The position numbers were made by a program, and so were the translations under genes. DNA of 64,000 bases from Streptomyces sp. NBC_01255 (GTDB lineage: Bacteria; Actinomycetota; Actinomycetes; Streptomycetales; Streptomycetaceae). Shown piece by piece: positions 1 through 64,000 of the stretch. The first letter of the stretch is position 1. Each line of letters starts with the position of its first letter. Location: assembly GCF_036226445.1 (NCBI RefSeq), contig NZ_CP108474.1:7502001-7566000 (forward strand), read 5' to 3'. The notes below the pieces were generated by a model that was not told the DNA's origin, ran no database searches, and worked only from the letters and a program-made list of their open reading frames with translations.

Positions 1-49
1 GGTTCGGAGAACCCGGGGCGCCCTATCGCACTCATAACGTTCGCTCTTG

Positions 50-87
50 AAACGAGCGTTTGTCAACCGATAGATGAGCACGCTCGT
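50..87. promoter_or_regulatory. Operator-like inverted repeats upstream of a gene left of the window
   Basis: AAACG-AG-CGTTT (50-61) has perfect 5-bp arms. The ACGAGCG inside it recurs inverted as CGCTCGT at 81-87. On the minus strand TTGACA (complement of 61-66) could be a -35 element for a gene running out of the left edge. The AAACG..CGTTT layout is common for TetR-type operators. The regulator and the gene lie outside the window, so this is inference from sequence symmetry only. Confidence 0.35.
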
Positions 88-239
88 TCGTCCGAGTGTT
101 CGGATCAAGGTGTCCTGGCGGCTCCGAGTGGCCCGCGTATTCACCGGATCAGGTGACAGGGGTCGAGGCGAAACGTCCCTCCCGGCGTGGCCGCGGCCAC
201 GCTCGACGGGACACATGGACCCACCCTGTGGAGCGTCCG

Positions 240-665
240 ATGCAGCTGATTCCCCGTCACGACCCGCACCTCGTCGTCCGCTCGACCGGCGGACTCACCG
301 TCGCCGCGCTCCGCGGTGAGCTCGACCTCGTCCTGGTGCGGCACCTGAGGCCCGAGCTCGACGCCCTCGTCCGGGAGTCCGAGGGGCTGACCCTCGACAT
401 CCGGAGGCTCACCTTCTGCGACGCCACCGGTCTCGGCCTGCTCGCCCACTGCGCCGGGCGGGTCCAGGCGCGGGGCGCCCGCTGGCGGCTGATCTGCGAC
501 CAGCCGTGGATCCTCCGGCTCATCCGCCTGACGGCGCTCGGCGAGCTCCTCCGCCCCGAGGCCGCGGCGCCCGGGGATCACCCGGCGGTTCCGCCTCTCG
601 CTCAGCCCGCCGCCTCTCCGCGACCGCCCTCCGAGACCTCCGCGATACCGTCGCGGCATGTCTGA
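240..665 (+). CDS. STAS-domain protein, anti-sigma-factor-antagonist-like
   Basis: A 141-residue protein made mostly of one STAS domain (about residues 8-110) followed by a Pro/Ala-rich tail. The loop that carries the phosphorylated Ser/Thr in SpoIIAA-type antagonists reads Asp-Ala-Thr-Gly at 61-64, so Thr63 could be phosphorylated. Family members bind anti-sigma kinases and release sigma factors; no partner kinase lies next door. ATG 240 is chosen because GGAG lies 7 nt upstream and the STAS fold begins directly after it. The end overlaps the PadR gene by 8 bp, suggesting translational coupling. The family is fairly sure; the sigma factor concerned is unknown. Confidence 0.8.
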   Translation: MQLIPRHDPHLVVRSTGGLTVAALRGELDLVLVRHLRPELDALVRESEGLTLDIRRLTFCDATGLGLLAHCAGRVQARGARWRLICDQPWILRLIRLTALGELLRPEAAAPGDHPAVPPLAQPAASPRPPSETSAIPSRHV

Positions 666-1173
666 AGTCCGGTTGACCACGCCCTCCTTTCTCGTGCTCG
701 GCATCATCGACCAGCTGGGCGAGGCCAGTCCGTACGACGTGAAGGTCGAGGCCGCGCGCACCGTGGCTCCCTTCTGGTCGATGCCGCACGCGCAGGTCTA
801 CGCCCAGTGCGACCGGCTCCTGGAGGCGGGACTGCTGTCGGAGGTGCGCCAGGCCGGTGGCCGGAACCGGCGTCTGATGAAGCTGACGGAGGAGGGGGCG
901 GCGGCCCTGCGCGGCTGGCTCGCAGACTCCTCCTTCGTCCCGGTCGAGGCCCGCGAGCGCGGCATCCTCAAGCTGTGGTTCGGCGCGAGCCCGCGCGTCC
1001 ACGCCCCGGTCCAGGCGGAGGAGCACCGCCGGACCCTCGGCGAGTACGAGGAGCTGGCCGAGGGCGTGGGCGAGCTGCTGACGCGCGGGCAGCGCGAGGC
1101 GCTGGAGTTCGGCATCCGGTACGAGCGGATGATGGTCGACTTCTGGCAGTGGGTCGAGACCCGGGAACCCTGA
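658..1173 (+). CDS. PadR-family transcriptional regulator
   Basis: A 171-residue protein. The N-terminal winged helix (about residues 1-85, with the motif SPYDVKVEAA and the wing around GGRNRRLMKLT) matches the PadR family, and the C-terminal half is the helical dimerisation region of the Vir-like PadR subgroup. Such proteins usually repress a neighbouring transporter or detoxification gene in response to small ligands. The start overlaps the STAS gene stop, so the two are probably co-transcribed. The DUF2306 membrane gene 128 bp downstream is a possible target. The ligand cannot be read from the sequence. Confidence 0.85.
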   Translation: MSEVRLTTPSFLVLGIIDQLGEASPYDVKVEAARTVAPFWSMPHAQVYAQCDRLLEAGLLSEVRQAGGRNRRLMKLTEEGAAALRGWLADSSFVPVEARERGILKLWFGASPRVHAPVQAEEHRRTLGEYEELAEGVGELLTRGQREALEFGIRYERMMVDFWQWVETREP

Positions 1174-1176
1174 CGC

Positions 1177-1224
1177 GGCACCGACTTCGGCACCGACTCC
1201 GTCACCGACTTTGTTACCGACCGG
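1177..1224 (+). repeat. Four tandem 12-bp repeats between PadR and DUF2306 genes
   Basis: Four head-to-tail copies of a 12-mer resembling GGCACCGACTTC occupy 1177-1188, 1189-1200, 1201-1212 and 1213-1224. The first two copies differ at one base and the later ones diverge. They begin just after the PadR stop codon and end about 78 bp before the DUF2306 start. They may be reiterated protein-binding sites or simple slippage products. Confidence 0.7.
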
Positions 1225-1301
1225 TTGACCCCGGTCGTCTCCCGTCCTACCTTCCTCCATGGTCCAGAAAGGACTATCGCGCGTTCGGAGGGGGAACCGC
1301 C

Positions 1302-2528
1302 GTGGGGCGTCGGACAAGCACGAGGCGAGGGAGGGCCGCCGCCCTCGCGGTCACGGTGGTCTGCCTGGCGTACGCGCCGATCGCGGCGACCGAACTCTGG
1401 CCGTACGCGCGCCCCGGGGCACCCGCCATCGGCGAGTGGCTCCTCGGCCGGTCCGTCTCCCCGGAGTTCGTGGCCGAGGCCGTGCGCGACCGGATGGGCC
1501 CGTACACCCGCAGCCTGGCCCCGCTGATCGTGCACTCCGTCCTCGGCGGCCTGCTGATGCTGCTCGGCCCCGTCCAGCTGCTCTCGGCGGTACGGCGGCG
1601 GATCCGGCTGCACCGGATCACCGGGACCGTCTTCGCCGTCACCGTGTACGTGTCGATGGCCGGCGCCGCGCTCTATCTCGTCCGCACCCCGCCGGAGCAG
1701 GCGTTCAGCGGAGCCGCGTTCTGGATCGTCCTCGCCACGATCCTGGCCGGCACCGTCGGCAGCGTGACCCTCGGCGTCCTCGCCGCCGTCCGCGGCCTCC
1801 CGGACCTGCACCAGCGCTGGATGCTGCTCTGCTACGGCTTCCTGATGACCGCTCCGCTGCTCCGCCTCGAATGGGGATTCCTGCCCGCGCTCTACCCCGG
1901 GCTCTCGATCCAGGACATCAACCGCGTCGCGATCATGCACCTCGGCTCCCTCGTCTCCTTCGGCGCCCTGCTCGCCTCCCGCGCGCTCGACCGGCGCACC
2001 ACCGTCCCCGGCCTGTCCGGCACCTGGTGCCCGCGGCCGGTCCTGGTCGCGGTCCACCTCGCGGGCGCCGCCGGACTGACCTGGATCACGGTCGCCTTCC
2101 TCGACCAGGGGACCGGCGGACGCCGGCTGCTCCTCGCCTACGCCGTCCCGTACGCCGTCACCTATGCCGTCATCGCGGTGCGGGCGGCACGCGCACGGGC
2201 GAGGGGAGCCGACTGGCCGCACGAGGAGTGGCGTCTGCACCTGGCGGCCCTGTGCCTGGCCCCCGCGTTCTCGGCGGTGGCCGTGCCCGTACTGGAGCGG
2301 ACCATGGGCCTCGACCGGCTCACGGCCCTGATCGCGGGCGTCGGCATCGGCTGCGGGATGCTCGCCTACGCGGCCGTCACCGTGGTGAGCCTGCGCGTGC
2401 TGTACGGCCGCGAACTCCTCAAGCGGCAGCGGGCGTTCGCCGAGCAGCCGACCGGCGGCCCGGCGGCGCCCGCCCCGGACGCGGTGGTCGTCACGGCCGC
2501 CTCCGCCACGCGGGAAGGCGACCGCTGA
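1302..2528 (+). CDS. DUF2306-type integral membrane protein
   Basis: A 408-residue polytopic membrane protein with about ten hydrophobic segments. The middle (about residues 65-190) has the DUF2306 look: a His-rich loop after the second or third helix (RLHRITGTVFAVTVY) and a later loop DLHQRWMLLCYGF. The biochemical role of the family is unknown. GTG 1302 is chosen because GGAGGGGGAA lies just upstream and the first membrane helix follows about ten residues later; the reading frame is open further upstream, but that part overlaps the PadR gene. The stop overlaps the next ATG (TGATG), so the pair is translationally coupled. Confidence 0.75.
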   Translation: MGRRTSTRRGRAAALAVTVVCLAYAPIAATELWPYARPGAPAIGEWLLGRSVSPEFVAEAVRDRMGPYTRSLAPLIVHSVLGGLLMLLGPVQLLSAVRRRIRLHRITGTVFAVTVYVSMAGAALYLVRTPPEQAFSGAAFWIVLATILAGTVGSVTLGVLAAVRGLPDLHQRWMLLCYGFLMTAPLLRLEWGFLPALYPGLSIQDINRVAIMHLGSLVSFGALLASRALDRRTTVPGLSGTWCPRPVLVAVHLAGAAGLTWITVAFLDQGTGGRRLLLAYAVPYAVTYAVIAVRAARARARGADWPHEEWRLHLAALCLAPAFSAVAVPVLERTMGLDRLTALIAGVGIGCGMLAYAAVTVVSLRVLYGRELLKRQRAFAEQPTGGPAAPAPDAVVVTAASATREGDR

Positions 2529-3436
2529 TGGGTGCATCGGAGACGTCCACGCCTCGCGGCGCCGTCACGGTCGACGGCAGGGAACTCTCGCCAGCCGTGG
2601 TGATCCTGAGCGGCGTCGTGGGCGGCATCAGCCTCGCCGTGGGCGCCCTGCTCGCCCTCGCGAGCCTGGCCGGCCACGCGGCGGGCGCCTGGGTGTCCCC
2701 GGCGCCACTCAGTCCCGGTCTCCTCGGAGCCGCCATGGCGGGGGTCGCGCCCGCGCTGTTCACCGTCGGCCGGGCCCGCGTCTGGGAGGAGACGCGGTGC
2801 CTCGTCCTGCCGCTCGCGATCGTCCTCGTCGGCCTCTTCACGGTGAGCCTGCTGAACGGCGGCACCCTCCAGGCCGTCCACGGCGGCCCCCTGTTCCTCG
2901 CCCTGTTCAGCCTCGGCTGGGTCGCCACCCTCGGGCTGCTCGCACTCGCCGCCGTCGCCTGCCTCGCCGCCCAGTACCGCAGGCCCGCCCCGCCGTCCGG
3001 GGCCGAGCGTCCGCGCGTCGTACCGCTGCCCGGCTGGTCGAAGCCGCTGCTCGCGGTCCTCGGCTCCGGGTGGCTCGGCATCGGCGCGGGCCTGCTCGCC
3101 TTCCCCGCCTTCTGGGGCCCCCTCGTGCCGTGGACGGTGAACCGCGCCGACGCGCAGGGCCTCGGCGTGTGGGCGCTGGCGCTCGGCGTCGGCGTCCTCG
3201 GCTCCCTCGTCGAGGACGACCTGGCGCGGATCCGCCCGGCCCTCACGGCCGTCCCGGCGGTGGCACTCGCGACCGCCGTCGTCCTCGCCGTCCACGCCCG
3301 CGCCGTCGACTGGACGTCGGGCCCGGGCGTCGCGCTCCTCGCCCTCGTCGCCGGCCTGTTCACGACCGGAGCCGCGGGCCGCCTGCTCCTGTCGAGGGCC
3401 GGTGCCGGTGCCGGTGCCGACAGTGGGACCGCGTAG
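2528..3436 (+). CDS. Hypothetical membrane protein, about eight helices
   Basis: A 302-residue protein that I do not recognise. It has roughly eight hydrophobic stretches, a short soluble N-terminus, a loop near residues 155-175 rich in Pro and Arg, and ends in an Ala-Gly repeat tail coded by reiterated GCCGGT units (about 3400-3425). Its start overlaps the stop of the DUF2306 gene by one base, so the two products are probably made together and may form one membrane complex. No catalytic motif or cofactor site is visible. Confidence 0.7.
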   Translation: MGASETSTPRGAVTVDGRELSPAVVILSGVVGGISLAVGALLALASLAGHAAGAWVSPAPLSPGLLGAAMAGVAPALFTVGRARVWEETRCLVLPLAIVLVGLFTVSLLNGGTLQAVHGGPLFLALFSLGWVATLGLLALAAVACLAAQYRRPAPPSGAERPRVVPLPGWSKPLLAVLGSGWLGIGAGLLAFPAFWGPLVPWTVNRADAQGLGVWALALGVGVLGSLVEDDLARIRPALTAVPAVALATAVVLAVHARAVDWTSGPGVALLALVAGLFTTGAAGRLLLSRAGAGAGADSGTA

Positions 3437-3524
3437 AGCGCGTGATCCGAACCAGCCGGTGGAAGGTGGGGAATCGGCCGAAATCCTGTGGATCACCGGG
3501 GCCCGTGGGAGTGATGATGACGGG

Positions 3525-4103
3525 ATGACCCAGCACCCGCAGCCCGTGGACGCCCTGATCGTCGTGGACGTGCAGTCGGCCTTCGTCGTCGGTGACGGGG
3601 CCGTGCCCGCGGCCGACCGGCTCGTCGAGCGGACGACGGACCTGATCGCCCGGGCGCGGAGGGACGGGGCGCTCGTCGTCCACCTGCAGAACGACGGGGA
3701 GCCGGGATCCGAGGACGAGCCCCACACGCCGGGCTGGGAACTCCACCACCCCGTCCGGCTCGGCCCCCGGGAGCTGGTGATCCGCAAGCCCCGGGACGAC
3801 GGCTTCCACGAGACCCCGCTGGGGCGCGCGCTCGCCGACGCCGGGGTCCGGGCGATCGCCGTCTGCGGTGTGATGTCCGAGATGTGCGTCCAGGCGACGG
3901 CCCGTACGGCCCTGGCGCGCGGCTACCGCGTCGTCGTGCCGTACGACGCCCACGCCACCCAGGACTGCCCGGCGGTCCCGGGGGTCTGCGAGGCCGTGCC
4001 GGCCGCGACGGTCTCCCGGGTCGCCGCGTACGCCCTCGGGAGCGACGCGGAGGTCACCGTGCCGGCCGCCGACGTCACCTTCACGGCCCCCGCGGCGGGC
4101 TGA
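3525..4103 (+). CDS. Isochorismatase-family cysteine hydrolase
   Basis: A 192-residue single-domain protein of the isochorismatase-like superfamily (isochorismatases, nicotinamidases, N-carbamoyl hydrolases). The triad positions are visible: Asp15 in VVDVQSAF, Lys88 in VIRKPRDDGF and Cys121 in GVMSEMCVQAT. The cis-peptide turn Gly-Val-Met sits just before Cys121. The substrate cannot be assigned, because no siderophore or NAD-salvage gene is adjacent. ATG 3525 is the first start that fits the family N-terminus; the ribosome binding site is weak. It has about 90 bp of non-coding DNA before it, so it probably has its own promoter. Confidence 0.85.
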   Translation: MTQHPQPVDALIVVDVQSAFVVGDGAVPAADRLVERTTDLIARARRDGALVVHLQNDGEPGSEDEPHTPGWELHHPVRLGPRELVIRKPRDDGFHETPLGRALADAGVRAIAVCGVMSEMCVQATARTALARGYRVVVPYDAHATQDCPAVPGVCEAVPAATVSRVAAYALGSDAEVTVPAADVTFTAPAAG

Positions 4104-4213
4104 CCCGACTCCGTACGGCACGGATCCCGGCCACGGCGCCGCGCGAGCGACCGGGGGCCGGAGAGGCGGCGGACCGGCCCGTCCGCGATCCCATCCGCTC
4201 CGTGAGATGGGAG

Positions 4214-4231
4214 ATTGCACAATCCTGCAAT
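4214..4231. promoter_or_regulatory. Inverted repeat ATTGCA-N6-TGCAAT before the second STAS gene
   Basis: A perfect 6-bp inverted repeat with a 6-bp spacer lies about 90 bp upstream of the STAS gene at 4322, in a locally AT-rich patch that ends in GTTACAT. It has the size of a dimeric regulator site overlapping a promoter. The binding protein is unknown. Confidence 0.35.
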
Positions 4232-4321
4232 TCGTTACATCCTGGTCCGGCCCCCACGCGCCCAGGCCCCTCCCGCCTACGCACCCGTCACCATCGCCGT
4301 ACGACAGGGAAGACGACGCGC

Positions 4322-4708
4322 ATGACCATCGAATGGCGTTACACGGTTCAGCAGGAGCTGGGCGTGCTGTCCCTGGCCGGGTTCCTCGGTGCCGACGCCC
4401 TCGGGCGTTTCACCGGCGCCGTGGGCTGGGCGGTGGCGCGCGGTACGGGCCCGGTCGTCCTCGACCTGAGCCGGCTCCGCGGCTGGTCCGCGGGCGGGCA
4501 GCTCGCCGTCTCGGAGGCCGCCCACCGGCTCCGGGCCGCGGGCCGGAGCCTCGAACTCGCCGCGATCCCCACCGACGGCGCCCTCGTCCCCGCGGGCGAC
4601 GGCCCGGCGATCCCGGTCCACTGCGATCTGGACGCGGCGTTCGCCGCCCACCTCGACGCGGGCGCGGAACAGCGCGCCTGGCGCAGCGACGCGTGGCCGA
4701 GCGAGTGA
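4322..4708 (+). CDS. STAS-like protein lacking the phosphoacceptor motif
   Basis: A 128-residue protein whose strand-helix pattern resembles STAS antagonists (LSLAGFLGADAL then PVVLDLSRLRGWSAGG). The loop that normally reads Asp-Ser-Ser/Thr-Gly is Gly-Trp-Ser-Ala-Gly-Gly at 54-59, so regulation by the usual phosphorylation is doubtful. It could be an always-active antagonist or an unrelated alpha/beta protein. The start has AGGGAA about 12 nt upstream. Single-gene unit; the ArsR gene follows after about 110 bp. Confidence 0.65.
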   Translation: MTIEWRYTVQQELGVLSLAGFLGADALGRFTGAVGWAVARGTGPVVLDLSRLRGWSAGGQLAVSEAAHRLRAAGRSLELAAIPTDGALVPAGDGPAIPVHCDLDAAFAAHLDAGAEQRAWRSDAWPSE

Positions 4709-4819
4709 ACCCCGCTCGATCCTGAGCGCGCCCGACTCCGGAGATCGGTAAGTCGCGTGCCCCGGAAGGCGCGAGGATGGGGGCATGGTGCATGGTGCTG
4801 GTTCGACGCGAGGCGCGGG

Positions 4820-5155
4820 ATGGGTGCGATGAGCGCGCCGCTCTATCAGTTGAAGGCGGAGTTCTTCAAAACGCTCGGACACCCCGTCCGGATCCGCGTC
4901 CTGGAGCTGCTGAGCGAACGCGAGCACGCGGTCGCCGAGATGCTGCGTGACACCGGCGTCGAAGCGGCGTACCTCTCCCAGCAGTTGGCCGTGCTGCGCC
5001 GGGCGAACCTCGTCGTCGCCCGGCGCGAGGGCGTGGCCGTGTACTACACGCTGACCAGCCCGCGGGTGACGGAACTCCTGTCGGTGGCGCGCTCGATCCT
5101 GTCCGGCGTCCTCGCGGGACAGGCGGAACTCCTCGCCGACCTCCGGGAGAGCTAG
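4820..5155 (+). CDS. ArsR/SmtB-family winged-helix regulator
   Basis: A protein of 111 residues (108 if ATG 4829 is used). The winged helix is clear: FFKTLGHPVRIRVLELL, then AYLSQQLAVLRRANLVVARREG as recognition helix and wing. It has no Cys, so it is not a classic arsenic or cadmium sensor using thiols and probably responds to another signal. ATG 4820 has GCGAGG about 6 nt upstream. Its TAG stop lies inside the terminal CTAG of the MITE-like element that follows, so the element supplies the stop codon. Confidence 0.85.
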   Translation: MGAMSAPLYQLKAEFFKTLGHPVRIRVLELLSEREHAVAEMLRDTGVEAAYLSQQLAVLRRANLVVARREGVAVYYTLTSPRVTELLSVARSILSGVLAGQAELLADLRES

Positions 5156-5320
5156 GGCCTGTCCGGCGGATCATGGCCGGGGCCCTGGCGTCTGGCACGG
5201 CACCTCGCCGCGTTGCCGAAACCCCCGAATAGCTCCGCTATTAGTGCGCTCCGGCGCCTTGCGATGCACCGCACCAGACGCCGCGACCTATCCGACCCTG
5301 ATCCGCCGGACAGGCCCTAG
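5152..5320. mobile_element. MITE-like element, 169 bp, no transposase
   Basis: The element starts and ends with CTAG (5152-5155 and 5317-5320). Inside these are perfect 18-bp inverted repeats, GGCCTGTCCGGCGGATCA at 5156-5173 and its complement at 5299-5316. Imperfect inner arms (GGCGTCTGG.. near 5190 and ..CCAGACGCC near 5275) and a small central hairpin (AATAGC/GCTATT) make most of it foldable. It is too short for a transposase, so any movement would need one acting in trans. CTAG could be a 4-bp target duplication or part of the repeat. It sits exactly between two convergent genes. Confidence 0.8.
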
Positions 5321-5856
5321 GACTTGTCCGGCACCTGCTCCGGCTGGATGCCCGCGAGCAGGTTGAAGGCCCCGGTCAGCAGGTTGAGCGTGACCACCCC
5401 GACCACCTCCGCGATCACCCGGTCGCTCCAGCCGTGCGCCCGTACCTCGGCGACGTCGTCGTCGGAGAGGGAGCCCGGCTCCGCGAGGACCCGGAGCGCG
5501 AGGCCGATGAGCGCGGCCTCGCGCGGATCGGTCGACGTGCCCTGGCGGGCCAGTTCGATGTCGGTCTCGCTCAGGCCCGCCGCGCGCCCGGCCGAGCGGT
5601 GCGCCTCGCGGCACGTTCCGCAGCCGATCCACTCCTGTACGGCGAGCGACAGCTTCTCGCTGAGGGCGCGGGGGATCTTCACCCGCTTCATGGCCCGGGA
5701 CAGGCTCAGATAGCCGTCGAGCAGCGCGGGCGAATGCGCCATCGTCGACACCATCTCGCCGACCGAGCCGTGCCGTTCGACGATGTCGGTGAGCACCTCG
5801 CGCGCCCGGCCGGGCGCCTGCTCGGGGGTGAGCGCGGTCAGTCTTCTCGTGGTCAC
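5317..5856 (-). CDS. AhpD-like / carboxymuconolactone decarboxylase-family protein
   Basis: A 179-residue all-helical protein. The AhpD-type redox site is visible: Glu75, Cys79-Gly-Thr-Cys82 and His86 in the stretch QEWIGCGTCREAHR. Members act as alkylhydroperoxidases or related thiol oxidoreductases in the cytoplasm. GTG 5856 is preceded by GAGGAG. The stop codon TAG lies in the terminal CTAG of the MITE-like element, so insertion set the C-terminus (..VPDKS). The leader contains a perfect 15-bp palindrome covering the ribosome binding site, suggesting metal- or redox-linked control. Peroxidase activity is inference from the Cys pair. Confidence 0.8.
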   Translation of the reverse strand: MTTRRLTALTPEQAPGRAREVLTDIVERHGSVGEMVSTMAHSPALLDGYLSLSRAMKRVKIPRALSEKLSLAVQEWIGCGTCREAHRSAGRAAGLSETDIELARQGTSTDPREAALIGLALRVLAEPGSLSDDDVAEVRAHGWSDRVIAEVVGVVTLNLLTGAFNLLAGIQPEQVPDKS

Positions 5857-5861
5857 AGAGC

Positions 5862-5896
5862 CTCCTCGTTATACCCGTGGGGGGTATAACGAGGAG
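5862..5896. promoter_or_regulatory. Perfect palindrome over the AhpD-like gene ribosome binding site
   Basis: CTCCTCGTTATACCC (5862-5876) is followed by a 5-nt spacer (GTGGG) and its exact complement (5882-5896). The core TATACCC..GGGTATA resembles operators bound by CsoR-type copper sensors, as I recall them. In minus-strand mRNA the arm next to the start codon contains GAGGAG, so the hairpin would hide the ribosome binding site. It also lies 24 bp past the P450 stop, so it could terminate the biosynthetic operon. Operator, RNA switch and terminator are all possible. Confidence 0.65.
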
Positions 5897-5919
5897 AGGG
5901 GTGAGGGAGTTCCCGGGTG

Positions 5920-7212
5920 TCAGCGGGGCCAGGACAGCGTCAGGCGGGACGGCCCGTGGAACACCCAGTCGGGGGCGTACTCCACCTCGACGCCCGGCCG
6001 CGCGCCGGCGGCGAGCGCGGGCAGACGGTCGAGCAGGACACCGAGACCGATCTCGGCCTCCGCGCGCGCGAGCGCCGCCCCCGCGCAGTAGTGGATGCCC
6101 AGACCGAAGGCGCAGTGGCGGCCGCTGTCCCGGTGGATGTCGAGGACCTCGGGATCCGGGAAGTGGTCCGGGTCCCGGTGGGCCGACCCCAGGACCAACT
6201 GGAGGCGGTCGCCCCGCCGGACGGTCCGGCCCGCAAGCTCCGCGTCCCGGTGCGCCCACCGGGTCACCATCTGCACGGGCGGGTCGTGCCGCAGGAACTC
6301 GTCCACGGCGTTCGGCAACAGCCCCGGATCGGCGCGAAGTTCGTCCCCCACCTCCGGCCGCGCGAGCAGTGCGAGGACCGCCTTGCCGATCAGCCCCGTC
6401 GTCGTCTCGTGCCCGGCGGTCAGCAGATGCGTACAGGTCGCCGCCAGCTCCTCCCCGCTCAGGGACGGATCCTCGGCCCCGGCCCGCGCCAGCGCCGAGA
6501 GGAGGTCCCCGCGGTCCTCGGCCCGCCGCCCCGCCAGCTCCCGGTGGAAGTACCCGTCCAGCTCCGCCGCCGCTCGCTCGGCGCCGTCCAGCGCGGCCGG
6601 AGTCCGGTCGCCCCGGGTCCCGCCCGCCTGCTGGAGCGCCAGCGCCTGCTCGCGGAACCACGGCCACCGCTCGGCCTCCACCCCGAGCAGACCGCCGATG
6701 ACCAGCAGCGGATACGGGGCCGCGAACCCCTCGACGAGCTCCACGACCGACCGCCGCGCGAGCGGCGCGACGAGCTCCTCCGCGATCTCCCGTACGCGCG
6801 GACGCAGCGCCGCCACCGCGGCGGCCCCGAGCGGCGGCGCCACCTGTGCGCGCAACCTTGTGTGCCGGGGCGGGTCGAGGAAGACGAGCCAGTTCTCGAC
6901 GACCCGCCGCAGCGTGACGTACCCGTCCGGGACCGGCGCGGCCCGTGCCGTCAGCGGGGACGCCCGGCGGAAGTTCCGCCCCGTCAGGACCTGCGCCACC
7001 TCCGCGTGGCCGAAGAGGTACCAGGTCGTGGGCGCCTCCCCGCCGTGTTCGTCCCGCCCGCCTCGCACGGCGTGCACGGGGTCCGTCTCGCGGTAGCGCC
7101 GGTAGACGGGGTAGGGGTCGGCCAGATCGAGCCGCGCCGGGTCGAAGGGTTCCGGCGGCCCGCCCTCTCCCGTACGGGACCCGCCCGTCCGCCCAGGCGT
7201 CTGCCCGCTCAT
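5920..7212 (-). CDS. Cytochrome P450, RebP/StaP position of a bisindole operon
   Basis: A 430-residue soluble bacterial P450. The I-helix motif AGHETT (LLTAGHETTTGLI) and the haem loop FGLGIHYCAG, with Cys376 as the iron ligand, are intact. It needs a ferredoxin and reductase, which are not encoded nearby. ATG 7212 overlaps the stop of the upstream monooxygenase (ATGA). In rebeccamycin and staurosporine clusters the P450 at this place couples the two indole rings of chromopyrrolic acid. I infer a similar aryl-coupling step here from the O-D-C-P gene order; an ordinary hydroxylase cannot be excluded. Confidence 0.85.
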   Translation of the reverse strand: MSGQTPGRTGGSRTGEGGPPEPFDPARLDLADPYPVYRRYRETDPVHAVRGGRDEHGGEAPTTWYLFGHAEVAQVLTGRNFRRASPLTARAAPVPDGYVTLRRVVENWLVFLDPPRHTRLRAQVAPPLGAAAVAALRPRVREIAEELVAPLARRSVVELVEGFAAPYPLLVIGGLLGVEAERWPWFREQALALQQAGGTRGDRTPAALDGAERAAAELDGYFHRELAGRRAEDRGDLLSALARAGAEDPSLSGEELAATCTHLLTAGHETTTGLIGKAVLALLARPEVGDELRADPGLLPNAVDEFLRHDPPVQMVTRWAHRDAELAGRTVRRGDRLQLVLGSAHRDPDHFPDPEVLDIHRDSGRHCAFGLGIHYCAGAALARAEAEIGLGVLLDRLPALAAGARPGVEVEYAPDWVFHGPSRLTLSWPR

Positions 7213-8933
7213 CCGCCCGCCCCGCGCACCAGATCCGCGACCCGCAGCGGATCGGCCGGCGGGACGGCCCCGCGCCACGCCACGTGCCCGTCCGGGCGCA
7301 CCAGGACGAACGGCCGCTCGTACCGCCGTGCCACCCGCGGGTCGCGACAGTGCCGTACGCGGAGGGGGACCCCGCGGTCGGCGAAGGCGCGGACCAGACC
7401 GTCGGGAGTCCCGGCTCCGGCGTCGAAGCGCTCGAAGCAGAGGAGGACGAACTCCCCGCCGAACAGGTCGAGCGTCGACCGGCCGGGCCCGAGCCACGCG
7501 TGCGGAGCCCGTACCCCGGGAAGCGTCGTACGGTTCCAGACCGGCCCGTCAGGCATGCCAGAGCCCTCCCGCCCGTCCGGCATGTCCGAGCCCTCCGGCC
7601 CGTCCGAGCCGTCCGATCCCTCCGGCCCGACGGCGTCGGGCGGCGGGTCCGTCCTCCCCTTCTCGTCCGCGATCACCGCGGACGCGTACCGGTGCGCGAA
7701 GTGCAGGTCGGGCGCGTCGAACTCCCTGAGCGGATCGGAGTCCGCGATCTCCCGGCCCAGTGCGGCGCGGGCCCGCTCCCCGTCCTCCGTCCCGTCGCGC
7801 AGCGCGCCGGACAGCCGGCGGTCGACGGTCCGCCGCAGGTTGCGGTGGCTCTCCTCCAGGCTGTTGACGGCGATCGGCCGCCGTTCGCTCTCGTACGTGT
7901 CGAGCAGCCCGGCCCCGGCCCAGCCCGCCAGCTCCGCCGCCAGCTTCCAGCCGAGACCGGCCGCGTCGCCCACGCCCGTCGCGAGCCCGAGCCCGCCCGA
8001 GGGCGACAGGGTGTGCGCCGCGTCCCCGGCGAGGAAGACCCGCCCGTCGCGATACCGCGAGGCCACCCGATGGGTCAGGTGCCAGGTGGTGTCCGACAGC
8101 ACCTCGACCCGCACGGCGAGCGCGATCGCCCGCCGCACGACCCGCTCGGCGTCCGCGGGCCCGGCCGGACACGTCAGCCGGTACAGCTCCCGGCCGTCCA
8201 TCGCCCGCAGTGGATAGCGCAGCCCGCCGGGCTCGGTGACGAAGTGGACGAGTGCCGCGCGCGGCCCGAGCAGGGATCCGAGCCCGGGGGCCCGGAAGAG
8301 GATGTTGCGCAGGGTCCGGGTGCGGTGCCGCTCGGGCGCCTCGATCCCGCAGGCCTTGCGCACGGGCGACGAGGCCCCGTCGCAGCCCACCAGGTACCGG
8401 GCGTGCACCGTCGTCCGCACCCCCGCCCCGTCCACGAGGGCAACGCGCACCCGGTCGGGCTTCCGGGTGAGCCCGACCATGCGCGTGCCGAGCCGGACCG
8501 GTCCCGCGGGCCGGACCCCCAGGCGGGCGGTGAGCAGCGGAGCCAGCCAGTGCTGCGGGCAGATCGCCTCGGGCTCCGGCGTGTACGAGGGCAGGGGCCG
8601 TTCACCGGCCGTGCCGAGCCGCAGCCGGTGCAGCTCGTACTCGCCGACGGCGGTCACCCACGCGATGTCCAGCGTGTGGTCCGCCGGCCAGCCCGCGCCC
8701 CGGATCGCGTCCGCGACGCCCCAGCGCCGGAACTCCTCCATGGCGCGCGGGCCGACGGTGGAGACCCTCGGGTGCGTGACCCGGCCGTCCCCGGCCTCCA
8801 CCAGGACGAAGTCCACGCCCCGGTGGGTGAGGTCGAGGGCGAGCGCGAGCCCCACGGGACCGCCGCCCACGATCAGTACCTCGGTCTCCTCGGTCTCCTC
8901 GGTCCTCCGACCGGTCCTCCTGCTGTCCGTCAC
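7209..8933 (-). CDS. FAD-dependent aromatic monooxygenase, RebC/StaC position
   Basis: A 574-residue flavoprotein of the p-hydroxybenzoate hydroxylase/phenol hydroxylase family. It has the N-terminal dinucleotide fold (VLIVGGGPVGLALALDL, about residues 19-35), the second FAD motif FLAGDAAHTLSPSGGLGLATG, and a C-terminal thioredoxin-like domain. RebC and StaC, which set the oxidation state of the indolocarbazole core, belong to this family. A Gly/Ser/Pro-rich insert with reiterated Met-Pro-Asp-Gly lies before the C-terminal domain (7550-7640). The GTG start is 4 nt after the dimer-synthase stop and its stop overlaps the P450 start. RebC-like function is inferred from position. Confidence 0.82.
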   Translation of the reverse strand: MTDSRRTGRRTEETEETEVLIVGGGPVGLALALDLTHRGVDFVLVEAGDGRVTHPRVSTVGPRAMEEFRRWGVADAIRGAGWPADHTLDIAWVTAVGEYELHRLRLGTAGERPLPSYTPEPEAICPQHWLAPLLTARLGVRPAGPVRLGTRMVGLTRKPDRVRVALVDGAGVRTTVHARYLVGCDGASSPVRKACGIEAPERHRTRTLRNILFRAPGLGSLLGPRAALVHFVTEPGGLRYPLRAMDGRELYRLTCPAGPADAERVVRRAIALAVRVEVLSDTTWHLTHRVASRYRDGRVFLAGDAAHTLSPSGGLGLATGVGDAAGLGWKLAAELAGWAGAGLLDTYESERRPIAVNSLEESHRNLRRTVDRRLSGALRDGTEDGERARAALGREIADSDPLREFDAPDLHFAHRYASAVIADEKGRTDPPPDAVGPEGSDGSDGPEGSDMPDGREGSGMPDGPVWNRTTLPGVRAPHAWLGPGRSTLDLFGGEFVLLCFERFDAGAGTPDGLVRAFADRGVPLRVRHCRDPRVARRYERPFVLVRPDGHVAWRGAVPPADPLRVADLVRGAGG

Positions 8934-8937
8934 GGCC

Positions 8938-11900
8938 TCAGCTCCTCCCCTCGTGTGCGAAGCGCTCCGCGTACCAGGTCATCAACTCCGGCACCCTGTC
9001 CGGCACGCCCTCGCACTCCCGGGCCATCACCGCGAGATGGCGGAAGCGCATCGCGAACCCGCGCCGGGCCACGTCGGGCCGCGCGATGTACGCGGGCGGC
9101 TCCTCCAGCTCGAAGGAGGGCCCGGCCGTCCGCCCCCGCCACCCCGACTCCATCGGCATCAACTGCTCGGCCAGCGGGCGCATCATCCCCGTCATCACGT
9201 CGATGGCGGCGTTCATCAGCTTCGAGCGGCGCAGGCTCGCGTCCGGGCTCTCCCCGAAGTGCTGCACGATCAGCTGGAGCATCATGAAGTAGCAGCGGTT
9301 GAAGAGCCGCATCACCTGCCGCGCGTGCGGATCGCTCACCGCCGCCCGCCCGGGGTGCCCGGGGTCGAGCGTCGGATTGCGCAGCGACGGGTACGCCGGG
9401 TGCCACGGCGCGCCCTCGCCGTGCGGCCCGTCGGCGCGTTCCGTCATCAGCAGCTCGGCGAGGCGGACGAACGTGTCGTGGTGGGACTCGGAGCCGGCCT
9501 TCTCGGTGTCGAGGACGCCGCCCTCGCCCTGCTCGGTCACGAAGTCGACGGCGAACAGCGCGCTCGACAGGTCGTCCACCTCCAACTGGTAGTCCGGATG
9601 CACGGCGTTGACCGTGCCGCCGATGAAGAGGTGGTGCTCGCCCCCGCCGCGCCCCCGGTCGACCGGGAACAGGTCGGGGACCCGGGTCAGGCCCTCCCGG
9701 ATGCCCGCGTACAACTCGCTGGGCGAGCCGAACGGGCCGGGTCCGGGTCCGTCCTTGGCCCCGGCCCCGGCGCCACCCGCGAGCCGCTCGGGCCGCTCGA
9801 TGGCGATGAACCGCTGGAGACTGCCCAGGTGCAGCGGTTCGAGCGCGAAGTCCAGCGGCAGCGGCAGCCTGCCCGGCGTCCCGAAGTCGACCTCCGGGAC
9901 GTGGAACGGCTCGCCCATCGCCATCAGGATGTTGTTGACGACCAGGAAGTGCATCATCTCCTCACGGGCCACGTCGAAGAGGCTGTCCCTGACGCCCTTG
10001 GCCAGGCTCTCCCCGCCGTCCCCGCACGCCAGCCGCAGCTGGCGCGGAGTCCACACCCCGCTGCGGACGTACTCGAACCCGGTGCCGTGCGTCGGCACCG
10101 AGTACCCGGCGAAGAGGTACTGGAGCGAGGTGGCGAGCTCCACCGTGACGGCCTGCCAGAGCGCCGACCGCAGCTGGGCCCGGGTGGTGATCTGCGGATA
10201 CGAGCGGACCGGTGACGGGACGGCGGCCGGGGGCACGGCCGCCGCCGTGCTCTGCGCGCGCAGGTACTTCAGGAGCAGCCGCGCCTTGGGCAGGGACAGG
10301 TCACGGGTCGGCGGCATGTAGTACGTCCGGTCCTTGTTCGCCGGATCGCACATCTGCCAGATGAGCTTCGCGTACGTCTCCACCTTGCAGCGGTCCGCCA
10401 GGCTGAACACCTCGTCGCGCATGAACGGGAACAGCTGCTCGTAGTACGCGAACACCTCGCGGTGCAGCAGCTCGAACGTCACGTCCTGCTGCAGGACGGC
10501 GTCCAGCTGCCAGTCGTCGGGCAGGACGCGGACGGCGGCGGAGCCCGCCCAGGGCCAGAAGCCGAGGGCGTCCCCGTGGTCGTAGCAGGCCTCGGCGGAG
10601 CCCGGGGCGGCCGGATCGTGGGGCGGCAGATCCTCGGGACCGGCCGCGAGCAGCAGCCGTGCCGTGCCGGCCCGCGCCCCGGAGACGGTGAACCGGCCGC
10701 GTCCGTGCGCGTCCGTGGCGAAGCCGCACCAGGAAGCTCCGTCGCGACCGGAACCCTCCCCGACGAGCGGCTTCCCGCCGGAGGTCCGGCCGGCCCGGAG
10801 CCGTACGATCTCGACGTCCCCGCAGCGGGCCGTCGGGGCCGCGGCCACCGGATCCAGCGGCAGGGCCCGGGGGTTGGGGAACTGCCGGACGACGACCTCG
10901 TCGAGAGCGGCCGGAACACCCCGCACGAAGGTCCGCACCGGGACCTCGACCGCGTGCTCCTCGCCGCGCTCCGGGTCCGGATGCTCCAGGATCAGGCAGG
11001 CCTCGTCGGTCAGGACGACGGCCTCGCGCTCCCGCAGCAGCACCGTGCGGGTGCCCTCGCCGTCCGCCGCCGGGCGCACCAGGACGAGTCCTTCCTCCGC
11101 GGCCCGCCGTGCCGCTTCCGCCGATGCGGCCGGTACGGTCACCACCTCGCCTCCCGCGGTGGCTCCGGCCGGCAGCACGGCGACCGGCAGATCCGAGCGG
11201 GCGGTCCGCAACTCCAGGGCGGCACCCCCGCCCCCGTGCGCGAAGGGCCGGTTGAACGCCACCGTGGCCGTCTCCGGGGAGACCCGTACGGTGCACGGAC
11301 CGGGGGCCTCGTCCGTACGGGATTCCTTCTCGCACGGGACGAGCAACCGCCCCGCCGGATGCGTGCGCGGCTCGTCCGGCCGCCAGGGCGCGATGGTGCC
11401 CCGCAGCCGCCACACCCCCGGCGCGTCCTCCGGGTCCCGTACGCCCTCCGCGGCCGGCTGCTCCAGGGCGAACTGGACGACGATCCCGCCGCCTTCACCC
11501 TCCTCCACGGCGGCCCGCAGGGCGCGGACGGCGGGGGAGTCCGCCGCCGAGGCAGGCCAGTCGAGCCCCTCCCAGGCGCCGATCGCGAACTGGTGGAGTG
11601 TCCGGCGCACCGGCGTGAAGCCGTGCCACCGGGGCGGCATGAAGCCGCCCACGTCCCCCACGCACAGGTATCCCGCGTCGTGCGAGCGGCCCTCCCGCCC
11701 GAACGCGAACTGGCCGCCCATCAGGGTCGTCGTCCACGTGGAGGCGGGATCGACGTCGAAGACCCGGGCCCGGTTCACCGTCGTGCCCAGATACGGGTTG
11801 TAGTGGCCCCACATGTCGACGGCCCGCCCGACGACCGGATCGTCCGTCTCGACGGCCCCGGCCACCCGCTCCGCCCCGGTCACCCGGGCGTCCAGGACGA

Positions 11901-12141
11901 GATGGCCGTTCCCGGAGAAGTGCCCACCGCGGGCGCCGTGCTCCGCGAGGTGCTCGTGGTACGCCTCGGCGGGCCCGTCCTCCCCGAACGGGCCCACGGC
12001 CGCGGGGCGTTCGGCCCCGGCCTCCGCACCTCGCAGGGCGGTGTTGCGCGCCAGGTCCACGAGTCCGCCGCGCGGGCCCGTGGGCAGCCGTGTCACGGCG
12101 GTCCCGCCGAAGTACAGACGGGGAAGGTCGAACACGCTCAT
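8938..12141 (-). CDS. Chromopyrrolate synthase / iminophenylpyruvate dimer synthase-like (RebD, StaD, VioB family)
   Basis: A 1067-residue protein, close to the length of RebD, StaD and VioB (about 1000-1100). The N-terminus FDLPRLYFGGTAV and the C-terminal ferritin-like part, with ELATSLQYLFAGYSVP and REEMMHFLVVNNILMAMGEP (about residues 690-740), are hallmarks of the family, which oxidatively couples two imine-pyruvates made from Trp. With the neighbouring oxidase it should build a chromopyrrolic acid-type dimer. ATG 12141 overlaps the oxidase stop (ATGA). It is the signature gene of the cluster. The substrate could be Trp or another aromatic amino acid; the sequence alone does not decide. 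Confidence 0.87.
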   Translation of the reverse strand: MSVFDLPRLYFGGTAVTRLPTGPRGGLVDLARNTALRGAEAGAERPAAVGPFGEDGPAEAYHEHLAEHGARGGHFSGNGHLVLDARVTGAERVAGAVETDDPVVGRAVDMWGHYNPYLGTTVNRARVFDVDPASTWTTTLMGGQFAFGREGRSHDAGYLCVGDVGGFMPPRWHGFTPVRRTLHQFAIGAWEGLDWPASAADSPAVRALRAAVEEGEGGGIVVQFALEQPAAEGVRDPEDAPGVWRLRGTIAPWRPDEPRTHPAGRLLVPCEKESRTDEAPGPCTVRVSPETATVAFNRPFAHGGGGAALELRTARSDLPVAVLPAGATAGGEVVTVPAASAEAARRAAEEGLVLVRPAADGEGTRTVLLREREAVVLTDEACLILEHPDPERGEEHAVEVPVRTFVRGVPAALDEVVVRQFPNPRALPLDPVAAAPTARCGDVEIVRLRAGRTSGGKPLVGEGSGRDGASWCGFATDAHGRGRFTVSGARAGTARLLLAAGPEDLPPHDPAAPGSAEACYDHGDALGFWPWAGSAAVRVLPDDWQLDAVLQQDVTFELLHREVFAYYEQLFPFMRDEVFSLADRCKVETYAKLIWQMCDPANKDRTYYMPPTRDLSLPKARLLLKYLRAQSTAAAVPPAAVPSPVRSYPQITTRAQLRSALWQAVTVELATSLQYLFAGYSVPTHGTGFEYVRSGVWTPRQLRLACGDGGESLAKGVRDSLFDVAREEMMHFLVVNNILMAMGEPFHVPEVDFGTPGRLPLPLDFALEPLHLGSLQRFIAIERPERLAGGAGAGAKDGPGPGPFGSPSELYAGIREGLTRVPDLFPVDRGRGGGEHHLFIGGTVNAVHPDYQLEVDDLSSALFAVDFVTEQGEGGVLDTEKAGSESHHDTFVRLAELLMTERADGPHGEGAPWHPAYPSLRNPTLDPGHPGRAAVSDPHARQVMRLFNRCYFMMLQLIVQHFGESPDASLRRSKLMNAAIDVMTGMMRPLAEQLMPMESGWRGRTAGPSFELEEPPAYIARPDVARRGFAMRFRHLAVMARECEGVPDRVPELMTWYAERFAHEGRS

Positions 12142-13793
12142 GCCGCCTCCAGTCCGGCCCGCGGCGCCACGCCCCGGCCCGGCGCGTGCCGGGCGATCAG
12201 GTCCACGGCCTCGAGGGCCGACTCGACCGCCCCCTCGATCCACGCGGGCTCGGTCGCGCAGTGCTCCCCGGCGAAGAACATCCGGCGCTGCGGCCGCACG
12301 GCCCGCCCGCGCTGCTCCTCGCAGGCGGCGGCGTCCTGCCCCCAGCGGATGGTGCAGCCCCCCTCCGTCCACGGATGCTCGCCCCACGCGAGGCTGGCGA
12401 CGCCCCGCACCATCCCGCGCCGCAGCAGCTGCGGATGCATCCGGCCCAGCTCCTCGACGACCGTCCGGTGCCGGAGCGGCGGAGGCATCCGGCCGAGGTG
12501 GTCGGCGTCCTCGCCGATCGTGTAGCTGGCGAGGAGGGCCGCGCCCTGCGCCGGATCCGTGGCCCCGTCGGCCACGGCCCCGTCGTCCGCCGAGGGCGGG
12601 TAGTACGTCTGCCGGATGCGGCCTCCGCTGAAGGAGGCGCCGCCCCGGATCCCCTCGCGCTCCCAGAACGGCTCGCGGCAGTGCACCGCCACCTTCGTCG
12701 CCGGGCAGTAGTCCACCTCCCGCACGACCGCGAGCTTGTCCTCGTCGAAGCCGGTCAGCGTGAGGCCCCGCAGCACGGAGAACGGCACGGTGCACAGCAC
12801 GTAGTCGCAGCGCCGCACGGTCGCTCCCGGCCCGCCCCCGATCCGTACGAGGACGTGGTCGGCGGCCACCTCGAAGCCCGACACCCGCTGCCCGAACCAG
12901 ATGGGGCCGCGCACGCGGGCTGCGAGCCGTTGCACGAGCTGGTCCATGCCGCAGGCGAGCCGCACCAGTTCGGGACTGGTCTCGGTGAGGATGTCGTCGA
13001 GGAAGCTGTTGAGGCGGGTGCCGCAGCCGGACCGGATCCCCGGGTGGGCGGCGAACAGACCGTGCACGTCGATCCGGTCCTTCGCGTGGCCGAGAAGGTG
13101 CGGGGACACGTCGACCTCCTCGACCAGATCGAGGAGGTTGCGCGCGAGATCGGCGCGGAGCCCCGCCCGCAGCGCCGGCGGCGCCACCGCGTCGACCACG
13201 GCCGCGAGCCACGCGCCGAACACCACGGTCTCCTCGCGGTAGTCGGCACCCGGCAGCGAGGCGCGGACGTCGGCGATCAGCGCGCGGGGGGCGTCCCGCA
13301 GCCGGACGTGGCCGGTGCTGGTCGCCAGAAAGGCGTTCTCCTCGGACAGCAGGGTGGTGAACGGGCGGACCTGGTCGGCGAGGCCGAGGTGCTCGACGTA
13401 GCGCATCGTGCGGTGGTGCGCGGTCGGGATGCGCATCGCGCCGAGCTCCACGAACGGCGCGCCCTCGGATGCGCCGAACCGGTGCGTGTGGACGCGGCCT
13501 CCGAGCCTGCGGCTGCCCTCGATGACCTCGACGCGGAACCCGAGCCGCTCCAGCTCGTACGCGGCGACCAGACCGGCCATCCCCGCGCCCACGACGCTGA
13601 CCGTGCTGTTGGCGCGGGTGCGGCGGCGGGCGCGCGGCAGGAGCTGCTGAACGTGGCCGGGCCGTGTGACGGCGGCGGGCTGCGGCGTGGTGGTGGCCTG
13701 CGGCACTGCGCCGGCCTGCGGCACTGCGCCGGCCTGTGGCCCGGTGGCGGGCTGCGTCACTGCGGTGGTCTGCGTGACGGGTGCGGTCTGCAT
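12138..13793 (-). CDS. FAD-dependent L-amino-acid oxidase-like (RebO/StaO/VioA role)
   Basis: A 551-residue flavin amine oxidase. It has the dinucleotide fold VSVVGAGMAGLVAAYELE (about residues 65-82), the GG-doublet motif RRLGGRVHTHRFG, the ELGAMRIP segment seen in RebO/VioA-type oxidases and the C-terminal FAD motif MFFAGEHCATEPAWIEGAVESA. It would turn an aromatic amino acid into its imine-pyruvate with release of peroxide. The first 60 residues are a low-complexity Thr/Gln/Ala/Pro extension with repeated Gln-Ala-Gly-Ala-Val-Pro, absent from typical members. ATG 13793 follows GAGGGGGAG. Tryptophan as substrate is inferred from the adjacent RebD-like gene. Confidence 0.87.
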   Translation of the reverse strand: MQTAPVTQTTAVTQPATGPQAGAVPQAGAVPQATTTPQPAAVTRPGHVQQLLPRARRRTRANSTVSVVGAGMAGLVAAYELERLGFRVEVIEGSRRLGGRVHTHRFGASEGAPFVELGAMRIPTAHHRTMRYVEHLGLADQVRPFTTLLSEENAFLATSTGHVRLRDAPRALIADVRASLPGADYREETVVFGAWLAAVVDAVAPPALRAGLRADLARNLLDLVEEVDVSPHLLGHAKDRIDVHGLFAAHPGIRSGCGTRLNSFLDDILTETSPELVRLACGMDQLVQRLAARVRGPIWFGQRVSGFEVAADHVLVRIGGGPGATVRRCDYVLCTVPFSVLRGLTLTGFDEDKLAVVREVDYCPATKVAVHCREPFWEREGIRGGASFSGGRIRQTYYPPSADDGAVADGATDPAQGAALLASYTIGEDADHLGRMPPPLRHRTVVEELGRMHPQLLRRGMVRGVASLAWGEHPWTEGGCTIRWGQDAAACEEQRGRAVRPQRRMFFAGEHCATEPAWIEGAVESALEAVDLIARHAPGRGVAPRAGLEAA

Positions 13794-13815
13794 GACGGTC
13801 CGACTCCCCCTCGAA

Positions 13816-15525
13816 TCAGTGCGGACGGTGCGGGTGGTGCTCCTGGGGCTGCCGGACGGGTATCCGGCCCTCGACGGTGAGCGCCGCGAGGTAGGAGCGG
13901 ATCAGGGCGGTACGGGCCAGCGGGGCGACCAGACCGACGTATCCGTCGGGCCGGACGAGCCGCAGGTCGTCGGGGTGACCGAGCCGCCGCGCCTCGGCGG
14001 CGTCCCAGGGCGTCACCGGGAGGACGCGGACCGGGGCCGGGAACCCGTCGCAGGCCTCCCGCAGGGCGTCGAGCACGCAGGCGTCGGCGCGGGCGGCGTG
14101 CAGGACCAGCGTCCACCGTTCGTACCCGAGCAGCGTGTGCAGCCGGACGGCCGCGCCGCCGCCCCCGGCAGAGCCGGTGGTGAGGGCGACGTCCGGCATC
14201 CGGTCGCCCGCGCGCGGACCGGCGCGGTGACCGCGGCCGGGACGGTGCCGGGACAGCGAGCTGTCCCTGTGGTTCCGGCCCAGGTCGCTCAGCCGCAGGT
14301 CCAGCCGGCGCTGAACACCGCGCCGGGCGAGGGCCGCGGGCACGGTGGCGGTGAACGCCCGGTAGCCGAGCGGCGGGAGCGGCAGCTCCATGAAGTTGAA
14401 CCGCATCTCGCGGATGTACCGGACCGCGAGGAGCCGTTGCTCGTCGCTGTACGTGTCGAGGAGCTCCTCGCCCGCCTGCCCGCGGTGCACGGCGGCCAGC
14501 TTCCAGGCGAGGTTGTGGGCGCCGAGGATGCCGACGTTCATGCCGTGGCCGCCGACCGGCGCCCAGGCGTGCGCCGCGTCCCCGGCGAGCAGCCCGCGCC
14601 CCGAGCGGAGCCGGGCGGCGACCCGGTCGCTGAAGCGGGCCCGGTTGAGCCAGAGGTGCTCGGTGGGCTCCAGGCGCAGACCGGGCATCAAGGCGGTCTC
14701 CGCGACCAGGTCCCGGAGTTCGCCGATCGTGGGGGCGGCGGTCAGCGTGGGGTCGGGGTCGTCGCGGAAGCAGAAGAAGCGGAAGCCCCCGCCGGGCAGC
14801 GGGAAGACGAGCAGAGAGCGGTGCGGAGCCAGGAAGATGTGGCCCCTGCCGGGCTCCTCGCCGAGCTGCCAGGTCGGGTGGGCGTTGCCCTGGACGACCT
14901 GGAGGCCCGTGCGGCGGCGCCCCTCGAAGGGGATGCCCAGCCGGTCCCTGACCACGCTGGCGGTTCCCTCGCAGCCGACGATCCACGGGGCGGCCGCGGA
15001 CTCCACCGTGCCGTCCCCGTGCCGCAGGGTGAACTCGGCCCGGTCGTCGTGCACCTTGACGTCCGTCAGCTCCGTGTTCCACTCGACCCGGGTGCCGAGC
15101 CGGGCAAGATCCTCGGAGAGGAGGCGCTCGATGTCGTGCTGCTCGATGTTGAGGGGCCGGGCGCGGGCCGACCGCGTCCAGCCGGTGACGAGTTCGCCGA
15201 GGGCCCGGTCACGGGCGTGGACGGTCACCGCGTCCAGCTCCACCCCGTGGCGCCCGAGCGTCTCGCCGACCCCCAGGGCGTCGAGCGCCTCCCGGGCCCG
15301 CGCCCACAGCACCAGGGCCCGCGCCTCACGCTTGGTGGCGGGCGCCTTGTCGACGATCCGGACGCGGAGCCCGAGCCGGCGCAGACCGATGGCCAGGGTG
15401 AGGCCGACCGGGCCCGCCCCGACCACGCACACGTCCACGTCGCCGACGCCTTCATCGGCCGTCTCCCCGCCGACGTTTCCGTCCTTGCCCGTGTCCAATC
15501 GGGTCACCCCCCGCTCTCCGCTCAC
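13816..15525 (-). CDS. FAD-dependent aromatic monooxygenase, first gene of the bisindole operon
   Basis: A 569-residue p-hydroxybenzoate hydroxylase-family flavoprotein. Motifs: CVVGAGPVGLTLAIGL (about residues 34-49), the DG region, LLAGDAAHAWAPVGGHGMNVG as second FAD site, and a C-terminal thioredoxin-like domain. It differs clearly from the other monooxygenase of the operon, so this is not a recent duplication. It takes the place of the glycosyltransferase that precedes rebO in the rebeccamycin cluster. A late hydroxylation or ring rearrangement, as in indolotryptoline pathways, is possible. GTG 15507 with a nearer GGAGAG is an alternative start. It lies 22 bp before the oxidase. Confidence 0.82.
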   Translation of the reverse strand: MSGERGVTRLDTGKDGNVGGETADEGVGDVDVCVVGAGPVGLTLAIGLRRLGLRVRIVDKAPATKREARALVLWARAREALDALGVGETLGRHGVELDAVTVHARDRALGELVTGWTRSARARPLNIEQHDIERLLSEDLARLGTRVEWNTELTDVKVHDDRAEFTLRHGDGTVESAAAPWIVGCEGTASVVRDRLGIPFEGRRRTGLQVVQGNAHPTWQLGEEPGRGHIFLAPHRSLLVFPLPGGGFRFFCFRDDPDPTLTAAPTIGELRDLVAETALMPGLRLEPTEHLWLNRARFSDRVAARLRSGRGLLAGDAAHAWAPVGGHGMNVGILGAHNLAWKLAAVHRGQAGEELLDTYSDEQRLLAVRYIREMRFNFMELPLPPLGYRAFTATVPAALARRGVQRRLDLRLSDLGRNHRDSSLSRHRPGRGHRAGPRAGDRMPDVALTTGSAGGGGAAVRLHTLLGYERWTLVLHAARADACVLDALREACDGFPAPVRVLPVTPWDAAEARRLGHPDDLRLVRPDGYVGLVAPLARTALIRSYLAALTVEGRIPVRQPQEHHPHRPH

Positions 15526-15810
15526 CGTTCCCGGTGTTCAGCGTGCTTGCGGAAGATCACCTTCAACAGGGCGTGTACGGGGGCGCGGGGATCACTGCGA
15601 CCTGGGGAGATGACGACCTGTGCATCATCTGGACCGTTTGAGTGACGAATGGTGGGATTCGGCCGTGAGCACCGCTTCGGCGCCCTGGCCCGCCCGTGGA
15701 GGGCCGCCGCGACCTGGCCTGATCGAGACCTTGGGGCGCGGGGTCGTCCTCCCCGAGTTGACAGAGGGACGCCTCCCGGGCCGGGGTACGTGGCCAGTTC
15801 TGGACAGGAG
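15526..15810. promoter_or_regulatory. 285-bp gap holding the promoter of the bisindole operon
   Basis: This gap lies between the first gene of the leftward operon and the end of the MocR gene, which is also leftward. No convincing gene is visible. The operon promoter must lie here, unless transcription runs through from the MocR gene. The stretch 15600-15665 is less GC-rich (GATGACGACCTGTGCATCATC and the TTTGAGTGACGAATGG region), but I see no consensus -35/-10 pair or clear long palindrome. Confidence 0.4.
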
Positions 15811-17340
15811 TCACCCAGCAGGCGAGCGCTCCGCGCACTCCAGAAGCGTGGGAAGGGCCGCCTCCAGGGCCGCCGTGCCGTGGGCGTACGGCAGCCGGAG
15901 CCGGTCCCGGAAGCCGTCCACCGGGGAGAAGGCCGACCCCGGGACGACCGAGACGCCACGGCGACGCGCCAGTTGGGCGAGGGTCTCGGTGTCGGCGCCC
16001 GGGACACGCACCCAGAGGGCGGCGCCGCCCGCCGGCCGGGTCCACTCCCAGTGCGGAGCTCCGGCACGCAACAGCGCCTCGGCCGTGTCCCGTTGGGCCC
16101 GCAACTCGGCCCTGCGCCGGGCCCGGGCCTCGGGCAGCCGGTCGAGCAGCCGGACGGCCACCAGCTGGTCCATGACCGAGCACGACAGGTCGACCGACGT
16201 CTTGATCTTCGCGAGCCGGGCGACCACCTGGGGGGAGGAGCGGACCCACCCCACCCGCAGACCGCCCCAGAAGAGCTTCGAGAGTGTGCCGACGGTCACG
16301 GTCGACGCCATGGGAAGCCCGGCGACAAGGGGCTCCGGAGCGCCGGCGCCCCCGCCCCTGCCTTCGTACCCGTCTCCGCCCCCGCCTTCGTACCCGTCTC
16401 CGCTTCCGTCCCCGTACCCGTCTCCGTCTCCGCCTCCGTCCCCGAGGGCGAGTTCCGCGCAGGCCGTGTCCTCGACGGTGAACAGCTCCAGGTCCTCCAG
16501 GACCCGCCGCCACTCCCTGCGCGCCGCGCCGTCCAGCGTCCGCCCCGTCGGGTTGTGCACCGTCGGCTGGAGGTACACCAGCCGGGGTCGGCCGTGCGCG
16601 CTCAGCCGCCGGACCGCCGCCGCGCCGGAGCCGTCGCCCGCGTCGCTGCCGTCCGCGCCGACCGGTACCAGCCGGGCGCCCCGCGCCCGCAGCGCCTCCA
16701 AGGCGCCCCGATACGTGGGGTCCTCCACGACGACCGTGTCGCCCGGCTCCACGAGCGCCTGCGCCACGAGCCACACCGCCTGCTGCGACCCCGCGGTCAC
16801 CAGGATCTGCCCGGCCTCCGTCGGCACGCCCGCCGCCCGGTAGTACGCGGCGATGCCCTCCCGCAACGCCGGGATGCCGTACGGGTGGTAGCCGTCGGCC
16901 ACCAGGAGCCCGCCGAGGTCGCCCGAGGTCAGCGCCCCCACCGCCTCGCCGACCGCGCCGAGCCCCGGCAGCGCCCCGCTCGACAGATCGGCGACGCCCG
17001 CCGACCCCGTACCCGTACGGGCGTCGAAGCTCACGAGCCGGCCTTCGGCGACGTACCGGTCGAGCGCCCCCGAGCCCCGCAGCCGCGAGCCGCTGCCGCG
17101 CACGCTCTCCAGCCACCCCTCGGCCTCCAGGAGGCCGTACGCGGAGGTGACCGTGGACCGGCTGACGCCCAGGACGAGCGCCAGTTCGCGCTGCGAGGGC
17201 AGCACGGTCCCCGCCGGTACGTCCCCGCGCTCGGCCAGCTCCCGCAGCGCGTCCGCAAGGCGGCGGGGAAGTGGCCCCGGCCCCTCCGAGGACCAGCCGG
17301 TGAGCAGTCGGGACAAACGGGGCGAAGCAATCCTGGCCAT
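15811..17340 (-). CDS. MocR/PdxR-type regulator: GntR winged helix fused to aminotransferase fold
   Basis: A 509-residue protein. Residues about 20-90 are a GntR winged helix (RELAERGDVPAGTVLPSQRE, then GVSRSTVTSAYGLLEAEGWL). The rest is a fold-type I aminotransferase domain with HNPTG and the PLP-lysine region TVGTLSKLFWGGLRVGWV. MocR regulators use PLP or its aldimines as signal. A Gly/Asp/Tyr repeat insert (16350-16450) lies before the PLP lysine. Divergent from the UPF0261 gene across 135 bp, which it probably controls. ATG 17340 follows GGGAGCC. Confidence 0.87.
   Translation of the reverse strand: MARIASPRLSRLLTGWSSEGPGPLPRRLADALRELAERGDVPAGTVLPSQRELALVLGVSRSTVTSAYGLLEAEGWLESVRGSGSRLRGSGALDRYVAEGRLVSFDARTGTGSAGVADLSSGALPGLGAVGEAVGALTSGDLGGLLVADGYHPYGIPALREGIAAYYRAAGVPTEAGQILVTAGSQQAVWLVAQALVEPGDTVVVEDPTYRGALEALRARGARLVPVGADGSDAGDGSGAAAVRRLSAHGRPRLVYLQPTVHNPTGRTLDGAARREWRRVLEDLELFTVEDTACAELALGDGGGDGDGYGDGSGDGYEGGGGDGYEGRGGGAGAPEPLVAGLPMASTVTVGTLSKLFWGGLRVGWVRSSPQVVARLAKIKTSVDLSCSVMDQLVAVRLLDRLPEARARRRAELRAQRDTAEALLRAGAPHWEWTRPAGGAALWVRVPGADTETLAQLARRRGVSVVPGSAFSPVDGFRDRLRLPYAHGTAALEAALPTLLECAERSPAG
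16350..16450 (-). repeat. In-frame Gly-Asp-Gly-Tyr repeat in the MocR gene
   Basis: Reiterated units of the type TCCGTACCCGTCTCC, on the plus strand, encode Gly-Asp-Gly-Tyr and Gly-Tyr-Glu-Gly runs in the reverse frame. The insert has about 30 residues in a surface loop of the aminotransferase domain and is absent from the ordinary family pattern. Replication slippage is the likely source. Confidence 0.7.
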
Positions 17341-17475
17341 GGCTCCCATAGTGCGCCACGACGCAGGCCAATACGCCCGGAGTGGTCGTTGTCGCCACAG
17401 GTCGCGCGACGGAGGATCGACGAGAACGGGACCGGACCGCGGTACCGGACGCGGGACCGGGAGAGAGGTGGGGGC

Positions 17476-18738
17476 ATGGCGACCGTCGTGCTGGTCGGGA
17501 CGCTGGACACCAAGGGGGAGGAGTACGCCTGGCTGCGGGAGCGGCTCAGGGAGTACGGCAGTGACGTCCTCCTCGTCGACACCGGTGTCCTGCCGCCACC
17601 CGCGCACGCGCCCGTGCCCGATGTCTCCGCCGACGTCGTCGCGCGCGCCGCCGGCCACGACCTGGCCAGGCTGCTGGCCGCCGGAGACCGGGGCGCCGCC
17701 GTCGCCGCGATGGCGCACGGCCTCACCCGCGTCGTCCTCGACCTCTACCGCAAGGGGAAGCTGCACGCCGTGCTCGCCGCGGCCGGCAGCGGCGGCTCCA
17801 CGATCGCCGCCCAGGCGATGCGGGCCCTGCCCATCGGCGTACCGAAGGTGCTGGTCAGCACCATGGCCGGCGGGGACGTCTCCCCGTACGTCGACAGCAG
17901 CGACCTCACCATGATGTACAGCGTCGTCGACATCTCCGGTCTCAACGCCGTCTCCTGCCAGGTCCTCGGCAACGCCGCCGCGGCCGCCGCGGGGATGGCC
18001 CGCCGTCACGAGCGGAATCACGACGAGCCGGCGGGCCGGGGGCGCCCGGTCGTCGCCGCCACCATGTTCGGCGTGACGACCCCCGCCGTCGACGCGGCCC
18101 GCGCCCGGCTCGCCGAACTGGGCTACGAGGTCCTCGTCTTCCACGCCACCGGCGCGGGCGGCCGGGCGGTCGAGAAGCTCGCGAGGGACGGCATGCTCGA
18201 CGGGGTACTGGACCTGACGACGACCGAGCTCGCCGACGAGCTGGTCGGCGGCGTGCTCAGCGCCGGCCCCGCCCGCCTCACCGCCGCCGGGGCCATGGGC
18301 ATCCCGCAGGTCGTCGCCCCCGGAGCCCTCGACATGGTCAACTTCGGCCCGGCCGCCACCGTGCCGGAACGGTTCAGCGAGCGCCGGCTGCTCATCCACA
18401 ACGCGACGGTGACCCTCATGCGCACCACCGCCGCCGAAATGGCCGAGCTCGGCACCACGATGGGCCGCAAGCTCCGTACCGCGCGCGGCCCCGCCGAGGT
18501 CTTCTGGCCGCTGCGCGGCATCTCCGCCGTGGACACGCTCGACGGCCCCTTCGCCGACCCCGAGGCGGACCGGGCCGGGCTCGACGCCCTGCGTGCGGCC
18601 GTCCGGGGCGGCGAGGTCCGCGTCCACGAGCTCGACGCGCACGTCAACGACACCTCCTTCGCGGTCGCCATGGCCGACCGCCTGCATCAGCTGATCGCCG
18701 AGAGCAGCCGCGGCGGGCAGGACCACGGAACGGCCTGA
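17476..18738 (+). CDS. UPF0261 / Tm-1-like ATP-binding domain protein
   Basis: A 420-residue protein matching the UPF0261 family, which equals the N-terminal half of the tomato Tm-1 protein. It starts [19 protein letters not shown], has the Gly-rich loop [21 protein letters not shown] (about residues 96-116) and [17 protein letters not shown], and ends in the second alpha/beta half ([22 protein letters not shown]). The bacterial function is not known; ATP binding has been described for the plant domain. GAGAGGTGGGGGC precedes ATG 17476. The partner TIM-barrel gene follows after 46 bp. Confidence 0.85.
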
Positions 18739-18784
18739 GGACACCGGGCACCGAACGACACCCACACACCGAGGAGCCACCACC

Positions 18785-19627
18785 GTGAACACCGGATCCA
18801 CCGTCAGCCGCCAGGCCGTCGTCGCCCGGCTGCGCGCCCAGGTCGCCGCCCGCCGGCCGATCGTCGGCGCCGGGGCGGGCACCGGGCTCTCCGCCAAGTG
18901 CGCAGAGGCCGGCGGGGTCGACCTGCTGATCATCTACAACTCGGGCCGCTACCGGATGGCCGGCCGCGGTTCGCTCGCCGGTCTCCTGCCGTACGGGGAC
19001 GCCAACGCGATCGTCCAGGACATGGCCCGCGAGGTGCTGCCCGTGGTCCGCGACACCCCCGTCCTCGCCGGGGTCTGCGGCACCGACCCGTTCCGCCGCA
19101 TGGACCTCTTCCTGGACGAGCTGAAGGCCATGGGCTTCGCGGGCGTGCAGAACTTCCCCACGGTCGGCCTGTACGACGGCACCTTCCGCGTCAACCTGGA
19201 GGAGACCGGCATGGGGTACGGCCTGGAGGTCGACATGGTCCGGGCCGCCCACGAGCGGGACCTGCTCACCGCCCCGTACGTCTTCGATCCGCAGCAGGCG
19301 GCCGACATGGCCGCGGCGGGCGCCGACGTCCTCGTGCCCCACGTGGGGCTCACGACCAAGGGGGCCATCGGCGCGGGCACGGCGATGACGCTCGACCAGG
19401 CGGCCGCGGCGGTCCAGGAGATGCACGACGCGGCCAAGCGCGTGAACCCCGACGTCCTGGTCCTCTGCCACGGAGGGCCCATCGCGGAGCCGGAGGACGC
19501 ACGCTACGTCCTGGAACACACCACCGGGGTCGTCGGCTTCTTCGGGGCCTCGTCGATCGAGCGGCTGCCCACGGAGCGGGCCGTCACGGAGCAGACCCGC
19601 GCCTTCAAGGCCCTCGCTCTCGGCTGA
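18785..19627 (+). CDS. TIM-barrel protein of the phosphoenolpyruvate-hydrolase-like family (Tm-1 C-terminal half)
   Basis: A 280-residue TIM barrel. Recognisable stretches are [21 protein letters not shown] at the start, [23 protein letters not shown], then [15 protein letters not shown] and [17 protein letters not shown] near the end. The family corresponds to the C-terminal half of Tm-1 and resembles phosphoenolpyruvate mutase-fold enzymes. The real reaction is unknown. GTG 18785 has GAGGAG 9 nt upstream. It is the second gene of a two-gene operon with the UPF0261 gene; together they reconstitute the full Tm-1 architecture as two polypeptides. Confidence 0.83.
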
Positions 19628-19760
19628 CCGCCACCGGCCACCGGCCACCGCCCACCGGCCGACGGACCTGTCGGTGGTGTGCCGTACAACTGAGAGCGGG
19701 GAGAACAGCACGTCCGCACGACCGCGCGACCGACGTGCGACCGCACGAGGGGGACTGTAC

Positions 19761-22700
19761 GTGGACACTTTCGCGGACCGGGGGTGCGCCGACCGCGCAC
19801 CCCTCGTCGGGCGAGCCAGGGAACTGGACCGGCTGGAGGGGCTGCTGGGCTGCCGCAGGGAGGGTGCGGGCCCGGTGGCCGTGGACGTCACGGGCGAGCC
19901 CGGCATCGGCAAGACCCGGCTCCTGACCGAGTTCGGGGTACGCGCCAGGGGCCGCGGAGTGACCGTCCTGTGCGGCCGGGCCGGAACCGCCGAAGGGGAC
20001 GGCGGCACTCCCTTCCAGGCCGTCCTTGACGCCTTCGCCGACCTCGACCACCAGGAGCGCGCGGCCGCCCCGGCCCTGGCCGAACTCGCCCGGCTCGTCG
20101 AGCACGGTGACTGCCGTGCGGGGAGACGGGGGAGTGCAAGCACGGGCACGGGCACGGGAACGGGTTCGCCGGCAGCGGCGGACGCGTCGGACAGGGCGAC
20201 AACCACGGGCGCCCCCGAGGCGGCGGCACGCGGTGGTGCGATGGTGAGTGGGCCGGGCGGGCAGGGACACGGCGAACGCGTGCGGCGGATCGGCGCCGCG
20301 CTGGGCCGTGTTCCGGCGCCCGGCCTCGTCCTCCTCCTCGACGACCTCCACCGGGCGGACCCGGCCACCGTCGCCCTCGTCGACCATCTCCTCCGGCACC
20401 CGCTGCGCGCTCCCGTCCTGGTCGTCGTGGCCCGACGCGAGCGTCAGACCCCGCCGGCCCTCGCCTCCTGCCTCGCCCGGGCCGCCGACACCGGCACCCT
20501 CGCCCGGCTGGACATCGGACCGCTGGCACCGGACGACTGCGCCGGGGGCCTTGCCTCCGGGGTGCCGTCGGACACGGTCCGGGAGCTCCACACGGCCAGC
20601 GGCGGCAACCCGCTCTACTTCCGCGCCCTCGCCCACGCCCGCGGCCGGCACGGCGGGGCGCCCGGCACCGGACCGGTGGCGGTCCTCCTCGACGAACTGA
20701 CGCCGCTCGGCCCGGTGGAGCGGGCGGCCGTCGAGGCGATCGCCGTGCTCGACGGCCGTGCCACGGCCGAACTGGTCGCGGCCGTGGCGACGTCCTCCGA
20801 CGCCATCGATCAGCCGGGCGGGGACGGCCGGACAGGGATCGACGCCGCCCTGCGTGCCCTGGCCCGCCGTGACCTCGTCCGGCCCGACCAGGACGGCCGT
20901 ATTCTCGGCCCCCGCCACCCGGCCCTCCCGGAGCTGGTCCGGGGGGCCCTCGACCCGTGGCGCCGCCGCGAGCTGCACCGGCGGGCGGCGGCCGCACTCG
21001 CCGTGTCCGGCGCGCCCGCGACGGCCCGGGCCCCGCACCTCGTGGGCGCCGCGGCCGGCCCGGACGCCGAGACCGCGGCCGTACTCGTCGAGGCCGCCGA
21101 GCGGACCGGGACCGTCGACCCCGCGCGCGCCGCCCACTGGCTGGCGGCCGCCCTCGACCACCTCCCCGACGTTCCCGAACACCGCGCCGACCGGCACGAA
21201 CTGATGCTCCGCCGAGCCCAGGCCCTCGGCTCGGCGGGCCGTGTCGCGGAGAGCCGGGACCTCCTGCACCGACTGATCGACATGTGCCGCCCGGACCCGG
21301 GTCGTACCGAGGACGCAGAGGAAACCGAAGGCGCAGAGGACACAGAGGACACAGAGGACACAGAGGACACAGAGGGCACAGAGGGCACAGAGGGTACAGA
21401 GGGCACAGAGGGGACCGACGACAGGGCCGGGATCCGGACGTCCGCCGTCCTCCTCTGCGCGTTCATGGAGCGCCACCTCGGCCGCTACCCCGAGGCCGAC
21501 GCGCTCCTCCGCCGCGAACTGGAGCGCAGCCCCGGCCCCCGGGCCGGCCTGCGGACGGGGCTCGTCGTCGAGTGGGGCGCCCGGGCCCTCTTCGCCACCC
21601 GCTACCCCGAGGTCCGCGGGGAGGTCGCCCGGACGCTCGACGACGCGCGGCGCCGCCGTGACGAGGCCGACACGGCGGAGGCCCTGACGCTCTCCGCGCT
21701 CGGCGAGGCGTACGAGGGCGAGACCGCCACCGCCCGCACCCGCGCGACGGAGGCCGCGGCGCTCACCGACGCCTTCACGGACGGCGAACTGGCCGACCAC
21801 GTCGAGTCGCTGGTGCGCCTGAGCTGGACCGAGGCCTTCCTGGAGGAGTACGGAGCGGCCGAGCGCCACACCACGCGGGGCATCGCCGTGGCCCGCCGCG
21901 CCGGACGGCCCTTCGCGCTCTCGCAGCTCCTCCTCTGCTCGGCGTACGTCCACTTCCTCACCGGCAGGGTCGGTGCCGCGCTCGACCTCGCCGAGGAGTC
22001 CCTCACCGTCGCCCACCCCCTGGGCGGTGCCGAACTCCTCGGCTTCAGCCGGGCGATCCACGCCATCGTCCTCCTCCACGCCCGGCCACTCGGCGACCCC
22101 GAAGGGCTGGCCGCCGCGGAGGAGGCCGCGGCCACGGTGGGCACCGCCCAGGGCTGGTGGGCCACGCAGGCCCGCTGCATGCTCGCCCACAGCGTCCCGC
22201 TCGGCCAGGACCCGCACCGGGTGCGGGGCGCGCTTCTGCGGGCGGGCGGCGACCGGGACCTGTCCCGGCTCCAGCCCTCCCTGCGCCCGGGTTATCTCGA
22301 ACTCCTCGCCGGAGCGGCCCTCGTGGCCGGAGACCTCCCGGAGGCCGAGCGCGTGGCCCGGCGCGCGATCGCGGAGGCGGCACGGCTCGGCCTGCCCGTC
22401 CAGCGGGGGGCCGCCCAGCGCGCGTGGGGGCGGGTGCTGGCCCACCGGGGCGAATCGGCGGCCGCCGCGGAGGCCTTCACCGAGGCCGCGAGGGAGAGCG
22501 CCCGCTCCGGGGCCGGGCTCCGCGAGGCCCACAGCCTGCTCCTCGCCGCCCCGCACGTACAGGCCGCGGGCGACGGGGCACGGGCCGCCGCACTCTGGCG
22601 CAGGGGCCGTCGTGTGGCGGCCGACGGAGGCGCCCGCATGCTGGTCGACCTGGCCGACCGGACCAGACCGGCGCCTCCGGACGGCGGCGCGCCCGGCGGA

Positions 22701-22919
22701 CGGCTCGCCGTGCTCACCCCGCGCGAGCGCGAGATATCGGTCCTCGTCGCCGAAGGGCTGACGAACCAGGCGGTGGCCGACCGGCTCTGCCTGAGTCCCC
22801 GCACGGTCGAGAGCCATGTGGCCCGGGTCTACCGGAAGACGGGTGTGGAGACCCGGGCGGGCCTCGCCTCCCTGGTCGTCAGGACCGGGGTGGGCGAAGG
22901 TCAGTTCTCGCGGGGATGA
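19761..22919 (+). CDS. Large ATP-binding LuxR-type regulator (LAL family)
   Basis: A 1052-residue regulator. Walker A GEPGIGKT is at about 45-52 and Walker B LVLLLDDLHRAD near 190-201. A long helical-repeat middle follows, and the C-terminus carries a LuxR helix-turn-helix (LTPREREISVLVAEGLTNQAVA, then SPRTVESHVARVYRKTG, about 983-1030). Two reiterated inserts stand out: Thr-Gly repeats near residues 127-136 and Glu-Asp/Gly-Thr repeats near 518-553. GTG 19761 follows GAGGGGGAC. Regulators of this kind activate staurosporine-type clusters, so control of the bisindole operon 4 kb away is possible but unproven. The 3' end overlaps the convergent kinase gene by 19 bp. Confidence 0.87.
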   Translation: MDTFADRGCADRAPLVGRARELDRLEGLLGCRREGAGPVAVDVTGEPGIGKTRLLTEFGVRARGRGVTVLCGRAGTAEGDGGTPFQAVLDAFADLDHQERAAAPALAELARLVEHGDCRAGRRGSASTGTGTGTGSPAAADASDRATTTGAPEAAARGGAMVSGPGGQGHGERVRRIGAALGRVPAPGLVLLLDDLHRADPATVALVDHLLRHPLRAPVLVVVARRERQTPPALASCLARAADTGTLARLDIGPLAPDDCAGGLASGVPSDTVRELHTASGGNPLYFRALAHARGRHGGAPGTGPVAVLLDELTPLGPVERAAVEAIAVLDGRATAELVAAVATSSDAIDQPGGDGRTGIDAALRALARRDLVRPDQDGRILGPRHPALPELVRGALDPWRRRELHRRAAAALAVSGAPATARAPHLVGAAAGPDAETAAVLVEAAERTGTVDPARAAHWLAAALDHLPDVPEHRADRHELMLRRAQALGSAGRVAESRDLLHRLIDMCRPDPGRTEDAEETEGAEDTEDTEDTEDTEGTEGTEGTEGTEGTDDRAGIRTSAVLLCAFMERHLGRYPEADALLRRELERSPGPRAGLRTGLVVEWGARALFATRYPEVRGEVARTLDDARRRRDEADTAEALTLSALGEAYEGETATARTRATEAAALTDAFTDGELADHVESLVRLSWTEAFLEEYGAAERHTTRGIAVARRAGRPFALSQLLLCSAYVHFLTGRVGAALDLAEESLTVAHPLGGAELLGFSRAIHAIVLLHARPLGDPEGLAAAEEAAATVGTAQGWWATQARCMLAHSVPLGQDPHRVRGALLRAGGDRDLSRLQPSLRPGYLELLAGAALVAGDLPEAERVARRAIAEAARLGLPVQRGAAQRAWGRVLAHRGESAAAAEAFTEAARESARSGAGLREAHSLLLAAPHVQAAGDGARAAALWRRGRRVAADGGARMLVDLADRTRPAPPDGGAPGGRLAVLTPREREISVLVAEGLTNQAVADRLCLSPRTVESHVARVYRKTGVETRAGLASLVVRTGVGEGQFSRG
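21322..21420 (+). repeat. Tandem 9-bp repeat inside the LAL gene (GAGGACACA / GAGGGCACA)
   Basis: About nine head-to-tail 9-bp units (GAGGACACA changing to GAGGGCACA) encode Glu-Asp-Thr and Glu-Gly-Thr tripeptides in frame. The unit is a multiple of three, so gain or loss of copies keeps the frame. The A-rich unit differs from the surrounding GC-rich codon use. Confidence 0.85.
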
Positions 22920-24664
22920 GTGGCGGTCACCCGGCCCTTCGTGTCGGCGTTGAGGTAGGCCACGCCGTACGTGTCGGACAGGTAGACGCTCAGGCCGGCG
23001 CCGCTCCCGAGCAGCGTCGAGCCCGGGGTGACGACGAGGTACCGGCTGGTGGGCCGGTCGATGCCCAGGTCCTTGTCGGCGCGCTTCAAGAGGGCGGGCA
23101 GGGCGTCCCAGTCGAAGGCGTCCAGGTCGGTGGGGACCGATCCGGGGAAGGCCGTGCCGCCGGGGCCCTGGCGGACGGCCACGTCCTCGCCCCGGTAGAT
23201 GTACCGGTCGTAACGCTTCGTACTGCCCTTGACCAGTGACTGGGCCACGGCGTAGTCCGGGTACACGACGAAACCGGTGACCTTCGCACTGTCCGTGGCG
23301 GCGTGCACCGCGGCGACGGCGGCCCTGATCCCGGCGGGCGTGAGCAGGTCGCGCTCCTTCGGGGCCGAGGTCTTCACCGGCGCCGTCGACGAGCCGGGAC
23401 GCTGCGCGGCCGGACTCTGCTGCGAGGGCGGAGCGCTGCTCGGGCCGCCGCCCGCCTCGCCGGGCCGCCAGTCCCAGGCCATCGCGCCGACGGGGATCCC
23501 GACGGCGAGGACCACGACGAGGGCGCTGACGAAGAACCGGGCGGCACGGCCTCGCCGACGCCCGCCGGCGGTGAGCGCCGCCGAGGCCGGCTCCGCCGTA
23601 CCCTCCGCGGCGGGTCCGGATTCGGCTCCGTGTTCGGGTCCGGGTCCGGGTCCGGGTCCGGAAGGTGCCGTCTCGGGATGCGCGGACGGCGCGGATGACG
23701 CGGATGACGGAGACGAGGGAGGCGCGAGCCGGAACGAGGTCACCGTCGCCTCGCCGGCCACCCCGTCGCCACCCGTCTGCTCCTCGACGGCCTCGACACC
23801 CGCCGTGTCCCGGCCTGCCGGTTTCGCGTCCGCCGGTTCCGGGCCGGTCGCGGCAGCCGCCAGGGCGCGGTCGAGTTCCGCCGTGTCCGGGCGGGCGGCC
23901 GGATCCCGTACGAGCAGCCGGGTCAGGACGTCGGTGAGTCCGCCGGCCCGCAGCGGCGGAGGCACGTCGTCGGAGAGCACGGCCGCCAGAGTCGCCAGGG
24001 TGTTCTCCCGGCGCAGCGGGTGGTGGCCCTCCACCGCGACGTACAGCAGCATGCCCAGGGACCACAGGTCGGCGGCGGGGCCGCTCGAACGACCGCGGAT
24101 CCGCTCGGGCGCCATGTAGTCGGGCGAGCCGATGATCGAACCCGAGGCCGTGAGGACGGTGGACTCGCGGATCGCGGCGATGCCGAAGTCGGTGAGGACC
24201 GGCCGTCCGTCCGGACGCAGCAGGACGTTGGCGGGCTTCACGTCACGGTGCTCGATGTCCCGCTCGTGGGCGGCCGTCAGGGCGGCGAGCAGGCGGTGCC
24301 CGAGCACGGCGGCCTCGGCGGGCGTCATCGGGCCCCGGTCGAGGCGGTCCTGGAGGGAGCCGCCGGTGACCAGTTCCATCACGAGCCACGGGTACGTGCC
24401 CTCGCCCGCGTCGACGATGTGATGGATCGTCACCACGCCGGGATGGTCGATCCGGGCCAGCGCGCGGGCCTCGCGGAGCACCCGCGCCCGCAGGGTCCGG
24501 GCGCCCTCGACGTCGTACTCGGCCAGCGCGGGATCCGGCGGGCGTACCTCCTTGAGGGCCACGTCACGGTGGAGGGCCAGGTCGCGGGCGCGCCAGACCG
24601 TTCCCATGCCTCCGCCGCCCAGTCGCTCCACCAGCTCGAAGCGGCCGTCGATCACTCTGCTCAC
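22901..24664 (-). CDS. Membrane-anchored Ser/Thr protein kinase (Hanks type)
   Basis: A 587-residue protein. The kinase domain (about 1-265) has all key parts: GGGGMG loop, Lys38 in VALKEV, His-Arg-Asp at 139-141, Asp-Phe-Gly at 159-161 and APE in DYMAPERI. A Ser/Pro/Gly-rich juxtamembrane linker, one transmembrane helix (about 375-397) and an extracellular domain of about 170 residues follow. The outer domain is not PASTA. GTG 24664 is chosen because it overlaps the stop of the upstream repeat gene (GTGA); GTG 24670 is the alternative. Substrates are unknown. Confidence 0.87.
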   Translation of the reverse strand: MSRVIDGRFELVERLGGGGMGTVWRARDLALHRDVALKEVRPPDPALAEYDVEGARTLRARVLREARALARIDHPGVVTIHHIVDAGEGTYPWLVMELVTGGSLQDRLDRGPMTPAEAAVLGHRLLAALTAAHERDIEHRDVKPANVLLRPDGRPVLTDFGIAAIRESTVLTASGSIIGSPDYMAPERIRGRSSGPAADLWSLGMLLYVAVEGHHPLRRENTLATLAAVLSDDVPPPLRAGGLTDVLTRLLVRDPAARPDTAELDRALAAAATGPEPADAKPAGRDTAGVEAVEEQTGGDGVAGEATVTSFRLAPPSSPSSASSAPSAHPETAPSGPGPGPGPEHGAESGPAAEGTAEPASAALTAGGRRRGRAARFFVSALVVVLAVGIPVGAMAWDWRPGEAGGGPSSAPPSQQSPAAQRPGSSTAPVKTSAPKERDLLTPAGIRAAVAAVHAATDSAKVTGFVVYPDYAVAQSLVKGSTKRYDRYIYRGEDVAVRQGPGGTAFPGSVPTDLDAFDWDALPALLKRADKDLGIDRPTSRYLVVTPGSTLLGSGAGLSVYLSDTYGVAYLNADTKGRVTATHPREN

Positions 24665-26400
24665 ACGCACCCCTGTACTCGGGTCCTCGGTGCGGCGGCG
24701 GCCTGCGGGCCGCCACCGCCCACATCGCCGTACACGTTCACCTGGTAGCGCCCCGACGCTTCGTACGGATCCGGATCCGGCGGCGACCACGGGCCGGGAC
24801 CGGAGTCGCCGTCCGCGTCGAGGGCGCCGGCAGCGACCCCGGTACCCGGGTCGACGGTGGCCCCGGGGTCATGAAGATCCGTCAGTTCTTCGCGGATCGA
24901 CACGAGTTCGGCGCGCAGCCGGTCGCGTTCCGCAGGCCCCGGGGCTCCGGGCAGGCCGCGCTGGGCCTCCCGGAGGGCCTCCTCCAGGACCACTTCGGCC
25001 CTGGCGGTGCCCCAGGCCGTCCGCACCTGCCGGGCCCGCGCGCGCAGGGAGCGGGCCGCTGCGCCGTGGTCGCCGGCGGAACGCCACAGGTCGGCCGCGC
25101 GTTCGTAGGCCCGGGCCGCCTTCTCCGGCGCCCCGGCCGTACCGAGGGCGTGCGCGGCACGGTGGCTGAGGGCCGCGCCGTGGCGGTGATCGGCCCGGAG
25201 CCGGGCCTCGGCCGCCGCGAGCGCGTACTGCCGTGCGGCCCGTTCGGGTTCGCCGAGACACAGCGCGCAGAAGGCGAGCCACGCCCTGGCCCGTACGCGA
25301 GCCGCCTCGTCCCCGTCCCGCGCCGGCCCGGCCAGGACCGCCTCCAGGACGGTGACGGCCTCCTGCCAGCGGCCGCGTGCCGCGTGGGCGGAGCCGAGAC
25401 GCAGCCGGGCGAGCAGGCCCAGGCGGGGGTCCTCGCCGGAGCGGTCGGACAGGCGGACGGCCTCGGTGAGGAGCGACACCACCTCCTCGCCGCCCGCACG
25501 ACCGGGCGGTCCACCGCCCTCGTGGTCCAGCGTCCGCGCGAGGGCGAGGCGGAGGCGGGCCCGGTCGGCGGCCCGGAGCAGGGCGTTCTCCTCGCCGGAG
25601 CCGACGGCGGTACGCAGCACGGTGGCTGCCTCCGCGTGCGCCCCGGTGGCCCGGAGCACCCCGGCGAGCAGCAGCTCGGTCTCCGTCGGGGGCCAGGGCC
25701 GCCCCGAGGCGCCGTGGTCCGCGAGCGCCGCCCGCAGGTGGGTGAGGGCCACTGCCGGGTCGTCGGGCGCGGTGACCCGCCCGAGGAGGGCGCGGGAGTC
25801 GGCGAGGGGGCCGAGGACGGCGGGGTCCGCCCGGTGCGGCGCGGCGAAGGCGACGAGCCGGACGAGGTCCTCGCGCAGCGCGGCGGCCTCGGCCGCCGGG
25901 TCGGGCGCGGTGTCGAGGAGATCGGCGCGGGCCCGGCAGCGCAGCAGGAGGACCGTCGCGGTCTGGGCGACGGTGGCCCGGCCGGCCTCGTGCAGGACGG
26001 CGGCCCTCTCGCAGAGGTCCGCGAGTCCCGCGCAGGCCGTCGCTCCCGGTCCGGGGCCGGTGGCGAGCGCGCGAGCCCGTGAGATGAGCGCCTTGCCGGG
26101 CTGCCCGGACCGTTCGTGCAGTTCGGCGGCGCGCGAGAAGAGGGTTGCGGCCGCGGGCCGCGCCCGGCCCCGGCAGTCGAGGGCGGTGGCGTCCAGCGCG
26201 TCGGCGTGGTCCCCGGGCGTGATGGCCCCGCCGGCGCGCCGCAGGGCCGTCGCGGCCCGCTCCCAGGCCCCGCCGGCCGCGGGGTGCCCGCCGGCCGCGG
26301 AGAGCCGCCGGGCCCGGTCGAGCAGGGTGTGGGGATCCTCCGGCCGACCGCCGCCGGGCCCCCGGTCGTACGGACGCGCGTCGGACGGGCGGCTGGTCAT
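24661..26400 (-). CDS. Hypothetical helical-repeat (TPR-like) protein co-transcribed with the kinase
   Basis: A 579-residue Ala/Arg/Leu-rich protein with repeated helix pairs of TPR type, such as AATLFSRAAELHERSGQPGKAL, ARQYALAAAEARLRADHRHGAAL and KAARAYERAADLWRSAGDHGAAA. There is no signal peptide or membrane segment. The C-terminal 80 residues are Pro/Gly-rich and probably disordered. Its stop overlaps the kinase start by 4 bp, so the two are made together; a scaffold or kinase-substrate role is plausible. I do not recognise a named family. Confidence 0.75.
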   Translation of the reverse strand: MTSRPSDARPYDRGPGGGRPEDPHTLLDRARRLSAAGGHPAAGGAWERAATALRRAGGAITPGDHADALDATALDCRGRARPAAATLFSRAAELHERSGQPGKALISRARALATGPGPGATACAGLADLCERAAVLHEAGRATVAQTATVLLLRCRARADLLDTAPDPAAEAAALREDLVRLVAFAAPHRADPAVLGPLADSRALLGRVTAPDDPAVALTHLRAALADHGASGRPWPPTETELLLAGVLRATGAHAEAATVLRTAVGSGEENALLRAADRARLRLALARTLDHEGGGPPGRAGGEEVVSLLTEAVRLSDRSGEDPRLGLLARLRLGSAHAARGRWQEAVTVLEAVLAGPARDGDEAARVRARAWLAFCALCLGEPERAARQYALAAAEARLRADHRHGAALSHRAAHALGTAGAPEKAARAYERAADLWRSAGDHGAAARSLRARARQVRTAWGTARAEVVLEEALREAQRGLPGAPGPAERDRLRAELVSIREELTDLHDPGATVDPGTGVAAGALDADGDSGPGPWSPPDPDPYEASGRYQVNVYGDVGGGGPQAAAAPRTRVQGCV

Positions 26401-26742
26401 GCGGGGTACTCCGGGGACGGGAGGCGGAACGGCGGCGCACGTGGATGCGCATACATGGAGGTCGCGACGACTCTTGCAGACGCCGGCCGCCCGCACATCC
26501 GTAGAACTACGGAAGAATCGCGGGAGCGGTAGGTACTGCTCCTTCCCGACTCCCATCCGAATCCGTCCCGAATCGGTCCCGGATCCCTCCCGATTCCCTC
26601 CCGGCCCCTCCCGATTCCCTCCCACGGCGGCGGCCCGGAATCGGACGGCCGCACTACGCAGGGCCCGCCGTCAACGACTCGGCTAGGGTGAATCGGTAGG
26701 GATTGCGCCCTCTGGGGCCAGGCCGATGCGTAGGTCGATGCG
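26401..26742. other. 342-bp divergent intergenic region with C-rich reiterations
   Basis: This gap separates the leftward repeat-protein gene from the rightward phosphatase gene. From about 26540 to 26620 it holds imperfect repeats of the type TCCCGATTCCCTCCCGG, strongly strand-asymmetric (C on plus, G on minus). Promoters for both genes should lie here; CGGCTAGGGTGAATCGGTAGGG (written in two parts, 26680-26701) may include the phosphatase promoter. No gene or RNA is convincing. Confidence 0.4.
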
Positions 26743-28806
26743 TTGGAGACTCACCAGTCGTCGAGCAGGGTTCCGCAGCCGCCCCGCGCGGCCGTCGGGG
26801 ACGCGGGCGTGCTCCGCGAGCTGCTGCCCATCGCCCTCTGGCGGGAGGACGCCGAGGGTCGCATCGTCGAATGGTCCCTCGCGGCCCAGGACCTGCTCGG
26901 CCATCGGCCCGAGCACGTGCTCGGGCGCCTCGCCACACCGCTCCTCGTGCCGGACGCCAACCGCGACCTGGCCGAAAAACTGACCCTGCGCGTCCAGTCC
27001 GGCGAGACCATGGTCGGCACGCTCCCCGTCCGCCACCGCGACGGCCACACCGTCGCCATGGAGATGTGGATCGTGCCCGCCGCCGACCCGCAGGGGCGTC
27101 CCGGCGCCATGCTCATCGCGGTGGAGACCTCCGAGGTCCTGCGCATGCGGGAGAACCTCGCGGCGATGGAGAGCCTCTTCACCCAGTCACCCATCGGCCT
27201 CGCCCTCCTCGGCCCCGACCTGCGCTTCCTCCGCGTCAACGACGCCCTCGCCCGGATGAACGGCGTACCCTCCGCCGCCCATGTCGGCCGCCGTCTCACG
27301 GAGGTCGTGCCCGGCGTCAACGCCACCGCGCTCGAATCCCTCATGCGCCAGGTCCTCGACAGCGGAACCGCCGTCGTCGACGCCCGCAGGGTCGGCCGCA
27401 CGCCCGCCGACCCCGGCCGCGACCACATCTGGTCCTGCTCGTACGCACCCCTCAGCGACCGCGCCGAGGAACCCCTCGGCCTCATCGCCTCCCTCGTCGA
27501 CATCACCGAGAGCCAGGAAGCGCACATCGAGGTCGAGCGGGCCCGGCACCGCTTCGCCCTGCTCGCCGAGGCCGGAGCCCGGATCGGCACGACCCTCGAC
27601 CTGGAGCAGACGGCCGGCGAGGTGGTGAGCTTCCTCGTACCCCAGCTCGCCGACTCCGCCGACGTACAGATGCTGGAATCGGTCCTCGAACCGGACGACC
27701 CGGCCGGCTCCACGCGCGGAGTGCTGCGCCGCCTCGCGGCCGGCTTCCCCGACCCGACGGCCCCCACGGCCCTGCTCACCGCGGGCCAGACCTTCCAGCT
27801 CCCGCTGGACTCCGTCTACGAACAGGTCGTCTCCGGCGGGAGACCCACGAACCTCTACACCTCCGACATCCCGGCGCTCTTCACCGACCCGCGCACCGAG
27901 GCGCTCCGCACCTACTTCGCGACCCGCATCGGCTCGGCGCGCCTGGTCCCGCTGGTGGCCCGGGGCCGGGTACTCGGCGCGGTCACCGTGACGCGGCTGC
28001 GGACCCGTGAGCCGTTCGACGTGCAGGACTGCGTCCTCATCGACGAGGTCGTGGCCCGCGCCGCCCTCAACATCGACAACGCCCGCCTCTACACCACGCA
28101 GCGGGAAGCGGCCCTCACGCTCCAGCGCAGCCTCACCAACAGTGCGCTGCCCGTCGTCACCGGACTGGAACTCACCGGCCGCTATCTGCCGGCGAGCTCC
28201 CATGACGTCGGCGGCGACTGGTTCGACGTGATCGCCCTCCCCGGCGGCAGGACGGGTCTGGTCATCGGCGACGTCATGGGCCACGGCATCCACGCGGCGG
28301 CCGTCATGGGCCAACTGCGCACTGCCGTACGCACTCTGGCCCGCCACGACATCGCCCCGGCCCGGATGCTCAGCTCGCTCGACGCCGTCGTGGCCGACCT
28401 CGGCGAGGACGAGATGGCCACCTGCGTGTACGCGGTCCACGACCCGGCGACCGGAAGCTGGGTCATCGCCCGCGCAGGGCACCCGCCACCGGCACTCGCC
28501 ACCCCGGACGGCGCCATCACCTTCCTCGAAGGCCCGCCCGGCACGCCGCTGGGCACCGGAGCCCACGACTTCGGTACGGAGGAGGTCGCCCTGCCCGAGG
28601 GCGGCCTGCTCGTCCTCTACACGGACGGCCTCATCGAGGCCCGCGACCGGGACCTCGACCAGGGGATGAGCCAGCTGGCCCGGGCGCTCCGGGACCTGGA
28701 CCGGCCGCTGGACACCCTGTGCGACGAGGTCCTCGCTCGGCTCCTCGGGGGACCGGCTCAGGACGACGTGGCGGTCCTCATGGCCCGTACACGGACGACC
28801 CGCTGA
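26743..28806 (+). CDS. PAS-PAS-GAF-PP2C (SpoIIE-type) protein phosphatase
   Basis: A 687-residue signalling protein. Residues about 30-140 and 145-265 look like PAS domains (ALWREDAEGRIVEWS; GLALLGPDLRFLRVNDALAR), 275-445 like GAF, and 465-687 is the SpoIIE/PP2C catalytic domain with the metal-binding SSHDVGGDWFDV and GDVMGHG motifs and VLYTDGLIEARD near the end. It should dephosphorylate anti-sigma antagonists of the STAS type. No kinase or antagonist gene is adjacent. TTG 26743 is the only start before the first PAS domain in this frame that fits; its ribosome binding site is poor, so the start is uncertain. Confidence 0.82.
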   Translation: METHQSSSRVPQPPRAAVGDAGVLRELLPIALWREDAEGRIVEWSLAAQDLLGHRPEHVLGRLATPLLVPDANRDLAEKLTLRVQSGETMVGTLPVRHRDGHTVAMEMWIVPAADPQGRPGAMLIAVETSEVLRMRENLAAMESLFTQSPIGLALLGPDLRFLRVNDALARMNGVPSAAHVGRRLTEVVPGVNATALESLMRQVLDSGTAVVDARRVGRTPADPGRDHIWSCSYAPLSDRAEEPLGLIASLVDITESQEAHIEVERARHRFALLAEAGARIGTTLDLEQTAGEVVSFLVPQLADSADVQMLESVLEPDDPAGSTRGVLRRLAAGFPDPTAPTALLTAGQTFQLPLDSVYEQVVSGGRPTNLYTSDIPALFTDPRTEALRTYFATRIGSARLVPLVARGRVLGAVTVTRLRTREPFDVQDCVLIDEVVARAALNIDNARLYTTQREAALTLQRSLTNSALPVVTGLELTGRYLPASSHDVGGDWFDVIALPGGRTGLVIGDVMGHGIHAAAVMGQLRTAVRTLARHDIAPARMLSSLDAVVADLGEDEMATCVYAVHDPATGSWVIARAGHPPPALATPDGAITFLEGPPGTPLGTGAHDFGTEEVALPEGGLLVLYTDGLIEARDRDLDQGMSQLARALRDLDRPLDTLCDEVLARLLGGPAQDDVAVLMARTRTTR

Positions 28807-28869
28807 GGGAGCGGGGGCGTCGAGGGCCGTGACGCGAGCGGCCCGGGCATCACGACGGGCAAGCGGCGG

Positions 28870-30855
28870 TCAGAGCGTCACGACGGTCACCTCGGTCGCC
28901 TTGACGCCCGTCCAGACCGGCACCCCGTCCGCGAGCCCCAACTCGGCCGCCGCCTGCGGGGTGATCTCGGCGACGAGGTCCGGTGCCAGGTCGGAGGTCA
29001 CCAGGACCCGCAGCCGGCTGCCGCTCGCGGTGATCTCCCGTACGGTTCCGGGCCAGACGTTACGGGGACTGCCGCCCGGCTTCTCGCGGTGCACGGCCAC
29101 CGCCTCCGGCGCGATGATCGCGAGCGCCCGCGTGCCGGGCGGCGGCGGCTCGGCGGCGACCAGGGCGCCGCCCCCGTCGAGCGTGAGCCCTTCGGCGGTC
29201 GCGGCCCCCGGCCACGCGTTGCTGCCGAGCATCCGGGCGACCCACGGTGACCGGGGGTGGCGCGAGACCTCGCCGGGGGAGGCGTCCTGGAGGGTGCGTC
29301 CTTCCTCGAGGACGAGGACCCGGTCGGCGAGGGAGACGGCCTCCACGGGGTCGTGGGTGACGATCAGACAGACACCGCCGAAGCCGGCGAGATGGCTGCG
29401 CAGGGTGTGCCGCACATGGGCGCGGGTGGTCTGGTCGAGCGCGGCGAGCGGCTCGTCGAGGAGCAGCAGCCGGGGTCGGGCGGCCAGCGCGCGGGCGAGG
29501 GCGACCCGCTGGGCCTGGCCGCCGGAGAGCTGCGCGGGACGGCGGTGCGCCAGCTGCCCCACACCGAGCCGGTCGAGCCAGGCCTGGGCGGCGCGCCGCG
29601 CCTCGGCGCGGGGAACGCCGTGAGCCCGCAGGCCGTACGCGGTGTTCGAGAGCGCCGACAGATGCGGGAACAGCGCGCCGTCCTGAGGCACCCAGGCCAC
29701 CTGCCGCCGGTGCGGGGGCAGATCGGTGACGTCCGTGTCGCCGAGCCGCAGCGTGGCGTGGGCGCGGGGGGTGAGCCCGAGGAGGGCCCGGAGCAGGGTC
29801 GTCTTTCCGGCGCCGTTGGGGCCGACGACGGCGATCGTGGTGCCGGGTTCGGCGTCCAGGGCCAGTTCGGTGAAGCCGCCGACCTCGGCCCGCAGCGCCC
29901 AGCGCCCGCCGTCCGGCTGAGGACCGGATGCGGCGCCGGACTCGGCGGCGGGCTCGGACACGGGGGCGGGACCGGACGCGGGGGCGGGACCGGGTTCAAC
30001 AGCGGGTCCGGGCTCCGGGGCGGGTACGGCCCGCCGGGGCGACGCCGGCGTGCCCGTCCAGCGGCCGCGCAGGGCGACGAGTACGGCCATGGCGATGACG
30101 AGCAGCAGCAGCGAGACGGAGGTCGCCGCCTCGGGCTCCTCCTGGAGCAGCAGGTACACCTGGAGGGGCAGGGTCTGGGTGGTGCCGGGGAGGTTTCCGG
30201 CGAAGGTGATGGTGGCGCCGAACTCGCCCAGCGCCCGTGCCCAGGTCAGCGCGGCGCCCGCGAGGAGCCCCGGGGCGACCATCGGCAGGGTGACGGTGAA
30301 GAACACCCGCACCGGTGAGGCGCCGAGGGACGCCGCCGTCTCCTCGTAACGGGGGCGCAGTCCGCCGAGCGCGCCCTCCAGGCTGATGACGAGGAACGGC
30401 ATCGCCACGAACGTCGCGGCGAGAACCGCGCCCGAGGTGTGGAAGGGGAGCGTGACGCCGAACGTGGACTCCAGCCAGGGCCCCAGGAGCCCGCGCCGCC
30501 CGAACGCGAGCAGCAGCGCCACACCGCCGACAGTCGGCGGCAGCACCATGGGCAGCAGGACGAGGGAACGGACGATCGCCTTGCCGCGGAACGGCACCCG
30601 CGCGAGCAGCCAGGCCAGCGGGACCCCGAGCAGCAGCGACAGACCGAGCGCCCAGAAGGAGACGAGCAGCGAAAGCTTCAGGGCCTGCACGGTGCCGGGG
30701 GCCGTCAGGTGCGCGCCGAAGGCGCCCCACTCGGTACGGGCCAGGACACCGACGAGGGGCATGACCAGGAACGCCACGGCGAGCAGCGCGGGGACGATGA
30801 GGACGACAGGCGGGCGCGGGCCGTGACCGGAGGAGCGGACGCGGAGGCGTTTCAT
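28870..30855 (-). CDS. Molybdate ABC transporter, permease fused to ATPase (ModB-ModC)
   Basis: A 661-residue fusion. Residues 1-265 are a ModB-type permease with five or six helices and the coupling loop EETAASLGASPVRVFF. A Pro/Ala/Glu repeat linker (about 275-320) follows, then an ABC domain with Walker A GPNGAGKTT, signature LSGGQAQRVALARAL and Walker B LLLLDEP. A TOBE/Mop domain ends the protein. The arrangement is typical of actinobacterial molybdate or tungstate importers. No binding protein (ModA) is encoded next to it. A strong hairpin lies 26 bp upstream of the start. Confidence 0.87.
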   Translation of the reverse strand: MKRLRVRSSGHGPRPPVVLIVPALLAVAFLVMPLVGVLARTEWGAFGAHLTAPGTVQALKLSLLVSFWALGLSLLLGVPLAWLLARVPFRGKAIVRSLVLLPMVLPPTVGGVALLLAFGRRGLLGPWLESTFGVTLPFHTSGAVLAATFVAMPFLVISLEGALGGLRPRYEETAASLGASPVRVFFTVTLPMVAPGLLAGAALTWARALGEFGATITFAGNLPGTTQTLPLQVYLLLQEEPEAATSVSLLLLVIAMAVLVALRGRWTGTPASPRRAVPAPEPGPAVEPGPAPASGPAPVSEPAAESGAASGPQPDGGRWALRAEVGGFTELALDAEPGTTIAVVGPNGAGKTTLLRALLGLTPRAHATLRLGDTDVTDLPPHRRQVAWVPQDGALFPHLSALSNTAYGLRAHGVPRAEARRAAQAWLDRLGVGQLAHRRPAQLSGGQAQRVALARALAARPRLLLLDEPLAALDQTTRAHVRHTLRSHLAGFGGVCLIVTHDPVEAVSLADRVLVLEEGRTLQDASPGEVSRHPRSPWVARMLGSNAWPGAATAEGLTLDGGGALVAAEPPPPGTRALAIIAPEAVAVHREKPGGSPRNVWPGTVREITASGSRLRVLVTSDLAPDLVAEITPQAAAELGLADGVPVWTGVKATEVTVVTL

Positions 30856-30880
30856 CGGTGTTCCCTGGCAGCAGATGGAG

Positions 30881-30920
30881 GTGGGGGCTGTCCGTCCCCC
30901 CGGACGCGGACAGCCCCCAC
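30881..30920 (-). terminator. Strong hairpin between Mop-regulator gene and modBC
   Basis: GTGGGGGCTGTCCG (30881-30894) pairs perfectly with 30907-30920 across a 12-nt loop that can itself fold (TCCG..CGGA). No T-run follows on the minus strand. It may be a terminator after the regulator gene, an attenuator before modBC, or what is left at the junction where a modA gene was lost. Confidence 0.6.
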
Positions 30921-30982
30921 GGAGGGTTCCGGGGCTCCGGCCGGTGCGGGAGACCGGGCGCGGCGTCCTGGAAGGCCGTGGA

Positions 30983-31378
30983 TCAGGTGCGGTCGATGTG
31001 GACGCTGGTCGACTTCACCCGGGCCGTCGCCTGCATGCCGACCTCAAGTCCCAGCTCCTCGACCGCCTCGCGGGTGAGGAGGGACACGAGCCGGTGCGGG
31101 CCCGCCTGGATCTCGACCTGTGCGGCGATGTCGCCGAGTTTGACGGCGGTCACGATCCCGGGGAACGCGTTCCGCGCGGACGTGTAGGAATCGTCCTCGT
31201 CGCCCGTGCCGCTCTGGGCGATCTCGATCGAGAAGGCGGCGAGGTCGCGGCCGTCGATGAGCCGTCGGCCGCCCTCGTCGCGCTGGGTCGCGACCCGGCC
31301 CGCGTCGGCCCAGCGTCGTGCGGTGTCGGGGCTGACGCCCAGGAGACGTGCCGCCTGCCCGATGGTGTAGGACTGCAT
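30983..31378 (-). CDS. Helix-turn-helix plus Mop (TOBE) domain regulator, molybdate-responsive type
   Basis: A 131-residue protein. The N-terminus is a MerR/excisionase-like helix-turn-helix (YTIGQAARLLGVSPDTARRWADAG) and residues about 65-131 form a Mop domain (SARNAFPGIVTAVKLGDIAAQVEIQ, then LTREAVEELGLEVGMQATARVKSTSV), which binds oxyanions such as molybdate. It is the usual regulator beside mod genes in actinobacteria and probably senses molybdate to control the transporter. ATG 31378 begins directly at the helix-turn-helix. It is separated from modBC by 127 bp containing the hairpin. Confidence 0.85.
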   Translation of the reverse strand: MQSYTIGQAARLLGVSPDTARRWADAGRVATQRDEGGRRLIDGRDLAAFSIEIAQSGTGDEDDSYTSARNAFPGIVTAVKLGDIAAQVEIQAGPHRLVSLLTREAVEELGLEVGMQATARVKSTSVHIDRT

Positions 31379-31486
31379 ATGCGCCACGGTAGGTCGTGCG
31401 GCTTCCTGTCTACAACGAACCGAGGCGTATCTCGGCGCATTCGCCAGCCTTGTTGGAGGAAACGACAAGATGCCGGCGGGGCGCGC

Positions 31487-31966
31487 TCACGCGCTGCCGG
31501 ACCGGCGCCCGATCGCCTCGACCAGGGGCAGCAGCCGGTGCGGCACCCGCTCGCGCAGCGCGATCTCGGTCCGGGTGCGGACCACTCCCGGCAGCTGGAT
31601 CAGCCGCTGGATGACATCCTCCAGGTGCCCGGCGTCCCGGGCGACCACCCGGGTCAGCAGATCCCCGCCGCCGGTGATCGAGAAGGCCTCCACGATCTCC
31701 GGGACGCCCGCGAGGGCGTCACCGACCTCGTCGAGATGGCCCTGCGTCACCTCGACGTGGACGAAGGCGAGTACGGGGTGCCCCAGGGCTGCGGGGGAGA
31801 GGACGGGGCCGGTCGCCGTGATCACGCCGTCCCGCTCCAGACGGTCGATCCGCGCCTGCACGGTGCCCCGCGCCACGCCGAGGATCCGCGCGTACTCGCG
31901 CACGCTCGTACGCGGCTGCTCGATGAGGAGCCGCAGGATGCGGGTGTCGAGTTCGTCCACCGCCAT
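31487..31966 (-). CDS. Lrp/AsnC-family regulator
   Basis: A 159-residue protein. It has an N-terminal helix-turn-helix (DELDTRILRLLIEQPRTSVREYARILGVARGTVQ, given in two parts; residues 4-37) and a C-terminal RAM domain of ligand binding (LAFVHVEVTQGHLDEV, then ITGGGDLLTRVVARD). Members form octamers and respond to amino acids. No amino-acid gene is directly adjacent, although a Thr/Ser dehydratase-like gene lies about 1.3 kb upstream. ATG 31966 fits the family start. Confidence 0.87.
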   Translation of the reverse strand: MAVDELDTRILRLLIEQPRTSVREYARILGVARGTVQARIDRLERDGVITATGPVLSPAALGHPVLAFVHVEVTQGHLDEVGDALAGVPEIVEAFSITGGGDLLTRVVARDAGHLEDVIQRLIQLPGVVRTRTEIALRERVPHRLLPLVEAIGRRSGSA

Positions 31967-32096
31967 GGCCGGTCGGCCTCCTTCACTCCCACGGTCCGGA
32001 CACCGGGATCCCGACTCTACCCAGGCCGTGGCCTGCGGCAACGCGCCGAAGGGCCCACCCCGCCCGCACGACGTCCCGCCCCCGGCGAGTCGGCGG

Positions 32097-33185
32097 TCAG
32101 AGCCAGCCGTTGCGGCGGAAACCCCGGTGGATCACGAAGCAGGCCGTGGCGATGACACCGAGGACCAGCGGGTAGCCGTAGGTCCAGCGCAGCTCGGGCA
32201 TGTGATCGAAGTTCATGCCGTAGACGCCGCAGACCATGGTGGGGACGGCGACGATCGCCGCCCAGGCGGTGATCTTGCGCATGTCCTCGTTCTGGGCGAC
32301 CGTCACCTGCGCGAGGTGGGCCTGGAGGATCGAGTCGAGGAGCGCGTCGAACGACGTGACCTGCTCCGCGACCCGGGCGAGATGGTCGGTCACGTCGCGG
32401 AAGTACGCCCTGATGTCCGGGTCGATCAGCGGCATCGGGTGGGTGGCGAGGTGCTGGAGCGGCCGGGCCAGCGGCGTCACGGCCCGCTTGAGTTCGAGAA
32501 GCTCGCGCTTGAGCTGGTAGATCCGCCCCGCGTCCCGCCGGTCCGCCTGCTCGGAGAAGACCGCGCTCTCGATCGCGTCGAGGTCGTCCTGCACGGCGTC
32601 CGCGACGGCGAGGTAGTCGTCCACCACGTGGTCCGCCATCGCGTGCAGCACGGCGGAGGGCCCCTTGGCCAACTGCTCGGGCAGGTCCTCCAGGGCCTCG
32701 CGCAGCGGGCCGAGGGAGCCGTGCCCGCCGTGCCGGATGGTGATGACGAAGTCGGGCCCGACGAAGGCCATCAGCTCGCCCGAGTCCACGACCTCGCTGG
32801 TGGCGGTGAGTTCCTCGTGCTCGACGTAGCGGACGGTCTTGAAGACGGCGAAGAGCACGCCGTCGTACTCCTCGACCTTGGGCCGCTGGTGGGCGTTGAC
32901 CGCGTCCTCCACCGCCAGCGGGTGCAGCCCGAAGAGCTCGGCGAGCCCCGTGAACTCCTTCTCGTCCGGCTCGTGCAGACCGATCCAGACGAACCCGTCG
33001 CCGGCCTTGCGGACCTGCCGCAGGGCCTCCTCGGCCGACCCGCGCCCGCTGCGCCGTACGCCGTCGATGTAGACCACGCAGTTGACGACCGCGCTGCCGA
33101 GCGGCGAGCGGGCCGGGTGGCTGAGGTCGACGGCACGCCGGTACGTCAGGCGGACGGCTCTGCGCAGGCGCTGGATCATGGACAC
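32097..33185 (-). CDS. corA: CorA-family magnesium/divalent-cation channel
   Basis: A 362-residue protein. It has a large cytoplasmic N-terminal domain with a long helix (DDYLAVADAVQDDLDAIESAVFS) and two C-terminal membrane helices. The selectivity signature Gly-Met-Asn is present in GVYGMNFDHMPEL, followed by the second helix and a basic end. CorA forms pentameric Mg2+ channels in the cell membrane. GTG 33185 is chosen because AAGGAG sits 6 nt upstream; ATG 33179 is an alternative. Monocistronic. Confidence 0.88.
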   Translation of the reverse strand: MSMIQRLRRAVRLTYRRAVDLSHPARSPLGSAVVNCVVYIDGVRRSGRGSAEEALRQVRKAGDGFVWIGLHEPDEKEFTGLAELFGLHPLAVEDAVNAHQRPKVEEYDGVLFAVFKTVRYVEHEELTATSEVVDSGELMAFVGPDFVITIRHGGHGSLGPLREALEDLPEQLAKGPSAVLHAMADHVVDDYLAVADAVQDDLDAIESAVFSEQADRRDAGRIYQLKRELLELKRAVTPLARPLQHLATHPMPLIDPDIRAYFRDVTDHLARVAEQVTSFDALLDSILQAHLAQVTVAQNEDMRKITAWAAIVAVPTMVCGVYGMNFDHMPELRWTYGYPLVLGVIATACFVIHRGFRRNGWL

Positions 33186-33268
33186 GACGTGCTCCTTCGG
33201 CGGATCGACGCGCCAGTCTGCCACCGGCGGCGACGCCTCCGCGAGTGCCCACCGATCGAGGGAACCCT

Positions 33269-34228
33269 CTAGGGGGCCACGAGGTCCGTGGGGTCGGTGT
33301 TGGCACCGCAGAGGATCACGCAGACCGTCTCGTCGGGCGCCGGGCGGTACCCGGCGTCGAGGGCGTCCGCATCGGGGTGGGCCACGGCGGCGAGGGCGGT
33401 GGCGGCGGCGTGCTCGACGGCGAGCCTGCGGTCGTCCCACAGGGCCTGCCGGGCGCGGATGATCGCGGCGTCGGGGACGAGGACGGAGCGGACGCCGTCC
33501 CGCTGGGCCGCCCGCACGGCGGTGGCGGAGGCGCGCCGGGCGCCGAGGGAGTCGGCGGCGACGGAGTCGACGGTGACGTCGACCGGGCGCCCGGCCTGGA
33601 CGGCGGCGTCGAGGGCGCGGCAGTTCTCGGGTTCGACGGCGACGGTACGGATGCCGTGGTGCCCGGCCGCGGTGGCGACCCCGGCGAAGAGACCGCCGCC
33701 GCCGACCGCGACGACGACGGTGTCGAGACCGGGGACCTGCCGGCGGATCTCGTCGAGCAGGGTGCCCGCGCCGGCGGCGATCAGCGGATGGTCGTACGCG
33801 TGCGAGGCGAGCGCCCCGGTCGTCCGGGCGAACTCCTCGCAGGCGGCGAGGGCCTCGGCGTACTCCGTACCGACCAGGCGGACGTCCGCGCCGTACTGGC
33901 GGAGGCGGGCCACCTTCACCCGGGGCGCGGTGGTCGGCAGGAAGACGGTGGCGGGGACGCCCTGCCGGGCGGCGGCCCAGGCGCAGGCCAGACCGGCGTT
34001 CCCGCCGGAGGCGATCGTGACACCGGCGTCGGGGAGGGTGCCGGCCTCGCGGTGGGCGAGCAGGAAGTTCTGCGCGCCGCGCGCCTTGAACGAGCCGGTG
34101 TGCTGCATCAGCTCCAGCGCGAGATGCACCCCACCGCGCTCCGTCGGCCCGGCGAGGGCGACGGGCCTGACATGGCCGACGACACGGTCGGCGGCGGTCG
34201 TGATGTCGTCGTAGACGAGGGTGTGCAC
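33269..34228 (-). CDS. PLP-dependent threonine/serine dehydratase-like enzyme
   Basis: A 319-residue fold-type II PLP enzyme. The PLP lysine lies in TGSFKARGAQNFL, the phosphate loop is IASGGNAGLA, and the Gly-rich loop VVVAVGGGGLFAG is present. It lacks the C-terminal ACT regulatory domain, so it resembles catabolic Ser/Thr dehydratases or serine racemases. It would deaminate Thr or Ser to 2-oxoacids in the cytoplasm. GTG 34228 directly precedes the family N-terminus and follows GGGAGC. Monocistronic. Confidence 0.85.
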   Translation of the reverse strand: MHTLVYDDITTAADRVVGHVRPVALAGPTERGGVHLALELMQHTGSFKARGAQNFLLAHREAGTLPDAGVTIASGGNAGLACAWAAARQGVPATVFLPTTAPRVKVARLRQYGADVRLVGTEYAEALAACEEFARTTGALASHAYDHPLIAAGAGTLLDEIRRQVPGLDTVVVAVGGGGLFAGVATAAGHHGIRTVAVEPENCRALDAAVQAGRPVDVTVDSVAADSLGARRASATAVRAAQRDGVRSVLVPDAAIIRARQALWDDRRLAVEHAAATALAAVAHPDADALDAGYRPAPDETVCVILCGANTDPTDLVAP

Positions 34229-34525
34229 CTGGGGCTCCCGGGGGTGATCGGCCGGGGCGCTCGGCGACCCCGCTGCACGTCCCCCGAACCTACCGCGACG
34301 CCCCACCGCCCGGCGCACGCCGGGCTCCGGCCAAGGCGGCGGGGCCGGGTCCCGCCGGCCGGGCGGGGCCGGGGTTGTCCCTACGCCCGGACGCGGTCCG
34401 CTGTCACACCCGTGCCACTGGCTTCCAGCCCGTACCGTCACTCCTGTCGCCCCTCGTCACTCGTCACGGTGGATCCGGTCCGTACGGCGAGCGGGTCCCG
34501 GCCCGGCTCGGGCAGCGTGAGCCCC

Positions 34526-35074
34526 ATGAACACCCGCCGAGCGATGGTCGCTCTCCTCGCCGCGCTCCTCACCAGCGGATGCGTGGCCGTCCCCGAGGCC
34601 CCGGCCCCGAGCGCACCTGCCCGGCCCGCCGAGCTCGCCCCCGCCGCCGAACGCCCGCCCGCCGCCCTCCCGGCATGGCCGGAACCCACCCAGGCCCCGC
34701 CCCGGGAGAACCTCGCCGTCACCGAGCCGCGCCCCGGCCGCCCGCCCGCGAAGGCCGCCCCCGCGGAGCGTGCGCCGACCACGGACCGCACGGCCCCGGC
34801 GCCTCCGGCAAGCCCCGTTCGCCGTGCGGCACCGAGGAAGACGCCGGGCGCGACGACGGAGCGGCGCACGCCGAAGCCGGTCGAGAAGCCCGCACGAAGG
34901 ACCGGCCCCGGCCCGAAGCCCCGTCCCTCCGCGGAACAGCCTGCCGCGCGTCCACGTCCACGGCAGCCGGTGACCGGTCAGGCCCCCGAGATGCGCCGGC
35001 TCTGCCGGCAGGCCCAGGAGATCGGCGCCCCGATGGGCGCCGCGGACCTGTGCCGCGGCATGTACGGACGCTGA
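34526..35074 (+). CDS. Pro/Ala/Arg-rich putative lipoprotein
   Basis: A 182-residue protein with a signal peptide and lipobox (ALLTSGC, Cys19 or close to it). A long Pro/Ala/Arg/Lys-rich, probably disordered region follows. The final 35 residues (EMRRLCRQAQEIGAPMGAADLCRGMYGR region) are the only ordered-looking part and contain two Cys. It is probably anchored to the membrane outer face with the short C-terminal domain near the cell wall. I do not recognise a family name. The 297 bp upstream hold no other gene. Confidence 0.7.
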   Translation: MNTRRAMVALLAALLTSGCVAVPEAPAPSAPARPAELAPAAERPPAALPAWPEPTQAPPRENLAVTEPRPGRPPAKAAPAERAPTTDRTAPAPPASPVRRAAPRKTPGATTERRTPKPVEKPARRTGPGPKPRPSAEQPAARPRPRQPVTGQAPEMRRLCRQAQEIGAPMGAADLCRGMYGR

Positions 35075-35202
35075 CCGTGACCTCGCAAGGCGCCGTCCGA
35101 CAGCGGCGTGGCCCCGCCGGCGAACCAGCTGTTGCTCCTCGCCGCCCGCGACGGCGACCTCGCGGTCGTCGCGCTGACGGGGCGACCGTCCACGGGTGCA
35201 CG
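35075..35202 (+). pseudogene. Possible gene remnant between lipoprotein gene and tRNA
   Basis: One frame reads NQLLLLAARDGDLAVVALTG without a start that fits or a domain of useful length. It looks more like coding DNA than spacer and could be a truncated 3' end. Very short, so this may be chance in GC-rich DNA. Confidence 0.2.
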
Positions 35203-35237
35203 CATGAGGCCCGGATCCACAGGATCCGGGCCTCATG
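35203..35237 (-). terminator. Perfect 16-bp hairpin terminator, tRNA-fMet side
   Basis: CATGAGGCCCGGATCC (35203-35218), a 3-nt loop and the exact complement (35222-35237). It lies 10 bp past the 3' end of the leftward tRNA and also past the rightward lipoprotein gene, so it can serve both. There is no clear T-run, as is usual in Streptomyces. Confidence 0.75.
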
Positions 35238-35246
35238 TCACTTCAG

Positions 35247-35320
35247 TAGCGGGGACAGGATTTGAACCTGCGACCTCTGGGTTATGAGCCCAGCGAGCTA
35301 CCGAGCTGCTCCACCCCGCG
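35247..35320 (-). tRNA. tRNA-Met (CAT), initiator type
   Basis: A 74-nt cloverleaf on the minus strand. The acceptor begins CGCGGGG and ends CCCCGCT before discriminator A. The first base pair is a C:T mismatch as expected of an initiator. The anticodon arm is CTGGG-CTCATAA-CCCAG with the three G:C pairs typical of initiator tRNA, and the T arm contains GGTTCAAATCC. CCA is not encoded directly. Confidence 0.92.
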
Positions 35321-35389
35321 TCGGTAGGTACAACACTACGCCACTCACGGCGCCCTCATGACCACGCCGCTTCAGCGCCGACAGGTCGC

Positions 35390-35887
35390 CTAGACGTACG
35401 AGTCGATGCCGATCGAGTAACCGGCTCCGGTGGTGAGGTCGGGGCGGCTTCCGTGACCGTCCTCCGCAAGGTGCTCGGCAGTGAGGAATTCGACCCGCAG
35501 GACCATGTCCTCTCTGACGAAGCTCAGGTCGTCGACGGGCCAGGCCTCGGGGTCCTGCTTCCATCCGTCCCGTACCGCCGCCTCCCGGTAGTGTGCGGCC
35601 ACTTCGGCCTGCGTACCGGGGAAGGCGTACGTCCGGTTGGCGTACACCACGACATCGCCGCTGTCCGCCCAGCAGCCGGCGTCGACCTCCTCGAAACCCC
35701 GGGCGACGGTGGCCCCTGCGGGCCGGGAGTCGAGGACGCCGAGCGCCGCCAGCTCCTTCACCCTGGCGTCGGTCCCCTCGCAGTCCCTGGCGAGCTCCAT
35801 CAACGTGCAGCCGGTGAGCGTTCCGGCGGCGAGCACGGTCGACAGGAGCAGGGATATCGGGCGGGTGATGCCTGTCCGCAAAGGCAA
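35390..35887 (-). CDS. Small secreted lipoprotein, unknown function
   Basis: A 165-residue protein with a signal peptide ending in lipobox TLTGC (Cys about 27). The mature part has about 138 residues, mixed alpha/beta, with DCEGTDARVKELAALG, a pair of further Cys and VVVYANRTYAFPGTQAEVAAHYREAA. It looks like other Streptomyces lipoproteins of unknown role. TTG 35887 is chosen since GGAGCTCTC precedes it and the signal peptide starts there. Divergent from the repeat-protein gene at 36051. Confidence 0.7.
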   Translation of the reverse strand: MPLRTGITRPISLLLSTVLAAGTLTGCTLMELARDCEGTDARVKELAALGVLDSRPAGATVARGFEEVDAGCWADSGDVVVYANRTYAFPGTQAEVAAHYREAAVRDGWKQDPEAWPVDDLSFVREDMVLRVEFLTAEHLAEDGHGSRPDLTTGAGYSIGIDSYV

Positions 35888-36050
35888 GAGAGCTCCAACG
35901 TGAAGGCCGGGGTGGAGGGAGGAGAGGTCCGCCGCACAAGATAGTCGCCGTGCGCGCCGCCACCGCCGGGTGCTCCTCGATCGCATGCGGAGCCGGACTC
36001 GGCCGCCACACGGCCCCGGCCCGGGTGACAGGCGGTGGCAGGATGGCGCG

Positions 36051-37565
36051 GTGTCCGATTCTCTCCATGCGCTGTGGCTGCGTGGCATCGCCTTCAACCC
36101 GGCGGCGCCCTCCGACGTACTGATACGTCTGATGGATCGAGTGACAGGTGAGACCGGCCCGCTGATGTGCGAGGGTCGTGACCTGCCCGACGCCGTCATC
36201 GACGCGGCCCTGCGCCATCCGGCCAGAGTGATCCGCCGCGCGCTCGCCCGTAACCGGTACGTCGACCCGGTGCGGCTCGCCCCCTTGGCCTCGGACCCGT
36301 CGGGGATCGTCCGCTGGTGGCTCGCCGGCGGCCCCCGTCCTCGTCCTCGATGGGTCCGGCCGCTTCCGGACGACATCCTCGTCACCCTCCTGACCGCCCA
36401 GGACGGGGGCGAGGACGGCATGCTCACCGCGAACGAGATCATCGAGGGGCTCGACTGGTCCCGGCAGATCCCGCTGTCCTTCCACCGCTCCATGGCCGGC
36501 CACGAGCACCCCGAACTCCGGATACGGGCCACCTGGAGGTGGCAGTCGCTCACTCCGGCGCAGCGGGCGGGGCTGCTGGACGATCCAGACTCCGCGGTCC
36601 GTGAGGCGGCGGAGAACAAGAGCTGGGAGCTGGACCCGGAACGGGTGGAGGCCGAGCTGCCGTCCATCGGTTCGCTCAGCAGGGGATTCGTGTTCGGCAC
36701 GTGCGCCTTGTCCCCCACGCTCGTCGAGCAGTGCTTCGCGGACGGCACGGTGCACCCCCTGACCTGGAACCCCCACACCCCGGCCTACGCCGTCGCGCGG
36801 CTCGCCCGCCACCCCGATGCGGAGGTCCGCGCGTGGGTCGCCGCCCGGCCCGGCCTGGGACCGGACCTGGTCGCCGAGCTCAGCGAAGACCCGGACGAGA
36901 AGGTGCGGATACGGGCACGACTCCACCCCTTCCCCCGTACCTGGGCCGAGTACGGGACGATCCGCAAAGCCATCGGGCACGGTCCGGACTGCACCTGCCC
37001 GATCACCGAGCTCGACACCGAGCCCGGCACCGAGCCGTCACCCCATTGGTTCGCCGCCTGCGCGGCGTCCGGGGAACCGGTACTCCGCCGGGTTGCGGCG
37101 AGCTGGCCCGGCCTGCCCGCAGAACTCGTCGCGACACTCGCGCAGGACGACGACGAGGAGGTACGGATCCGGCTGGCCTGCCACCACCCCCTGGCTCCGC
37201 CACGCCTCCTCCTGGACGTCTTCGTCACCCGCCCGGCCCACCGTCCGCACCTGCTGACCCTGCCCGCGTTCCCCCGCACCGGCACGACCCACCTCATCGG
37301 CCACCCGGATGCGCAGGTGCGCGCCCTGGCCGCAGCCGATCCCACCCTGCCCGACCCTCCGGTGGACGACCCCGACACGTCGGTGTGCCGGGCAGCCGCC
37401 GCCAACCCGAGCCTGACACCGGAAGTCCTGGAGGCCCTCCTCGCCGACCCCCGCACCGCAGAGGGCGCCGCGGCCAACCCGTCCCTCCCCGTCCCCCGCA
37501 TGCGCGCACTCCTCGACCGCTGCCTGAACGGCGCCGCCACCCCGCCGCCGGCGGCCCGACCCTGA
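36051..37565 (+). CDS. HEAT/LRV-type repeat protein, unknown function
   Basis: A 504-residue protein made of repeated short helical units of the form ARHPDAEVRAWVAARPGL, LSEDPDEKVRIRARLH, LAQDDDEEVRIRLACHH, which resemble leucine-rich variant (LRV) or HEAT repeats. One Cys pair (DCTCP) sits in the middle. No enzyme motif, signal peptide or membrane helix is seen. Such proteins are common in Streptomyces and probably act as protein-binding scaffolds. GTG 36051 has AGGA 8 nt upstream. Confidence 0.75.
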   Translation: MSDSLHALWLRGIAFNPAAPSDVLIRLMDRVTGETGPLMCEGRDLPDAVIDAALRHPARVIRRALARNRYVDPVRLAPLASDPSGIVRWWLAGGPRPRPRWVRPLPDDILVTLLTAQDGGEDGMLTANEIIEGLDWSRQIPLSFHRSMAGHEHPELRIRATWRWQSLTPAQRAGLLDDPDSAVREAAENKSWELDPERVEAELPSIGSLSRGFVFGTCALSPTLVEQCFADGTVHPLTWNPHTPAYAVARLARHPDAEVRAWVAARPGLGPDLVAELSEDPDEKVRIRARLHPFPRTWAEYGTIRKAIGHGPDCTCPITELDTEPGTEPSPHWFAACAASGEPVLRRVAASWPGLPAELVATLAQDDDEEVRIRLACHHPLAPPRLLLDVFVTRPAHRPHLLTLPAFPRTGTTHLIGHPDAQVRALAAADPTLPDPPVDDPDTSVCRAAAANPSLTPEVLEALLADPRTAEGAAANPSLPVPRMRALLDRCLNGAATPPPAARP

Positions 37566-37589
37566 GAGGGCAGGTTCGTGGACCGTGTA

Positions 37590-37645
37590 GGCCAATGGCC
37601 GCCTCTGGTCACTTGACCGTCCGTGGGGGTGGGCCATTGGCCCAC
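37590..37645. promoter_or_regulatory. Paired inverted copies of GGCCAATGGCC upstream of the FUSC gene
   Basis: GGCCAATGGCC (37590-37600) recurs as its complement at 37632-37642. The second copy is itself inside a near-perfect palindrome, GTGGGCCA-T-TGGCCCAC (37629-37645). The pair could bind a dimeric repressor or form a hairpin that ends the upstream gene. Confidence 0.5.
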
Positions 37646-37660
37646 ACGTTCGTGCGCCTG

Positions 37661-37691
37661 TTGAGCCGATGTACCCCTTGGGGTCTATTCT
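37661..37691 (+). promoter_or_regulatory. Candidate promoter of the FUSC gene
   Basis: TTGAGC (37661-37666) and TATTCT (37686-37691) are separated by 19 bp, a bit long for a vegetative promoter. A small palindrome, ACCCCTTGGGGT, fills the spacer. The operator-like pair lies directly upstream. Confidence 0.45.
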
Positions 37692-37802
37692 TGTAGGCAT
37701 CACACACCTTCGGCGCCGCGCAGCGCCGTCCGGCGACGAGGCCGGACCGGCCCGCGGTGCCTTCGTCGTGTCCGAGCCCCCACCACCCCCGGGGAGCCTC
37801 GC

Positions 37803-39353
37803 GTGCGGCGAGGATCAGGAACAAGGGGGGCGGGATTGGCCGCCGTGCAGAAGTACTTCATGGCCCCGGATCCGGGGCTCGTCCGGCTCAGGGTCTCTCT
37901 CCGTGCCGTTCTCGGCATCGCGCTCGCGGTCGCCCTGGCCGAACTCCTCGGCTTCTCGCTCACCGCCTCCATCACGGCCGGTCTCGCCGCGCTCCTCGCG
38001 CTCTTCACCGTGGGTGACCCCACTGTGCGGCGCCAGGCCGTCACCACCGCCCTGCTGCCGGCCGTCGGCTTCCCCGTCCTCGCGCTCGCGACCCTTCTCC
38101 ACGACGCGCCGCTCCTCCGGGACGCGGCCTGGCTGCTCGTGGTGTTCGCCGGCGTCTACGCCCGCCGCTGGGGGCCCCGCGGGCACGCGCTCGGCATTTT
38201 CGCCTTCATGCAGTTCTTCGTGACGCAGTTCCTGCACGCGCTCCCCGCCCAGCTCCCCGAGCTGTACGCGGCCACCGGCGTCGCGTTGGGTGCGGCGGCA
38301 GTCGTCCGCTTCCTGGTCTGGCCCATCGAGCGGCGCGTCCCGCCGCCGGCCGTGCCCGCCGCGCTTCCGGGCAGGGGGCTCGCCCGCGCGACCACGCGGC
38401 AGGCGGTCCAGGTCGCCGTGGCCTCCGGCGTGGCCCTAGTCGTGGGCCAGTTCCTCTCGGAGGAGCGCTGGTACTGGGCTGTCGGCACCGTCTGGTGGAT
38501 CTTCGTCAACACCGCCTCGCGCGGCGAGACACTCGTCCGCGGCTTCCGCCGCGTCCTCGGCACCGTCACCGGCATCGCGGGCGGATTCCTCGTGGCCATC
38601 CCGCTGGGCGGTGCGCCCGCGGCCACGGCCGTCCTGGTCGCCGGGTGCGTCTTCGGGATCTTCTACACCGCCGCGGTCTCGTACAGCTGGATGATCCTCG
38701 CCGTCACCGTGATGGCGAGCCTCCTGTACGGGCTGCTGGGGGTGCTGGACGGCTCGCTGCTCCTCCTGCGTGTGGCGGAGACGGGTGTCGGGGCGGTGTG
38801 CGCCGGTCTCGCCGTGACCCTGGTCCTTCCGGTGCGGACCCACACGACGAACGACGCGTGGATCCAGCGAGCGCTGCTGTGCGTGCGGTCGGCCACGTCC
38901 GCGTCGGTCCGTCGCCTCGCCGGCGAGGAGACCGCGGACCCCACGCCGCACGCCGCCGAGCTGGAGTCCCTGCTCGGCCGTGTGCGGCTGTCCCTGGCCC
39001 CCCTCGTGCATCCCCTGAATCCGCTCCTGGCCAGGAAGCAGCGAGCGCGTCGGGTCCTCGCGCTGCTCGACGAAGCCGCAGGGGAGGTCCGAGGGCTGGT
39101 CGACGTGGCCGCCGACCCGGATGCCAGTCACGACGCCCGCCTGGCCGCGGCCTGCTGGCGGGTCGAGGCCGCCGTGGAGGCCCTCACCTCTCGCAGCGGG
39201 GCCGTGGTGGCGACGGATCCGCACCTCCGGGCCGAAGGCGAGGTTCACGTGGGTGTGCCTGCCCTGGTGCACGCGCGCGGGCTCGCTCGCGTCCTCACGG
39301 AGCTGGATGCTCCGTTGCGGACCCAGCCGAGCGCCTGGATGGCCCGTTCCTGA
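37803..39353 (+). CDS. FUSC-family membrane protein (aromatic-acid-exporter-like)
   Basis: A 516-residue protein with two blocks of membrane helices (about residues 30-175 and 205-340) and a C-terminal cytoplasmic helical domain. The second block contains RWYWAVGTVWWIFVNTASRGETLVRGFRRVLGTVTG (given in parts, about 220-260), the hallmark of the FUSC/ArAE superfamily of fusaric-acid and p-hydroxybenzoate efflux proteins. Export of small aromatic acids is possible but not shown. GTG 37803 has GGGGAG 6 nt upstream; TTG 37836 with AAGGGGGG is an alternative. Monocistronic. Confidence 0.78.
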   Translation: MRRGSGTRGAGLAAVQKYFMAPDPGLVRLRVSLRAVLGIALAVALAELLGFSLTASITAGLAALLALFTVGDPTVRRQAVTTALLPAVGFPVLALATLLHDAPLLRDAAWLLVVFAGVYARRWGPRGHALGIFAFMQFFVTQFLHALPAQLPELYAATGVALGAAAVVRFLVWPIERRVPPPAVPAALPGRGLARATTRQAVQVAVASGVALVVGQFLSEERWYWAVGTVWWIFVNTASRGETLVRGFRRVLGTVTGIAGGFLVAIPLGGAPAATAVLVAGCVFGIFYTAAVSYSWMILAVTVMASLLYGLLGVLDGSLLLLRVAETGVGAVCAGLAVTLVLPVRTHTTNDAWIQRALLCVRSATSASVRRLAGEETADPTPHAAELESLLGRVRLSLAPLVHPLNPLLARKQRARRVLALLDEAAGEVRGLVDVAADPDASHDARLAAACWRVEAAVEALTSRSGAVVATDPHLRAEGEVHVGVPALVHARGLARVLTELDAPLRTQPSAWMARS

Positions 39354-39369
39354 AACCACCCCGGGGAGG

Positions 39370-39383
39370 TTGGTCTAGACCGC
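39370..39383. promoter_or_regulatory. DasR-type (dre) operator candidate
   Basis: TTGGTCTAGACCGC contains the palindrome GGTCTAGACC, the core of the dre site (about ACTGGTCTAGACCACT) bound by the GlcNAc regulator DasR in streptomycetes. It lies 64 bp upstream of the lactonase-like gene. A short inverted repeat (39398-39418) follows in the leader. A GlcNAc-kinase-like gene lies 2.3 kb away. Confidence 0.6.
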
Positions 39384-39446
39384 CTGCTACCGTCGGCCGG
39401 ACGACGGCCGGTCGTCCGTGACCGGCCCCGCGACAGGGGAGGCGCC

Positions 39447-40502
39447 ATGGGCGACACAGAGGCGGTACGGGGCCGGAGCGCGCCGCGGGCGTACATCGGG
39501 TCCTTCACCTCGGCGGGCGGCCTCGGCGTCCTCGTCGCCGACGTCGACGCGGTGACGGGCGCGCTGACCGTCACCGGCGCCAGCGACGCCGTCGCCGACC
39601 CCACCTTCCTCGCCCTCGCCGGCCCCGTGCTCCACGCGGTCTCCGAGACCGAGCCGGGCGCCGTCGCCGCCTTCGACGTCACCGGCCCCGTACCCCGGCC
39701 GCTCGGCGAACCCGTCCCCGTCGACGGCGCGAGCCCCACCCATCTCGCCCACGCCGCCGGCCACCTCCTCACGGCCAACTACACCTCCGGCAGCGTCACC
39801 GTCCTGCCGCTGGCCCCGGACGGCACTCCCCGCCCCGCCAGGGACGTCCTGCGGCACGAGGGCCGTGGCAGCGTCCCCGGCCGTCAGAGCGGCCCCCACG
39901 CCCACCAGGTGCTCCCCGACCCCTCCGGCCGCTGGGTCGTCAGCGTGGACCTCGGCACCGACTCCGTACGGATCTGTGCCCTCGACCCCGCGACCGGCGC
40001 GCTCACCCTCCACCACGAGACCGCGCTGCGCCCCGGCACCGGACCGCGCCACCTCGCGTTCCACCCGGCGGGCACCCACGCCTATGTCCTGAACGAGCTG
40101 GAGCCCACCCTCACCGTCTGCCGCTGGGACGCCGCGGCGGGCGTCCTCGAACCGCTCGGCGAGACCCCCGTCGTCCCCGAGGGCACCACGGGCCCCAGCT
40201 ACCCGTCCGAGGTCGTCGCGTCCCCCGACGGCCGCTTCCTGTGGGCCGCCGTCCGCGGCGACGACACCCTCGCCGTCCTCGCTCTCGACCCCGACGGCGC
40301 GAAGGCCGCCCTGGTCGCCACCGTGCCCTGCGGAGGCGCCTGGCCCCGTGATCTGACCCTCGACCCCTCCGGGCGGCGGCTGTACGCGGCCAACGAGCGC
40401 TCCGGTGACGTCACCTGGTTCGACGTCGACCCGGAGACCGGCGTACCGGTCCGAGCGGGCGCCATCGAGGCCCCGGCGGCCTCCTGCGTCGTCTTCGGCT
40501 GA
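39447..40502 (+). CDS. Lactonase-family seven-bladed propeller (6-phosphogluconolactonase-like)
   Basis: A 351-residue protein of the YbhE/YkgB propeller lactonase family. It starts RAYIGSFTSAGGLGVLVADVD and has repeated blade motifs such as GPHAHQVLPDPSGRWVVSVDLG, GTGPRHLAFHPAGTHAYVLNEL and WPRDLTLDPSGRRLYAANERSGD. E. coli Pgl of this fold hydrolyses 6-phosphogluconolactone; other members act on other sugar lactones. It has no signal peptide. ATG 39447 has GGGGAGG upstream. The DasR-type site upstream suggests regulation by aminosugar state. Confidence 0.83.
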   Translation: MGDTEAVRGRSAPRAYIGSFTSAGGLGVLVADVDAVTGALTVTGASDAVADPTFLALAGPVLHAVSETEPGAVAAFDVTGPVPRPLGEPVPVDGASPTHLAHAAGHLLTANYTSGSVTVLPLAPDGTPRPARDVLRHEGRGSVPGRQSGPHAHQVLPDPSGRWVVSVDLGTDSVRICALDPATGALTLHHETALRPGTGPRHLAFHPAGTHAYVLNELEPTLTVCRWDAAAGVLEPLGETPVVPEGTTGPSYPSEVVASPDGRFLWAAVRGDDTLAVLALDPDGAKAALVATVPCGGAWPRDLTLDPSGRRLYAANERSGDVTWFDVDPETGVPVRAGAIEAPAASCVVFG

Positions 40503-40552
40503 GCCGTACGCGAGCCTGCGGCCAGGCCGCTCGCGAGCCCGCAGTACGTGAA

Positions 40553-40591
40553 AAAGGGCCCGTACCGGATGTTTCACGGTGCGGGCCCTTT
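40553..40591. terminator. Bidirectional hairpin terminator
   Basis: AAAGGGCCCGTACCG (40553-40567) pairs with 40577-40591 with a single G:T wobble and a 9-nt loop. A-tract upstream and T-tract downstream make it work in both directions, between the rightward lactonase gene and the leftward CbiX-like gene. Confidence 0.85.
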
Positions 40592-40607
40592 CTCCTCGTG
40601 CTGCGCC

Positions 40608-41531
40608 TCAGAGCGACGGCGGGCCCTGCGGCTGCTGCGGCGGGATCCCCAGCGCCGAGGCGTACTGCGAGAGCACCAGCTTGCCGATCGCCGGGTAGGC
40701 CCCCAGCGGCTCGGCGGCGGCGCACCCGGCCTCCTTCGAGGCCTCGTCGAGCAGACCCTCGGCCAGCTCCGGGCCGATCAGGTACGGCGCGAGGGCCAGC
40801 TGGGCCGAACCCGAGCCGCGCAGCTGCTCGGCGATGGAGGCGATCGAACCCTCCTGGTCGAGCGCGGCGGCCATCACCGGCACCGCGAGGCGCGCGGCGA
40901 GCAGCATTCCGGTGATCCCGGCGGCCTGCACGGCCTCCTCGCCGCCGACCGTGGCCAGGATGATGCCGTCGGCGGCCGTCGCCACCGTGAACAGCCGGGC
41001 GCGGTCGGCACGGGCGAGCCCCGCCTCGGACAGCCGCACGTGCAGCGCCTCGGCGAGCAGCGGGTGCGGACCGAGGACCTCGGTCAGCTCGGCGGTGTTG
41101 CCGCTGTCCATGACGGCCTGGCGCACCTGGCGCATCAGGGCGCTGTCCGGGCCCGCGAGCAGCGGGACCACGACCGCGGCGGGACCGGCCGGGGCGGCGA
41201 CCTCACGGCCGGCGGCCACGGCCAGCTGGTACCGCTGGGTGCGGAGCGCGTCCACGGCCGTGAGCACGGTCGCGAGCGCGGGGTACTCGGTGTCGTCGCC
41301 GTCCAGGAAACCGATCACGGCCTCCAGGCCGGGCAGCTCCGAGCGGGCGATGCTCACGACCTCTTCGGCCAGCGAGCGTATGGCGGCCGACGGCGCACCG
41401 GGAACGGCGAGAACCAGCGCGGGAGCGCCCTCGGGCGCCGCCGCGGGTTCGGGGCGGCGGTGACGCCCGGACTGGCGGGGTCGAGGCATTCGTACAGGCA
41501 GGCCGGAAGCAGGCCCAGTGGGGGAGCTCAT
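40608..41531 (-). CDS. CbiX/sirohydrochlorin-chelatase-like protein, degenerate active site
   Basis: A 307-residue protein with two chelatase-like halves and the typical end GPELAEGLLDEASKEAG..EPLGAYPAIGKLVLSQY. The N-terminal metal-binding motif, which normally reads Gly-His-Gly after the first strand, is replaced by Ala-Val-Pro-Gly (ALVLAVPGAPSAAIRSLAEEVV), so a key His is missing. It may no longer insert metal. No sirohaem or cobalamin gene is adjacent. On the minus strand a TAGCAT-like -10 lies 8 nt before the ATG, so a leaderless transcript is possible. Confidence 0.72.
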   Translation of the reverse strand: MSSPTGPASGLPVRMPRPRQSGRHRRPEPAAAPEGAPALVLAVPGAPSAAIRSLAEEVVSIARSELPGLEAVIGFLDGDDTEYPALATVLTAVDALRTQRYQLAVAAGREVAAPAGPAAVVVPLLAGPDSALMRQVRQAVMDSGNTAELTEVLGPHPLLAEALHVRLSEAGLARADRARLFTVATAADGIILATVGGEEAVQAAGITGMLLAARLAVPVMAAALDQEGSIASIAEQLRGSGSAQLALAPYLIGPELAEGLLDEASKEAGCAAAEPLGAYPAIGKLVLSQYASALGIPPQQPQGPPSL

Positions 41532-41635
41532 GGCGCCGCATGCTACTGGTTTCGTCGGCCACGCTGTTCGGTGAGGTGCGATCGCGCGCCGTCTGTCCCC
41601 CTATGTCCGGTCTCTGTGTCCGCTCCCGGCCGGAT

Positions 41636-42706
41636 CTACGCCTCCGTACCACCCCCGACCTGGGCGGATGCCGTCGTCTCCGCCGTCTCGCCGTCGAAGA
41701 GGCGCAGCAGCGACGCGTCCTCCGGAAGCCGGAGCGTGCCGGTGGCGAGTGCCGAGGCGAGGGCGACCGCCCCGGCCAGCGGATCACCCGCGGGCGCCAC
41801 CGCGCGGGCGTGCGGGATCCGCTCCGCGAGCGCGGCCCGCAGAGGTGCGAGGAGGGGGTCGCCCATCTTGAAGAGGCCACCCGTCAGGGCGACCAGGGCC
41901 CCGGAGTCCGCCGGGCACACGGCCTCGGCGGCGTCCGCGACGTGCCCCGCCGCCCGGACCAGGACGTCCGCCGCGACGGGGTCGCCGGAGGTGGCGCAGG
42001 CCGCCACCTCCGGGGCGAAGGAGGCGAGCACGGCAGGCCGGTCGGTACGGGGGTACAGGGCGCCCGGCAGGCCCGCCGCCGGCCCGAACAGCTTCTCGGC
42101 CCGGGCCAGGAGCGCCGCCGAACCGCCGCGCCGCCCGTCGTGGGTGCGCATCGCCGCCTCCAGGCCCGCCCGGCCGATCCAGGCGCCGCTGCCGCAGTCG
42201 CCCAGGAGATGCCCCCAGCCGTCGGCCCGGCGCCAGGCCACCAGATCCGTACCGAGCGCGATCATGCCCGTGCCGCCCGCGACGACCGCGCCGGGCTTCT
42301 GCCCGAGCGCCCCGGCGTACGCGGTGACGGCGTCGGCCGCGAGCGCGAGCCGTCGCACGCCCCACGCCGCGGCGAAGGCGCCGGGCAGCTCCGCCCGCAG
42401 CTCGTCCCCGAGCGTCGCCATCCCGGCGGCGCCCACGGCCACGGCGAGGACCGGCCGGCCGGCGGCGGCCCCCGTCGCGGCGCGCTCCCGCAGTGCCCGG
42501 ACGGCAGGAACGACCTGCTCCAGGAAGTGGGCCGCCGAGATTCCGCCCGGTCCGGTCCGGACCGGTTCCCGTGAGGCGAGGGTGTCGAGGACGGTGCCGT
42601 CCGCCGCCTCGGCCAGGGCGATCCGCAGCCCCGAGCCGCCGGAGTCGACGCCGACGACCAGCCCTTCGGAGGGATCGTCCACGGGGGGTTCGGTCACGGA
42701 AGCCAC
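41636..42706 (-). CDS. N-acetylglucosamine-kinase-like protein (BadF/BadG/BcrA/BcrD ATPase family)
   Basis: A 356-residue ASKHA-fold kinase. The phosphate-1 motif is VVGVDSGGSGLRIAL (about residues 15-29). VAGGTGMIALG and GDCGSGAWIGRAGLEAAMR (about 165-190) match the GlcNAc kinase group, and the adenosine motif GALVALTGGLFKMGDPLL is near the C-terminus. It would phosphorylate GlcNAc or a related aminosugar with ATP in the cytoplasm. GTG 42706 has AGGAC upstream. Monocistronic; no PTS or deacetylase gene nearby. Confidence 0.8.
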   Translation of the reverse strand: MASVTEPPVDDPSEGLVVGVDSGGSGLRIALAEAADGTVLDTLASREPVRTGPGGISAAHFLEQVVPAVRALRERAATGAAAGRPVLAVAVGAAGMATLGDELRAELPGAFAAAWGVRRLALAADAVTAYAGALGQKPGAVVAGGTGMIALGTDLVAWRRADGWGHLLGDCGSGAWIGRAGLEAAMRTHDGRRGGSAALLARAEKLFGPAAGLPGALYPRTDRPAVLASFAPEVAACATSGDPVAADVLVRAAGHVADAAEAVCPADSGALVALTGGLFKMGDPLLAPLRAALAERIPHARAVAPAGDPLAGAVALASALATGTLRLPEDASLLRLFDGETAETTASAQVGGGTEA

Positions 42707-42822
42707 GGTGCACCGTCCTGGCGTGAGGGGGACAAGGGGCGGGCGAGTGGCGGGAGTCTAGGGGGTGTCCTGCGGATCGGGCCGGACCGGGGTGTCACTG
42801 TAGGCCGGTAGAGTGACGGACC

Positions 42823-43500
42823 GTGACAGCGCGACCCTTGAACGAACTGGTGGAGCCCGGCTGGGCGGAGGCCTTGAGCCCCGTCGCGGGCCGTGTGGCG
42901 GAGATGGGCGACTTCCTGCGCGCGGAGATCGCCGCGGGCCGGACGTACCTGCCGTCCGGGGCGAACGTCCTGCGGGCTTTTCAACAGCCCTTCGACGAGG
43001 TGCGGGTACTGATCGTGGGTCAGGATCCCTACCCGACACCGGGGATGGCGATCGGGCTCAGCTTCGCGGTCGCACCCGAGATCCGCTCGCTGCCGGGCAG
43101 CCTGGAGAACATCTACCGCGAGCTGAACACCGACCTCGGTCTGCCCCGGCCGTCGAACGGCGATCTGACCCCGTGGACCCGTCAGGGCGTCCTGCTCCTG
43201 AACAGGGCACTGACCACGGCCCCGCGGAAGCCGGCCGCCCACCGCGGCAAGGGCTGGGAAGAGGTGACGGAGCAGGCCATCCGCGCCCTGGCCGCCCGGG
43301 GCAAGCCCCTGGTGTCCATCCTGTGGGGCAGGGACGCCCGTAACGCCCGGCCGCTCCTCGGGAACCTCCCGGCGATCGAGTCGGCGCACCCGTCCCCGAT
43401 GTCCGCGGACCGCGGCTTCTTCGGTTCCCGCCCCTTCAGCCGCGCCAACGAACTCCTCCTGGACCAGGGCGCCCAGCCCGTGGACTGGCGTCTGCCCTGA
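42823..43500 (+). CDS. ung: Uracil-DNA glycosylase, family 1
   Basis: A 225-residue enzyme that removes uracil from DNA. The water-activating motif is [20 protein letters not shown] (about residues 63-82), with Asp in GQDPYP; the DNA-intercalation loop is [19 protein letters not shown] near the C-terminus. [12 protein letters not shown] is conserved in the middle. Pro replaces the usual His after GQDPY, a change seen in actinobacteria. No ribosome binding site precedes GTG 42823; a TAGAGT -10-like box ends 8 nt before it, so the mRNA may be leaderless. Confidence 0.9.
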
Positions 43501-43549
43501 TCCCTGATCGCTGATCCCTGATCCGTACGCGGCGAGCGGGCCCAGGCGG

Positions 43550-44632
43550 TCAGATCACCGCGGCCCGCACGCACAGGACGTCCGGAAGGTGCTCCGCGAG
43601 GAGTCGCCAGCTCTCCCCGTCGTCGGCGCTCGCGTACAGCTCGCCGTTGCGGTTGCCGAAGTAGACGCCCGCCGGGTCCGCGTCGTCCGTGCAGAGCGCG
43701 TCCCGCAGCACCGTGCCGTAGTGGTCGCCCTCGGGCAGCCCGCGGGACAGCGGCTCCCAGGTGGCCCCTGCGTCGCTCGTCCGGTAGACCCGGCAGCGGC
43801 GGCCCGCCGGGACGCGGTCCGAGTCCGCCGTGATGGGGAAGACGTAGGCGGTGTCCGGGCGGTGCGGGTGGGCGGCGACCGCGAAGCCGAAGTCGGAGGG
43901 GAGCCCGGCGCCGATGTCGGACCAGCTGCCGCCCGCGTCGTCGCTGCGGAACACGCCCCAGTGGTTCTGCAGGTACAGCCGGTCCTTGTCGCCCGCGTCC
44001 TGGGCGATCTTGTGCACGCACTGCCCGAACTCCGGGTCCGGGTCGGGCAGGAAGACCGCGGACACCCCGTGGTTGGACGGCTCCCACGCGGCCCCGCCGT
44101 CACGGGAGCGGAACACCCCCGCGGTCGACACCGCGACGGTCAGCGCGTCCGGGTCGCGAGGGTCGGTGACGACGGTGTGCACGGCTTCGCCGCCTCCGCC
44201 GGGCACCCAGCGCGAGCGGGTCGGATGCTCCCAGAGCGGACGGACGAGGTCGAAGGACTCCCCGCCGTCCGCGGAGCGGAACAGCGCCGCCGGTTCCGTC
44301 CCCGCGTACACGACGTCGGGGGAGTGCTCGGGCGCCGGGTGCAGCTGCCAGACGCGCTCCAGCGAGGCCCCGGTGTCCTCGGGGAACTTCACCGCCGGCC
44401 GTGCCGGCTCGGTCCAGCTCTTGCCGAGGTCGTCGGAGTGGAAGACGGACGGTCCCCAGTGGGCGCTGTCGCCGCCCACGAGCAGGCGCGGGGCGGGCCG
44501 CCGGGTGTCGATCGCGACCGAGTAGACGGCCTGCGCCGGGAACGCCGGATCGTCGAACTCCCATCGGCCGTCGTGCCGGTGGCCGATGAAGAGCCCCTTG
44601 CGGGTGCCTACGGTGAGGAGTACGTCAGGCAT
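43550..44632 (-). CDS. BNR/Asp-box repeat propeller protein (sialidase-like fold)
   Basis: A 360-residue beta-propeller with six Asp-box repeats: SDDLGKSW, SADGGESF, SRDGGAAW, SDDAGGSW, TSDAGATW and SADDGESW. It starts VLLTVGTRKGLFIG and has no signal peptide, unlike true sialidases, and I see no Arg triad. It belongs to the cytoplasmic exo-alpha-sialidase-like or YCF48-like proteins of unknown activity. ATG 44632 follows GGAGG 9 nt upstream. Convergent with ung, 49 bp apart. Confidence 0.78.
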   Translation of the reverse strand: MPDVLLTVGTRKGLFIGHRHDGRWEFDDPAFPAQAVYSVAIDTRRPAPRLLVGGDSAHWGPSVFHSDDLGKSWTEPARPAVKFPEDTGASLERVWQLHPAPEHSPDVVYAGTEPAALFRSADGGESFDLVRPLWEHPTRSRWVPGGGGEAVHTVVTDPRDPDALTVAVSTAGVFRSRDGGAAWEPSNHGVSAVFLPDPDPEFGQCVHKIAQDAGDKDRLYLQNHWGVFRSDDAGGSWSDIGAGLPSDFGFAVAAHPHRPDTAYVFPITADSDRVPAGRRCRVYRTSDAGATWEPLSRGLPEGDHYGTVLRDALCTDDADPAGVYFGNRNGELYASADDGESWRLLAEHLPDVLCVRAAVI

Positions 44633-44767
44633 GACTGCTACCTCCAGGACGCCGTTGTCGCGGATACGGGCCAGTCTGCACCCGGCCACTGACAACGGCC
44701 CCCGGACACACCCGCGCCCCCCCGGGAGACCCTCTCCGCAGGTCGCCCGAGGTCGGCTCGGATCTGC

Positions 44768-45850
44768 TCAGATCGCCCAGGCGTACGGCGCCGGGGCCTG
44801 GATCTCCGCGCCGAGTTCGCGGGCCGCGCGGCGGGCCCAGGAGGCGTCGCGGAGCAGCTCGCGGCCGAGGAGGATCGCGTCGGCCTCGCCGTTGGCGAGG
44901 ATCTTCTCGGCCTGGTCGCTCTCGGTGATCAGACCGACGGCGGCCACCGGAAGTCCGGTCTCCGCCTTGACGCGGGCGGCGAACGGCACCTGGTAGCCCG
45001 GCCCCACGGGGATCCGCGCAGGACCGCCGTTGCCGCCGCTGGAGACGTCGAGGAGGTCGACGCCGTGCTCGCGCAGCAGCGCGGCGAACCGTACGGTCTC
45101 GTCGACCGTCCAGCCCTGCTCCTCCAGCCAGTCGGTGGCGGAGATCCGGAAGAAGACGGGCAGTTCCTCGGGCCACACGGCCCGCACCGCGTCGACGACC
45201 TCCAGGGCGAGCCGGGTCCGGTTCTCGAAGGAACCGCCGTACTCGTCCGTGCGGTGGTTGCTGTGCGGGGAGAGGAACTCGCCGATGAGGTAGCCGTGGG
45301 CGCCGTGCACCTCGACGACCTCGAAGCCGGCGTCCAGCGCGCGGCGGGCCGCGTCCGCGAACTGCCCGGTGATCTCCCGGATGCGCTCCACGGTCAGCTC
45401 GGTCGGCACCGGGTAGCCCTCGGCGTACTCGACCGGGCTGGGGCCGACGGGCTGCCAGCCCGGATCGCCCGGCTCGACGGGGCCGCGGCCCTCCCACGGG
45501 GGCTTGGTCGAGGCCTTGCGCCCGGCGTGACCGATCTGGATGCCGGGCACGGTGCCGTGCTCCTTGAGGAAGCCCGCGATCCGGCGCAGACCCTCCGTCT
45601 GGGTGTCGTTCCACAGACCGAGGTCGGCCGGGCTGATCCGGCCCTCGGGGGCGACGGCGGTCGCCTCGACGAGGATGAGCCCGGCGCCGCCGGTGGCCCG
45701 GGAGGCGTAGTGGGCGAAGTGCCAGTCGCCGGCCACACCCGCGTTCGGCCCGGTCATCTCGGCCGAGTACTGGCACATGGGCGCCATCCAGACCCGGTTG
45801 GGCACGGTCAGCGAACGCAGGGTGTAGGGCTGGAACAGGGCGACGCTCAT
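44768..45850 (-). CDS. Old Yellow Enzyme-family NADH:flavin oxidoreductase (YqjM-like)
   Basis: A 360-residue FMN-binding TIM barrel. The flavin motif near the start is NRVWMAPMCQYSAEMTG with the Cys typical of the YqjM subgroup. IQIGHAGRKAS, VEVHGAHGYLIGEFLSPHSNHRTDEYGGSFENRTRL (in parts, about 175-210) and LLGRELLRD near the end are conserved. It reduces activated C=C bonds of electrophiles with NAD(P)H. ATG 45850 has GGAG 6 nt upstream. Divergent from an ArsR-type gene, sharing a compact promoter region with operators. Confidence 0.9.
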   Translation of the reverse strand: MSVALFQPYTLRSLTVPNRVWMAPMCQYSAEMTGPNAGVAGDWHFAHYASRATGGAGLILVEATAVAPEGRISPADLGLWNDTQTEGLRRIAGFLKEHGTVPGIQIGHAGRKASTKPPWEGRGPVEPGDPGWQPVGPSPVEYAEGYPVPTELTVERIREITGQFADAARRALDAGFEVVEVHGAHGYLIGEFLSPHSNHRTDEYGGSFENRTRLALEVVDAVRAVWPEELPVFFRISATDWLEEQGWTVDETVRFAALLREHGVDLLDVSSGGNGGPARIPVGPGYQVPFAARVKAETGLPVAAVGLITESDQAEKILANGEADAILLGRELLRDASWARRAARELGAEIQAPAPYAWAI

Positions 45851-45884
45851 GACGGACTCCGTTTCGGGGGCCTCGAAGGACGCT

Positions 45885-45940
45885 CGTACGATACTCATCG
45901 TAGTACGGCACCTGTCAAACTACGAGAGGTCTCGTACAAT
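45885..45940. promoter_or_regulatory. Overlapping divergent promoters with two operator palindromes
   Basis: For the rightward ArsR gene: -35 CTGTCA (45912-45917), 17-bp spacer, -10 TACAAT (45935-45940). For the leftward OYE gene: -35 TTGACA (complement of 45913-45918) and -10 TATCGT (complement of 45888-45893), spacer 19. The two -35 boxes overlap almost entirely. TACGAGA-GG-TCTCGTA (45921-45936) fills the rightward spacer, and an imperfect repeat (45885-45907) covers the leftward -10. Confidence 0.75.
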
Positions 45941-45971
45941 GAGGTCACCCGGATGAAGTGGAGCCGCCGTC

Positions 45972-46331
45972 ATGACGATCGCCACCAGCCCCCGCGCGCT
46001 CGAGCACCCCACGCGGGACCAGATCGGCCTCGAAGGGGTGCTCCACGCGCTCTCGGACGCCGTGCGGCTGCGCATCGTCCGGGATCTGGCGCGCGAGGGC
46101 GATGCCCTGAGCTGCTCGTACTTCGACCTCCCGGTCACCAAGTCCACGACGACGCACCACTTCCGCGTCCTGCGTGAGAGCGGCGTCATCCAGCAGATGT
46201 ACCGGGGCACGGCCAAGCTCAACGCCCTGCGCAAGGACGACCTGGACGCCCTCTTCCCCGGCCTCCTGGACACCGTCCTGACGGCGGCCGAGGCGCAGGC
46301 CGGCCGCCAGGGCGGTGCCGAAGGGGCGTGA
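45972..46331 (+). CDS. ArsR-type helix-turn-helix regulator
   Basis: A 119-residue winged-helix protein: LHALSDAVRLRIVRDLA, then STTTHHFRVLRESGVIQQMYRG as recognition helix and wing. One Cys (LSCSYFDLPVTKS, about residue 48) precedes the recognition helix; this group senses electrophiles or oxidants rather than metals in some cases. It probably represses itself and the divergent OYE gene by binding the palindromes between them. ATG 45972 has GGAG about 10 nt upstream. Confidence 0.87.
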   Translation: MTIATSPRALEHPTRDQIGLEGVLHALSDAVRLRIVRDLAREGDALSCSYFDLPVTKSTTTHHFRVLRESGVIQQMYRGTAKLNALRKDDLDALFPGLLDTVLTAAEAQAGRQGGAEGA

Positions 46332-46363
46332 CCGGCGTGACCCGGTGACCGCCTGCGGGGTCC

Positions 46364-47014
46364 CTACAGCGACCGCATGCGGTTGATCTCCGAGGTCTGC
46401 TGGGCGATCACGTCGTTGGCCATCTCCTCCACCAGGACGTTGTTGCCCTCGCTCAGCACCTCGGCCGCCATCGTCACGGCCCCGTCGTGGTGCGTGATCA
46501 TGAGCTTCAGGAACAGCTCGTCGAAGGCCTCGCCCTTCGCTGCCTTCAGCTCCTTCAGCTGGGCCTCGGTCGCCATGCCCGGCATCGAGTGATGGTCGTG
46601 GCCGCTCTGTTCGCGCGGCCCGCCGTTGTTCTTCAGCCAGCCCTCCATCGCGGCGATCTCCGGGAGCTGTGCGGCCGCGATCCGCTCGGCCACCTTCTTG
46701 ACCTGCGCGGATCCCGCCCGCTGCGGGGCGAGTTCCGTCATGGTCAGTGCCTGGCGGTGGTGGACGATCATCATCTGCGCGTACCGGAAGTCGGCGCCGT
46801 TCGGGCGCTCGTCGGGGAGGAGGCGGGCGGCCTCCTCGGGCGATATCCGTTTGGCCGGCTCGCCGGGCTTCCCCGGCGCCACCACCGAGCCTCCGGCCGA
46901 GGCCTCGGCCCGCGGCGCGTCCGTGCCGGCCCCCGACTCGCAGGCTCCCAGGGAGAGTACGGCGACGGCGGACAGGGCCACGGCGACGACGGCACGCTGA
47001 CGGCGGATCAACAA
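46364..47014 (-). CDS. DUF305 lipoprotein
   Basis: A 216-residue protein with signal peptide and lipobox (LSLGAC, Cys25). The DUF305 four-helix fold carries His/Met-rich motifs DFRYAQMMIVHHRQALTMTE, SGHDHHSMPGM and FLKLMITHHDGAVTMA, which suggest metal (perhaps copper) binding on the outer membrane face. Two successive TTG codons start the frame; TTG 47014 is chosen, with GGAGG 5 nt upstream. Divergent from the LVIVD-repeat gene. Function not established. Confidence 0.85.
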   Translation of the reverse strand: MLIRRQRAVVAVALSAVAVLSLGACESGAGTDAPRAEASAGGSVVAPGKPGEPAKRISPEEAARLLPDERPNGADFRYAQMMIVHHRQALTMTELAPQRAGSAQVKKVAERIAAAQLPEIAAMEGWLKNNGGPREQSGHDHHSMPGMATEAQLKELKAAKGEAFDELFLKLMITHHDGAVTMAAEVLSEGNNVLVEEMANDVIAQQTSEINRMRSL

Positions 47015-47112
47015 CGCGACCTCCAGATGTTCTTGCGGGGACAGTGACCGTTCCTAGCACTTTTCTCGGGGGGATCGATCAAAATCCTTCATTACGTCTG
47101 TGTTGCCATCTG

Positions 47113-47175
47113 TTGAGATGCGCACGCCAAGGACCATACTGCCGGGGTCCAGCATCCGTTCAAAGCTGAACGGAT
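47113..47175 (+). promoter_or_regulatory. Promoter and leader palindrome of the LVIVD-repeat gene
   Basis: TTGAGA (47113-47118) and CATACT (47135-47140) with a 16-bp spacer form a plausible promoter. ATCCGTTCA-AAGC-TGAACGGAT (47154-47175) is a perfect 9-bp inverted repeat just after the expected transcription start and 15 bp before the GTG start. It can be an operator or a leader hairpin. Confidence 0.6.
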
Positions 47176-47190
47176 ACCAGTGAGGACGGA

Positions 47191-48717
47191 GTGACTGCGT
47201 TGCGAATACCGCGTACACCGCGTAGCCCGCGTGCACGGATCAGACGCCTGGGCGTGGCGACCGCCGCGGCCGGCCTGCTGGCCACGATGCTGGCGGCCGG
47301 ACCCTCGGTCGCCACTCCCGACCCCGGAGACGCCCTGACCCAGGGCACGGTCTCCGCGGCGCAGGCGGCCGAAGCACGTTCCGCCATCCAGAGCGGTGAG
47401 ATCCCCGGCGTGGACGAGATCGTCCACAGCAAGAACATCGAGCACCTCGTCAACATCCCCAAGGACGCGCTCCCGGGGACCAACTCGGACCTCGCCTTCC
47501 AGGGCAAGTACGCCTTCGCGGGCAACTACGACGGCTTCCGGATCTTCGACATCAGCAACCCGAAGGCCCCGAAGACCGTCGCCCAGGTCCTCTGCCCCGG
47601 CTCCCAGAACGACATCTCCGTCTCCGGGAACCTCGTCTTCCTCTCCACCGACTCCTCCCGAAGCGACAACTCGTGCACCAGCACGTCGCAGCCCGCCTCG
47701 GTGAAGGAATCCTGGGAGGGCATGAAGATCTTCGACATCAGCGACATCAGGAACCCGAAGTACGTCGCCGCCGTCGAGACCGCCTGTGGCTCGCACACCC
47801 ACACGCTCCTGCCCAAGGGCAAGAACGTGTACGTGTACGTCTCCTCCTACTCGCCCAACGCCGCCTTCCCGGACTGCCAGCCTCCGCACGACGGCATCTC
47901 GGTCATCAAGGTGCCCCGCAAGGCGCCCGAGAAGGCCGCGATCGTCAGCTTCCCCGTCCTCTTCCCGGGCGAGGGCCCGGACGGCGGCGGCAACCCGGGC
48001 GGTCCCACCAACCCGGGCGTCTCCAAGACCACCGGCTGCCACGACATCACCGTGCTGCCGGAGAAGGACCTCGCCGCCGGCGCCTGCATGGGTGACGGCA
48101 TCCTCTTCGACATCGAGGACCCCGAGCACCCGAGGGTGATCGACCAGGTCCAGGACAACGTCAACTTCGCCTTCTGGCACTCGGCGACCTTCAACCAGAA
48201 GGCCAACAAGGTCGTCTTCACCGACGAGCTCGGCGGTGGCGGCGGCGCCACCTGCAACGCCGTGGTGGGCCCGAACCGGGGCGCCGACGGCATCTACGAC
48301 ATCGTCGGCAAGGGCGACAAGCGCAAGCTCGTCTTCCGCAGCTACTTCAAGATCCCGCGCCACCAGGCCGACACCGAGAACTGCGTCGCCCACAACGGCT
48401 CGCTCATCCCGGTCAAGGGCAAGGACCTGATGGTCCAGGCCTGGTACCAGGGCGGCGTCTCCGTCTGGGACTTCACCGACTCCGCCCACCCGAAGGAGAT
48501 CGGCTACTTCGAGCGCGGCCCGCTGTCCGCCACCACGATCTCCACGGGCGGTTCGTGGTCCGCGTACTACTACAACGGCTACATCTACTCGAACGACATG
48601 GCCAAGGGCTTCGACGTCCTGAAGCTCTCCGACCGCCGCACCGACCCCGCGAAGCGGATCCGGATGGACGAGCTCAACGTCCAGACGCAGCCGGACTACT
48701 TCGACTTCGACGACTGA
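47191..48717 (+). CDS. Secreted LVIVD-repeat beta-propeller protein
   Basis: A 508-residue protein. A signal peptide (basic start, hydrophobic core GVATAAAGLLATMLAAGPSV, cleavage near Ala41) is followed by repeated LVIVD-type blades: YAFAGNYDGFRIFDISNPKAP, GMKIFDISDIRNPKYVAAVE, GDGILFDIEDPEHPRVIDQV and VSVWDFTDSAHPKEIGYFERG. Several Cys and conserved His (CGSHTHTLLP, GCHDITVLP, CVAHNGSLIP) may bind metal or form disulphides. It is expected outside the cell; no activity is established. Divergent from DUF305. The end overlaps the convergent TetR gene by 22 bp. Confidence 0.85.
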   Translation: MTALRIPRTPRSPRARIRRLGVATAAAGLLATMLAAGPSVATPDPGDALTQGTVSAAQAAEARSAIQSGEIPGVDEIVHSKNIEHLVNIPKDALPGTNSDLAFQGKYAFAGNYDGFRIFDISNPKAPKTVAQVLCPGSQNDISVSGNLVFLSTDSSRSDNSCTSTSQPASVKESWEGMKIFDISDIRNPKYVAAVETACGSHTHTLLPKGKNVYVYVSSYSPNAAFPDCQPPHDGISVIKVPRKAPEKAAIVSFPVLFPGEGPDGGGNPGGPTNPGVSKTTGCHDITVLPEKDLAAGACMGDGILFDIEDPEHPRVIDQVQDNVNFAFWHSATFNQKANKVVFTDELGGGGGATCNAVVGPNRGADGIYDIVGKGDKRKLVFRSYFKIPRHQADTENCVAHNGSLIPVKGKDLMVQAWYQGGVSVWDFTDSAHPKEIGYFERGPLSATTISTGGSWSAYYYNGYIYSNDMAKGFDVLKLSDRRTDPAKRIRMDELNVQTQPDYFDFDD

Positions 48718-49358
48718 GTCGAGGCCTGATCGAGGTGCACCACCGGCGCGCCGTCGGGCGGACCCCCGCCCGGCGGCGCGCCCTGCTCCCAGCCGAGCCC
48801 GTACCGCTGGAAGAGCTCCCACCGCAGCCGCGCCATGGGCATCGGGGCGCCCGGCAGCAGGACCGCCACCACCGCGCCCATCAACAGGGCGCGCAGCAGC
48901 GGATAGTCGGTGTCCACATCCTGCGAGCCGTACCGGGTGACCGTGTCCCGCAGCAGGAACGCGAGGCGCTGCTGCTCCTCGCACTGCACGAAGCCCTCGG
49001 CCTGGAGGATGCCCGCCATGTGGGTCCGCATCAGGGTGGGCCGGTCCACCGCGAGGCCCAGGACCGCGTCGATCGCCCGGGCCATCCGCTCCCGGCCGTC
49101 CTCCGTGCGCGGCTCGCGCTCCAGCGCCTCCTCCAGCGTCAGGTGCATCAGCCGGTGCACCGCCGCCTGCAGAAGCTGCCGCTTCCCCGGGAAGTAGTAC
49201 GAGATGAGTCCGCGCGCCGTACCGGCCCGCTCCGCGATGTCGCCGAGCGTGGTCGCCTCGTAGCCACGCGTCGACACCAGTTCCACGGTGGCCCGCAGAA
49301 TCCGCTCACGTGAGCGGCGCCTGAGCTCTTCATTGACCGATGGGCTACGCGGGGACAT
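48696..49358 (-). CDS. TetR-family regulator
   Basis: A 220-residue protein. The TetR helix-turn-helix lies at about residues 12-58 (RERILRATVELVSTRGYEATTLGDIAERAG, in parts, then LISYYFPGKRQLLQAAV). The ligand domain is about 150 residues of helices, ending in an acidic/Ser-rich tail that overlaps the LVIVD-repeat gene on the other strand. GGAG lies 7 nt before ATG 49358. A TATATT -10 on the minus strand is at about 49391-49396. The target is unknown. Confidence 0.87.
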   Translation of the reverse strand: MSPRSPSVNEELRRRSRERILRATVELVSTRGYEATTLGDIAERAGTARGLISYYFPGKRQLLQAAVHRLMHLTLEEALEREPRTEDGRERMARAIDAVLGLAVDRPTLMRTHMAGILQAEGFVQCEEQQRLAFLLRDTVTRYGSQDVDTDYPLLRALLMGAVVAVLLPGAPMPMARLRWELFQRYGLGWEQGAPPGGGPPDGAPVVHLDQASTQSSKSK

Positions 49359-49487
49359 GCTTGGCTCCTGCGTTGACTGGCTGCCGGCCAATATACTCAG
49401 CGCATCCCGTCGCCGCGCCCCCGTGGCAGGCCGACGGGGAGGCCGTCTGTTCTGGGCGACACGGGGGATCGTCCAGAACAGGCGGCT

Positions 49488-50120
49488 TCATCGCGTTTCT
49501 CCCATTGTCCTCCTGCGGTACGTGAGGACGGCCACGGCCACGCAGCACCAGCCGAGCAGCCAGCCGCCGAGCACGTCCGAGGTCCAGTGGACGCCCAGGT
49601 AGATCCGCGTCCAGCCGACCCCGAGCACCGACACGACCGCGACGCTCGCGAGGACGCTCCAGCCGCGCCACTCCGTCCGCCAGTGCAGCGCGAGCACCCA
49701 CAGGAGCACGCCGCAGGTCACCATCGCCGTCATCGCGTGCCCGGACGGGAAGGCCGCGTACCGCGCCGAGTCGACCGGGTCGGGCCACGCGGGCCGGTCC
49801 CGCCCCACCAGGTACTTCAGGCCCTGCTGAAGGCCCACCGCGACGAGGCTCGTGCCGGCCACCCACAGGGCGAGGATCCGCTCCCGCCGCCACCACAGCA
49901 TCACCACCGCGATCGCGGCCAGGGCGCGCATCGTCCAGGGGTCCCATACCCAGTCGCTGAGGAAGCGGTTGAGGCCGGTGACGCCTGGGCGGGCGACGGC
50001 GTCGCGGTGCAACTCCTCGGCGACCGACCGGTCGAAGGAGAGCAGGGGGGACCACCCGGCGGCGACGAGCACGAGCAGGAGGACGAACAGGACTCCGGAG
50101 ACCACGGCGGAGGAGCGCAT
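49488..50120 (-). CDS. PAP2-family membrane phosphatase
   Basis: A 210-residue protein with about five or six membrane helices and all three PAP2 motifs: KYLVGRDRP (about 105-113), PSGHA (about 129-133) and RIYLGVHWTSDVLGG (about 178-192). It removes phosphate from lipid phosphates such as phosphatidate or undecaprenyl pyrophosphate at the outer face of the membrane. The substrate is not determined by sequence. ATG 50120 begins a signal-anchor helix. Monocistronic. Confidence 0.88.
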   Translation of the reverse strand: MRSSAVVSGVLFVLLLVLVAAGWSPLLSFDRSVAEELHRDAVARPGVTGLNRFLSDWVWDPWTMRALAAIAVVMLWWRRERILALWVAGTSLVAVGLQQGLKYLVGRDRPAWPDPVDSARYAAFPSGHAMTAMVTCGVLLWVLALHWRTEWRGWSVLASVAVVSVLGVGWTRIYLGVHWTSDVLGGWLLGWCCVAVAVLTYRRRTMGETR

Positions 50121-50234
50121 GCGCCGATCCTGCCCGACGCCCCGCCCCGGGCATCGAACCGCCCCGCCCTGGGCGGTGTTCCGCCCCGCCGCAGGCGGTG
50201 ATCTTCCCCACCCTCCGTGTGCGATCCGCCCCCG

Positions 50235-51170
50235 CTACCCCAGAGCGGTGAGCGCCGGGACGAAGGCCACGAGGACCGGAACCACGGGGACCAGGGACGC
50301 GACGGCGGTCAGCCGCAGACGGTGCCCCGCCGTGAGCCGCGGGGCCGCGGTGAGAAGCCGGTGCACCCGCTGCGGCAGATCCGCGTCCGGTGCCGGTCCG
50401 GGGCCGAACACCCCCCGGTCCTCGTTCAGTTCGACGAGGGCCAGCGCGATCGTCAGCCGCCCGAACCGGCGGGAGGCCACGTCGTCGGCGGCCAGCTCCA
50501 CCAGCCGGTGCATCTCCTCGCGGAAGGCCGTGAAGACGGGGACCCCGGGGAAACCGCCGGCGAGCGCGGCCGAGCAGTGCAGCAGCCAGTCGTGCCGGGC
50601 CCGGGCGTGGCCCTGCTCGTGTGCCAGGACCGCGTCCAGCTGCCGGCCCTTCAGGCGCCGCAGTGCGGCCGTGGTGATGACCAGTTGGGGCGTGGTCCCC
50701 GCCATCCACCACGCGTCCGCCCGCTCGCCCTCCAGGACGACGAGCCGCTCGCTGCCGGGCTGCTCCCCGGGCAGCAGGGGAGCGCGGACGAGGAGATCGC
50801 AGCGGCGCTGTCTGCGCCGGGCGCGCGCCTGGCCGATCTCCCGGCCGAGCATCGCCCCGGACCAGACGCCGCCGCAGGCCAGGGCGACCGCGAGGACCCC
50901 CGACCACGGGCCGGTCGTGCCGAGTTCGTACGCGTCGACCACCGCGCGCGGCGCGGGCGCGAAGAGCTGCCCCCGTACCGCCTGCCAGGCCGCCGACGCG
51001 CTGAGCGTCATCGACAGCGCGAAGCTCAGCAGCACCGCCGCCACCACGCACTGCCACACCCAGAGGGCGACCACGGGTTCTCGCTCCACCCAGTCGGCCC
51101 GCGCCAGCAGCCGGGGGGCCGCGACGGCGGTCAGGAAGCCGAGCAGGAGGAGTGCGAGGGAGACCCACAT
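50235..51170 (-). CDS. M56-family (BlaR1-like) membrane zinc peptidase
   Basis: A 311-residue protein with three or four membrane helices and a cytoplasmic zinc-peptidase domain. The HExxH motif is LAHEQGHARARHDWL (about residues 165-180), followed by ELAADDVASRRFGR with the third ligand Glu. Streptomycetes carry many M56 proteins, usually paired with a BlaI repressor; no BlaI gene is adjacent here. GTG 51179 is an alternative start. A small membrane gene follows upstream at 51273. Confidence 0.85.
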   Translation of the reverse strand: MWVSLALLLLGFLTAVAAPRLLARADWVEREPVVALWVWQCVVAAVLLSFALSMTLSASAAWQAVRGQLFAPAPRAVVDAYELGTTGPWSGVLAVALACGGVWSGAMLGREIGQARARRRQRRCDLLVRAPLLPGEQPGSERLVVLEGERADAWWMAGTTPQLVITTAALRRLKGRQLDAVLAHEQGHARARHDWLLHCSAALAGGFPGVPVFTAFREEMHRLVELAADDVASRRFGRLTIALALVELNEDRGVFGPGPAPDADLPQRVHRLLTAAPRLTAGHRLRLTAVASLVPVVPVLVAFVPALTALG

Positions 51171-51272
51171 GTACGCCACCCTATGAGCGCGGTACGGGTC
51201 GGGGGTATGGCCCCGGGCTTCAAGTGACGTACGACACGGTTTCGTTGTGAGGGAAGTCCGGATCACCCGTCC

Positions 51273-51848
51273 TCACAGCGTCACCAGCATCGCCACCATC
51301 GCCAGGGCCATCGAGAGCCGGCACGTGAGGGTGAGCTCCGGCCGGGTCGCCCAGGCCGGGCCGGGGCCGCCCGCGGCCGCCACCGCCGCCGGTGCGAGCC
51401 GCGCCCCCGCACGCAGGACGTACACGGTGTAGTAGAGGAGCAGTCCGCCCGTCAGTACGGGTATGCCGCCCGCCGTCCCCATGGCGTGCCCCGTGTGCGC
51501 CCCCTGTGCGACGGGGGCGGCCATCGCCACCGCCATGTAGAGCATCGCGAGCGAGCCGACGAGGTGGTGCAGATGGTGCCCGCCGCGCCGGGCCGCACCG
51601 GCCATGGCGAGCAGCGCCGCCCCGCCGAACACCGCCGCGTACACCGCCCAGCTCCAGCCGGGCTGTGCCACCACCGTCGTCGGCAGCGCCATGAGGGCCA
51701 TCCCGAACCCCATCAGCGCCTCGCCGCCCGCCGCCCGCCGCTCCTCCCCGTCGGACACACGCATCCGCAGCAGGCAGTACGTACCCGTGGCCGCGCACAG
51801 CGCGACCAGCAGCCACCCGGACAGGGCCCCTCCGTGCACGGCACACAC
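51273..51848 (-). CDS. DUF5134-type membrane protein
   Basis: A 191-residue protein with about five membrane helices. The His-rich region GGHHLHHLVGSLAMLYMAVAM and GAHTGHAMG, together with the helix pattern, match the DUF5134 group found in actinobacteria. The function is unknown. GTG 51848 follows GAGGGGGG closely; GTG 51840 is an alternative. Same strand as the M56 peptidase, 102 bp upstream of it, so the two may be co-transcribed. Confidence 0.75.
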   Translation of the reverse strand: MCAVHGGALSGWLLVALCAATGTYCLLRMRVSDGEERRAAGGEALMGFGMALMALPTTVVAQPGWSWAVYAAVFGGAALLAMAGAARRGGHHLHHLVGSLAMLYMAVAMAAPVAQGAHTGHAMGTAGGIPVLTGGLLLYYTVYVLRAGARLAPAAVAAAGGPGPAWATRPELTLTCRLSMALAMVAMLVTL

Positions 51849-51999
51849 CCCCCCTCACCGAGAGAAATGCCCGCCGCCCTGACGCCCCACGCGGGCGCAC
51901 GATCGCGCACAGGTGTACGAGGGGGAGTGAAAGGCGCGCGCGTTAGGCTCGGGACGATCGCGCACGCCGATCGTCAGCGCCCGAGGGGAGCCCGTACGC

Positions 52000-52563
52000 A
52001 TGGACATCGCCACGTCCCAGGAGACCGGCCGGATCACGAGCCGGATCGAGTACCGCGAGGCGGTCCTGGACGACGTCCCCGTGCTCGTCCCGCTCGTCGA
52101 GTCGGCCTACCGGGGCGACGCCAGCCGGGGCGGCTGGACGACGGAGGCGGACATCCTCCAGGGGCAGCGCACCGACCCCGAGGGGGTGGCCGCCGTCATC
52201 ACCACCCCGGGCAGCCGTCTCCTGGTCGTCGAGCAGGACGGGGAACTCGTCGCCTGCTGCCAGCTGGAGCACCGGGGCGAGGCCGCCTACTTCGGGATGT
52301 TCGCGGTCCGTCCCGAGCTCCAGGGCGCGGGTCTCGGCAGGCGCATCATCGAGGAGGCCGAGCGGCGGGTGCGCGAACTGTGGGACGTCCGTGAGATGCA
52401 CATGACGGTGATCTCCGTGCGCGAGGAGCTCATCGCATGGTACGAGCGGCGCGGCTACCGGCGTACGGGGCGGATGACCCCCTTCCCGTACGGCGACGAG
52501 CGCTTCGGTCTGCCCCAGCGGGACGACCTCCAGTTCGAGCTGCTCGTCAAGCCGCTGGGCTGA
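52000..52563 (+). CDS. GNAT-family N-acetyltransferase
   Basis: A 187-residue acetyltransferase. The acetyl-CoA motif is FGMFAVRPELQGAGLGRRIIEEAE (in parts, residues about 93-116) with Gln/Arg-x-x-Gly-x-Gly/Ala. AWYERRGYRRTGRMTPFPYGDERFG at the end is typical of a subgroup often near stress genes. The acceptor is unknown. ATG 52000 has GGGGAG about 10 nt upstream. Monocistronic. Confidence 0.85.
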   Translation: MDIATSQETGRITSRIEYREAVLDDVPVLVPLVESAYRGDASRGGWTTEADILQGQRTDPEGVAAVITTPGSRLLVVEQDGELVACCQLEHRGEAAYFGMFAVRPELQGAGLGRRIIEEAERRVRELWDVREMHMTVISVREELIAWYERRGYRRTGRMTPFPYGDERFGLPQRDDLQFELLVKPLG

Positions 52564-52680
52564 GCCGGTACAGCCGCCCCGTACGGCGGAAGGGCGGCTT
52601 CAACCCCGACTCACAGGAAAAACTTCGGCGACCATGGGGGTCGCGCAGGATAATTTCTCTTGCTCCCCTTGTGTCAGGGA

Positions 52681-52698
52681 ACCGTAAATGGTTACGGT
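52681..52698. promoter_or_regulatory. Palindrome ACCGTAA-ATGG-TTACGGT in the DUF6421 promoter
   Basis: A perfect 7-bp inverted repeat with a 4-bp spacer, 36 bp before the DUF6421 start codon and just after an AT-rich patch (GGATAATTTCTC, 52649-52660) that can hold the promoter. It is a good candidate operator for the three-gene operon. Confidence 0.6.
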
Positions 52699-52733
52699 GT
52701 CTTGACGCGAGGTTCTCCTGTGGAGGAAGAGGC

Positions 52734-54140
52734 ATGACGGAAATTCTTGTGCAGGACGTGACCGGTGGGGGGATATCCACCGACGCCCGGGTGATCGACC
52801 ACCCGGCTTGGGCCGAGCTCAAGAATGCCGTGGAGGAGATCCGCACCTGGCAGAGCGCGGACGGCTCCATCGACTTCGAGCCCGAGGGCGCGCCCGCCCG
52901 CGCCCTCGTCGAGCTGACCCTCGACCGGGTCACCGCCGCGGTCGAGCAGCTCTCCCCGCTCGTCCCGCACGACGGCGCCTACCACCGCGCGCTCGTCTCC
53001 GACCTGCGCAAGTGGGCCGAGAGCGGCTTCACGGTCCCGGACTTCCTGGACTCACTGCTGGCCTTCCAGCCGGCCGCCGACCGCGTGGACGGGCTCCAGC
53101 ACCTCGTGCTCTTCCCGATGTACACGCAGAACGGCAACCCGGACCGCAACCTGGAAGCCGTCGTGCTCCGCATGGTCTGGCCGGAGTGGCTCGCCGAGCT
53201 GGAAGCCACCCGCTACGACAACCCGCTCTTCTGCGGCATCACCTTCGAGGACTTCACCGCCGGGTACGACACCAACTCGGCCGTCCTCTTCCCGGAGACC
53301 ATCGCCGTCCGCGAGGCTCCCGAGCGCTTCAGCTGGGGCGGTATCTTCTGCGACCGCGAGGCCGCCCGCTTCCGCAAGGTCACCGAGGCGGCCGTCGACA
53401 CCCTGGGCATCCAGCTGCCCGCGGACATCGCCGCCATGATCGACGACCAGACCCGCTGCGAGCAGGCCTTCGTGCTCTGGGACATGGTCCACGACCGCAC
53501 CCACAGCCACGGCGACCTGCCCTTCGACCCCTTCATGATCAAGCAGCGCCAGCCCTTCTGGATGTACGGCCTGGAGGAGCTCCGCTGCGACCTCACCGCC
53601 TTCAAGGAGGCCGTGAAGCTGGAGGCCGAGGGCAACACGCACGGCCGTGACGTGCAGTACGCGGTGCTCTTCGACCGGATGTTCCGCTTCCCGCTCTCCG
53701 GCGACCGCAACCGCAACTACGACGGTCTCGGCGGCCAGCTCCTCTTCGCGTACCTCCACAAGAACGACGTGGTGCGCTGGACGGACAACACCCTCAAGAT
53801 CGACTGGCAGCGGGCCCCCGAGGTCACGAACCAGCTCTGCGCCGAGATCGAGAAGCTCTACCGCGACGGCATCGACCGCCCCAAGCTGGTCCACTGGTTC
53901 AAGGCGTACGAGCTCGTCTCCACCTACCTCTCCCCGCACCCGGGATCGAAGTGGGCCAAGGGTCCGGACGCCCTGGACCTGTCCCTCCCGCCGCGCAAGC
54001 TCGTCGACGACGTGCTTCCGGACGAGTTTCCGCTCAGCATGTTCTTTGAGGCCCTTTCCAAGAAGCTGAAGGGCGTGATCGCCGGCACCAAGGGGATCAC
54101 CGCCGCCGACGTCCCGCGCCACGAGCGGGCCGCCGCGTGA
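52734..54140 (+). CDS. DUF6421-family protein
   Basis: A 468-residue soluble protein of unknown function, typical of streptomycetes. Conserved-looking stretches include HLVLFPMYTQNGNPDRNLEA, CEQAFVLWDMVHDRTHSHGDLPFDPFM, MYGLEELRCDLTAFKEA and RMFRFPLSGDRNRNYDGLGGQLLFAYLH (in parts). Conserved His/Asp suggest a metal site, but no fold is recognised. ATG 52734 follows GGAGG. The stop overlaps the SDR start (GTGA) and the SDR gene in turn overlaps threonine aldolase. Confidence 0.82.
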   Translation: MTEILVQDVTGGGISTDARVIDHPAWAELKNAVEEIRTWQSADGSIDFEPEGAPARALVELTLDRVTAAVEQLSPLVPHDGAYHRALVSDLRKWAESGFTVPDFLDSLLAFQPAADRVDGLQHLVLFPMYTQNGNPDRNLEAVVLRMVWPEWLAELEATRYDNPLFCGITFEDFTAGYDTNSAVLFPETIAVREAPERFSWGGIFCDREAARFRKVTEAAVDTLGIQLPADIAAMIDDQTRCEQAFVLWDMVHDRTHSHGDLPFDPFMIKQRQPFWMYGLEELRCDLTAFKEAVKLEAEGNTHGRDVQYAVLFDRMFRFPLSGDRNRNYDGLGGQLLFAYLHKNDVVRWTDNTLKIDWQRAPEVTNQLCAEIEKLYRDGIDRPKLVHWFKAYELVSTYLSPHPGSKWAKGPDALDLSLPPRKLVDDVLPDEFPLSMFFEALSKKLKGVIAGTKGITAADVPRHERAAA

Positions 54141-54946
54141 GCGACCCGACCGACAGCACGGAGACCACGGAGGAGGCGTCGCCCATGAACGCCAACGGAA
54201 ACGGCGGGCCGCTGGACGGCGCCGTCATCGCGGTCGCCGGCGCGGCCGGCCCCGCGGGCCGCGCGACCCTGCTGCGCCTCGCCGAGGCGGGCGCCACCGT
54301 CGTCGGCTCCGACGCCGACCCGGCGCGTCTCGCGGAGGCCGTCGACGCCGCCCGCTACGCCCACGGCGGCGCCCGGGTCATCGGCGACACCGTCGACCTG
54401 CTCGACCTGGACGCCACGCGCGACTGGGCCGAGAAGACGGAGAAGGAGTTCGGCCGCATCGACGGCCTGGTCCACCTCGTCGGCGGCTGGCGCGGCAGCG
54501 CCTCCTTCACGGAGACCGACCTCAAGGACTGGGACTTCCTGGAGAAGCTCCTCATCCGTACCGTCCAGCACACGTCGCTCGCCTTCCACGACGGGCTGCT
54601 GCGCGCCGGTGGACGCGGCCGGTACGCCCTGATCAGCCAGGTCGGCGCGCACAAGCCGCTCGCCAACAACGCCGCGTACAACGCCGGCAAGGCGGCCGCC
54701 GAGGCCTGGACCCTCGCCATGGCGGACTCGTTCCGCAAGCTGGGGGGCGACGACGGCCCGCAGGCGGCGGCTGCGATCCTGGTGATCAAGGCGTTGGTGC
54801 ACGACGCGATGCGCGCCGAGCGCCCCAACGCGAAGTTCGCGGGCTTCACCGACGTCAAGGATCTGGCCGACGAGATCGCCGGACTGTGGAACACGCCCGC
54901 CCAGGAAGTGAATGGACAGCGTCTGTGGCTGACCCCCAAGCCGTGA
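54137..54946 (+). CDS. Short-chain dehydrogenase/reductase
   Basis: A 269-residue SDR. The N-terminal NAD(P) motif is VIAVAGAAGPAGRATLLRLAE (about residues 30-50, of the GxxxGxG type but with Ala substitutions). The catalytic Tyr-x3-Lys is in NAAYNAGKAAAEAWTLAMA, with Ser in ALISQVGAHKP. The second Asp (VDLLD) contacts adenine. The substrate is unknown. GTG 54137 overlaps the DUF6421 stop by 4 bp; ATG 54185 is an alternative start. Translationally coupled with both neighbours. Confidence 0.85.
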   Translation: MSDPTDSTETTEEASPMNANGNGGPLDGAVIAVAGAAGPAGRATLLRLAEAGATVVGSDADPARLAEAVDAARYAHGGARVIGDTVDLLDLDATRDWAEKTEKEFGRIDGLVHLVGGWRGSASFTETDLKDWDFLEKLLIRTVQHTSLAFHDGLLRAGGRGRYALISQVGAHKPLANNAAYNAGKAAAEAWTLAMADSFRKLGGDDGPQAAAAILVIKALVHDAMRAERPNAKFAGFTDVKDLADEIAGLWNTPAQEVNGQRLWLTPKP

Positions 54947-56025
54947 CAGCGGGCCCCGGCCCGAGGACCGACGCGCGTCGTCACCACGACCCGTCGGTCC
55001 GGGGCTTCGCCAGCGACAACTACGCCGGCGCCCACCCCGAGGTCCTCGCGGCCCTCGCCCTCGCCAACGAAGGCCACCAGGTCGCCTACGGCGAGGACCA
55101 GTACACCGAGCACCTCCAGCGCATCATGCACAGCCACTTCGGCTCCAGTGCCGAGGCCTTCCCGGTCTTCAACGGCACCGGCGCCAACGTGACCGCGCTC
55201 CAGGCCCTGACCGACCGCTGGGGCGCCGTCGTCTGCGCCGAGTCCGCGCACATCAACGTGGACGAGGGCGGGGCGCCCGAGCGGATGGGCGGCCTCAAGC
55301 TGCTCACCGTGCCCACTCCGGACGGCAAGCTCACCCCCGAGCTGATCGACCGGCAGGCCTGGGGCTGGGAGGACGAGCACCGGGCGATGCCGCAGGTCGT
55401 CTCGATCACCCAGAACACCGAGCTGGGCACCGTCTACACGGTCGAGGAGATCCGCGCGATCGTCGAGCACTCCCATGCCAAGGGCATGAAGGTGCACCTC
55501 GACGGCGCCCGGATCGCCAACGCCGCCGCCTCGCTGGACGTGCCGATGCGCGCGTTCACCAACGCGGTCGGCGTGGACGTGATCTCGTACGGCGGTACGA
55601 AGAACGGCATGCTCTTCGGCGAGGCCGTCGTCGTCCTCAACCCGGACGCCGTCAGCCACATGAAGCACCTGCGCAAGATGTCCATGCAGCTCGCCTCGAA
55701 GATGCGCTTCGTGTCGGTGCAGCTGGAGGCGCTCCTCGCCAAGGACCTGTGGCTGCGCAACGCCCGCCACGGCAACGCGATGGCCCAGCGGCTCGCCGTC
55801 GGCGTGCGCGAGGTCGACGGGGTGGAGATCCTCTACCCGGTGCAGGCCAACGCGGTCTTCGCGCGGCTGCCGCACGACGTGACCAGGCGCCTGCAGGAAC
55901 GGTTCCGCTTCTACTTCTGGGACGAGGCCGCCGGCGATGTGCGCTGGATGTGCGCCTTCGACACCACGGAGGACGACGTGGACGACTTCCTCCAGGCGCT
56001 GAAGGAAGAGATGGCGCGCCAGTAG
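54925..56025 (+). CDS. Threonine aldolase-family PLP enzyme
   Basis: A 366-residue fold-type I PLP enzyme. Landmarks: FASDNYAGAHPEVLAAL at the start, VFNGTGANVTALQAL for PLP phosphate, HLDGARIANAAASL, and the PLP lysine in VISYGGTKNGMLFGEAV (about residue 217). It cleaves Thr or allo-Thr to glycine and acetaldehyde in the cytoplasm; related beta-eliminating lyases share the fold. GTG 54925 overlaps the SDR gene by 22 bp. Last gene of the coupled trio; followed by a strong terminator. Confidence 0.88.
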   Translation: MADPQAVTAGPGPRTDARRHHDPSVRGFASDNYAGAHPEVLAALALANEGHQVAYGEDQYTEHLQRIMHSHFGSSAEAFPVFNGTGANVTALQALTDRWGAVVCAESAHINVDEGGAPERMGGLKLLTVPTPDGKLTPELIDRQAWGWEDEHRAMPQVVSITQNTELGTVYTVEEIRAIVEHSHAKGMKVHLDGARIANAAASLDVPMRAFTNAVGVDVISYGGTKNGMLFGEAVVVLNPDAVSHMKHLRKMSMQLASKMRFVSVQLEALLAKDLWLRNARHGNAMAQRLAVGVREVDGVEILYPVQANAVFARLPHDVTRRLQERFRFYFWDEAAGDVRWMCAFDTTEDDVDDFLQALKEEMARQ

Positions 56026-56051
56026 ACATCGCTCCAGCGCTGCATAAAGAT

Positions 56052-56089
56052 ACGGCCGGACGGAAAGTCATTGACTTCCGTCCGGCCGT
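56052..56089 (+). terminator. Rho-independent terminator after threonine aldolase
   Basis: ACGGCCGGACGGAA (56052-56065), a 10-nt loop and the exact complement (56076-56089), followed by TTTCCTT. It closes the DUF6421-SDR-threonine aldolase operon, 26 bp after the last stop. Confidence 0.88.
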
Positions 56090-56108
56090 TTCCTTACGCT
56101 CTCACCGC

Positions 56109-56708
56109 ATGGAACTCGTGCAGCAACACCCCGACATCGCGGCCTACCTGGCAGTCGGCGAGGCCGTCGACCATGACCACCCCCAGGTCGCGGAGGTGGC
56201 GGCCCGGCTCTCTGATGATCATCCCGACGCATACTCATACGCCGAGGCGGCCTACGTCCACGTACGCGACACCATCCCGCACTCCCAGGACTCGGGCGAT
56301 CTCCGCGTCACCTGGCGCGCCTCCGACGTCCTGGAGCAGCGCACCGGCATCTGTTACGCCAAGTCCCTCGCGTACGCCGCGCTCCTGCGGGCCCGTGGCA
56401 TCCCGGCCGCCCTCTGCTACCAGCGGCTCGCGGACGACGACGGGGCGAACCCGGTGATCCACGGCCTCGTCGCCCTCCTGCTGCCCGGCGAGCGGCACTG
56501 GGCCCGCCAGGACGTGCGGGGCAACAAGCCGGGCGTCGACGCCCGGTTCTCGCTGGGGGAGGAGCGCCTCGCCTGGACCGTACGGCCGGAGCTCGGCGAG
56601 GTCGACTACCCGCGGCTGTACGCCGAACCGCACCCGGCCGTCCTGGGCGCGCTGAAGGCGGCCCCGGACCGGCCGTACCTCTGGCGGACGCTCCCTACGG
56701 AGCTCTGA
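56109..56708 (+). CDS. Transglutaminase-like cysteine-peptidase-fold protein
   Basis: A 199-residue protein. The Cys nucleophile lies in QRTGICYAKSLAYAALLRARGIPAALCYQRL (in parts, about residues 78-108), and a His occurs in NPVIHGLVALLLPG, giving the Cys-His part of the triad; the Asp may be in the following strand (DVRGNKPGVDARF). Bacterial members are amidases, peptidases or crosslinkers. No ribosome binding site precedes ATG 56109, so leaderless translation is likely. The terminator upstream shows it is a separate unit. Convergent with the acyltransferase gene. Confidence 0.8.
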   Translation: MELVQQHPDIAAYLAVGEAVDHDHPQVAEVAARLSDDHPDAYSYAEAAYVHVRDTIPHSQDSGDLRVTWRASDVLEQRTGICYAKSLAYAALLRARGIPAALCYQRLADDDGANPVIHGLVALLLPGERHWARQDVRGNKPGVDARFSLGEERLAWTVRPELGEVDYPRLYAEPHPAVLGALKAAPDRPYLWRTLPTEL

Positions 56709-56726
56709 CCCCGCCTACGGGCAGGG

Positions 56727-57449
56727 TCAGCCCGCTTCCTTGACCTGAGCCGGCGTAGGAGCCGTACCGCCGAGGTGCGCGGGCACCCACCACGTGTCGT
56801 TCGCGTCCTTCGGGCGGACCGGGTAGGCGCGCTGCGCGGCCTCCAGGAGCTCCTGGACGCGCTCGCGCAGCCGCCGCGTGATAGCGCCCGCGTACTGGTC
56901 GGAGGGGGCCTCGAGGGGCTCGCCGACGCGGATCGTCACCGGGATGTGGCTCCGCTTGAAGTTCCGGGGACGGCCCTTCGTCCAGACCCGCTGGGTGCCC
57001 CAGAGCGCCATCGGGATCAGCGGGACGCCCGCCTCCTGCGCCAGCCGCGCCGCACCCGTCTTGAAGCTCTTGAGGGTGAAGGACTGGGAGATGGTCGCCT
57101 CGGGGAAGACACCGATGATCTCGCCGGCCCGCAGCGACTCGAGCGCGTGCTGGTAGGCGTGCTCGCCCTGCGAGCGGTCGACGGGGATGTGCTTCATGCC
57201 GCGCATGAGCGGCCCCGAGACCTTGTGCTTGAAGACGGAGTCCTTCGCCATGAAGCGGACGAGACGCTTCTGGGGGAGGGCCGCGAGACCCGTGAAGATG
57301 AAGTCCAGATAGCTGATGTGGTTGCTCACGAGCACCGCCCCGCCCGTGCGCGGGATGTTCTCGGAACCCTGCGTGTCGATCTTCAGGTCGAGCGCCTTGA
57401 ACAGCGTGAGCGCGGCACCGACGACCGGTCGATAGACGAGTTCTGCCAT
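56727..57449 (-). CDS. 1-acylglycerol-3-phosphate O-acyltransferase-like (PlsC family)
   Basis: A 240-residue membrane-associated acyltransferase. Block I is SNHISYLDF with His-x4-Asp (about residues 43-48). Block II/III: RFMAKDSVFKHKVSG, and GVFPEATISQSFTLKSFKTGA where the usual Pro-Glu-Gly is Pro-Glu-Ala. PLIPMALWGTQRVW is block IV. It makes phosphatidic acid or acylates related glycerols at the inner membrane face. ATG 57449 fits the family start. Monocistronic. Confidence 0.87.
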   Translation of the reverse strand: MAELVYRPVVGAALTLFKALDLKIDTQGSENIPRTGGAVLVSNHISYLDFIFTGLAALPQKRLVRFMAKDSVFKHKVSGPLMRGMKHIPVDRSQGEHAYQHALESLRAGEIIGVFPEATISQSFTLKSFKTGAARLAQEAGVPLIPMALWGTQRVWTKGRPRNFKRSHIPVTIRVGEPLEAPSDQYAGAITRRLRERVQELLEAAQRAYPVRPKDANDTWWVPAHLGGTAPTPAQVKEAG

Positions 57450-57678
57450 CGGAGAGGAACCTCTTCTTCGTGTGCCCGGAGCGGGTTCTCCCGGCGAAGT
57501 TACGCGGCCGTAGGTTTTCGGCTTTGGGCAGATCGTGCCCCATGTGGGGCGCCGTGACCAGTCCAGGCGGCTTCGTACAGGGAGATTCTCGTCACCCCCG
57601 GTGGCCGTGGCGGGAATCGTACGGTCGCGTGCGACGCTGCTGGTGGGGGAAGAGAGACGCATGGGAAAGGGGAGAAGG

Positions 57679-58005
57679 ATGTCGGAGGCCCTGGGGGCCG
57701 AGGTCCTGCGGCCGGAGGTGCTCGGCGCCGAACTGGGCGAGCGGGCCACCCTCGTGCAGTTCTCGACCGCCTTCTGCCAGCCCTGCCGCGCCACCCGCCG
57801 CACCCTCGCCGAGGTGGCCGCCATGGTGCCGGGCGTCGCGCACGTGGAGATCGACGCCGAGGAACGCCTCGACCTCGTACGGGAGCTGGGCATCGCCCGG
57901 ACGCCCACCGTCCTCGTCCTCGACCGCACGGGCCGGGTCGTCCGCCGGGCGGCCGGACAGCCCCGCAGGGCGGACGTCATCGCGGCGCTGGGGCGGGCGG
58001 TCTGA
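57679..58005 (+). CDS. Thioredoxin-family protein (Cys-Gln-Pro-Cys)
   Basis: A 108-residue single-domain thioredoxin fold. The active site is FCQPCRATR (Cys33 and Cys36), and the cis-Pro lies in IARTPTVLVLDRTG. The redox site differs from the classical Cys-Gly-Pro-Cys, so its potential will differ. No signal peptide, so cytoplasmic. ATG 57679 has GGGGAGAAGG directly upstream; ATG 57661 is in frame upstream. Confidence 0.87.
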   Translation: MSEALGAEVLRPEVLGAELGERATLVQFSTAFCQPCRATRRTLAEVAAMVPGVAHVEIDAEERLDLVRELGIARTPTVLVLDRTGRVVRRAAGQPRRADVIAALGRAV

Positions 58006-58075
58006 CGCGGTGACACTTCTCCCATATCCCGGTACGCACTTGACTGCACCCGCCACCGATCGTCACCCTGACGGA

Positions 58076-58156
58076 GTGCCCCCAGAACTCCTTCTCTACG
58101 GCCGGGTCCATGTGGACCTGGCCCGCAACGCGAGCGCGCGCTGTCCGGGTGTCTGA
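58076..58156 (+). CDS. Candidate leader peptide before flavin reductase gene
   Basis: A 26-codon frame encodes MPPELLLYGRVHVDLARN followed by ASARCPGV and stops 46 nt before the flavin reductase. The pattern Arg-x-His-Val-Asp-Leu-x-Arg-x-x-Ser-Ala-x-Cys near the end matches, as I recall, short actinobacterial putative leader peptides found upstream of sulfur and redox genes. Its one Cys codon near the end could sense Cys-tRNA during translation. GTG 58076 overlaps a GGAG, so the start is uncertain. Too short for statistical coding proof. Confidence 0.6.
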   Translation: MPPELLLYGRVHVDLARNASARCPGV

Positions 58157-58202
58157 CCACCCCAGGACTCCCCTCATGACGCCCTCGCAGAAGGACAACT
58201 CC

Positions 58203-58733
58203 ATGACGGTTACGCCGGACCTCCAGCTCAGTACCGCTCCCACGATCGGCGCACCCCGGCAGGCCTCTCCCGATCTGCTCCGTTCCGTCTTCCGCCGGCA
58301 CGCCGCCGGTGTCGCGGTGATCACCGCGCACGGCGAGCGCCCCGTCGGCTTCACCGCGACCTCGCTGAACTCCGTCGCCGCCGAGCCCCCGCTGATCTCC
58401 TTCGGGGTGGGCACCTCCTCCTCCAGCTGGCCCGTGGTGGCCGAGGCGGAACACATCGGCGTGCACATACTCGGCGAGCACCAGCAGGAACTGGCCGCCA
58501 CCTTCGCGCGCAGCGGCGCCGACCGCTTCGGCGGGTCGACCCGCTGGAGCGTGGGGCCGGAGGGGGTGCCCGTCCTGGACGGCGTCCTCGCCTGGCTGGT
58601 CTGCCGCGTGGTGGCCCGGGTGCCCGCGGGCGACCACCGGATCGTGATCGCGCAGGCCGTCGCCGGAGACCCGGAAGGGGTGGGCCGGCCCCTCCTGTAC
58701 CACCACGGGCGCTTCAACGCGCTGCGCGACTGA
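58203..58733 (+). CDS. Flavin reductase-family (FMN-binding) protein
   Basis: A 176-residue flavin reductase-like domain: LRSVFRRHAAGVAVITAHGERPVGFTATSLNSVAAEPPLISFGVG (in parts, about residues 25-70) and the end GRPLLYHHGRFNAL. It uses NAD(P)H to reduce free FMN or FAD, usually to feed a monooxygenase partner. ATG 58203 is chosen since AAGGA lies 8 nt upstream; ATG 58176 is in frame upstream. The short leader-peptide frame ends 46 nt before it. It could also serve the flavin enzymes of the window, but none is near. Confidence 0.87.
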   Translation: MTVTPDLQLSTAPTIGAPRQASPDLLRSVFRRHAAGVAVITAHGERPVGFTATSLNSVAAEPPLISFGVGTSSSSWPVVAEAEHIGVHILGEHQQELAATFARSGADRFGGSTRWSVGPEGVPVLDGVLAWLVCRVVARVPAGDHRIVIAQAVAGDPEGVGRPLLYHHGRFNALRD

Positions 58734-58830
58734 GAGTTCCCCTGCGCGCCCCTCTCTGCGCGTTGTCAAGGTCACATCTCTGAGCGCTTGCTTACCTGTA
58801 ACGAACTGGGTGTACTGACGAGTAATATTT

Positions 58831-58857
58831 CGGTCGGGGCGTCCGGCGCCCCGACCG
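58831..58857 (+). terminator. Hairpin between flavin reductase and etfB
   Basis: CGGTCGGGGCG (58831-58841), a 5-nt loop and its exact complement (58847-58857). No T-run follows. It can end the reductase transcript, or lie in the etfB leader if the promoter is the TTGCTT / TGTACT pair at about 58788-58816. TATGCT near 58879 is a second possible -10 for etfB. Confidence 0.55.
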
Positions 58858-58932
58858 GAAACCCGCCCTTCAGGCGCCTATGCTGCGAGCAACAAGGCAG
58901 CCAAGTTATGACGATGCAGTAGGAGAGCCGGC

Positions 58933-59718
58933 GTGAGCTTGAGGATCGTTGTCTGTGTGAAGTACGTGCCCGACGCGACCGGAGACCGTAAGTTCGCGGA
59001 CGACCTGACGGTCGACCGCGACGACGTCGACGGCCTGCTGTCGGAGCTCGACGAGTACGCGGTCGAGCAGGCCCTGCAGATCGCCGAAGAGGCGGACGAC
59101 GCGGAGGTCACCGTGCTGACGGTCGGCCCCGAGGACGCCAAGGACGCGCTGCGCAAGGCGCTGTCCATGGGCGCCGACAAGGCCGTCCACGTCGAGGACG
59201 ACGACCTGCACGGCAGTGACGTCATGGCGACGTCGCTCGTGCTCGCCAAGGCGATCGAGAAGACCGGCTACGACGTCGTCATCGCCGGTATGGCCTCCAC
59301 CGACGGCACCATGGGTGTCCTGCCGGCGATCCTCGCCGAGCGCCTGGGCGTCCCGCAGGTCACGCTGCTCTCCGAGGTCAAGATCGAAGACGGCAAGGTC
59401 ACCGGCCGTCGCGACGGCGACAGCGCCTCCGAGCAGCTGGAGGCCTCGCTTCCGGCCGTCGTGTCCGTGACGGACCAGTCGGGCGAGGCGCGCTACCCGT
59501 CCTTCAAGGGCATCATGGCCGCCAAGAAGAAGCCGGTGGAGTCCCTGGAGCTCGACGACCTCGACATCGACGCCGACGAGGTCGGCCTCGAGGGTTCCTG
59601 GACCGCCGTGGACTCGGCCGCCGAGCGTCCGGCGCGCACCGCGGGCACGATCGTGAAGGACGAGGGCGAGGGCGGCAAGCAGCTCGCCGAGTACCTCGCG
59701 AGCCAGAAGTTCATCTAA
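58933..59718 (+). CDS. etfB: Electron transfer flavoprotein, beta subunit
   Basis: A 261-residue protein: RIVVCVKYVPDATGDRKFADD at the start, VLTVGPEDAKDALRKALSMGADKAVHV and DVVIAGMASTDGTMGVLPAILAERLGVPQVTLLSEV (in parts, about residues 110-150). With EtfA it carries electrons from acyl-CoA dehydrogenases and similar flavoproteins to the quinone pool. AMP sits in the beta subunit. GTG 58933 follows GGAG. The alpha gene follows after 55 bp in the same operon. Confidence 0.95.
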   Translation: MSLRIVVCVKYVPDATGDRKFADDLTVDRDDVDGLLSELDEYAVEQALQIAEEADDAEVTVLTVGPEDAKDALRKALSMGADKAVHVEDDDLHGSDVMATSLVLAKAIEKTGYDVVIAGMASTDGTMGVLPAILAERLGVPQVTLLSEVKIEDGKVTGRRDGDSASEQLEASLPAVVSVTDQSGEARYPSFKGIMAAKKKPVESLELDDLDIDADEVGLEGSWTAVDSAAERPARTAGTIVKDEGEGGKQLAEYLASQKFI

Positions 59719-59773
59719 GGCTCCCGCGAGCCGACCGTCCCGCCCCTTTTCGTTCGCAGGAGACTGAAGTCCC

Positions 59774-60736
<963 letters not shown>

Positions 60737-60856
60737 CCTGCTGTTCTTTACGGTCCGGGGGCCGCGTGGCGATTCGTCGCCGCGCGGCCCCCGGCCGTTT
60801 CGGACACCCATTGACGTGGGTCCCGACCGACTATTAACTTCGCTATACGGATTGTT

Positions 60857-60882
60857 GATTCCGTGAAGCGGAAAACAGGAGG
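60857..60882 (+). promoter_or_regulatory. Leader palindrome and ribosome binding site of the DUF6986 gene
   Basis: TTCCG-TGAAG-CGGAA (about 60859-60873) is a small inverted repeat directly before AGGAGG, 7 nt before ATG 60890. An upstream TTGACG (about 60812) and TAACTT (about 60836) could form the promoter. The repeat could be an operator; the binding protein is unknown. Confidence 0.4.
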
Positions 60883-60889
60883 ATGTGGG

Positions 60890-62179
60890 ATGGGTCAGCA
60901 GGAGAAGGTGTCGACGAGCCTCGCGGGCGCGGTCAGCGAGGGCATCAGCGCCTCCCTGGCAGCGGTGGACGCAGAGCTCGACCGCCGCTACCCGGGAGAC
61001 CCCGGCACCCGCCAGCCCGTCCACACGGTCTACGTCCCCGGCAACGTCTTCGACGCCGACACCGTCCGCTCCTGGGGCGACCAGGCCCTCGCGGCCCTCG
61101 ACGAGCACGCCCCCGACGCTGCCTCCTTCGCGGCCGTCCTCGGCCTCGCCGACGACCTCGCCGAGGACGTCTACGGCCGCGTCCGCGCCAAGCTGGAGCG
61201 CGAACCGATCGAGGACCTGCGCGTCGACTTCGAGGACGGCTACGCGGGCCAGGACGAGGACCAGGACGCGGCCCGCGCCGCCCGGCTGATCTCGGAGGCG
61301 TACGCGAACGGCACGGCCGCCCCGTACATGGGCATCCGGATGAAGTGCATGGAGTCCGCCGTACGCGACCGGGGCATCCGCACCACCGACGTCTTCCTCA
61401 CCGGGCTCCTGGAGAACGGCGGCCTCCCCGACGGCCTCGTCCTCACCCTCCCCAAGGTGACCTACCCCGAGCAGGTCTCCGCCTTCGTGCGCCTCCTGGA
61501 GGCCTTCGAGAAGGCCCACGGCCTGGACGCCGGCCGCCTCGGCTTCGAGATCCAGATCGAGACCAGCCAGTCCATCCTGGCCACGGACGGCACCGCCGCC
61601 GTCGCCCGCATGATCGGCGCCGCCGAGGGCCGCGCCACCGGCCTGCACTACGGCACCTTCGACTACAGCGCCTGCCTCGGCGTCTCCGCCGCCTACCAGG
61701 CCAGCGACCATCCCGCCGCCGACCACGCCAAGGCGATCATGCAGGTCGCCGCCGCCGGCACCGGCGTCCGCGTCTCCGACGGCTCCACCAACGTCCTCCC
61801 GGTCGGCTCCAAGGAGCACGTCCACGAGGCCTGGCGCCTGCACTACGGCCTGACCCGCCGCGCCCTCGCCCGCGCCTACTACCAGGGCTGGGACATGCAC
61901 CCCGGGCACATCCCCACTCGCTACGCCGCCGTCTTCGCCTTCTACCGCGAGGGCTTCGAGGCCGCCGCCAAGCGCCTCTCCGCCTACGCCAACCACGCGG
62001 GCGGCGACGTCATGGACGAGCCCGCCACCGCCAAGGCGCTCTCCTCGTACCTGCTGCGCGGCATCGACTGCGGCGCCCTCGACACGGCCGAGGTCGACGC
62101 CCTCACCGGCATGAGCCGCGCGGCCCTCGACCGGTTCGCCGCCCCGCGCCGCGGCGACCTCACCGCCTCGGCCGAGTAG
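60890..62179 (+). CDS. DUF6986 / HpcH-HpaI aldolase-like protein
   Basis: A 429-residue TIM-barrel protein of the HpcH/HpaI-citrate lyase superfamily, DUF6986 group. Landmarks: RVDFEDGYAG with metal-binding Asp/Glu (about residues 115-124), MGIRMKCMESAVRDRG, LGFEIQIETSQSIL with a second metal-ligand Glu, and GTFDYSACLGVSAAYQ. It is soluble; by similarity to malyl-CoA or citrate lyases it cleaves or forms a C-C bond, but no substrate is known. AGGAGG precedes ATG 60890. Monocistronic; convergent with the LacI gene. Confidence 0.82.
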   Translation: MGQQEKVSTSLAGAVSEGISASLAAVDAELDRRYPGDPGTRQPVHTVYVPGNVFDADTVRSWGDQALAALDEHAPDAASFAAVLGLADDLAEDVYGRVRAKLEREPIEDLRVDFEDGYAGQDEDQDAARAARLISEAYANGTAAPYMGIRMKCMESAVRDRGIRTTDVFLTGLLENGGLPDGLVLTLPKVTYPEQVSAFVRLLEAFEKAHGLDAGRLGFEIQIETSQSILATDGTAAVARMIGAAEGRATGLHYGTFDYSACLGVSAAYQASDHPAADHAKAIMQVAAAGTGVRVSDGSTNVLPVGSKEHVHEAWRLHYGLTRRALARAYYQGWDMHPGHIPTRYAAVFAFYREGFEAAAKRLSAYANHAGGDVMDEPATAKALSSYLLRGIDCGALDTAEVDALTGMSRAALDRFAAPRRGDLTASAE

Positions 62180-62282
62180 CCTCCCGCTCCGGCGGACTGC
62201 CCCGTACCCCGTACGCGTTCCCGCGCTCCTCGCGCGGTCGACAGGGGGGGGCGGGGCAGTGCTGTCGTCGGGACAGCCGTAC

Positions 62283-63317
62283 TCAGCCGGCCGGCGGCGC
62301 GATCTCGCCCGAACCGCGGGCGATGAGCGTCGTGCCGAGCACCACCCGCTCCGGCGCCCCGCCCGCCCCGTCGAGGCGGCGGAAGAGCCGCTCCGCGGCG
62401 GTCCGGCCGAGAGCGGCGGCGTCCTGCGCGATGACCGTGATGCCGAGCAGGTCGGCCAGTTCGATGTCGTCGAAACCGACGAGGGCGATCGGGGACGCGT
62501 GCCCGGCGAGGGTCCGCACCGCCGTCACGGTGACCCGGTTGTTCCCCGCGAACAGCGCCGTCACCGGCTCCGGCGCGGTCAGCATCTCCCGTACGGCCGC
62601 GCCCACCCGCTCCGGGTGCGTCGACCCGAGCGAGACCCACTCCTCCCGGACCGGCAGGCCCGCGTCCTCCATCGCCGCGCGGTAGCCGCGGAGCCGTTCC
62701 GCGCCGGTGTGGATGCGCGGCCGGTCGCCGACGAAACCGATCCGGCGGTGTCCGTGGGCGATCAGATGGGCCACGCCGTCGCGCGCCCCGCCGAAGCTGT
62801 CGGAGAGGACGGCGTCGGCGTCGATCCGGCCCGCAGGCCGGTCGACGAAGACCGTGGCGACGCCCGCCCTGATCTCCGGTTCCAGATAGCGGTGGTCGTC
62901 ACCGGCGGGGATGACGATGAGGCCGTCGACCCGGCGCGCGCACAGCGCGAGCGCCAACTCCTGCTCCCGGGCCGGGTCCTCGGCGCTGGAGCCGTTGATG
63001 AGGAGCGCGCCGTGCGCCCGGGCGACCTCCTCGACCGCGCGGCTGAGCGGCCCGTAGAACGGGTCGGCGAGATCTTCGAGGACCAGGCCGACGGTGGCCG
63101 TCCTGCCCTTGCGCAGGACCCGCGCGCTGTCGTTGCGGCGGAACCCGAGGGCCTCGATGGCCTCCTGGACGCGGCGCTCGGTGTCCGTGGTGACGCCCGG
63201 CTCGCCGTTCACGACCCGGGAGACCGTCTTGAGGCCGACGCCCGCGCGGGCGGCGACGTCCTTCATCGTGGGCCGGATGCCGTAGCGGTGATCGGTGCGG
63301 CGGGCGATGTCGGCCAC
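62283..63317 (-). CDS. LacI-family transcriptional repressor
   Basis: A 344-residue regulator. The LacI helix-turn-helix is TMKDVAARAGVGLKTVSRVVNGEPGV (in parts, about residues 17-42); the sugar-binding domain of the periplasmic binding type follows (ATVGLVLEDLADPFYGPLSRAVE, VDGLIVIPAGDD, GHRRIGFVGDRP). It probably controls the divergent ROK gene in response to a sugar. GTG 63317 follows GGAGG (11 nt); ATG 63266 begins exactly at the helix-turn-helix and is an alternative. A perfect GACAACGTTGTC operator lies in the divergent region. Confidence 0.9.
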   Translation of the reverse strand: MADIARRTDHRYGIRPTMKDVAARAGVGLKTVSRVVNGEPGVTTDTERRVQEAIEALGFRRNDSARVLRKGRTATVGLVLEDLADPFYGPLSRAVEEVARAHGALLINGSSAEDPAREQELALALCARRVDGLIVIPAGDDHRYLEPEIRAGVATVFVDRPAGRIDADAVLSDSFGGARDGVAHLIAHGHRRIGFVGDRPRIHTGAERLRGYRAAMEDAGLPVREEWVSLGSTHPERVGAAVREMLTAPEPVTALFAGNNRVTVTAVRTLAGHASPIALVGFDDIELADLLGITVIAQDAAALGRTAAERLFRRLDGAGGAPERVVLGTTLIARGSGEIAPPAG

Positions 63318-63386
63318 GGTGCGGGGTTCCTCCGTCGTGTCGGTTGCGAATCCGGTATCCAGGTCTCAGGTCGAGCATAGAACCTG

Positions 63387-63398
63387 GACAACGTTGTC
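63387..63398. promoter_or_regulatory. LacI-type operator GACAACGTTGTC
   Basis: A perfect 12-bp palindrome with a central CG pair, typical of LacI-family sites, 70 bp upstream of the LacI gene and 70 bp upstream of the ROK gene. It is placed to control both. Confidence 0.75.
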
Positions 63399-63467
63399 AG
63401 CGGCCGCAGGACTGGGCAGACTGTACAGATCACACCCGGCCGCTCCCGGCCGCCGACTGGAGGATCC

Positions 63468-64000
63468 GTGCCCATGCACACCGCCCCCGCCACCCGCCCC
63501 GCGCCGGGTCCTGTCGTCGCGCTCGACGTCGGCGGCACCAAGATCGCCGGGGCGCTGGTCGACGGTGAGGGACGCGTCCGGGTGCGGGCCCAGCGGCCCA
63601 CCCCCGCGCGGGAGGACGGCGAGACCGTGATGCGGGCCGTCGAGGCCGTGCTCGGGGAGCTCGCCGCCACGCCGCTGTGGGAGGCCGCGGGGGCCGTCGG
63701 CATCGGCAGCGCCGGCCCGGTGGACGCCTCGCGGGGGACCGTGAGCCCGGTGAACGTGCCCGGCTGGCGCGACTTCCCGCTCGTCGAACGGGTCCGCCGG
63801 GCGACGGAAGGGCGCCCGGTCACCCTGGTCGGCGACGGGGTCGCCATGACCGCCGCCGAACACTGGCTCGGCGCCGCCCGCGGCCACGACAACGCCCTCT
63901 GCCTCGTGGTCTCCACCGGCGTCGGCGGCGGTCTCGTCCTCGACGGCCGGCTCCACCCAGGACCCACCGGCAACGCCGGTCACCTCGGCCACATCTCCGT
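63468..64000 (+). CDS. ROK-family sugar kinase, partial (cut by window end)
   Basis: The first 177 codons of a ROK protein. The ATP motif VVALDVGGTKIAGALVDGEGR (about residues 16-36), GIGSAGPVDASRGTVSPVNVPGW and LCLVVSTGVGGGLVLDGRLHPGPTGNAGHLGHI (in parts) are conserved and mark a sugar kinase such as glucokinase, N-acetylmannosamine or GlcNAc kinase. No DNA-binding domain is fused. GTG 63468 has GGAGG 5 nt upstream; ATG 63474 is in frame. The C-terminal zinc site lies beyond the window. Confidence 0.87.
   Translation, partial: MPMHTAPATRPAPGPVVALDVGGTKIAGALVDGEGRVRVRAQRPTPAREDGETVMRAVEAVLGELAATPLWEAAGAVGIGSAGPVDASRGTVSPVNVPGWRDFPLVERVRRATEGRPVTLVGDGVAMTAAEHWLGAARGHDNALCLVVSTGVGGGLVLDGRLHPGPTGNAGHLGHIS

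Follow-up and report, generated by a model that had tools for sequence, protein, structure and literature searches.

The window analysed here, 64,000 nucleotides of Streptomyces sp. NBC_01255, contains a five-gene operon that is in all probability the orthologue of acfXODCP and that would make arcyriaflavin F, or a close regioisomer of it, via its O, D, P, C and X enzymes. It is very likely that the product is a hydroxylated indolocarbazole pigment derived from two tryptophans, and the preliminary description of the locus as a bisindole (indolocarbazole) operon with an O-D-C-P core order is supported. The observation holds, but it is not novel, as the matching operon of the model species Streptomyces venezuelae has already been published. 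The sequence basis for the pathway is gene content, gene order, orthology to the operon of a second genome (G023), family membership and purifying selection. The five genes, all open reading frames, are as follows.

13816 to 15525, minus strand: X, class A FAD monooxygenase, 569 amino acids
12138 to 13793, minus strand: O, L-tryptophan oxidase (RebO/StaO type), 551 amino acids
8938 to 12141, minus strand: D, chromopyrrolate synthase (RebD/StaD/VioB type), 1067 amino acids
7209 to 8933, minus strand: C, RebC/StaC-type FAD enzyme of a third residue class, 574 amino acids
5920 to 7212, minus strand: P, cytochrome P450, indolocarbazole synthase (StaP/RebP type), 430 amino acids

Operon layout and enzyme families

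The open reading frames of the window run X-O-D-C-P on the minus strand, and the sequence bears out the tight, co-directional arrangement first described, with 22 bp between X and O, an ATGA overlap of O and D, 4 nt between D and C and an ATGA overlap of C and P. The enzyme types originally assigned (monooxygenase, oxidase, dimer synthase, monooxygenase and P450) were confirmed with Pfam/NCBIfam and with profiles: FAD_binding_3 and Rng_hyd_C are present in both X and C, Amino_oxidase in O and cytochrome P450 in P, and D matches TIGR04492 VioB at 624 bits and has a Ferritin-like domain. Profiles that excluded the window's own clade and drew on other clusters only (38 other bisindole-cluster oxidases for O; 41 proteins without the own clade for D) scored the window proteins at 777 (O), 1487 (D), 784 (C), 528 (P) and 711 bits (X). 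The top other protein reached 132 (O), 167 (C) and 220 bits (X) in a comparison set made up of own-genome loci, namely amine oxidases and FAD monooxygenases that are partly the window's own genes, rather than of the whole proteome, and holding no other P450 or D. On these scores the family matches exceed chance.

A generic L-amino-acid oxidase was rejected for O on the distance between its score with the bisindole-O profile and that of the next amine oxidase tested, and O thus passes, in a comparison made without a RebO reference sequence, the check proposed in the preliminary description of whether it is of the RebO/StaO kind. The parallel check on the clade of the dimer synthase was also passed as far as it was run: D matches the VioB model and falls inside a tree that holds solely D relatives, without RebD or VioB references and leaving out L028, L055 and L059 (gene caller), L037 and L130-L132. 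The TIGR04492 match and the out-of-clade profile score together mark D as a chromopyrrolate synthase. The VioB score lies below the equivalog cut-off of 1250 bits, and a violacein-type pathway was rejected on this score and on the presence of P450 and RebC-like genes. For P, the best PDB match was StaP (2z3t, 389 bits; next, 215 bits), which together with the profile score identifies a StaP/RebP-type P450.

When the five genes were compared with those of nine loci, dN/dS (NG86) was 0.16-0.42 in 43 of 45 pairs; the outlier, at 0.53, was C of L014, a gene that changes frame, and the pair with P of L080 was excluded as invalid owing to a wrong 95-codon frame. By this measure all five operon genes are under purifying selection.

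By analogy, O, D, P and C of the window should catalyse the reactions known for their relatives. O would oxidise L-tryptophan to indole-3-pyruvate imine, two of which would be coupled by D to chromopyrrolic acid; P would join both indoles oxidatively, C would direct the unstable dicarboxy-indolocarbazole towards arcyriaflavin A, an imide, and the benzene rings of the indoles would be hydroxylated by X, yielding arcyriaflavin F or a close regioisomer.

The C enzyme and the predicted core

The best PDB match of C was RebC (2r0c, 599 bits; next other enzyme, 164 bits), which places it among the RebC/StaC-type FAD enzymes. At the RebC-10x positions, six residues of the window protein are RebC-like (E36, R46, Q117, A231, R239 and T241) and four are StaC-like (A37, G38, S48 and V216). 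Eight positions separate all 16 StaC-like proteins from RebC, and here the window protein splits into four RebC-like (R46, Q117, R239 and T241) and four StaC-like residues. Q117, R239 and T241 of RebC, all kept in the window, occur in none of the 16 StaC-like proteins. A third residue class, defined by Q117, V216 and R239 (RebC numbering), was shared by all 16 of the C proteins from clusters with X that were examined, in a residue table of 38 rows that is without C of L014, L020, L028, L033, L054 and L059 (gene caller) and of L126, L129 and L130.

Since the window protein carries Q117, R239 and T241, arcyriaflavin A appears a likelier core than K252c. Of the two aglycone types offered at the outset, the arcyriaflavin type is thereby retained and the K252c type disfavoured. 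If C were nevertheless StaC-like, the operon would yield a hydroxylated K252c, a lactam rather than an imide; the four StaC-like RebC-10x positions, V216 included, would fit such a product, but N239 goes with A117 and V241 in 16 of 16 C proteins that bear it and this StaC combination is absent from the window protein, so that we regard the lactam as highly improbable.

The extra monooxygenase and the S. venezuelae operon

The X family was present in 11 of 295 genomes of the genus, in ten of them with a dimer synthase nearby and in one adjoining a truncated C. Because it was always found near D or a truncated C, X is, on its distribution, evidently not a generic monooxygenase. The family was absent from five of the 15 D-bearing genomes of the genus, one of these five having a partial D match alone, and X was not found in the fetched flanks of L034 and L061, both of which have a C of the third class. 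The idea that X is a second RebC was rejected, as a tree built from 21 X and 9 C proteins keeps the two apart (100/100). The window protein aligned within family A2 and is 84.7% identical to X of G023.

The AlphaFold model of X (mean pLDDT 79.8) was closest in Foldseek to aromatic polyketide oxygenases, for example MtmOIV, OxyS and BexE, among the best 50 matches listed; RebC was not among these 50. The model fits an aromatic oxygenase, with a fold that would be compatible with a hydroxylase or an epoxidase alike. Another possibility is that X is an epoxidase of the AbeX1/ClaX1 type, which would turn the core of arcyriaflavin A into a vicinal diol, and that the operon makes an indolotryptoline intermediate. 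ClaX1 (553 amino acids) is described as an additional flavin oxygenase with the same substrate, arcyriaflavin A, and the characterised proteins nearest to it are OxyL, SsfO2, MtmOII and TcmG (PMC3158105), the broad group to which X is also nearest. However, no X2-, methyltransferase- or hydrolase-like gene of that pathway lies among the 15 neighbours scanned and no halogenase was found, relatives of X also sit in clusters without C, adjoining a RedE-type reductase or an O-methyltransferase, and arcyriaflavin F is the product suggested by the S. venezuelae-like orthologue. We consider an epoxidase quite unlikely. We infer instead that X is the orthologue of AcfX, a putative indole-ring hydroxylase of arcyriaflavin A, and the earlier suggestion that the extra monooxygenase alters the aglycone gains support in that X would be a tailoring enzyme.

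G023 carries the same five genes in the same order, with 80.4-86.6% identity per protein. Its CmlS is identical over query residues 2-572 to PDB 3i3l, the source strain of which we take to be S. venezuelae. Halogenase-like genes at 0.535 and 1.058 Mb flank the operon at 0.873-0.883 Mb, an arrangement predicted by the gene numbers given for venemycin, indole/arcyriaflavin and chloramphenicol in S. venezuelae NRRL B-65442. The identity of CmlS and the agreement of these landmarks lead us to treat G023 as presumably S. venezuelae.

Arcyriaflavin F was reportedly obtained from S. venezuelae ATCC 10712 by Lai et al. in 2024, with the genes acfXODCP, and AcfX is said to dihydroxylate arcyriaflavin A, with an assignment to C-5/C-5'. 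With G023 standing in for the published acf sequence, the X-O-D-C-P order and orthology were both found; gene set, order and direction are common to the two, with 80-87% protein identity. The hydroxylation positions of the window product would by analogy be those ascribed to AcfX, and hydroxylation might depart from that in G023 in its positions or its extent, given that 13-20% of aligned protein sites differ. A table for S. venezuelae lists the indole cluster with arcyriaflavin as putative product. With the species' cluster so tabulated and the 2024 work on arcyriaflavin F, the product can no longer be called undescribed, as it had been.

In the same table the arcyriaflavin row reads 'ND' for the metabolome and 'None' for the transcriptome upon ethanol shock, as might be expected of a silent, decaying cluster without a product; purifying selection on the five genes, whose frames are open in the window, and the conservation of a block before X make this extremely improbable here.

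Neighbouring genes and related clusters

Three further features accompany the operon.

19761 to 22919, plus strand: LAL/LuxR regulator (AAA_16 and GerE, 1052 amino acids; Pfam), candidate pathway regulator
15526 to 15654, minus strand: block upstream of X, apparently non-coding and judged by eye to be conserved in 10 aligned loci with this type of cluster
5317 to 5856, minus strand: small gene downstream of P, possible sixth gene

A relative of the LAL gene is divergent from X at about 0.5 kb in L016 and L132 and at 1.7 kb in L078, and a related regulator lies on the X side in G023 too (73%). In the window, unlike G023, the MocR, UPF0261 and PEP_hydrolase genes (15811-19627) separate it from X. 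In L019 and L080 no LAL gene was found adjoining X, and the 1.7-kb interval that separates LAL from X in L078 contains open frames in which a gene could be hidden. The upstream block, judged by eye and without a statistic in the window, L014-L019, L078, L080 and L132, is possibly a promoter or regulator site; an RNA element was set aside, with no Rfam match in window positions 1-30000.

The small gene looks like AhpD/carboxymuconolactone decarboxylase, and its 159-amino-acid version matches no Pfam family. It has an operator-like inverted repeat of its own before it (5862-5896) and follows P in L014, L015, L017, L018, L080 and L132; it was not found there in L016, L019 and L078/L092, nor in G023. 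No glycosyltransferase or methyltransferase was found with Pfam among the 15 neighbouring genes scanned, four of which (2597-3436, 4322-4708, 5317-5796 and 24661-26400) have no Pfam family, and the genome has no Trp_halogenase match above 26 bits. The cluster gene families F3 (methyltransferase), F7 (glycosyltransferase) and F6 (P450) were each judged from one L023 member.

The rebeccamycin cluster has the order rebO-rebD-rebC-rebP, and it shares with the window this O-D-C-P order and the chemistry to arcyriaflavin A; the window differs in having X, in the lack of the halogenase, glycosyltransferase and methyltransferase genes just noted, and in V216 where RebC has F216. The BE-13793C bec cluster of Streptomyces sp. 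MA37 (becO, D, C, P and R) resembles the window in its O-D-C-P genes, dihydroxylated arcyriaflavin product and LuxR-type regulator, but that product is hydroxylated at C-1/C-11, unlike the one proposed here; its authors found no Trp hydroxylase gene in or near the cluster. The erdasporine (esp) cluster reportedly encodes EspX, homologous to AcfX, with O, D and P and without C, and so shares an X-type hydroxylase with the window but differs in lacking C and in its carboxy-indolocarbazole product. Staurosporine and cladoniamide/BE-54017 share the O, D, C, P core; the former differs by a StaC-type C and sugar genes, the latter by X1, X2, methyltransferases, a halogenase and a rearranged product.

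Perhaps the window operon represents one branch of a family of indole-ring hydroxylases (X) that is confined to bisindole clusters and co-evolved with the third C class; the sister branches, doubled in some clusters (S. triculaminicus, G026 and G043), would then be the missing BE-13793C/arcyriaflavin E hydroxylases. We put this forward tentatively, as possible though short of probable. On the same proposal X beside a RedE-type imine reductase, as in S. olivoreticuli, S. diacarni and S. alanosinicus, would lead to hydroxylated reductasporines that are so far undescribed. Placing the candidate in a published pathway avoids a rediscovery, and the by-products of the analysis are a rule based on residues that tells StaC, RebC and the third C class apart, the candidate regulator, and the distribution of the X family, whose hydroxylases could serve as a source of enzymes for decorating indolocarbazoles regioselectively, the class from which the approved anticancer drug midostaurin is stated to derive (PMC10851217).

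Operon identity and the S. venezuelae arcyriaflavin cluster

The window (7502001-7566000) lies on the larger contig of an 8.57-Mb genome and holds the five-gene minus-strand operon of the preliminary description, whose open frames and junctions were confirmed in the sequence. The features are:

X, minus strand, class A FAD monooxygenase (Pfam, NCBIfam, PDB sequence search)
O, minus strand, flavin amine oxidase (Pfam, NCBIfam, PDB sequence search)
D, minus strand, dimer synthase of VioB type that also carries a ferritin-like domain (Pfam, NCBIfam; no match among solved structures in the PDB sequence search)
C, minus strand, PDB sequence search led by RebC with 599 bits, the nearest different enzyme reaching 164
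P, minus strand, top PDB sequence match StaP (389 bits; next 215)
15811-19627, genes for a MocR-type regulator, a UPF0261 protein and a PEP_hydrolase-like protein, separating the operon from the LAL gene
19761-22919, divergent from X, LAL/LuxR protein of 1052 aa, candidate regulator

The window proteins were scored with profiles made only of clusters from beyond their own clade: O reached 777 bits (profile of 38 proteins), D 1487 (41), C 784 (25), P 528 (39) and X 711 (14). In the comparison set, which was without a D or P450 paralogue, the runners-up reached 132 (O), 167 (C) and 220 bits (X). Judged by these scores, the core enzymes are bisindole enzymes; O stands apart from the other amine oxidases in the comparison set, and D, which also falls inside a tree built only of D relatives, groups with the bisindole dimer synthases, as had been supposed. 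Of 45 gene pairs compared, 43 gave dN/dS values of 0.16-0.42; the other two were C of L014 (0.53) and P of L080 (an invalid pair). The C gene of L014, a Streptomyces sp. Root431 locus, spans two frames (about 13224-15027), through mutation or assembly error.

The operon is very probably an orthologue of the S. venezuelae arcyriaflavin F cluster (acf), making arcyriaflavin F or a close regioisomer; the mixed residues of its C protein lower confidence slightly. Lai et al. are said to have obtained arcyriaflavin F by expressing acfXODCP, letters in the same order as the window operon, in S. coelicolor, with AcfX, reportedly a homologue of EspX of erdasporine biosynthesis, placing hydroxyls on C-5 and C-5' of arcyriaflavin A. 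The operon was compared with that of the S. venezuelae-like genome G023, a single contig of 8,223,505 bases with an X-O-D-C-P operon at 873-883 kb (identity to the window: X 84.7, O 86.6, D 86.0, C 81.0, P 80.4 and regulator 73.2%), halogenase-like matches at 0.535 Mb, and a further gene at 1.058 Mb identical to PDB 3i3l (CmlS) across query residues 2-572. This position fits the indole/arcyriaflavin region of S. venezuelae: in NRRL B-65442 the order is venemycin (RS02305-02380), 'Indole, Arcyriaflavin' (RS03645-03670) and chloramphenicol (RS04425-04505) (PMC9769785), vnz_03615-03695 is tabulated as 'Indole (rebeccamycin)' (PMC12466573), and arcyriaflavin is mentioned three times in the genome paper (PMC8788739). 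The Lai et al. title on arcyriaflavin F is in the reference list of PMC13200232, the one paper to contain 'arcyriaflavin F' among the matches listed in a literature term search. The bisindole operon with an extra monooxygenase stands as first observed, its chemistry was well interpreted, and the claim that the core was undescribed falls, the pathway being already published.

Proposed pathway and residues of C

O and D would yield chromopyrrolic acid, P would close the six-ring core and C would fix its oxidation state, reactions established for the Reb/Sta enzymes according to PMC10851217 and PMC10784701. By analogy with the acf orthologue, X would hydroxylate the indole rings after core formation. 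Sugar, chlorine or methyl steps are not indicated, because none of the 15 neighbour genes scanned (four without a Pfam match) encodes such an enzyme and the whole genome gave no Trp_halogenase match above 26 bits.

When aligned, the PDB sequences 2r0c (RebC) and 4eip, the latter taken to be the StaC-like RebC-10x, differ at ten positions. RebC-10x is a StaC-like variant of RebC (PMC10851217). Among 38 C proteins (L130 omitted as a repeat of L027), 16 carried the StaC-like A117-V216-N239, and 14 of these 16 loci also hold the P450 (F6), glycosyltransferase (F7) and methyltransferase (F3) families; three had the RebC pattern Q117-F216-R239, and one (L041) fell outside the three patterns. The remaining 18 had Q117-V216-R239: L034, L061 and every one of the 16 studied from clusters with X, among them the window. 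Q117-V216-R239 forms a third RebC/StaC residue class, in which the loop after position 216 is altered.

Window C reads E-A-G-R-S-Q-V-A-R-T at the ten positions. Eight of these separate RebC from every one of the 16 StaC-like proteins; of the eight, window C agrees with RebC at R46, Q117, R239 and T241 and is StaC-like at the other four. Q117, R239 and T241, which occur in none of the 16 StaC-like proteins, lean towards the imide, arcyriaflavin A, without proving it.

Distribution of X and of the whole block

X relatives (43-60% identity) are present in bisindole clusters beyond the window's clade. Some lack C: Kutzneria and Pseudonocardia clusters combine O-D-P and X with an O-methyltransferase family, checked on the L024 member (L022, L024, L035, L036, L047, L050), and Streptomyces clusters combine them with an imine-reductase family (L032, S. 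olivoreticuli; L060, S. diacarni; L062, S. alanosinicus). The L032 imine reductase is nearest RedE (464 bits; next 299), and hydroxylated reductasporines are possible products of these three clusters. Others hold C and one or two X genes (L025, L027, L055, L079, L081, L082, L130, L131; L027 and L130 are one genome). The doubled, adjacent X genes in the O-D-C-P clusters of S. triculaminicus (L027/L130), G026 (L081) and G043 (L082) are candidate hydroxylases for BE-13793C/arcyriaflavin E. S. cinnamoneus is a source of BE-13793C and arcyriaflavins A and E (PMC12159101), and the authors describing the bec cluster of MA37 saw no Trp hydroxylase gene close by (PMC7024260). The folds nearest to a structure model of X (mean pLDDT 79.8) are those of aromatic polyketide oxygenases, MtmOIV, OxyS and BexE among them, in keeping with an aromatic hydroxylase without being proof.

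Over a sample of 295 genus genomes, no X profile score fell in the interval from 587 down to 318 bits, and 11 genomes stood above this break. D was present in 15 and both together in 10, in each of which (window included) they share one 20-kb fetched stretch; the X family was absent from five D-bearing genomes, one of them with a partial D match only. In the eleventh X genome (G263; L129, 9962-14113), X adjoins a truncated C and D gave no match at E <= 1e-50; the locus looks like a relic of a bisindole cluster.

A scan of GTDB genome contigs with an alignment of three D sequences returned 49 loci, all actinobacterial going by titles; tblastn with the window genes found the full X-O-D-C-P block in six (L014-L018, 78-97%; L019, 63-75%). 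Additional copies occur in G023 (L078), G084 (L080) and G276 (L132); L017 and G004 are one genome. A quick tree built from 56 D rows places the nine used for this block type, namely the window, L014-L019, L078 and L080, in a single clade (SH-aLRT 100), nested in a bigger group that holds every other X-bearing Streptomyces row of the tree.

Regulation and flanks

The divergent LAL/LuxR gene adjoins X at about 0.5 kb in L016 and L132 and lies 1.7 kb from it in L078, where an intervening gene is possible. The MocR, UPF0261 and PEP_hydrolase genes separate the two in the window, L014, L015, L017 and L018, and were not found between them in L016, L078 or L132. Large regulators are also present in the cladoniamide and rebeccamycin clusters (ClaR, 981 aa; RebR, 923 aa; PMC3158105). 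About 130 bp 5' of X looks conserved across 10 aligned loci. At the other end, 5' of a small gene downstream of P, a 15-bp inverted repeat at 5862-5896, CTCCTCGTTATACCC-N5-GGGTATAACGAGGAG, looks like an operator; it is shared with L014, L015, L018 and L132, and L080 has a changed copy.
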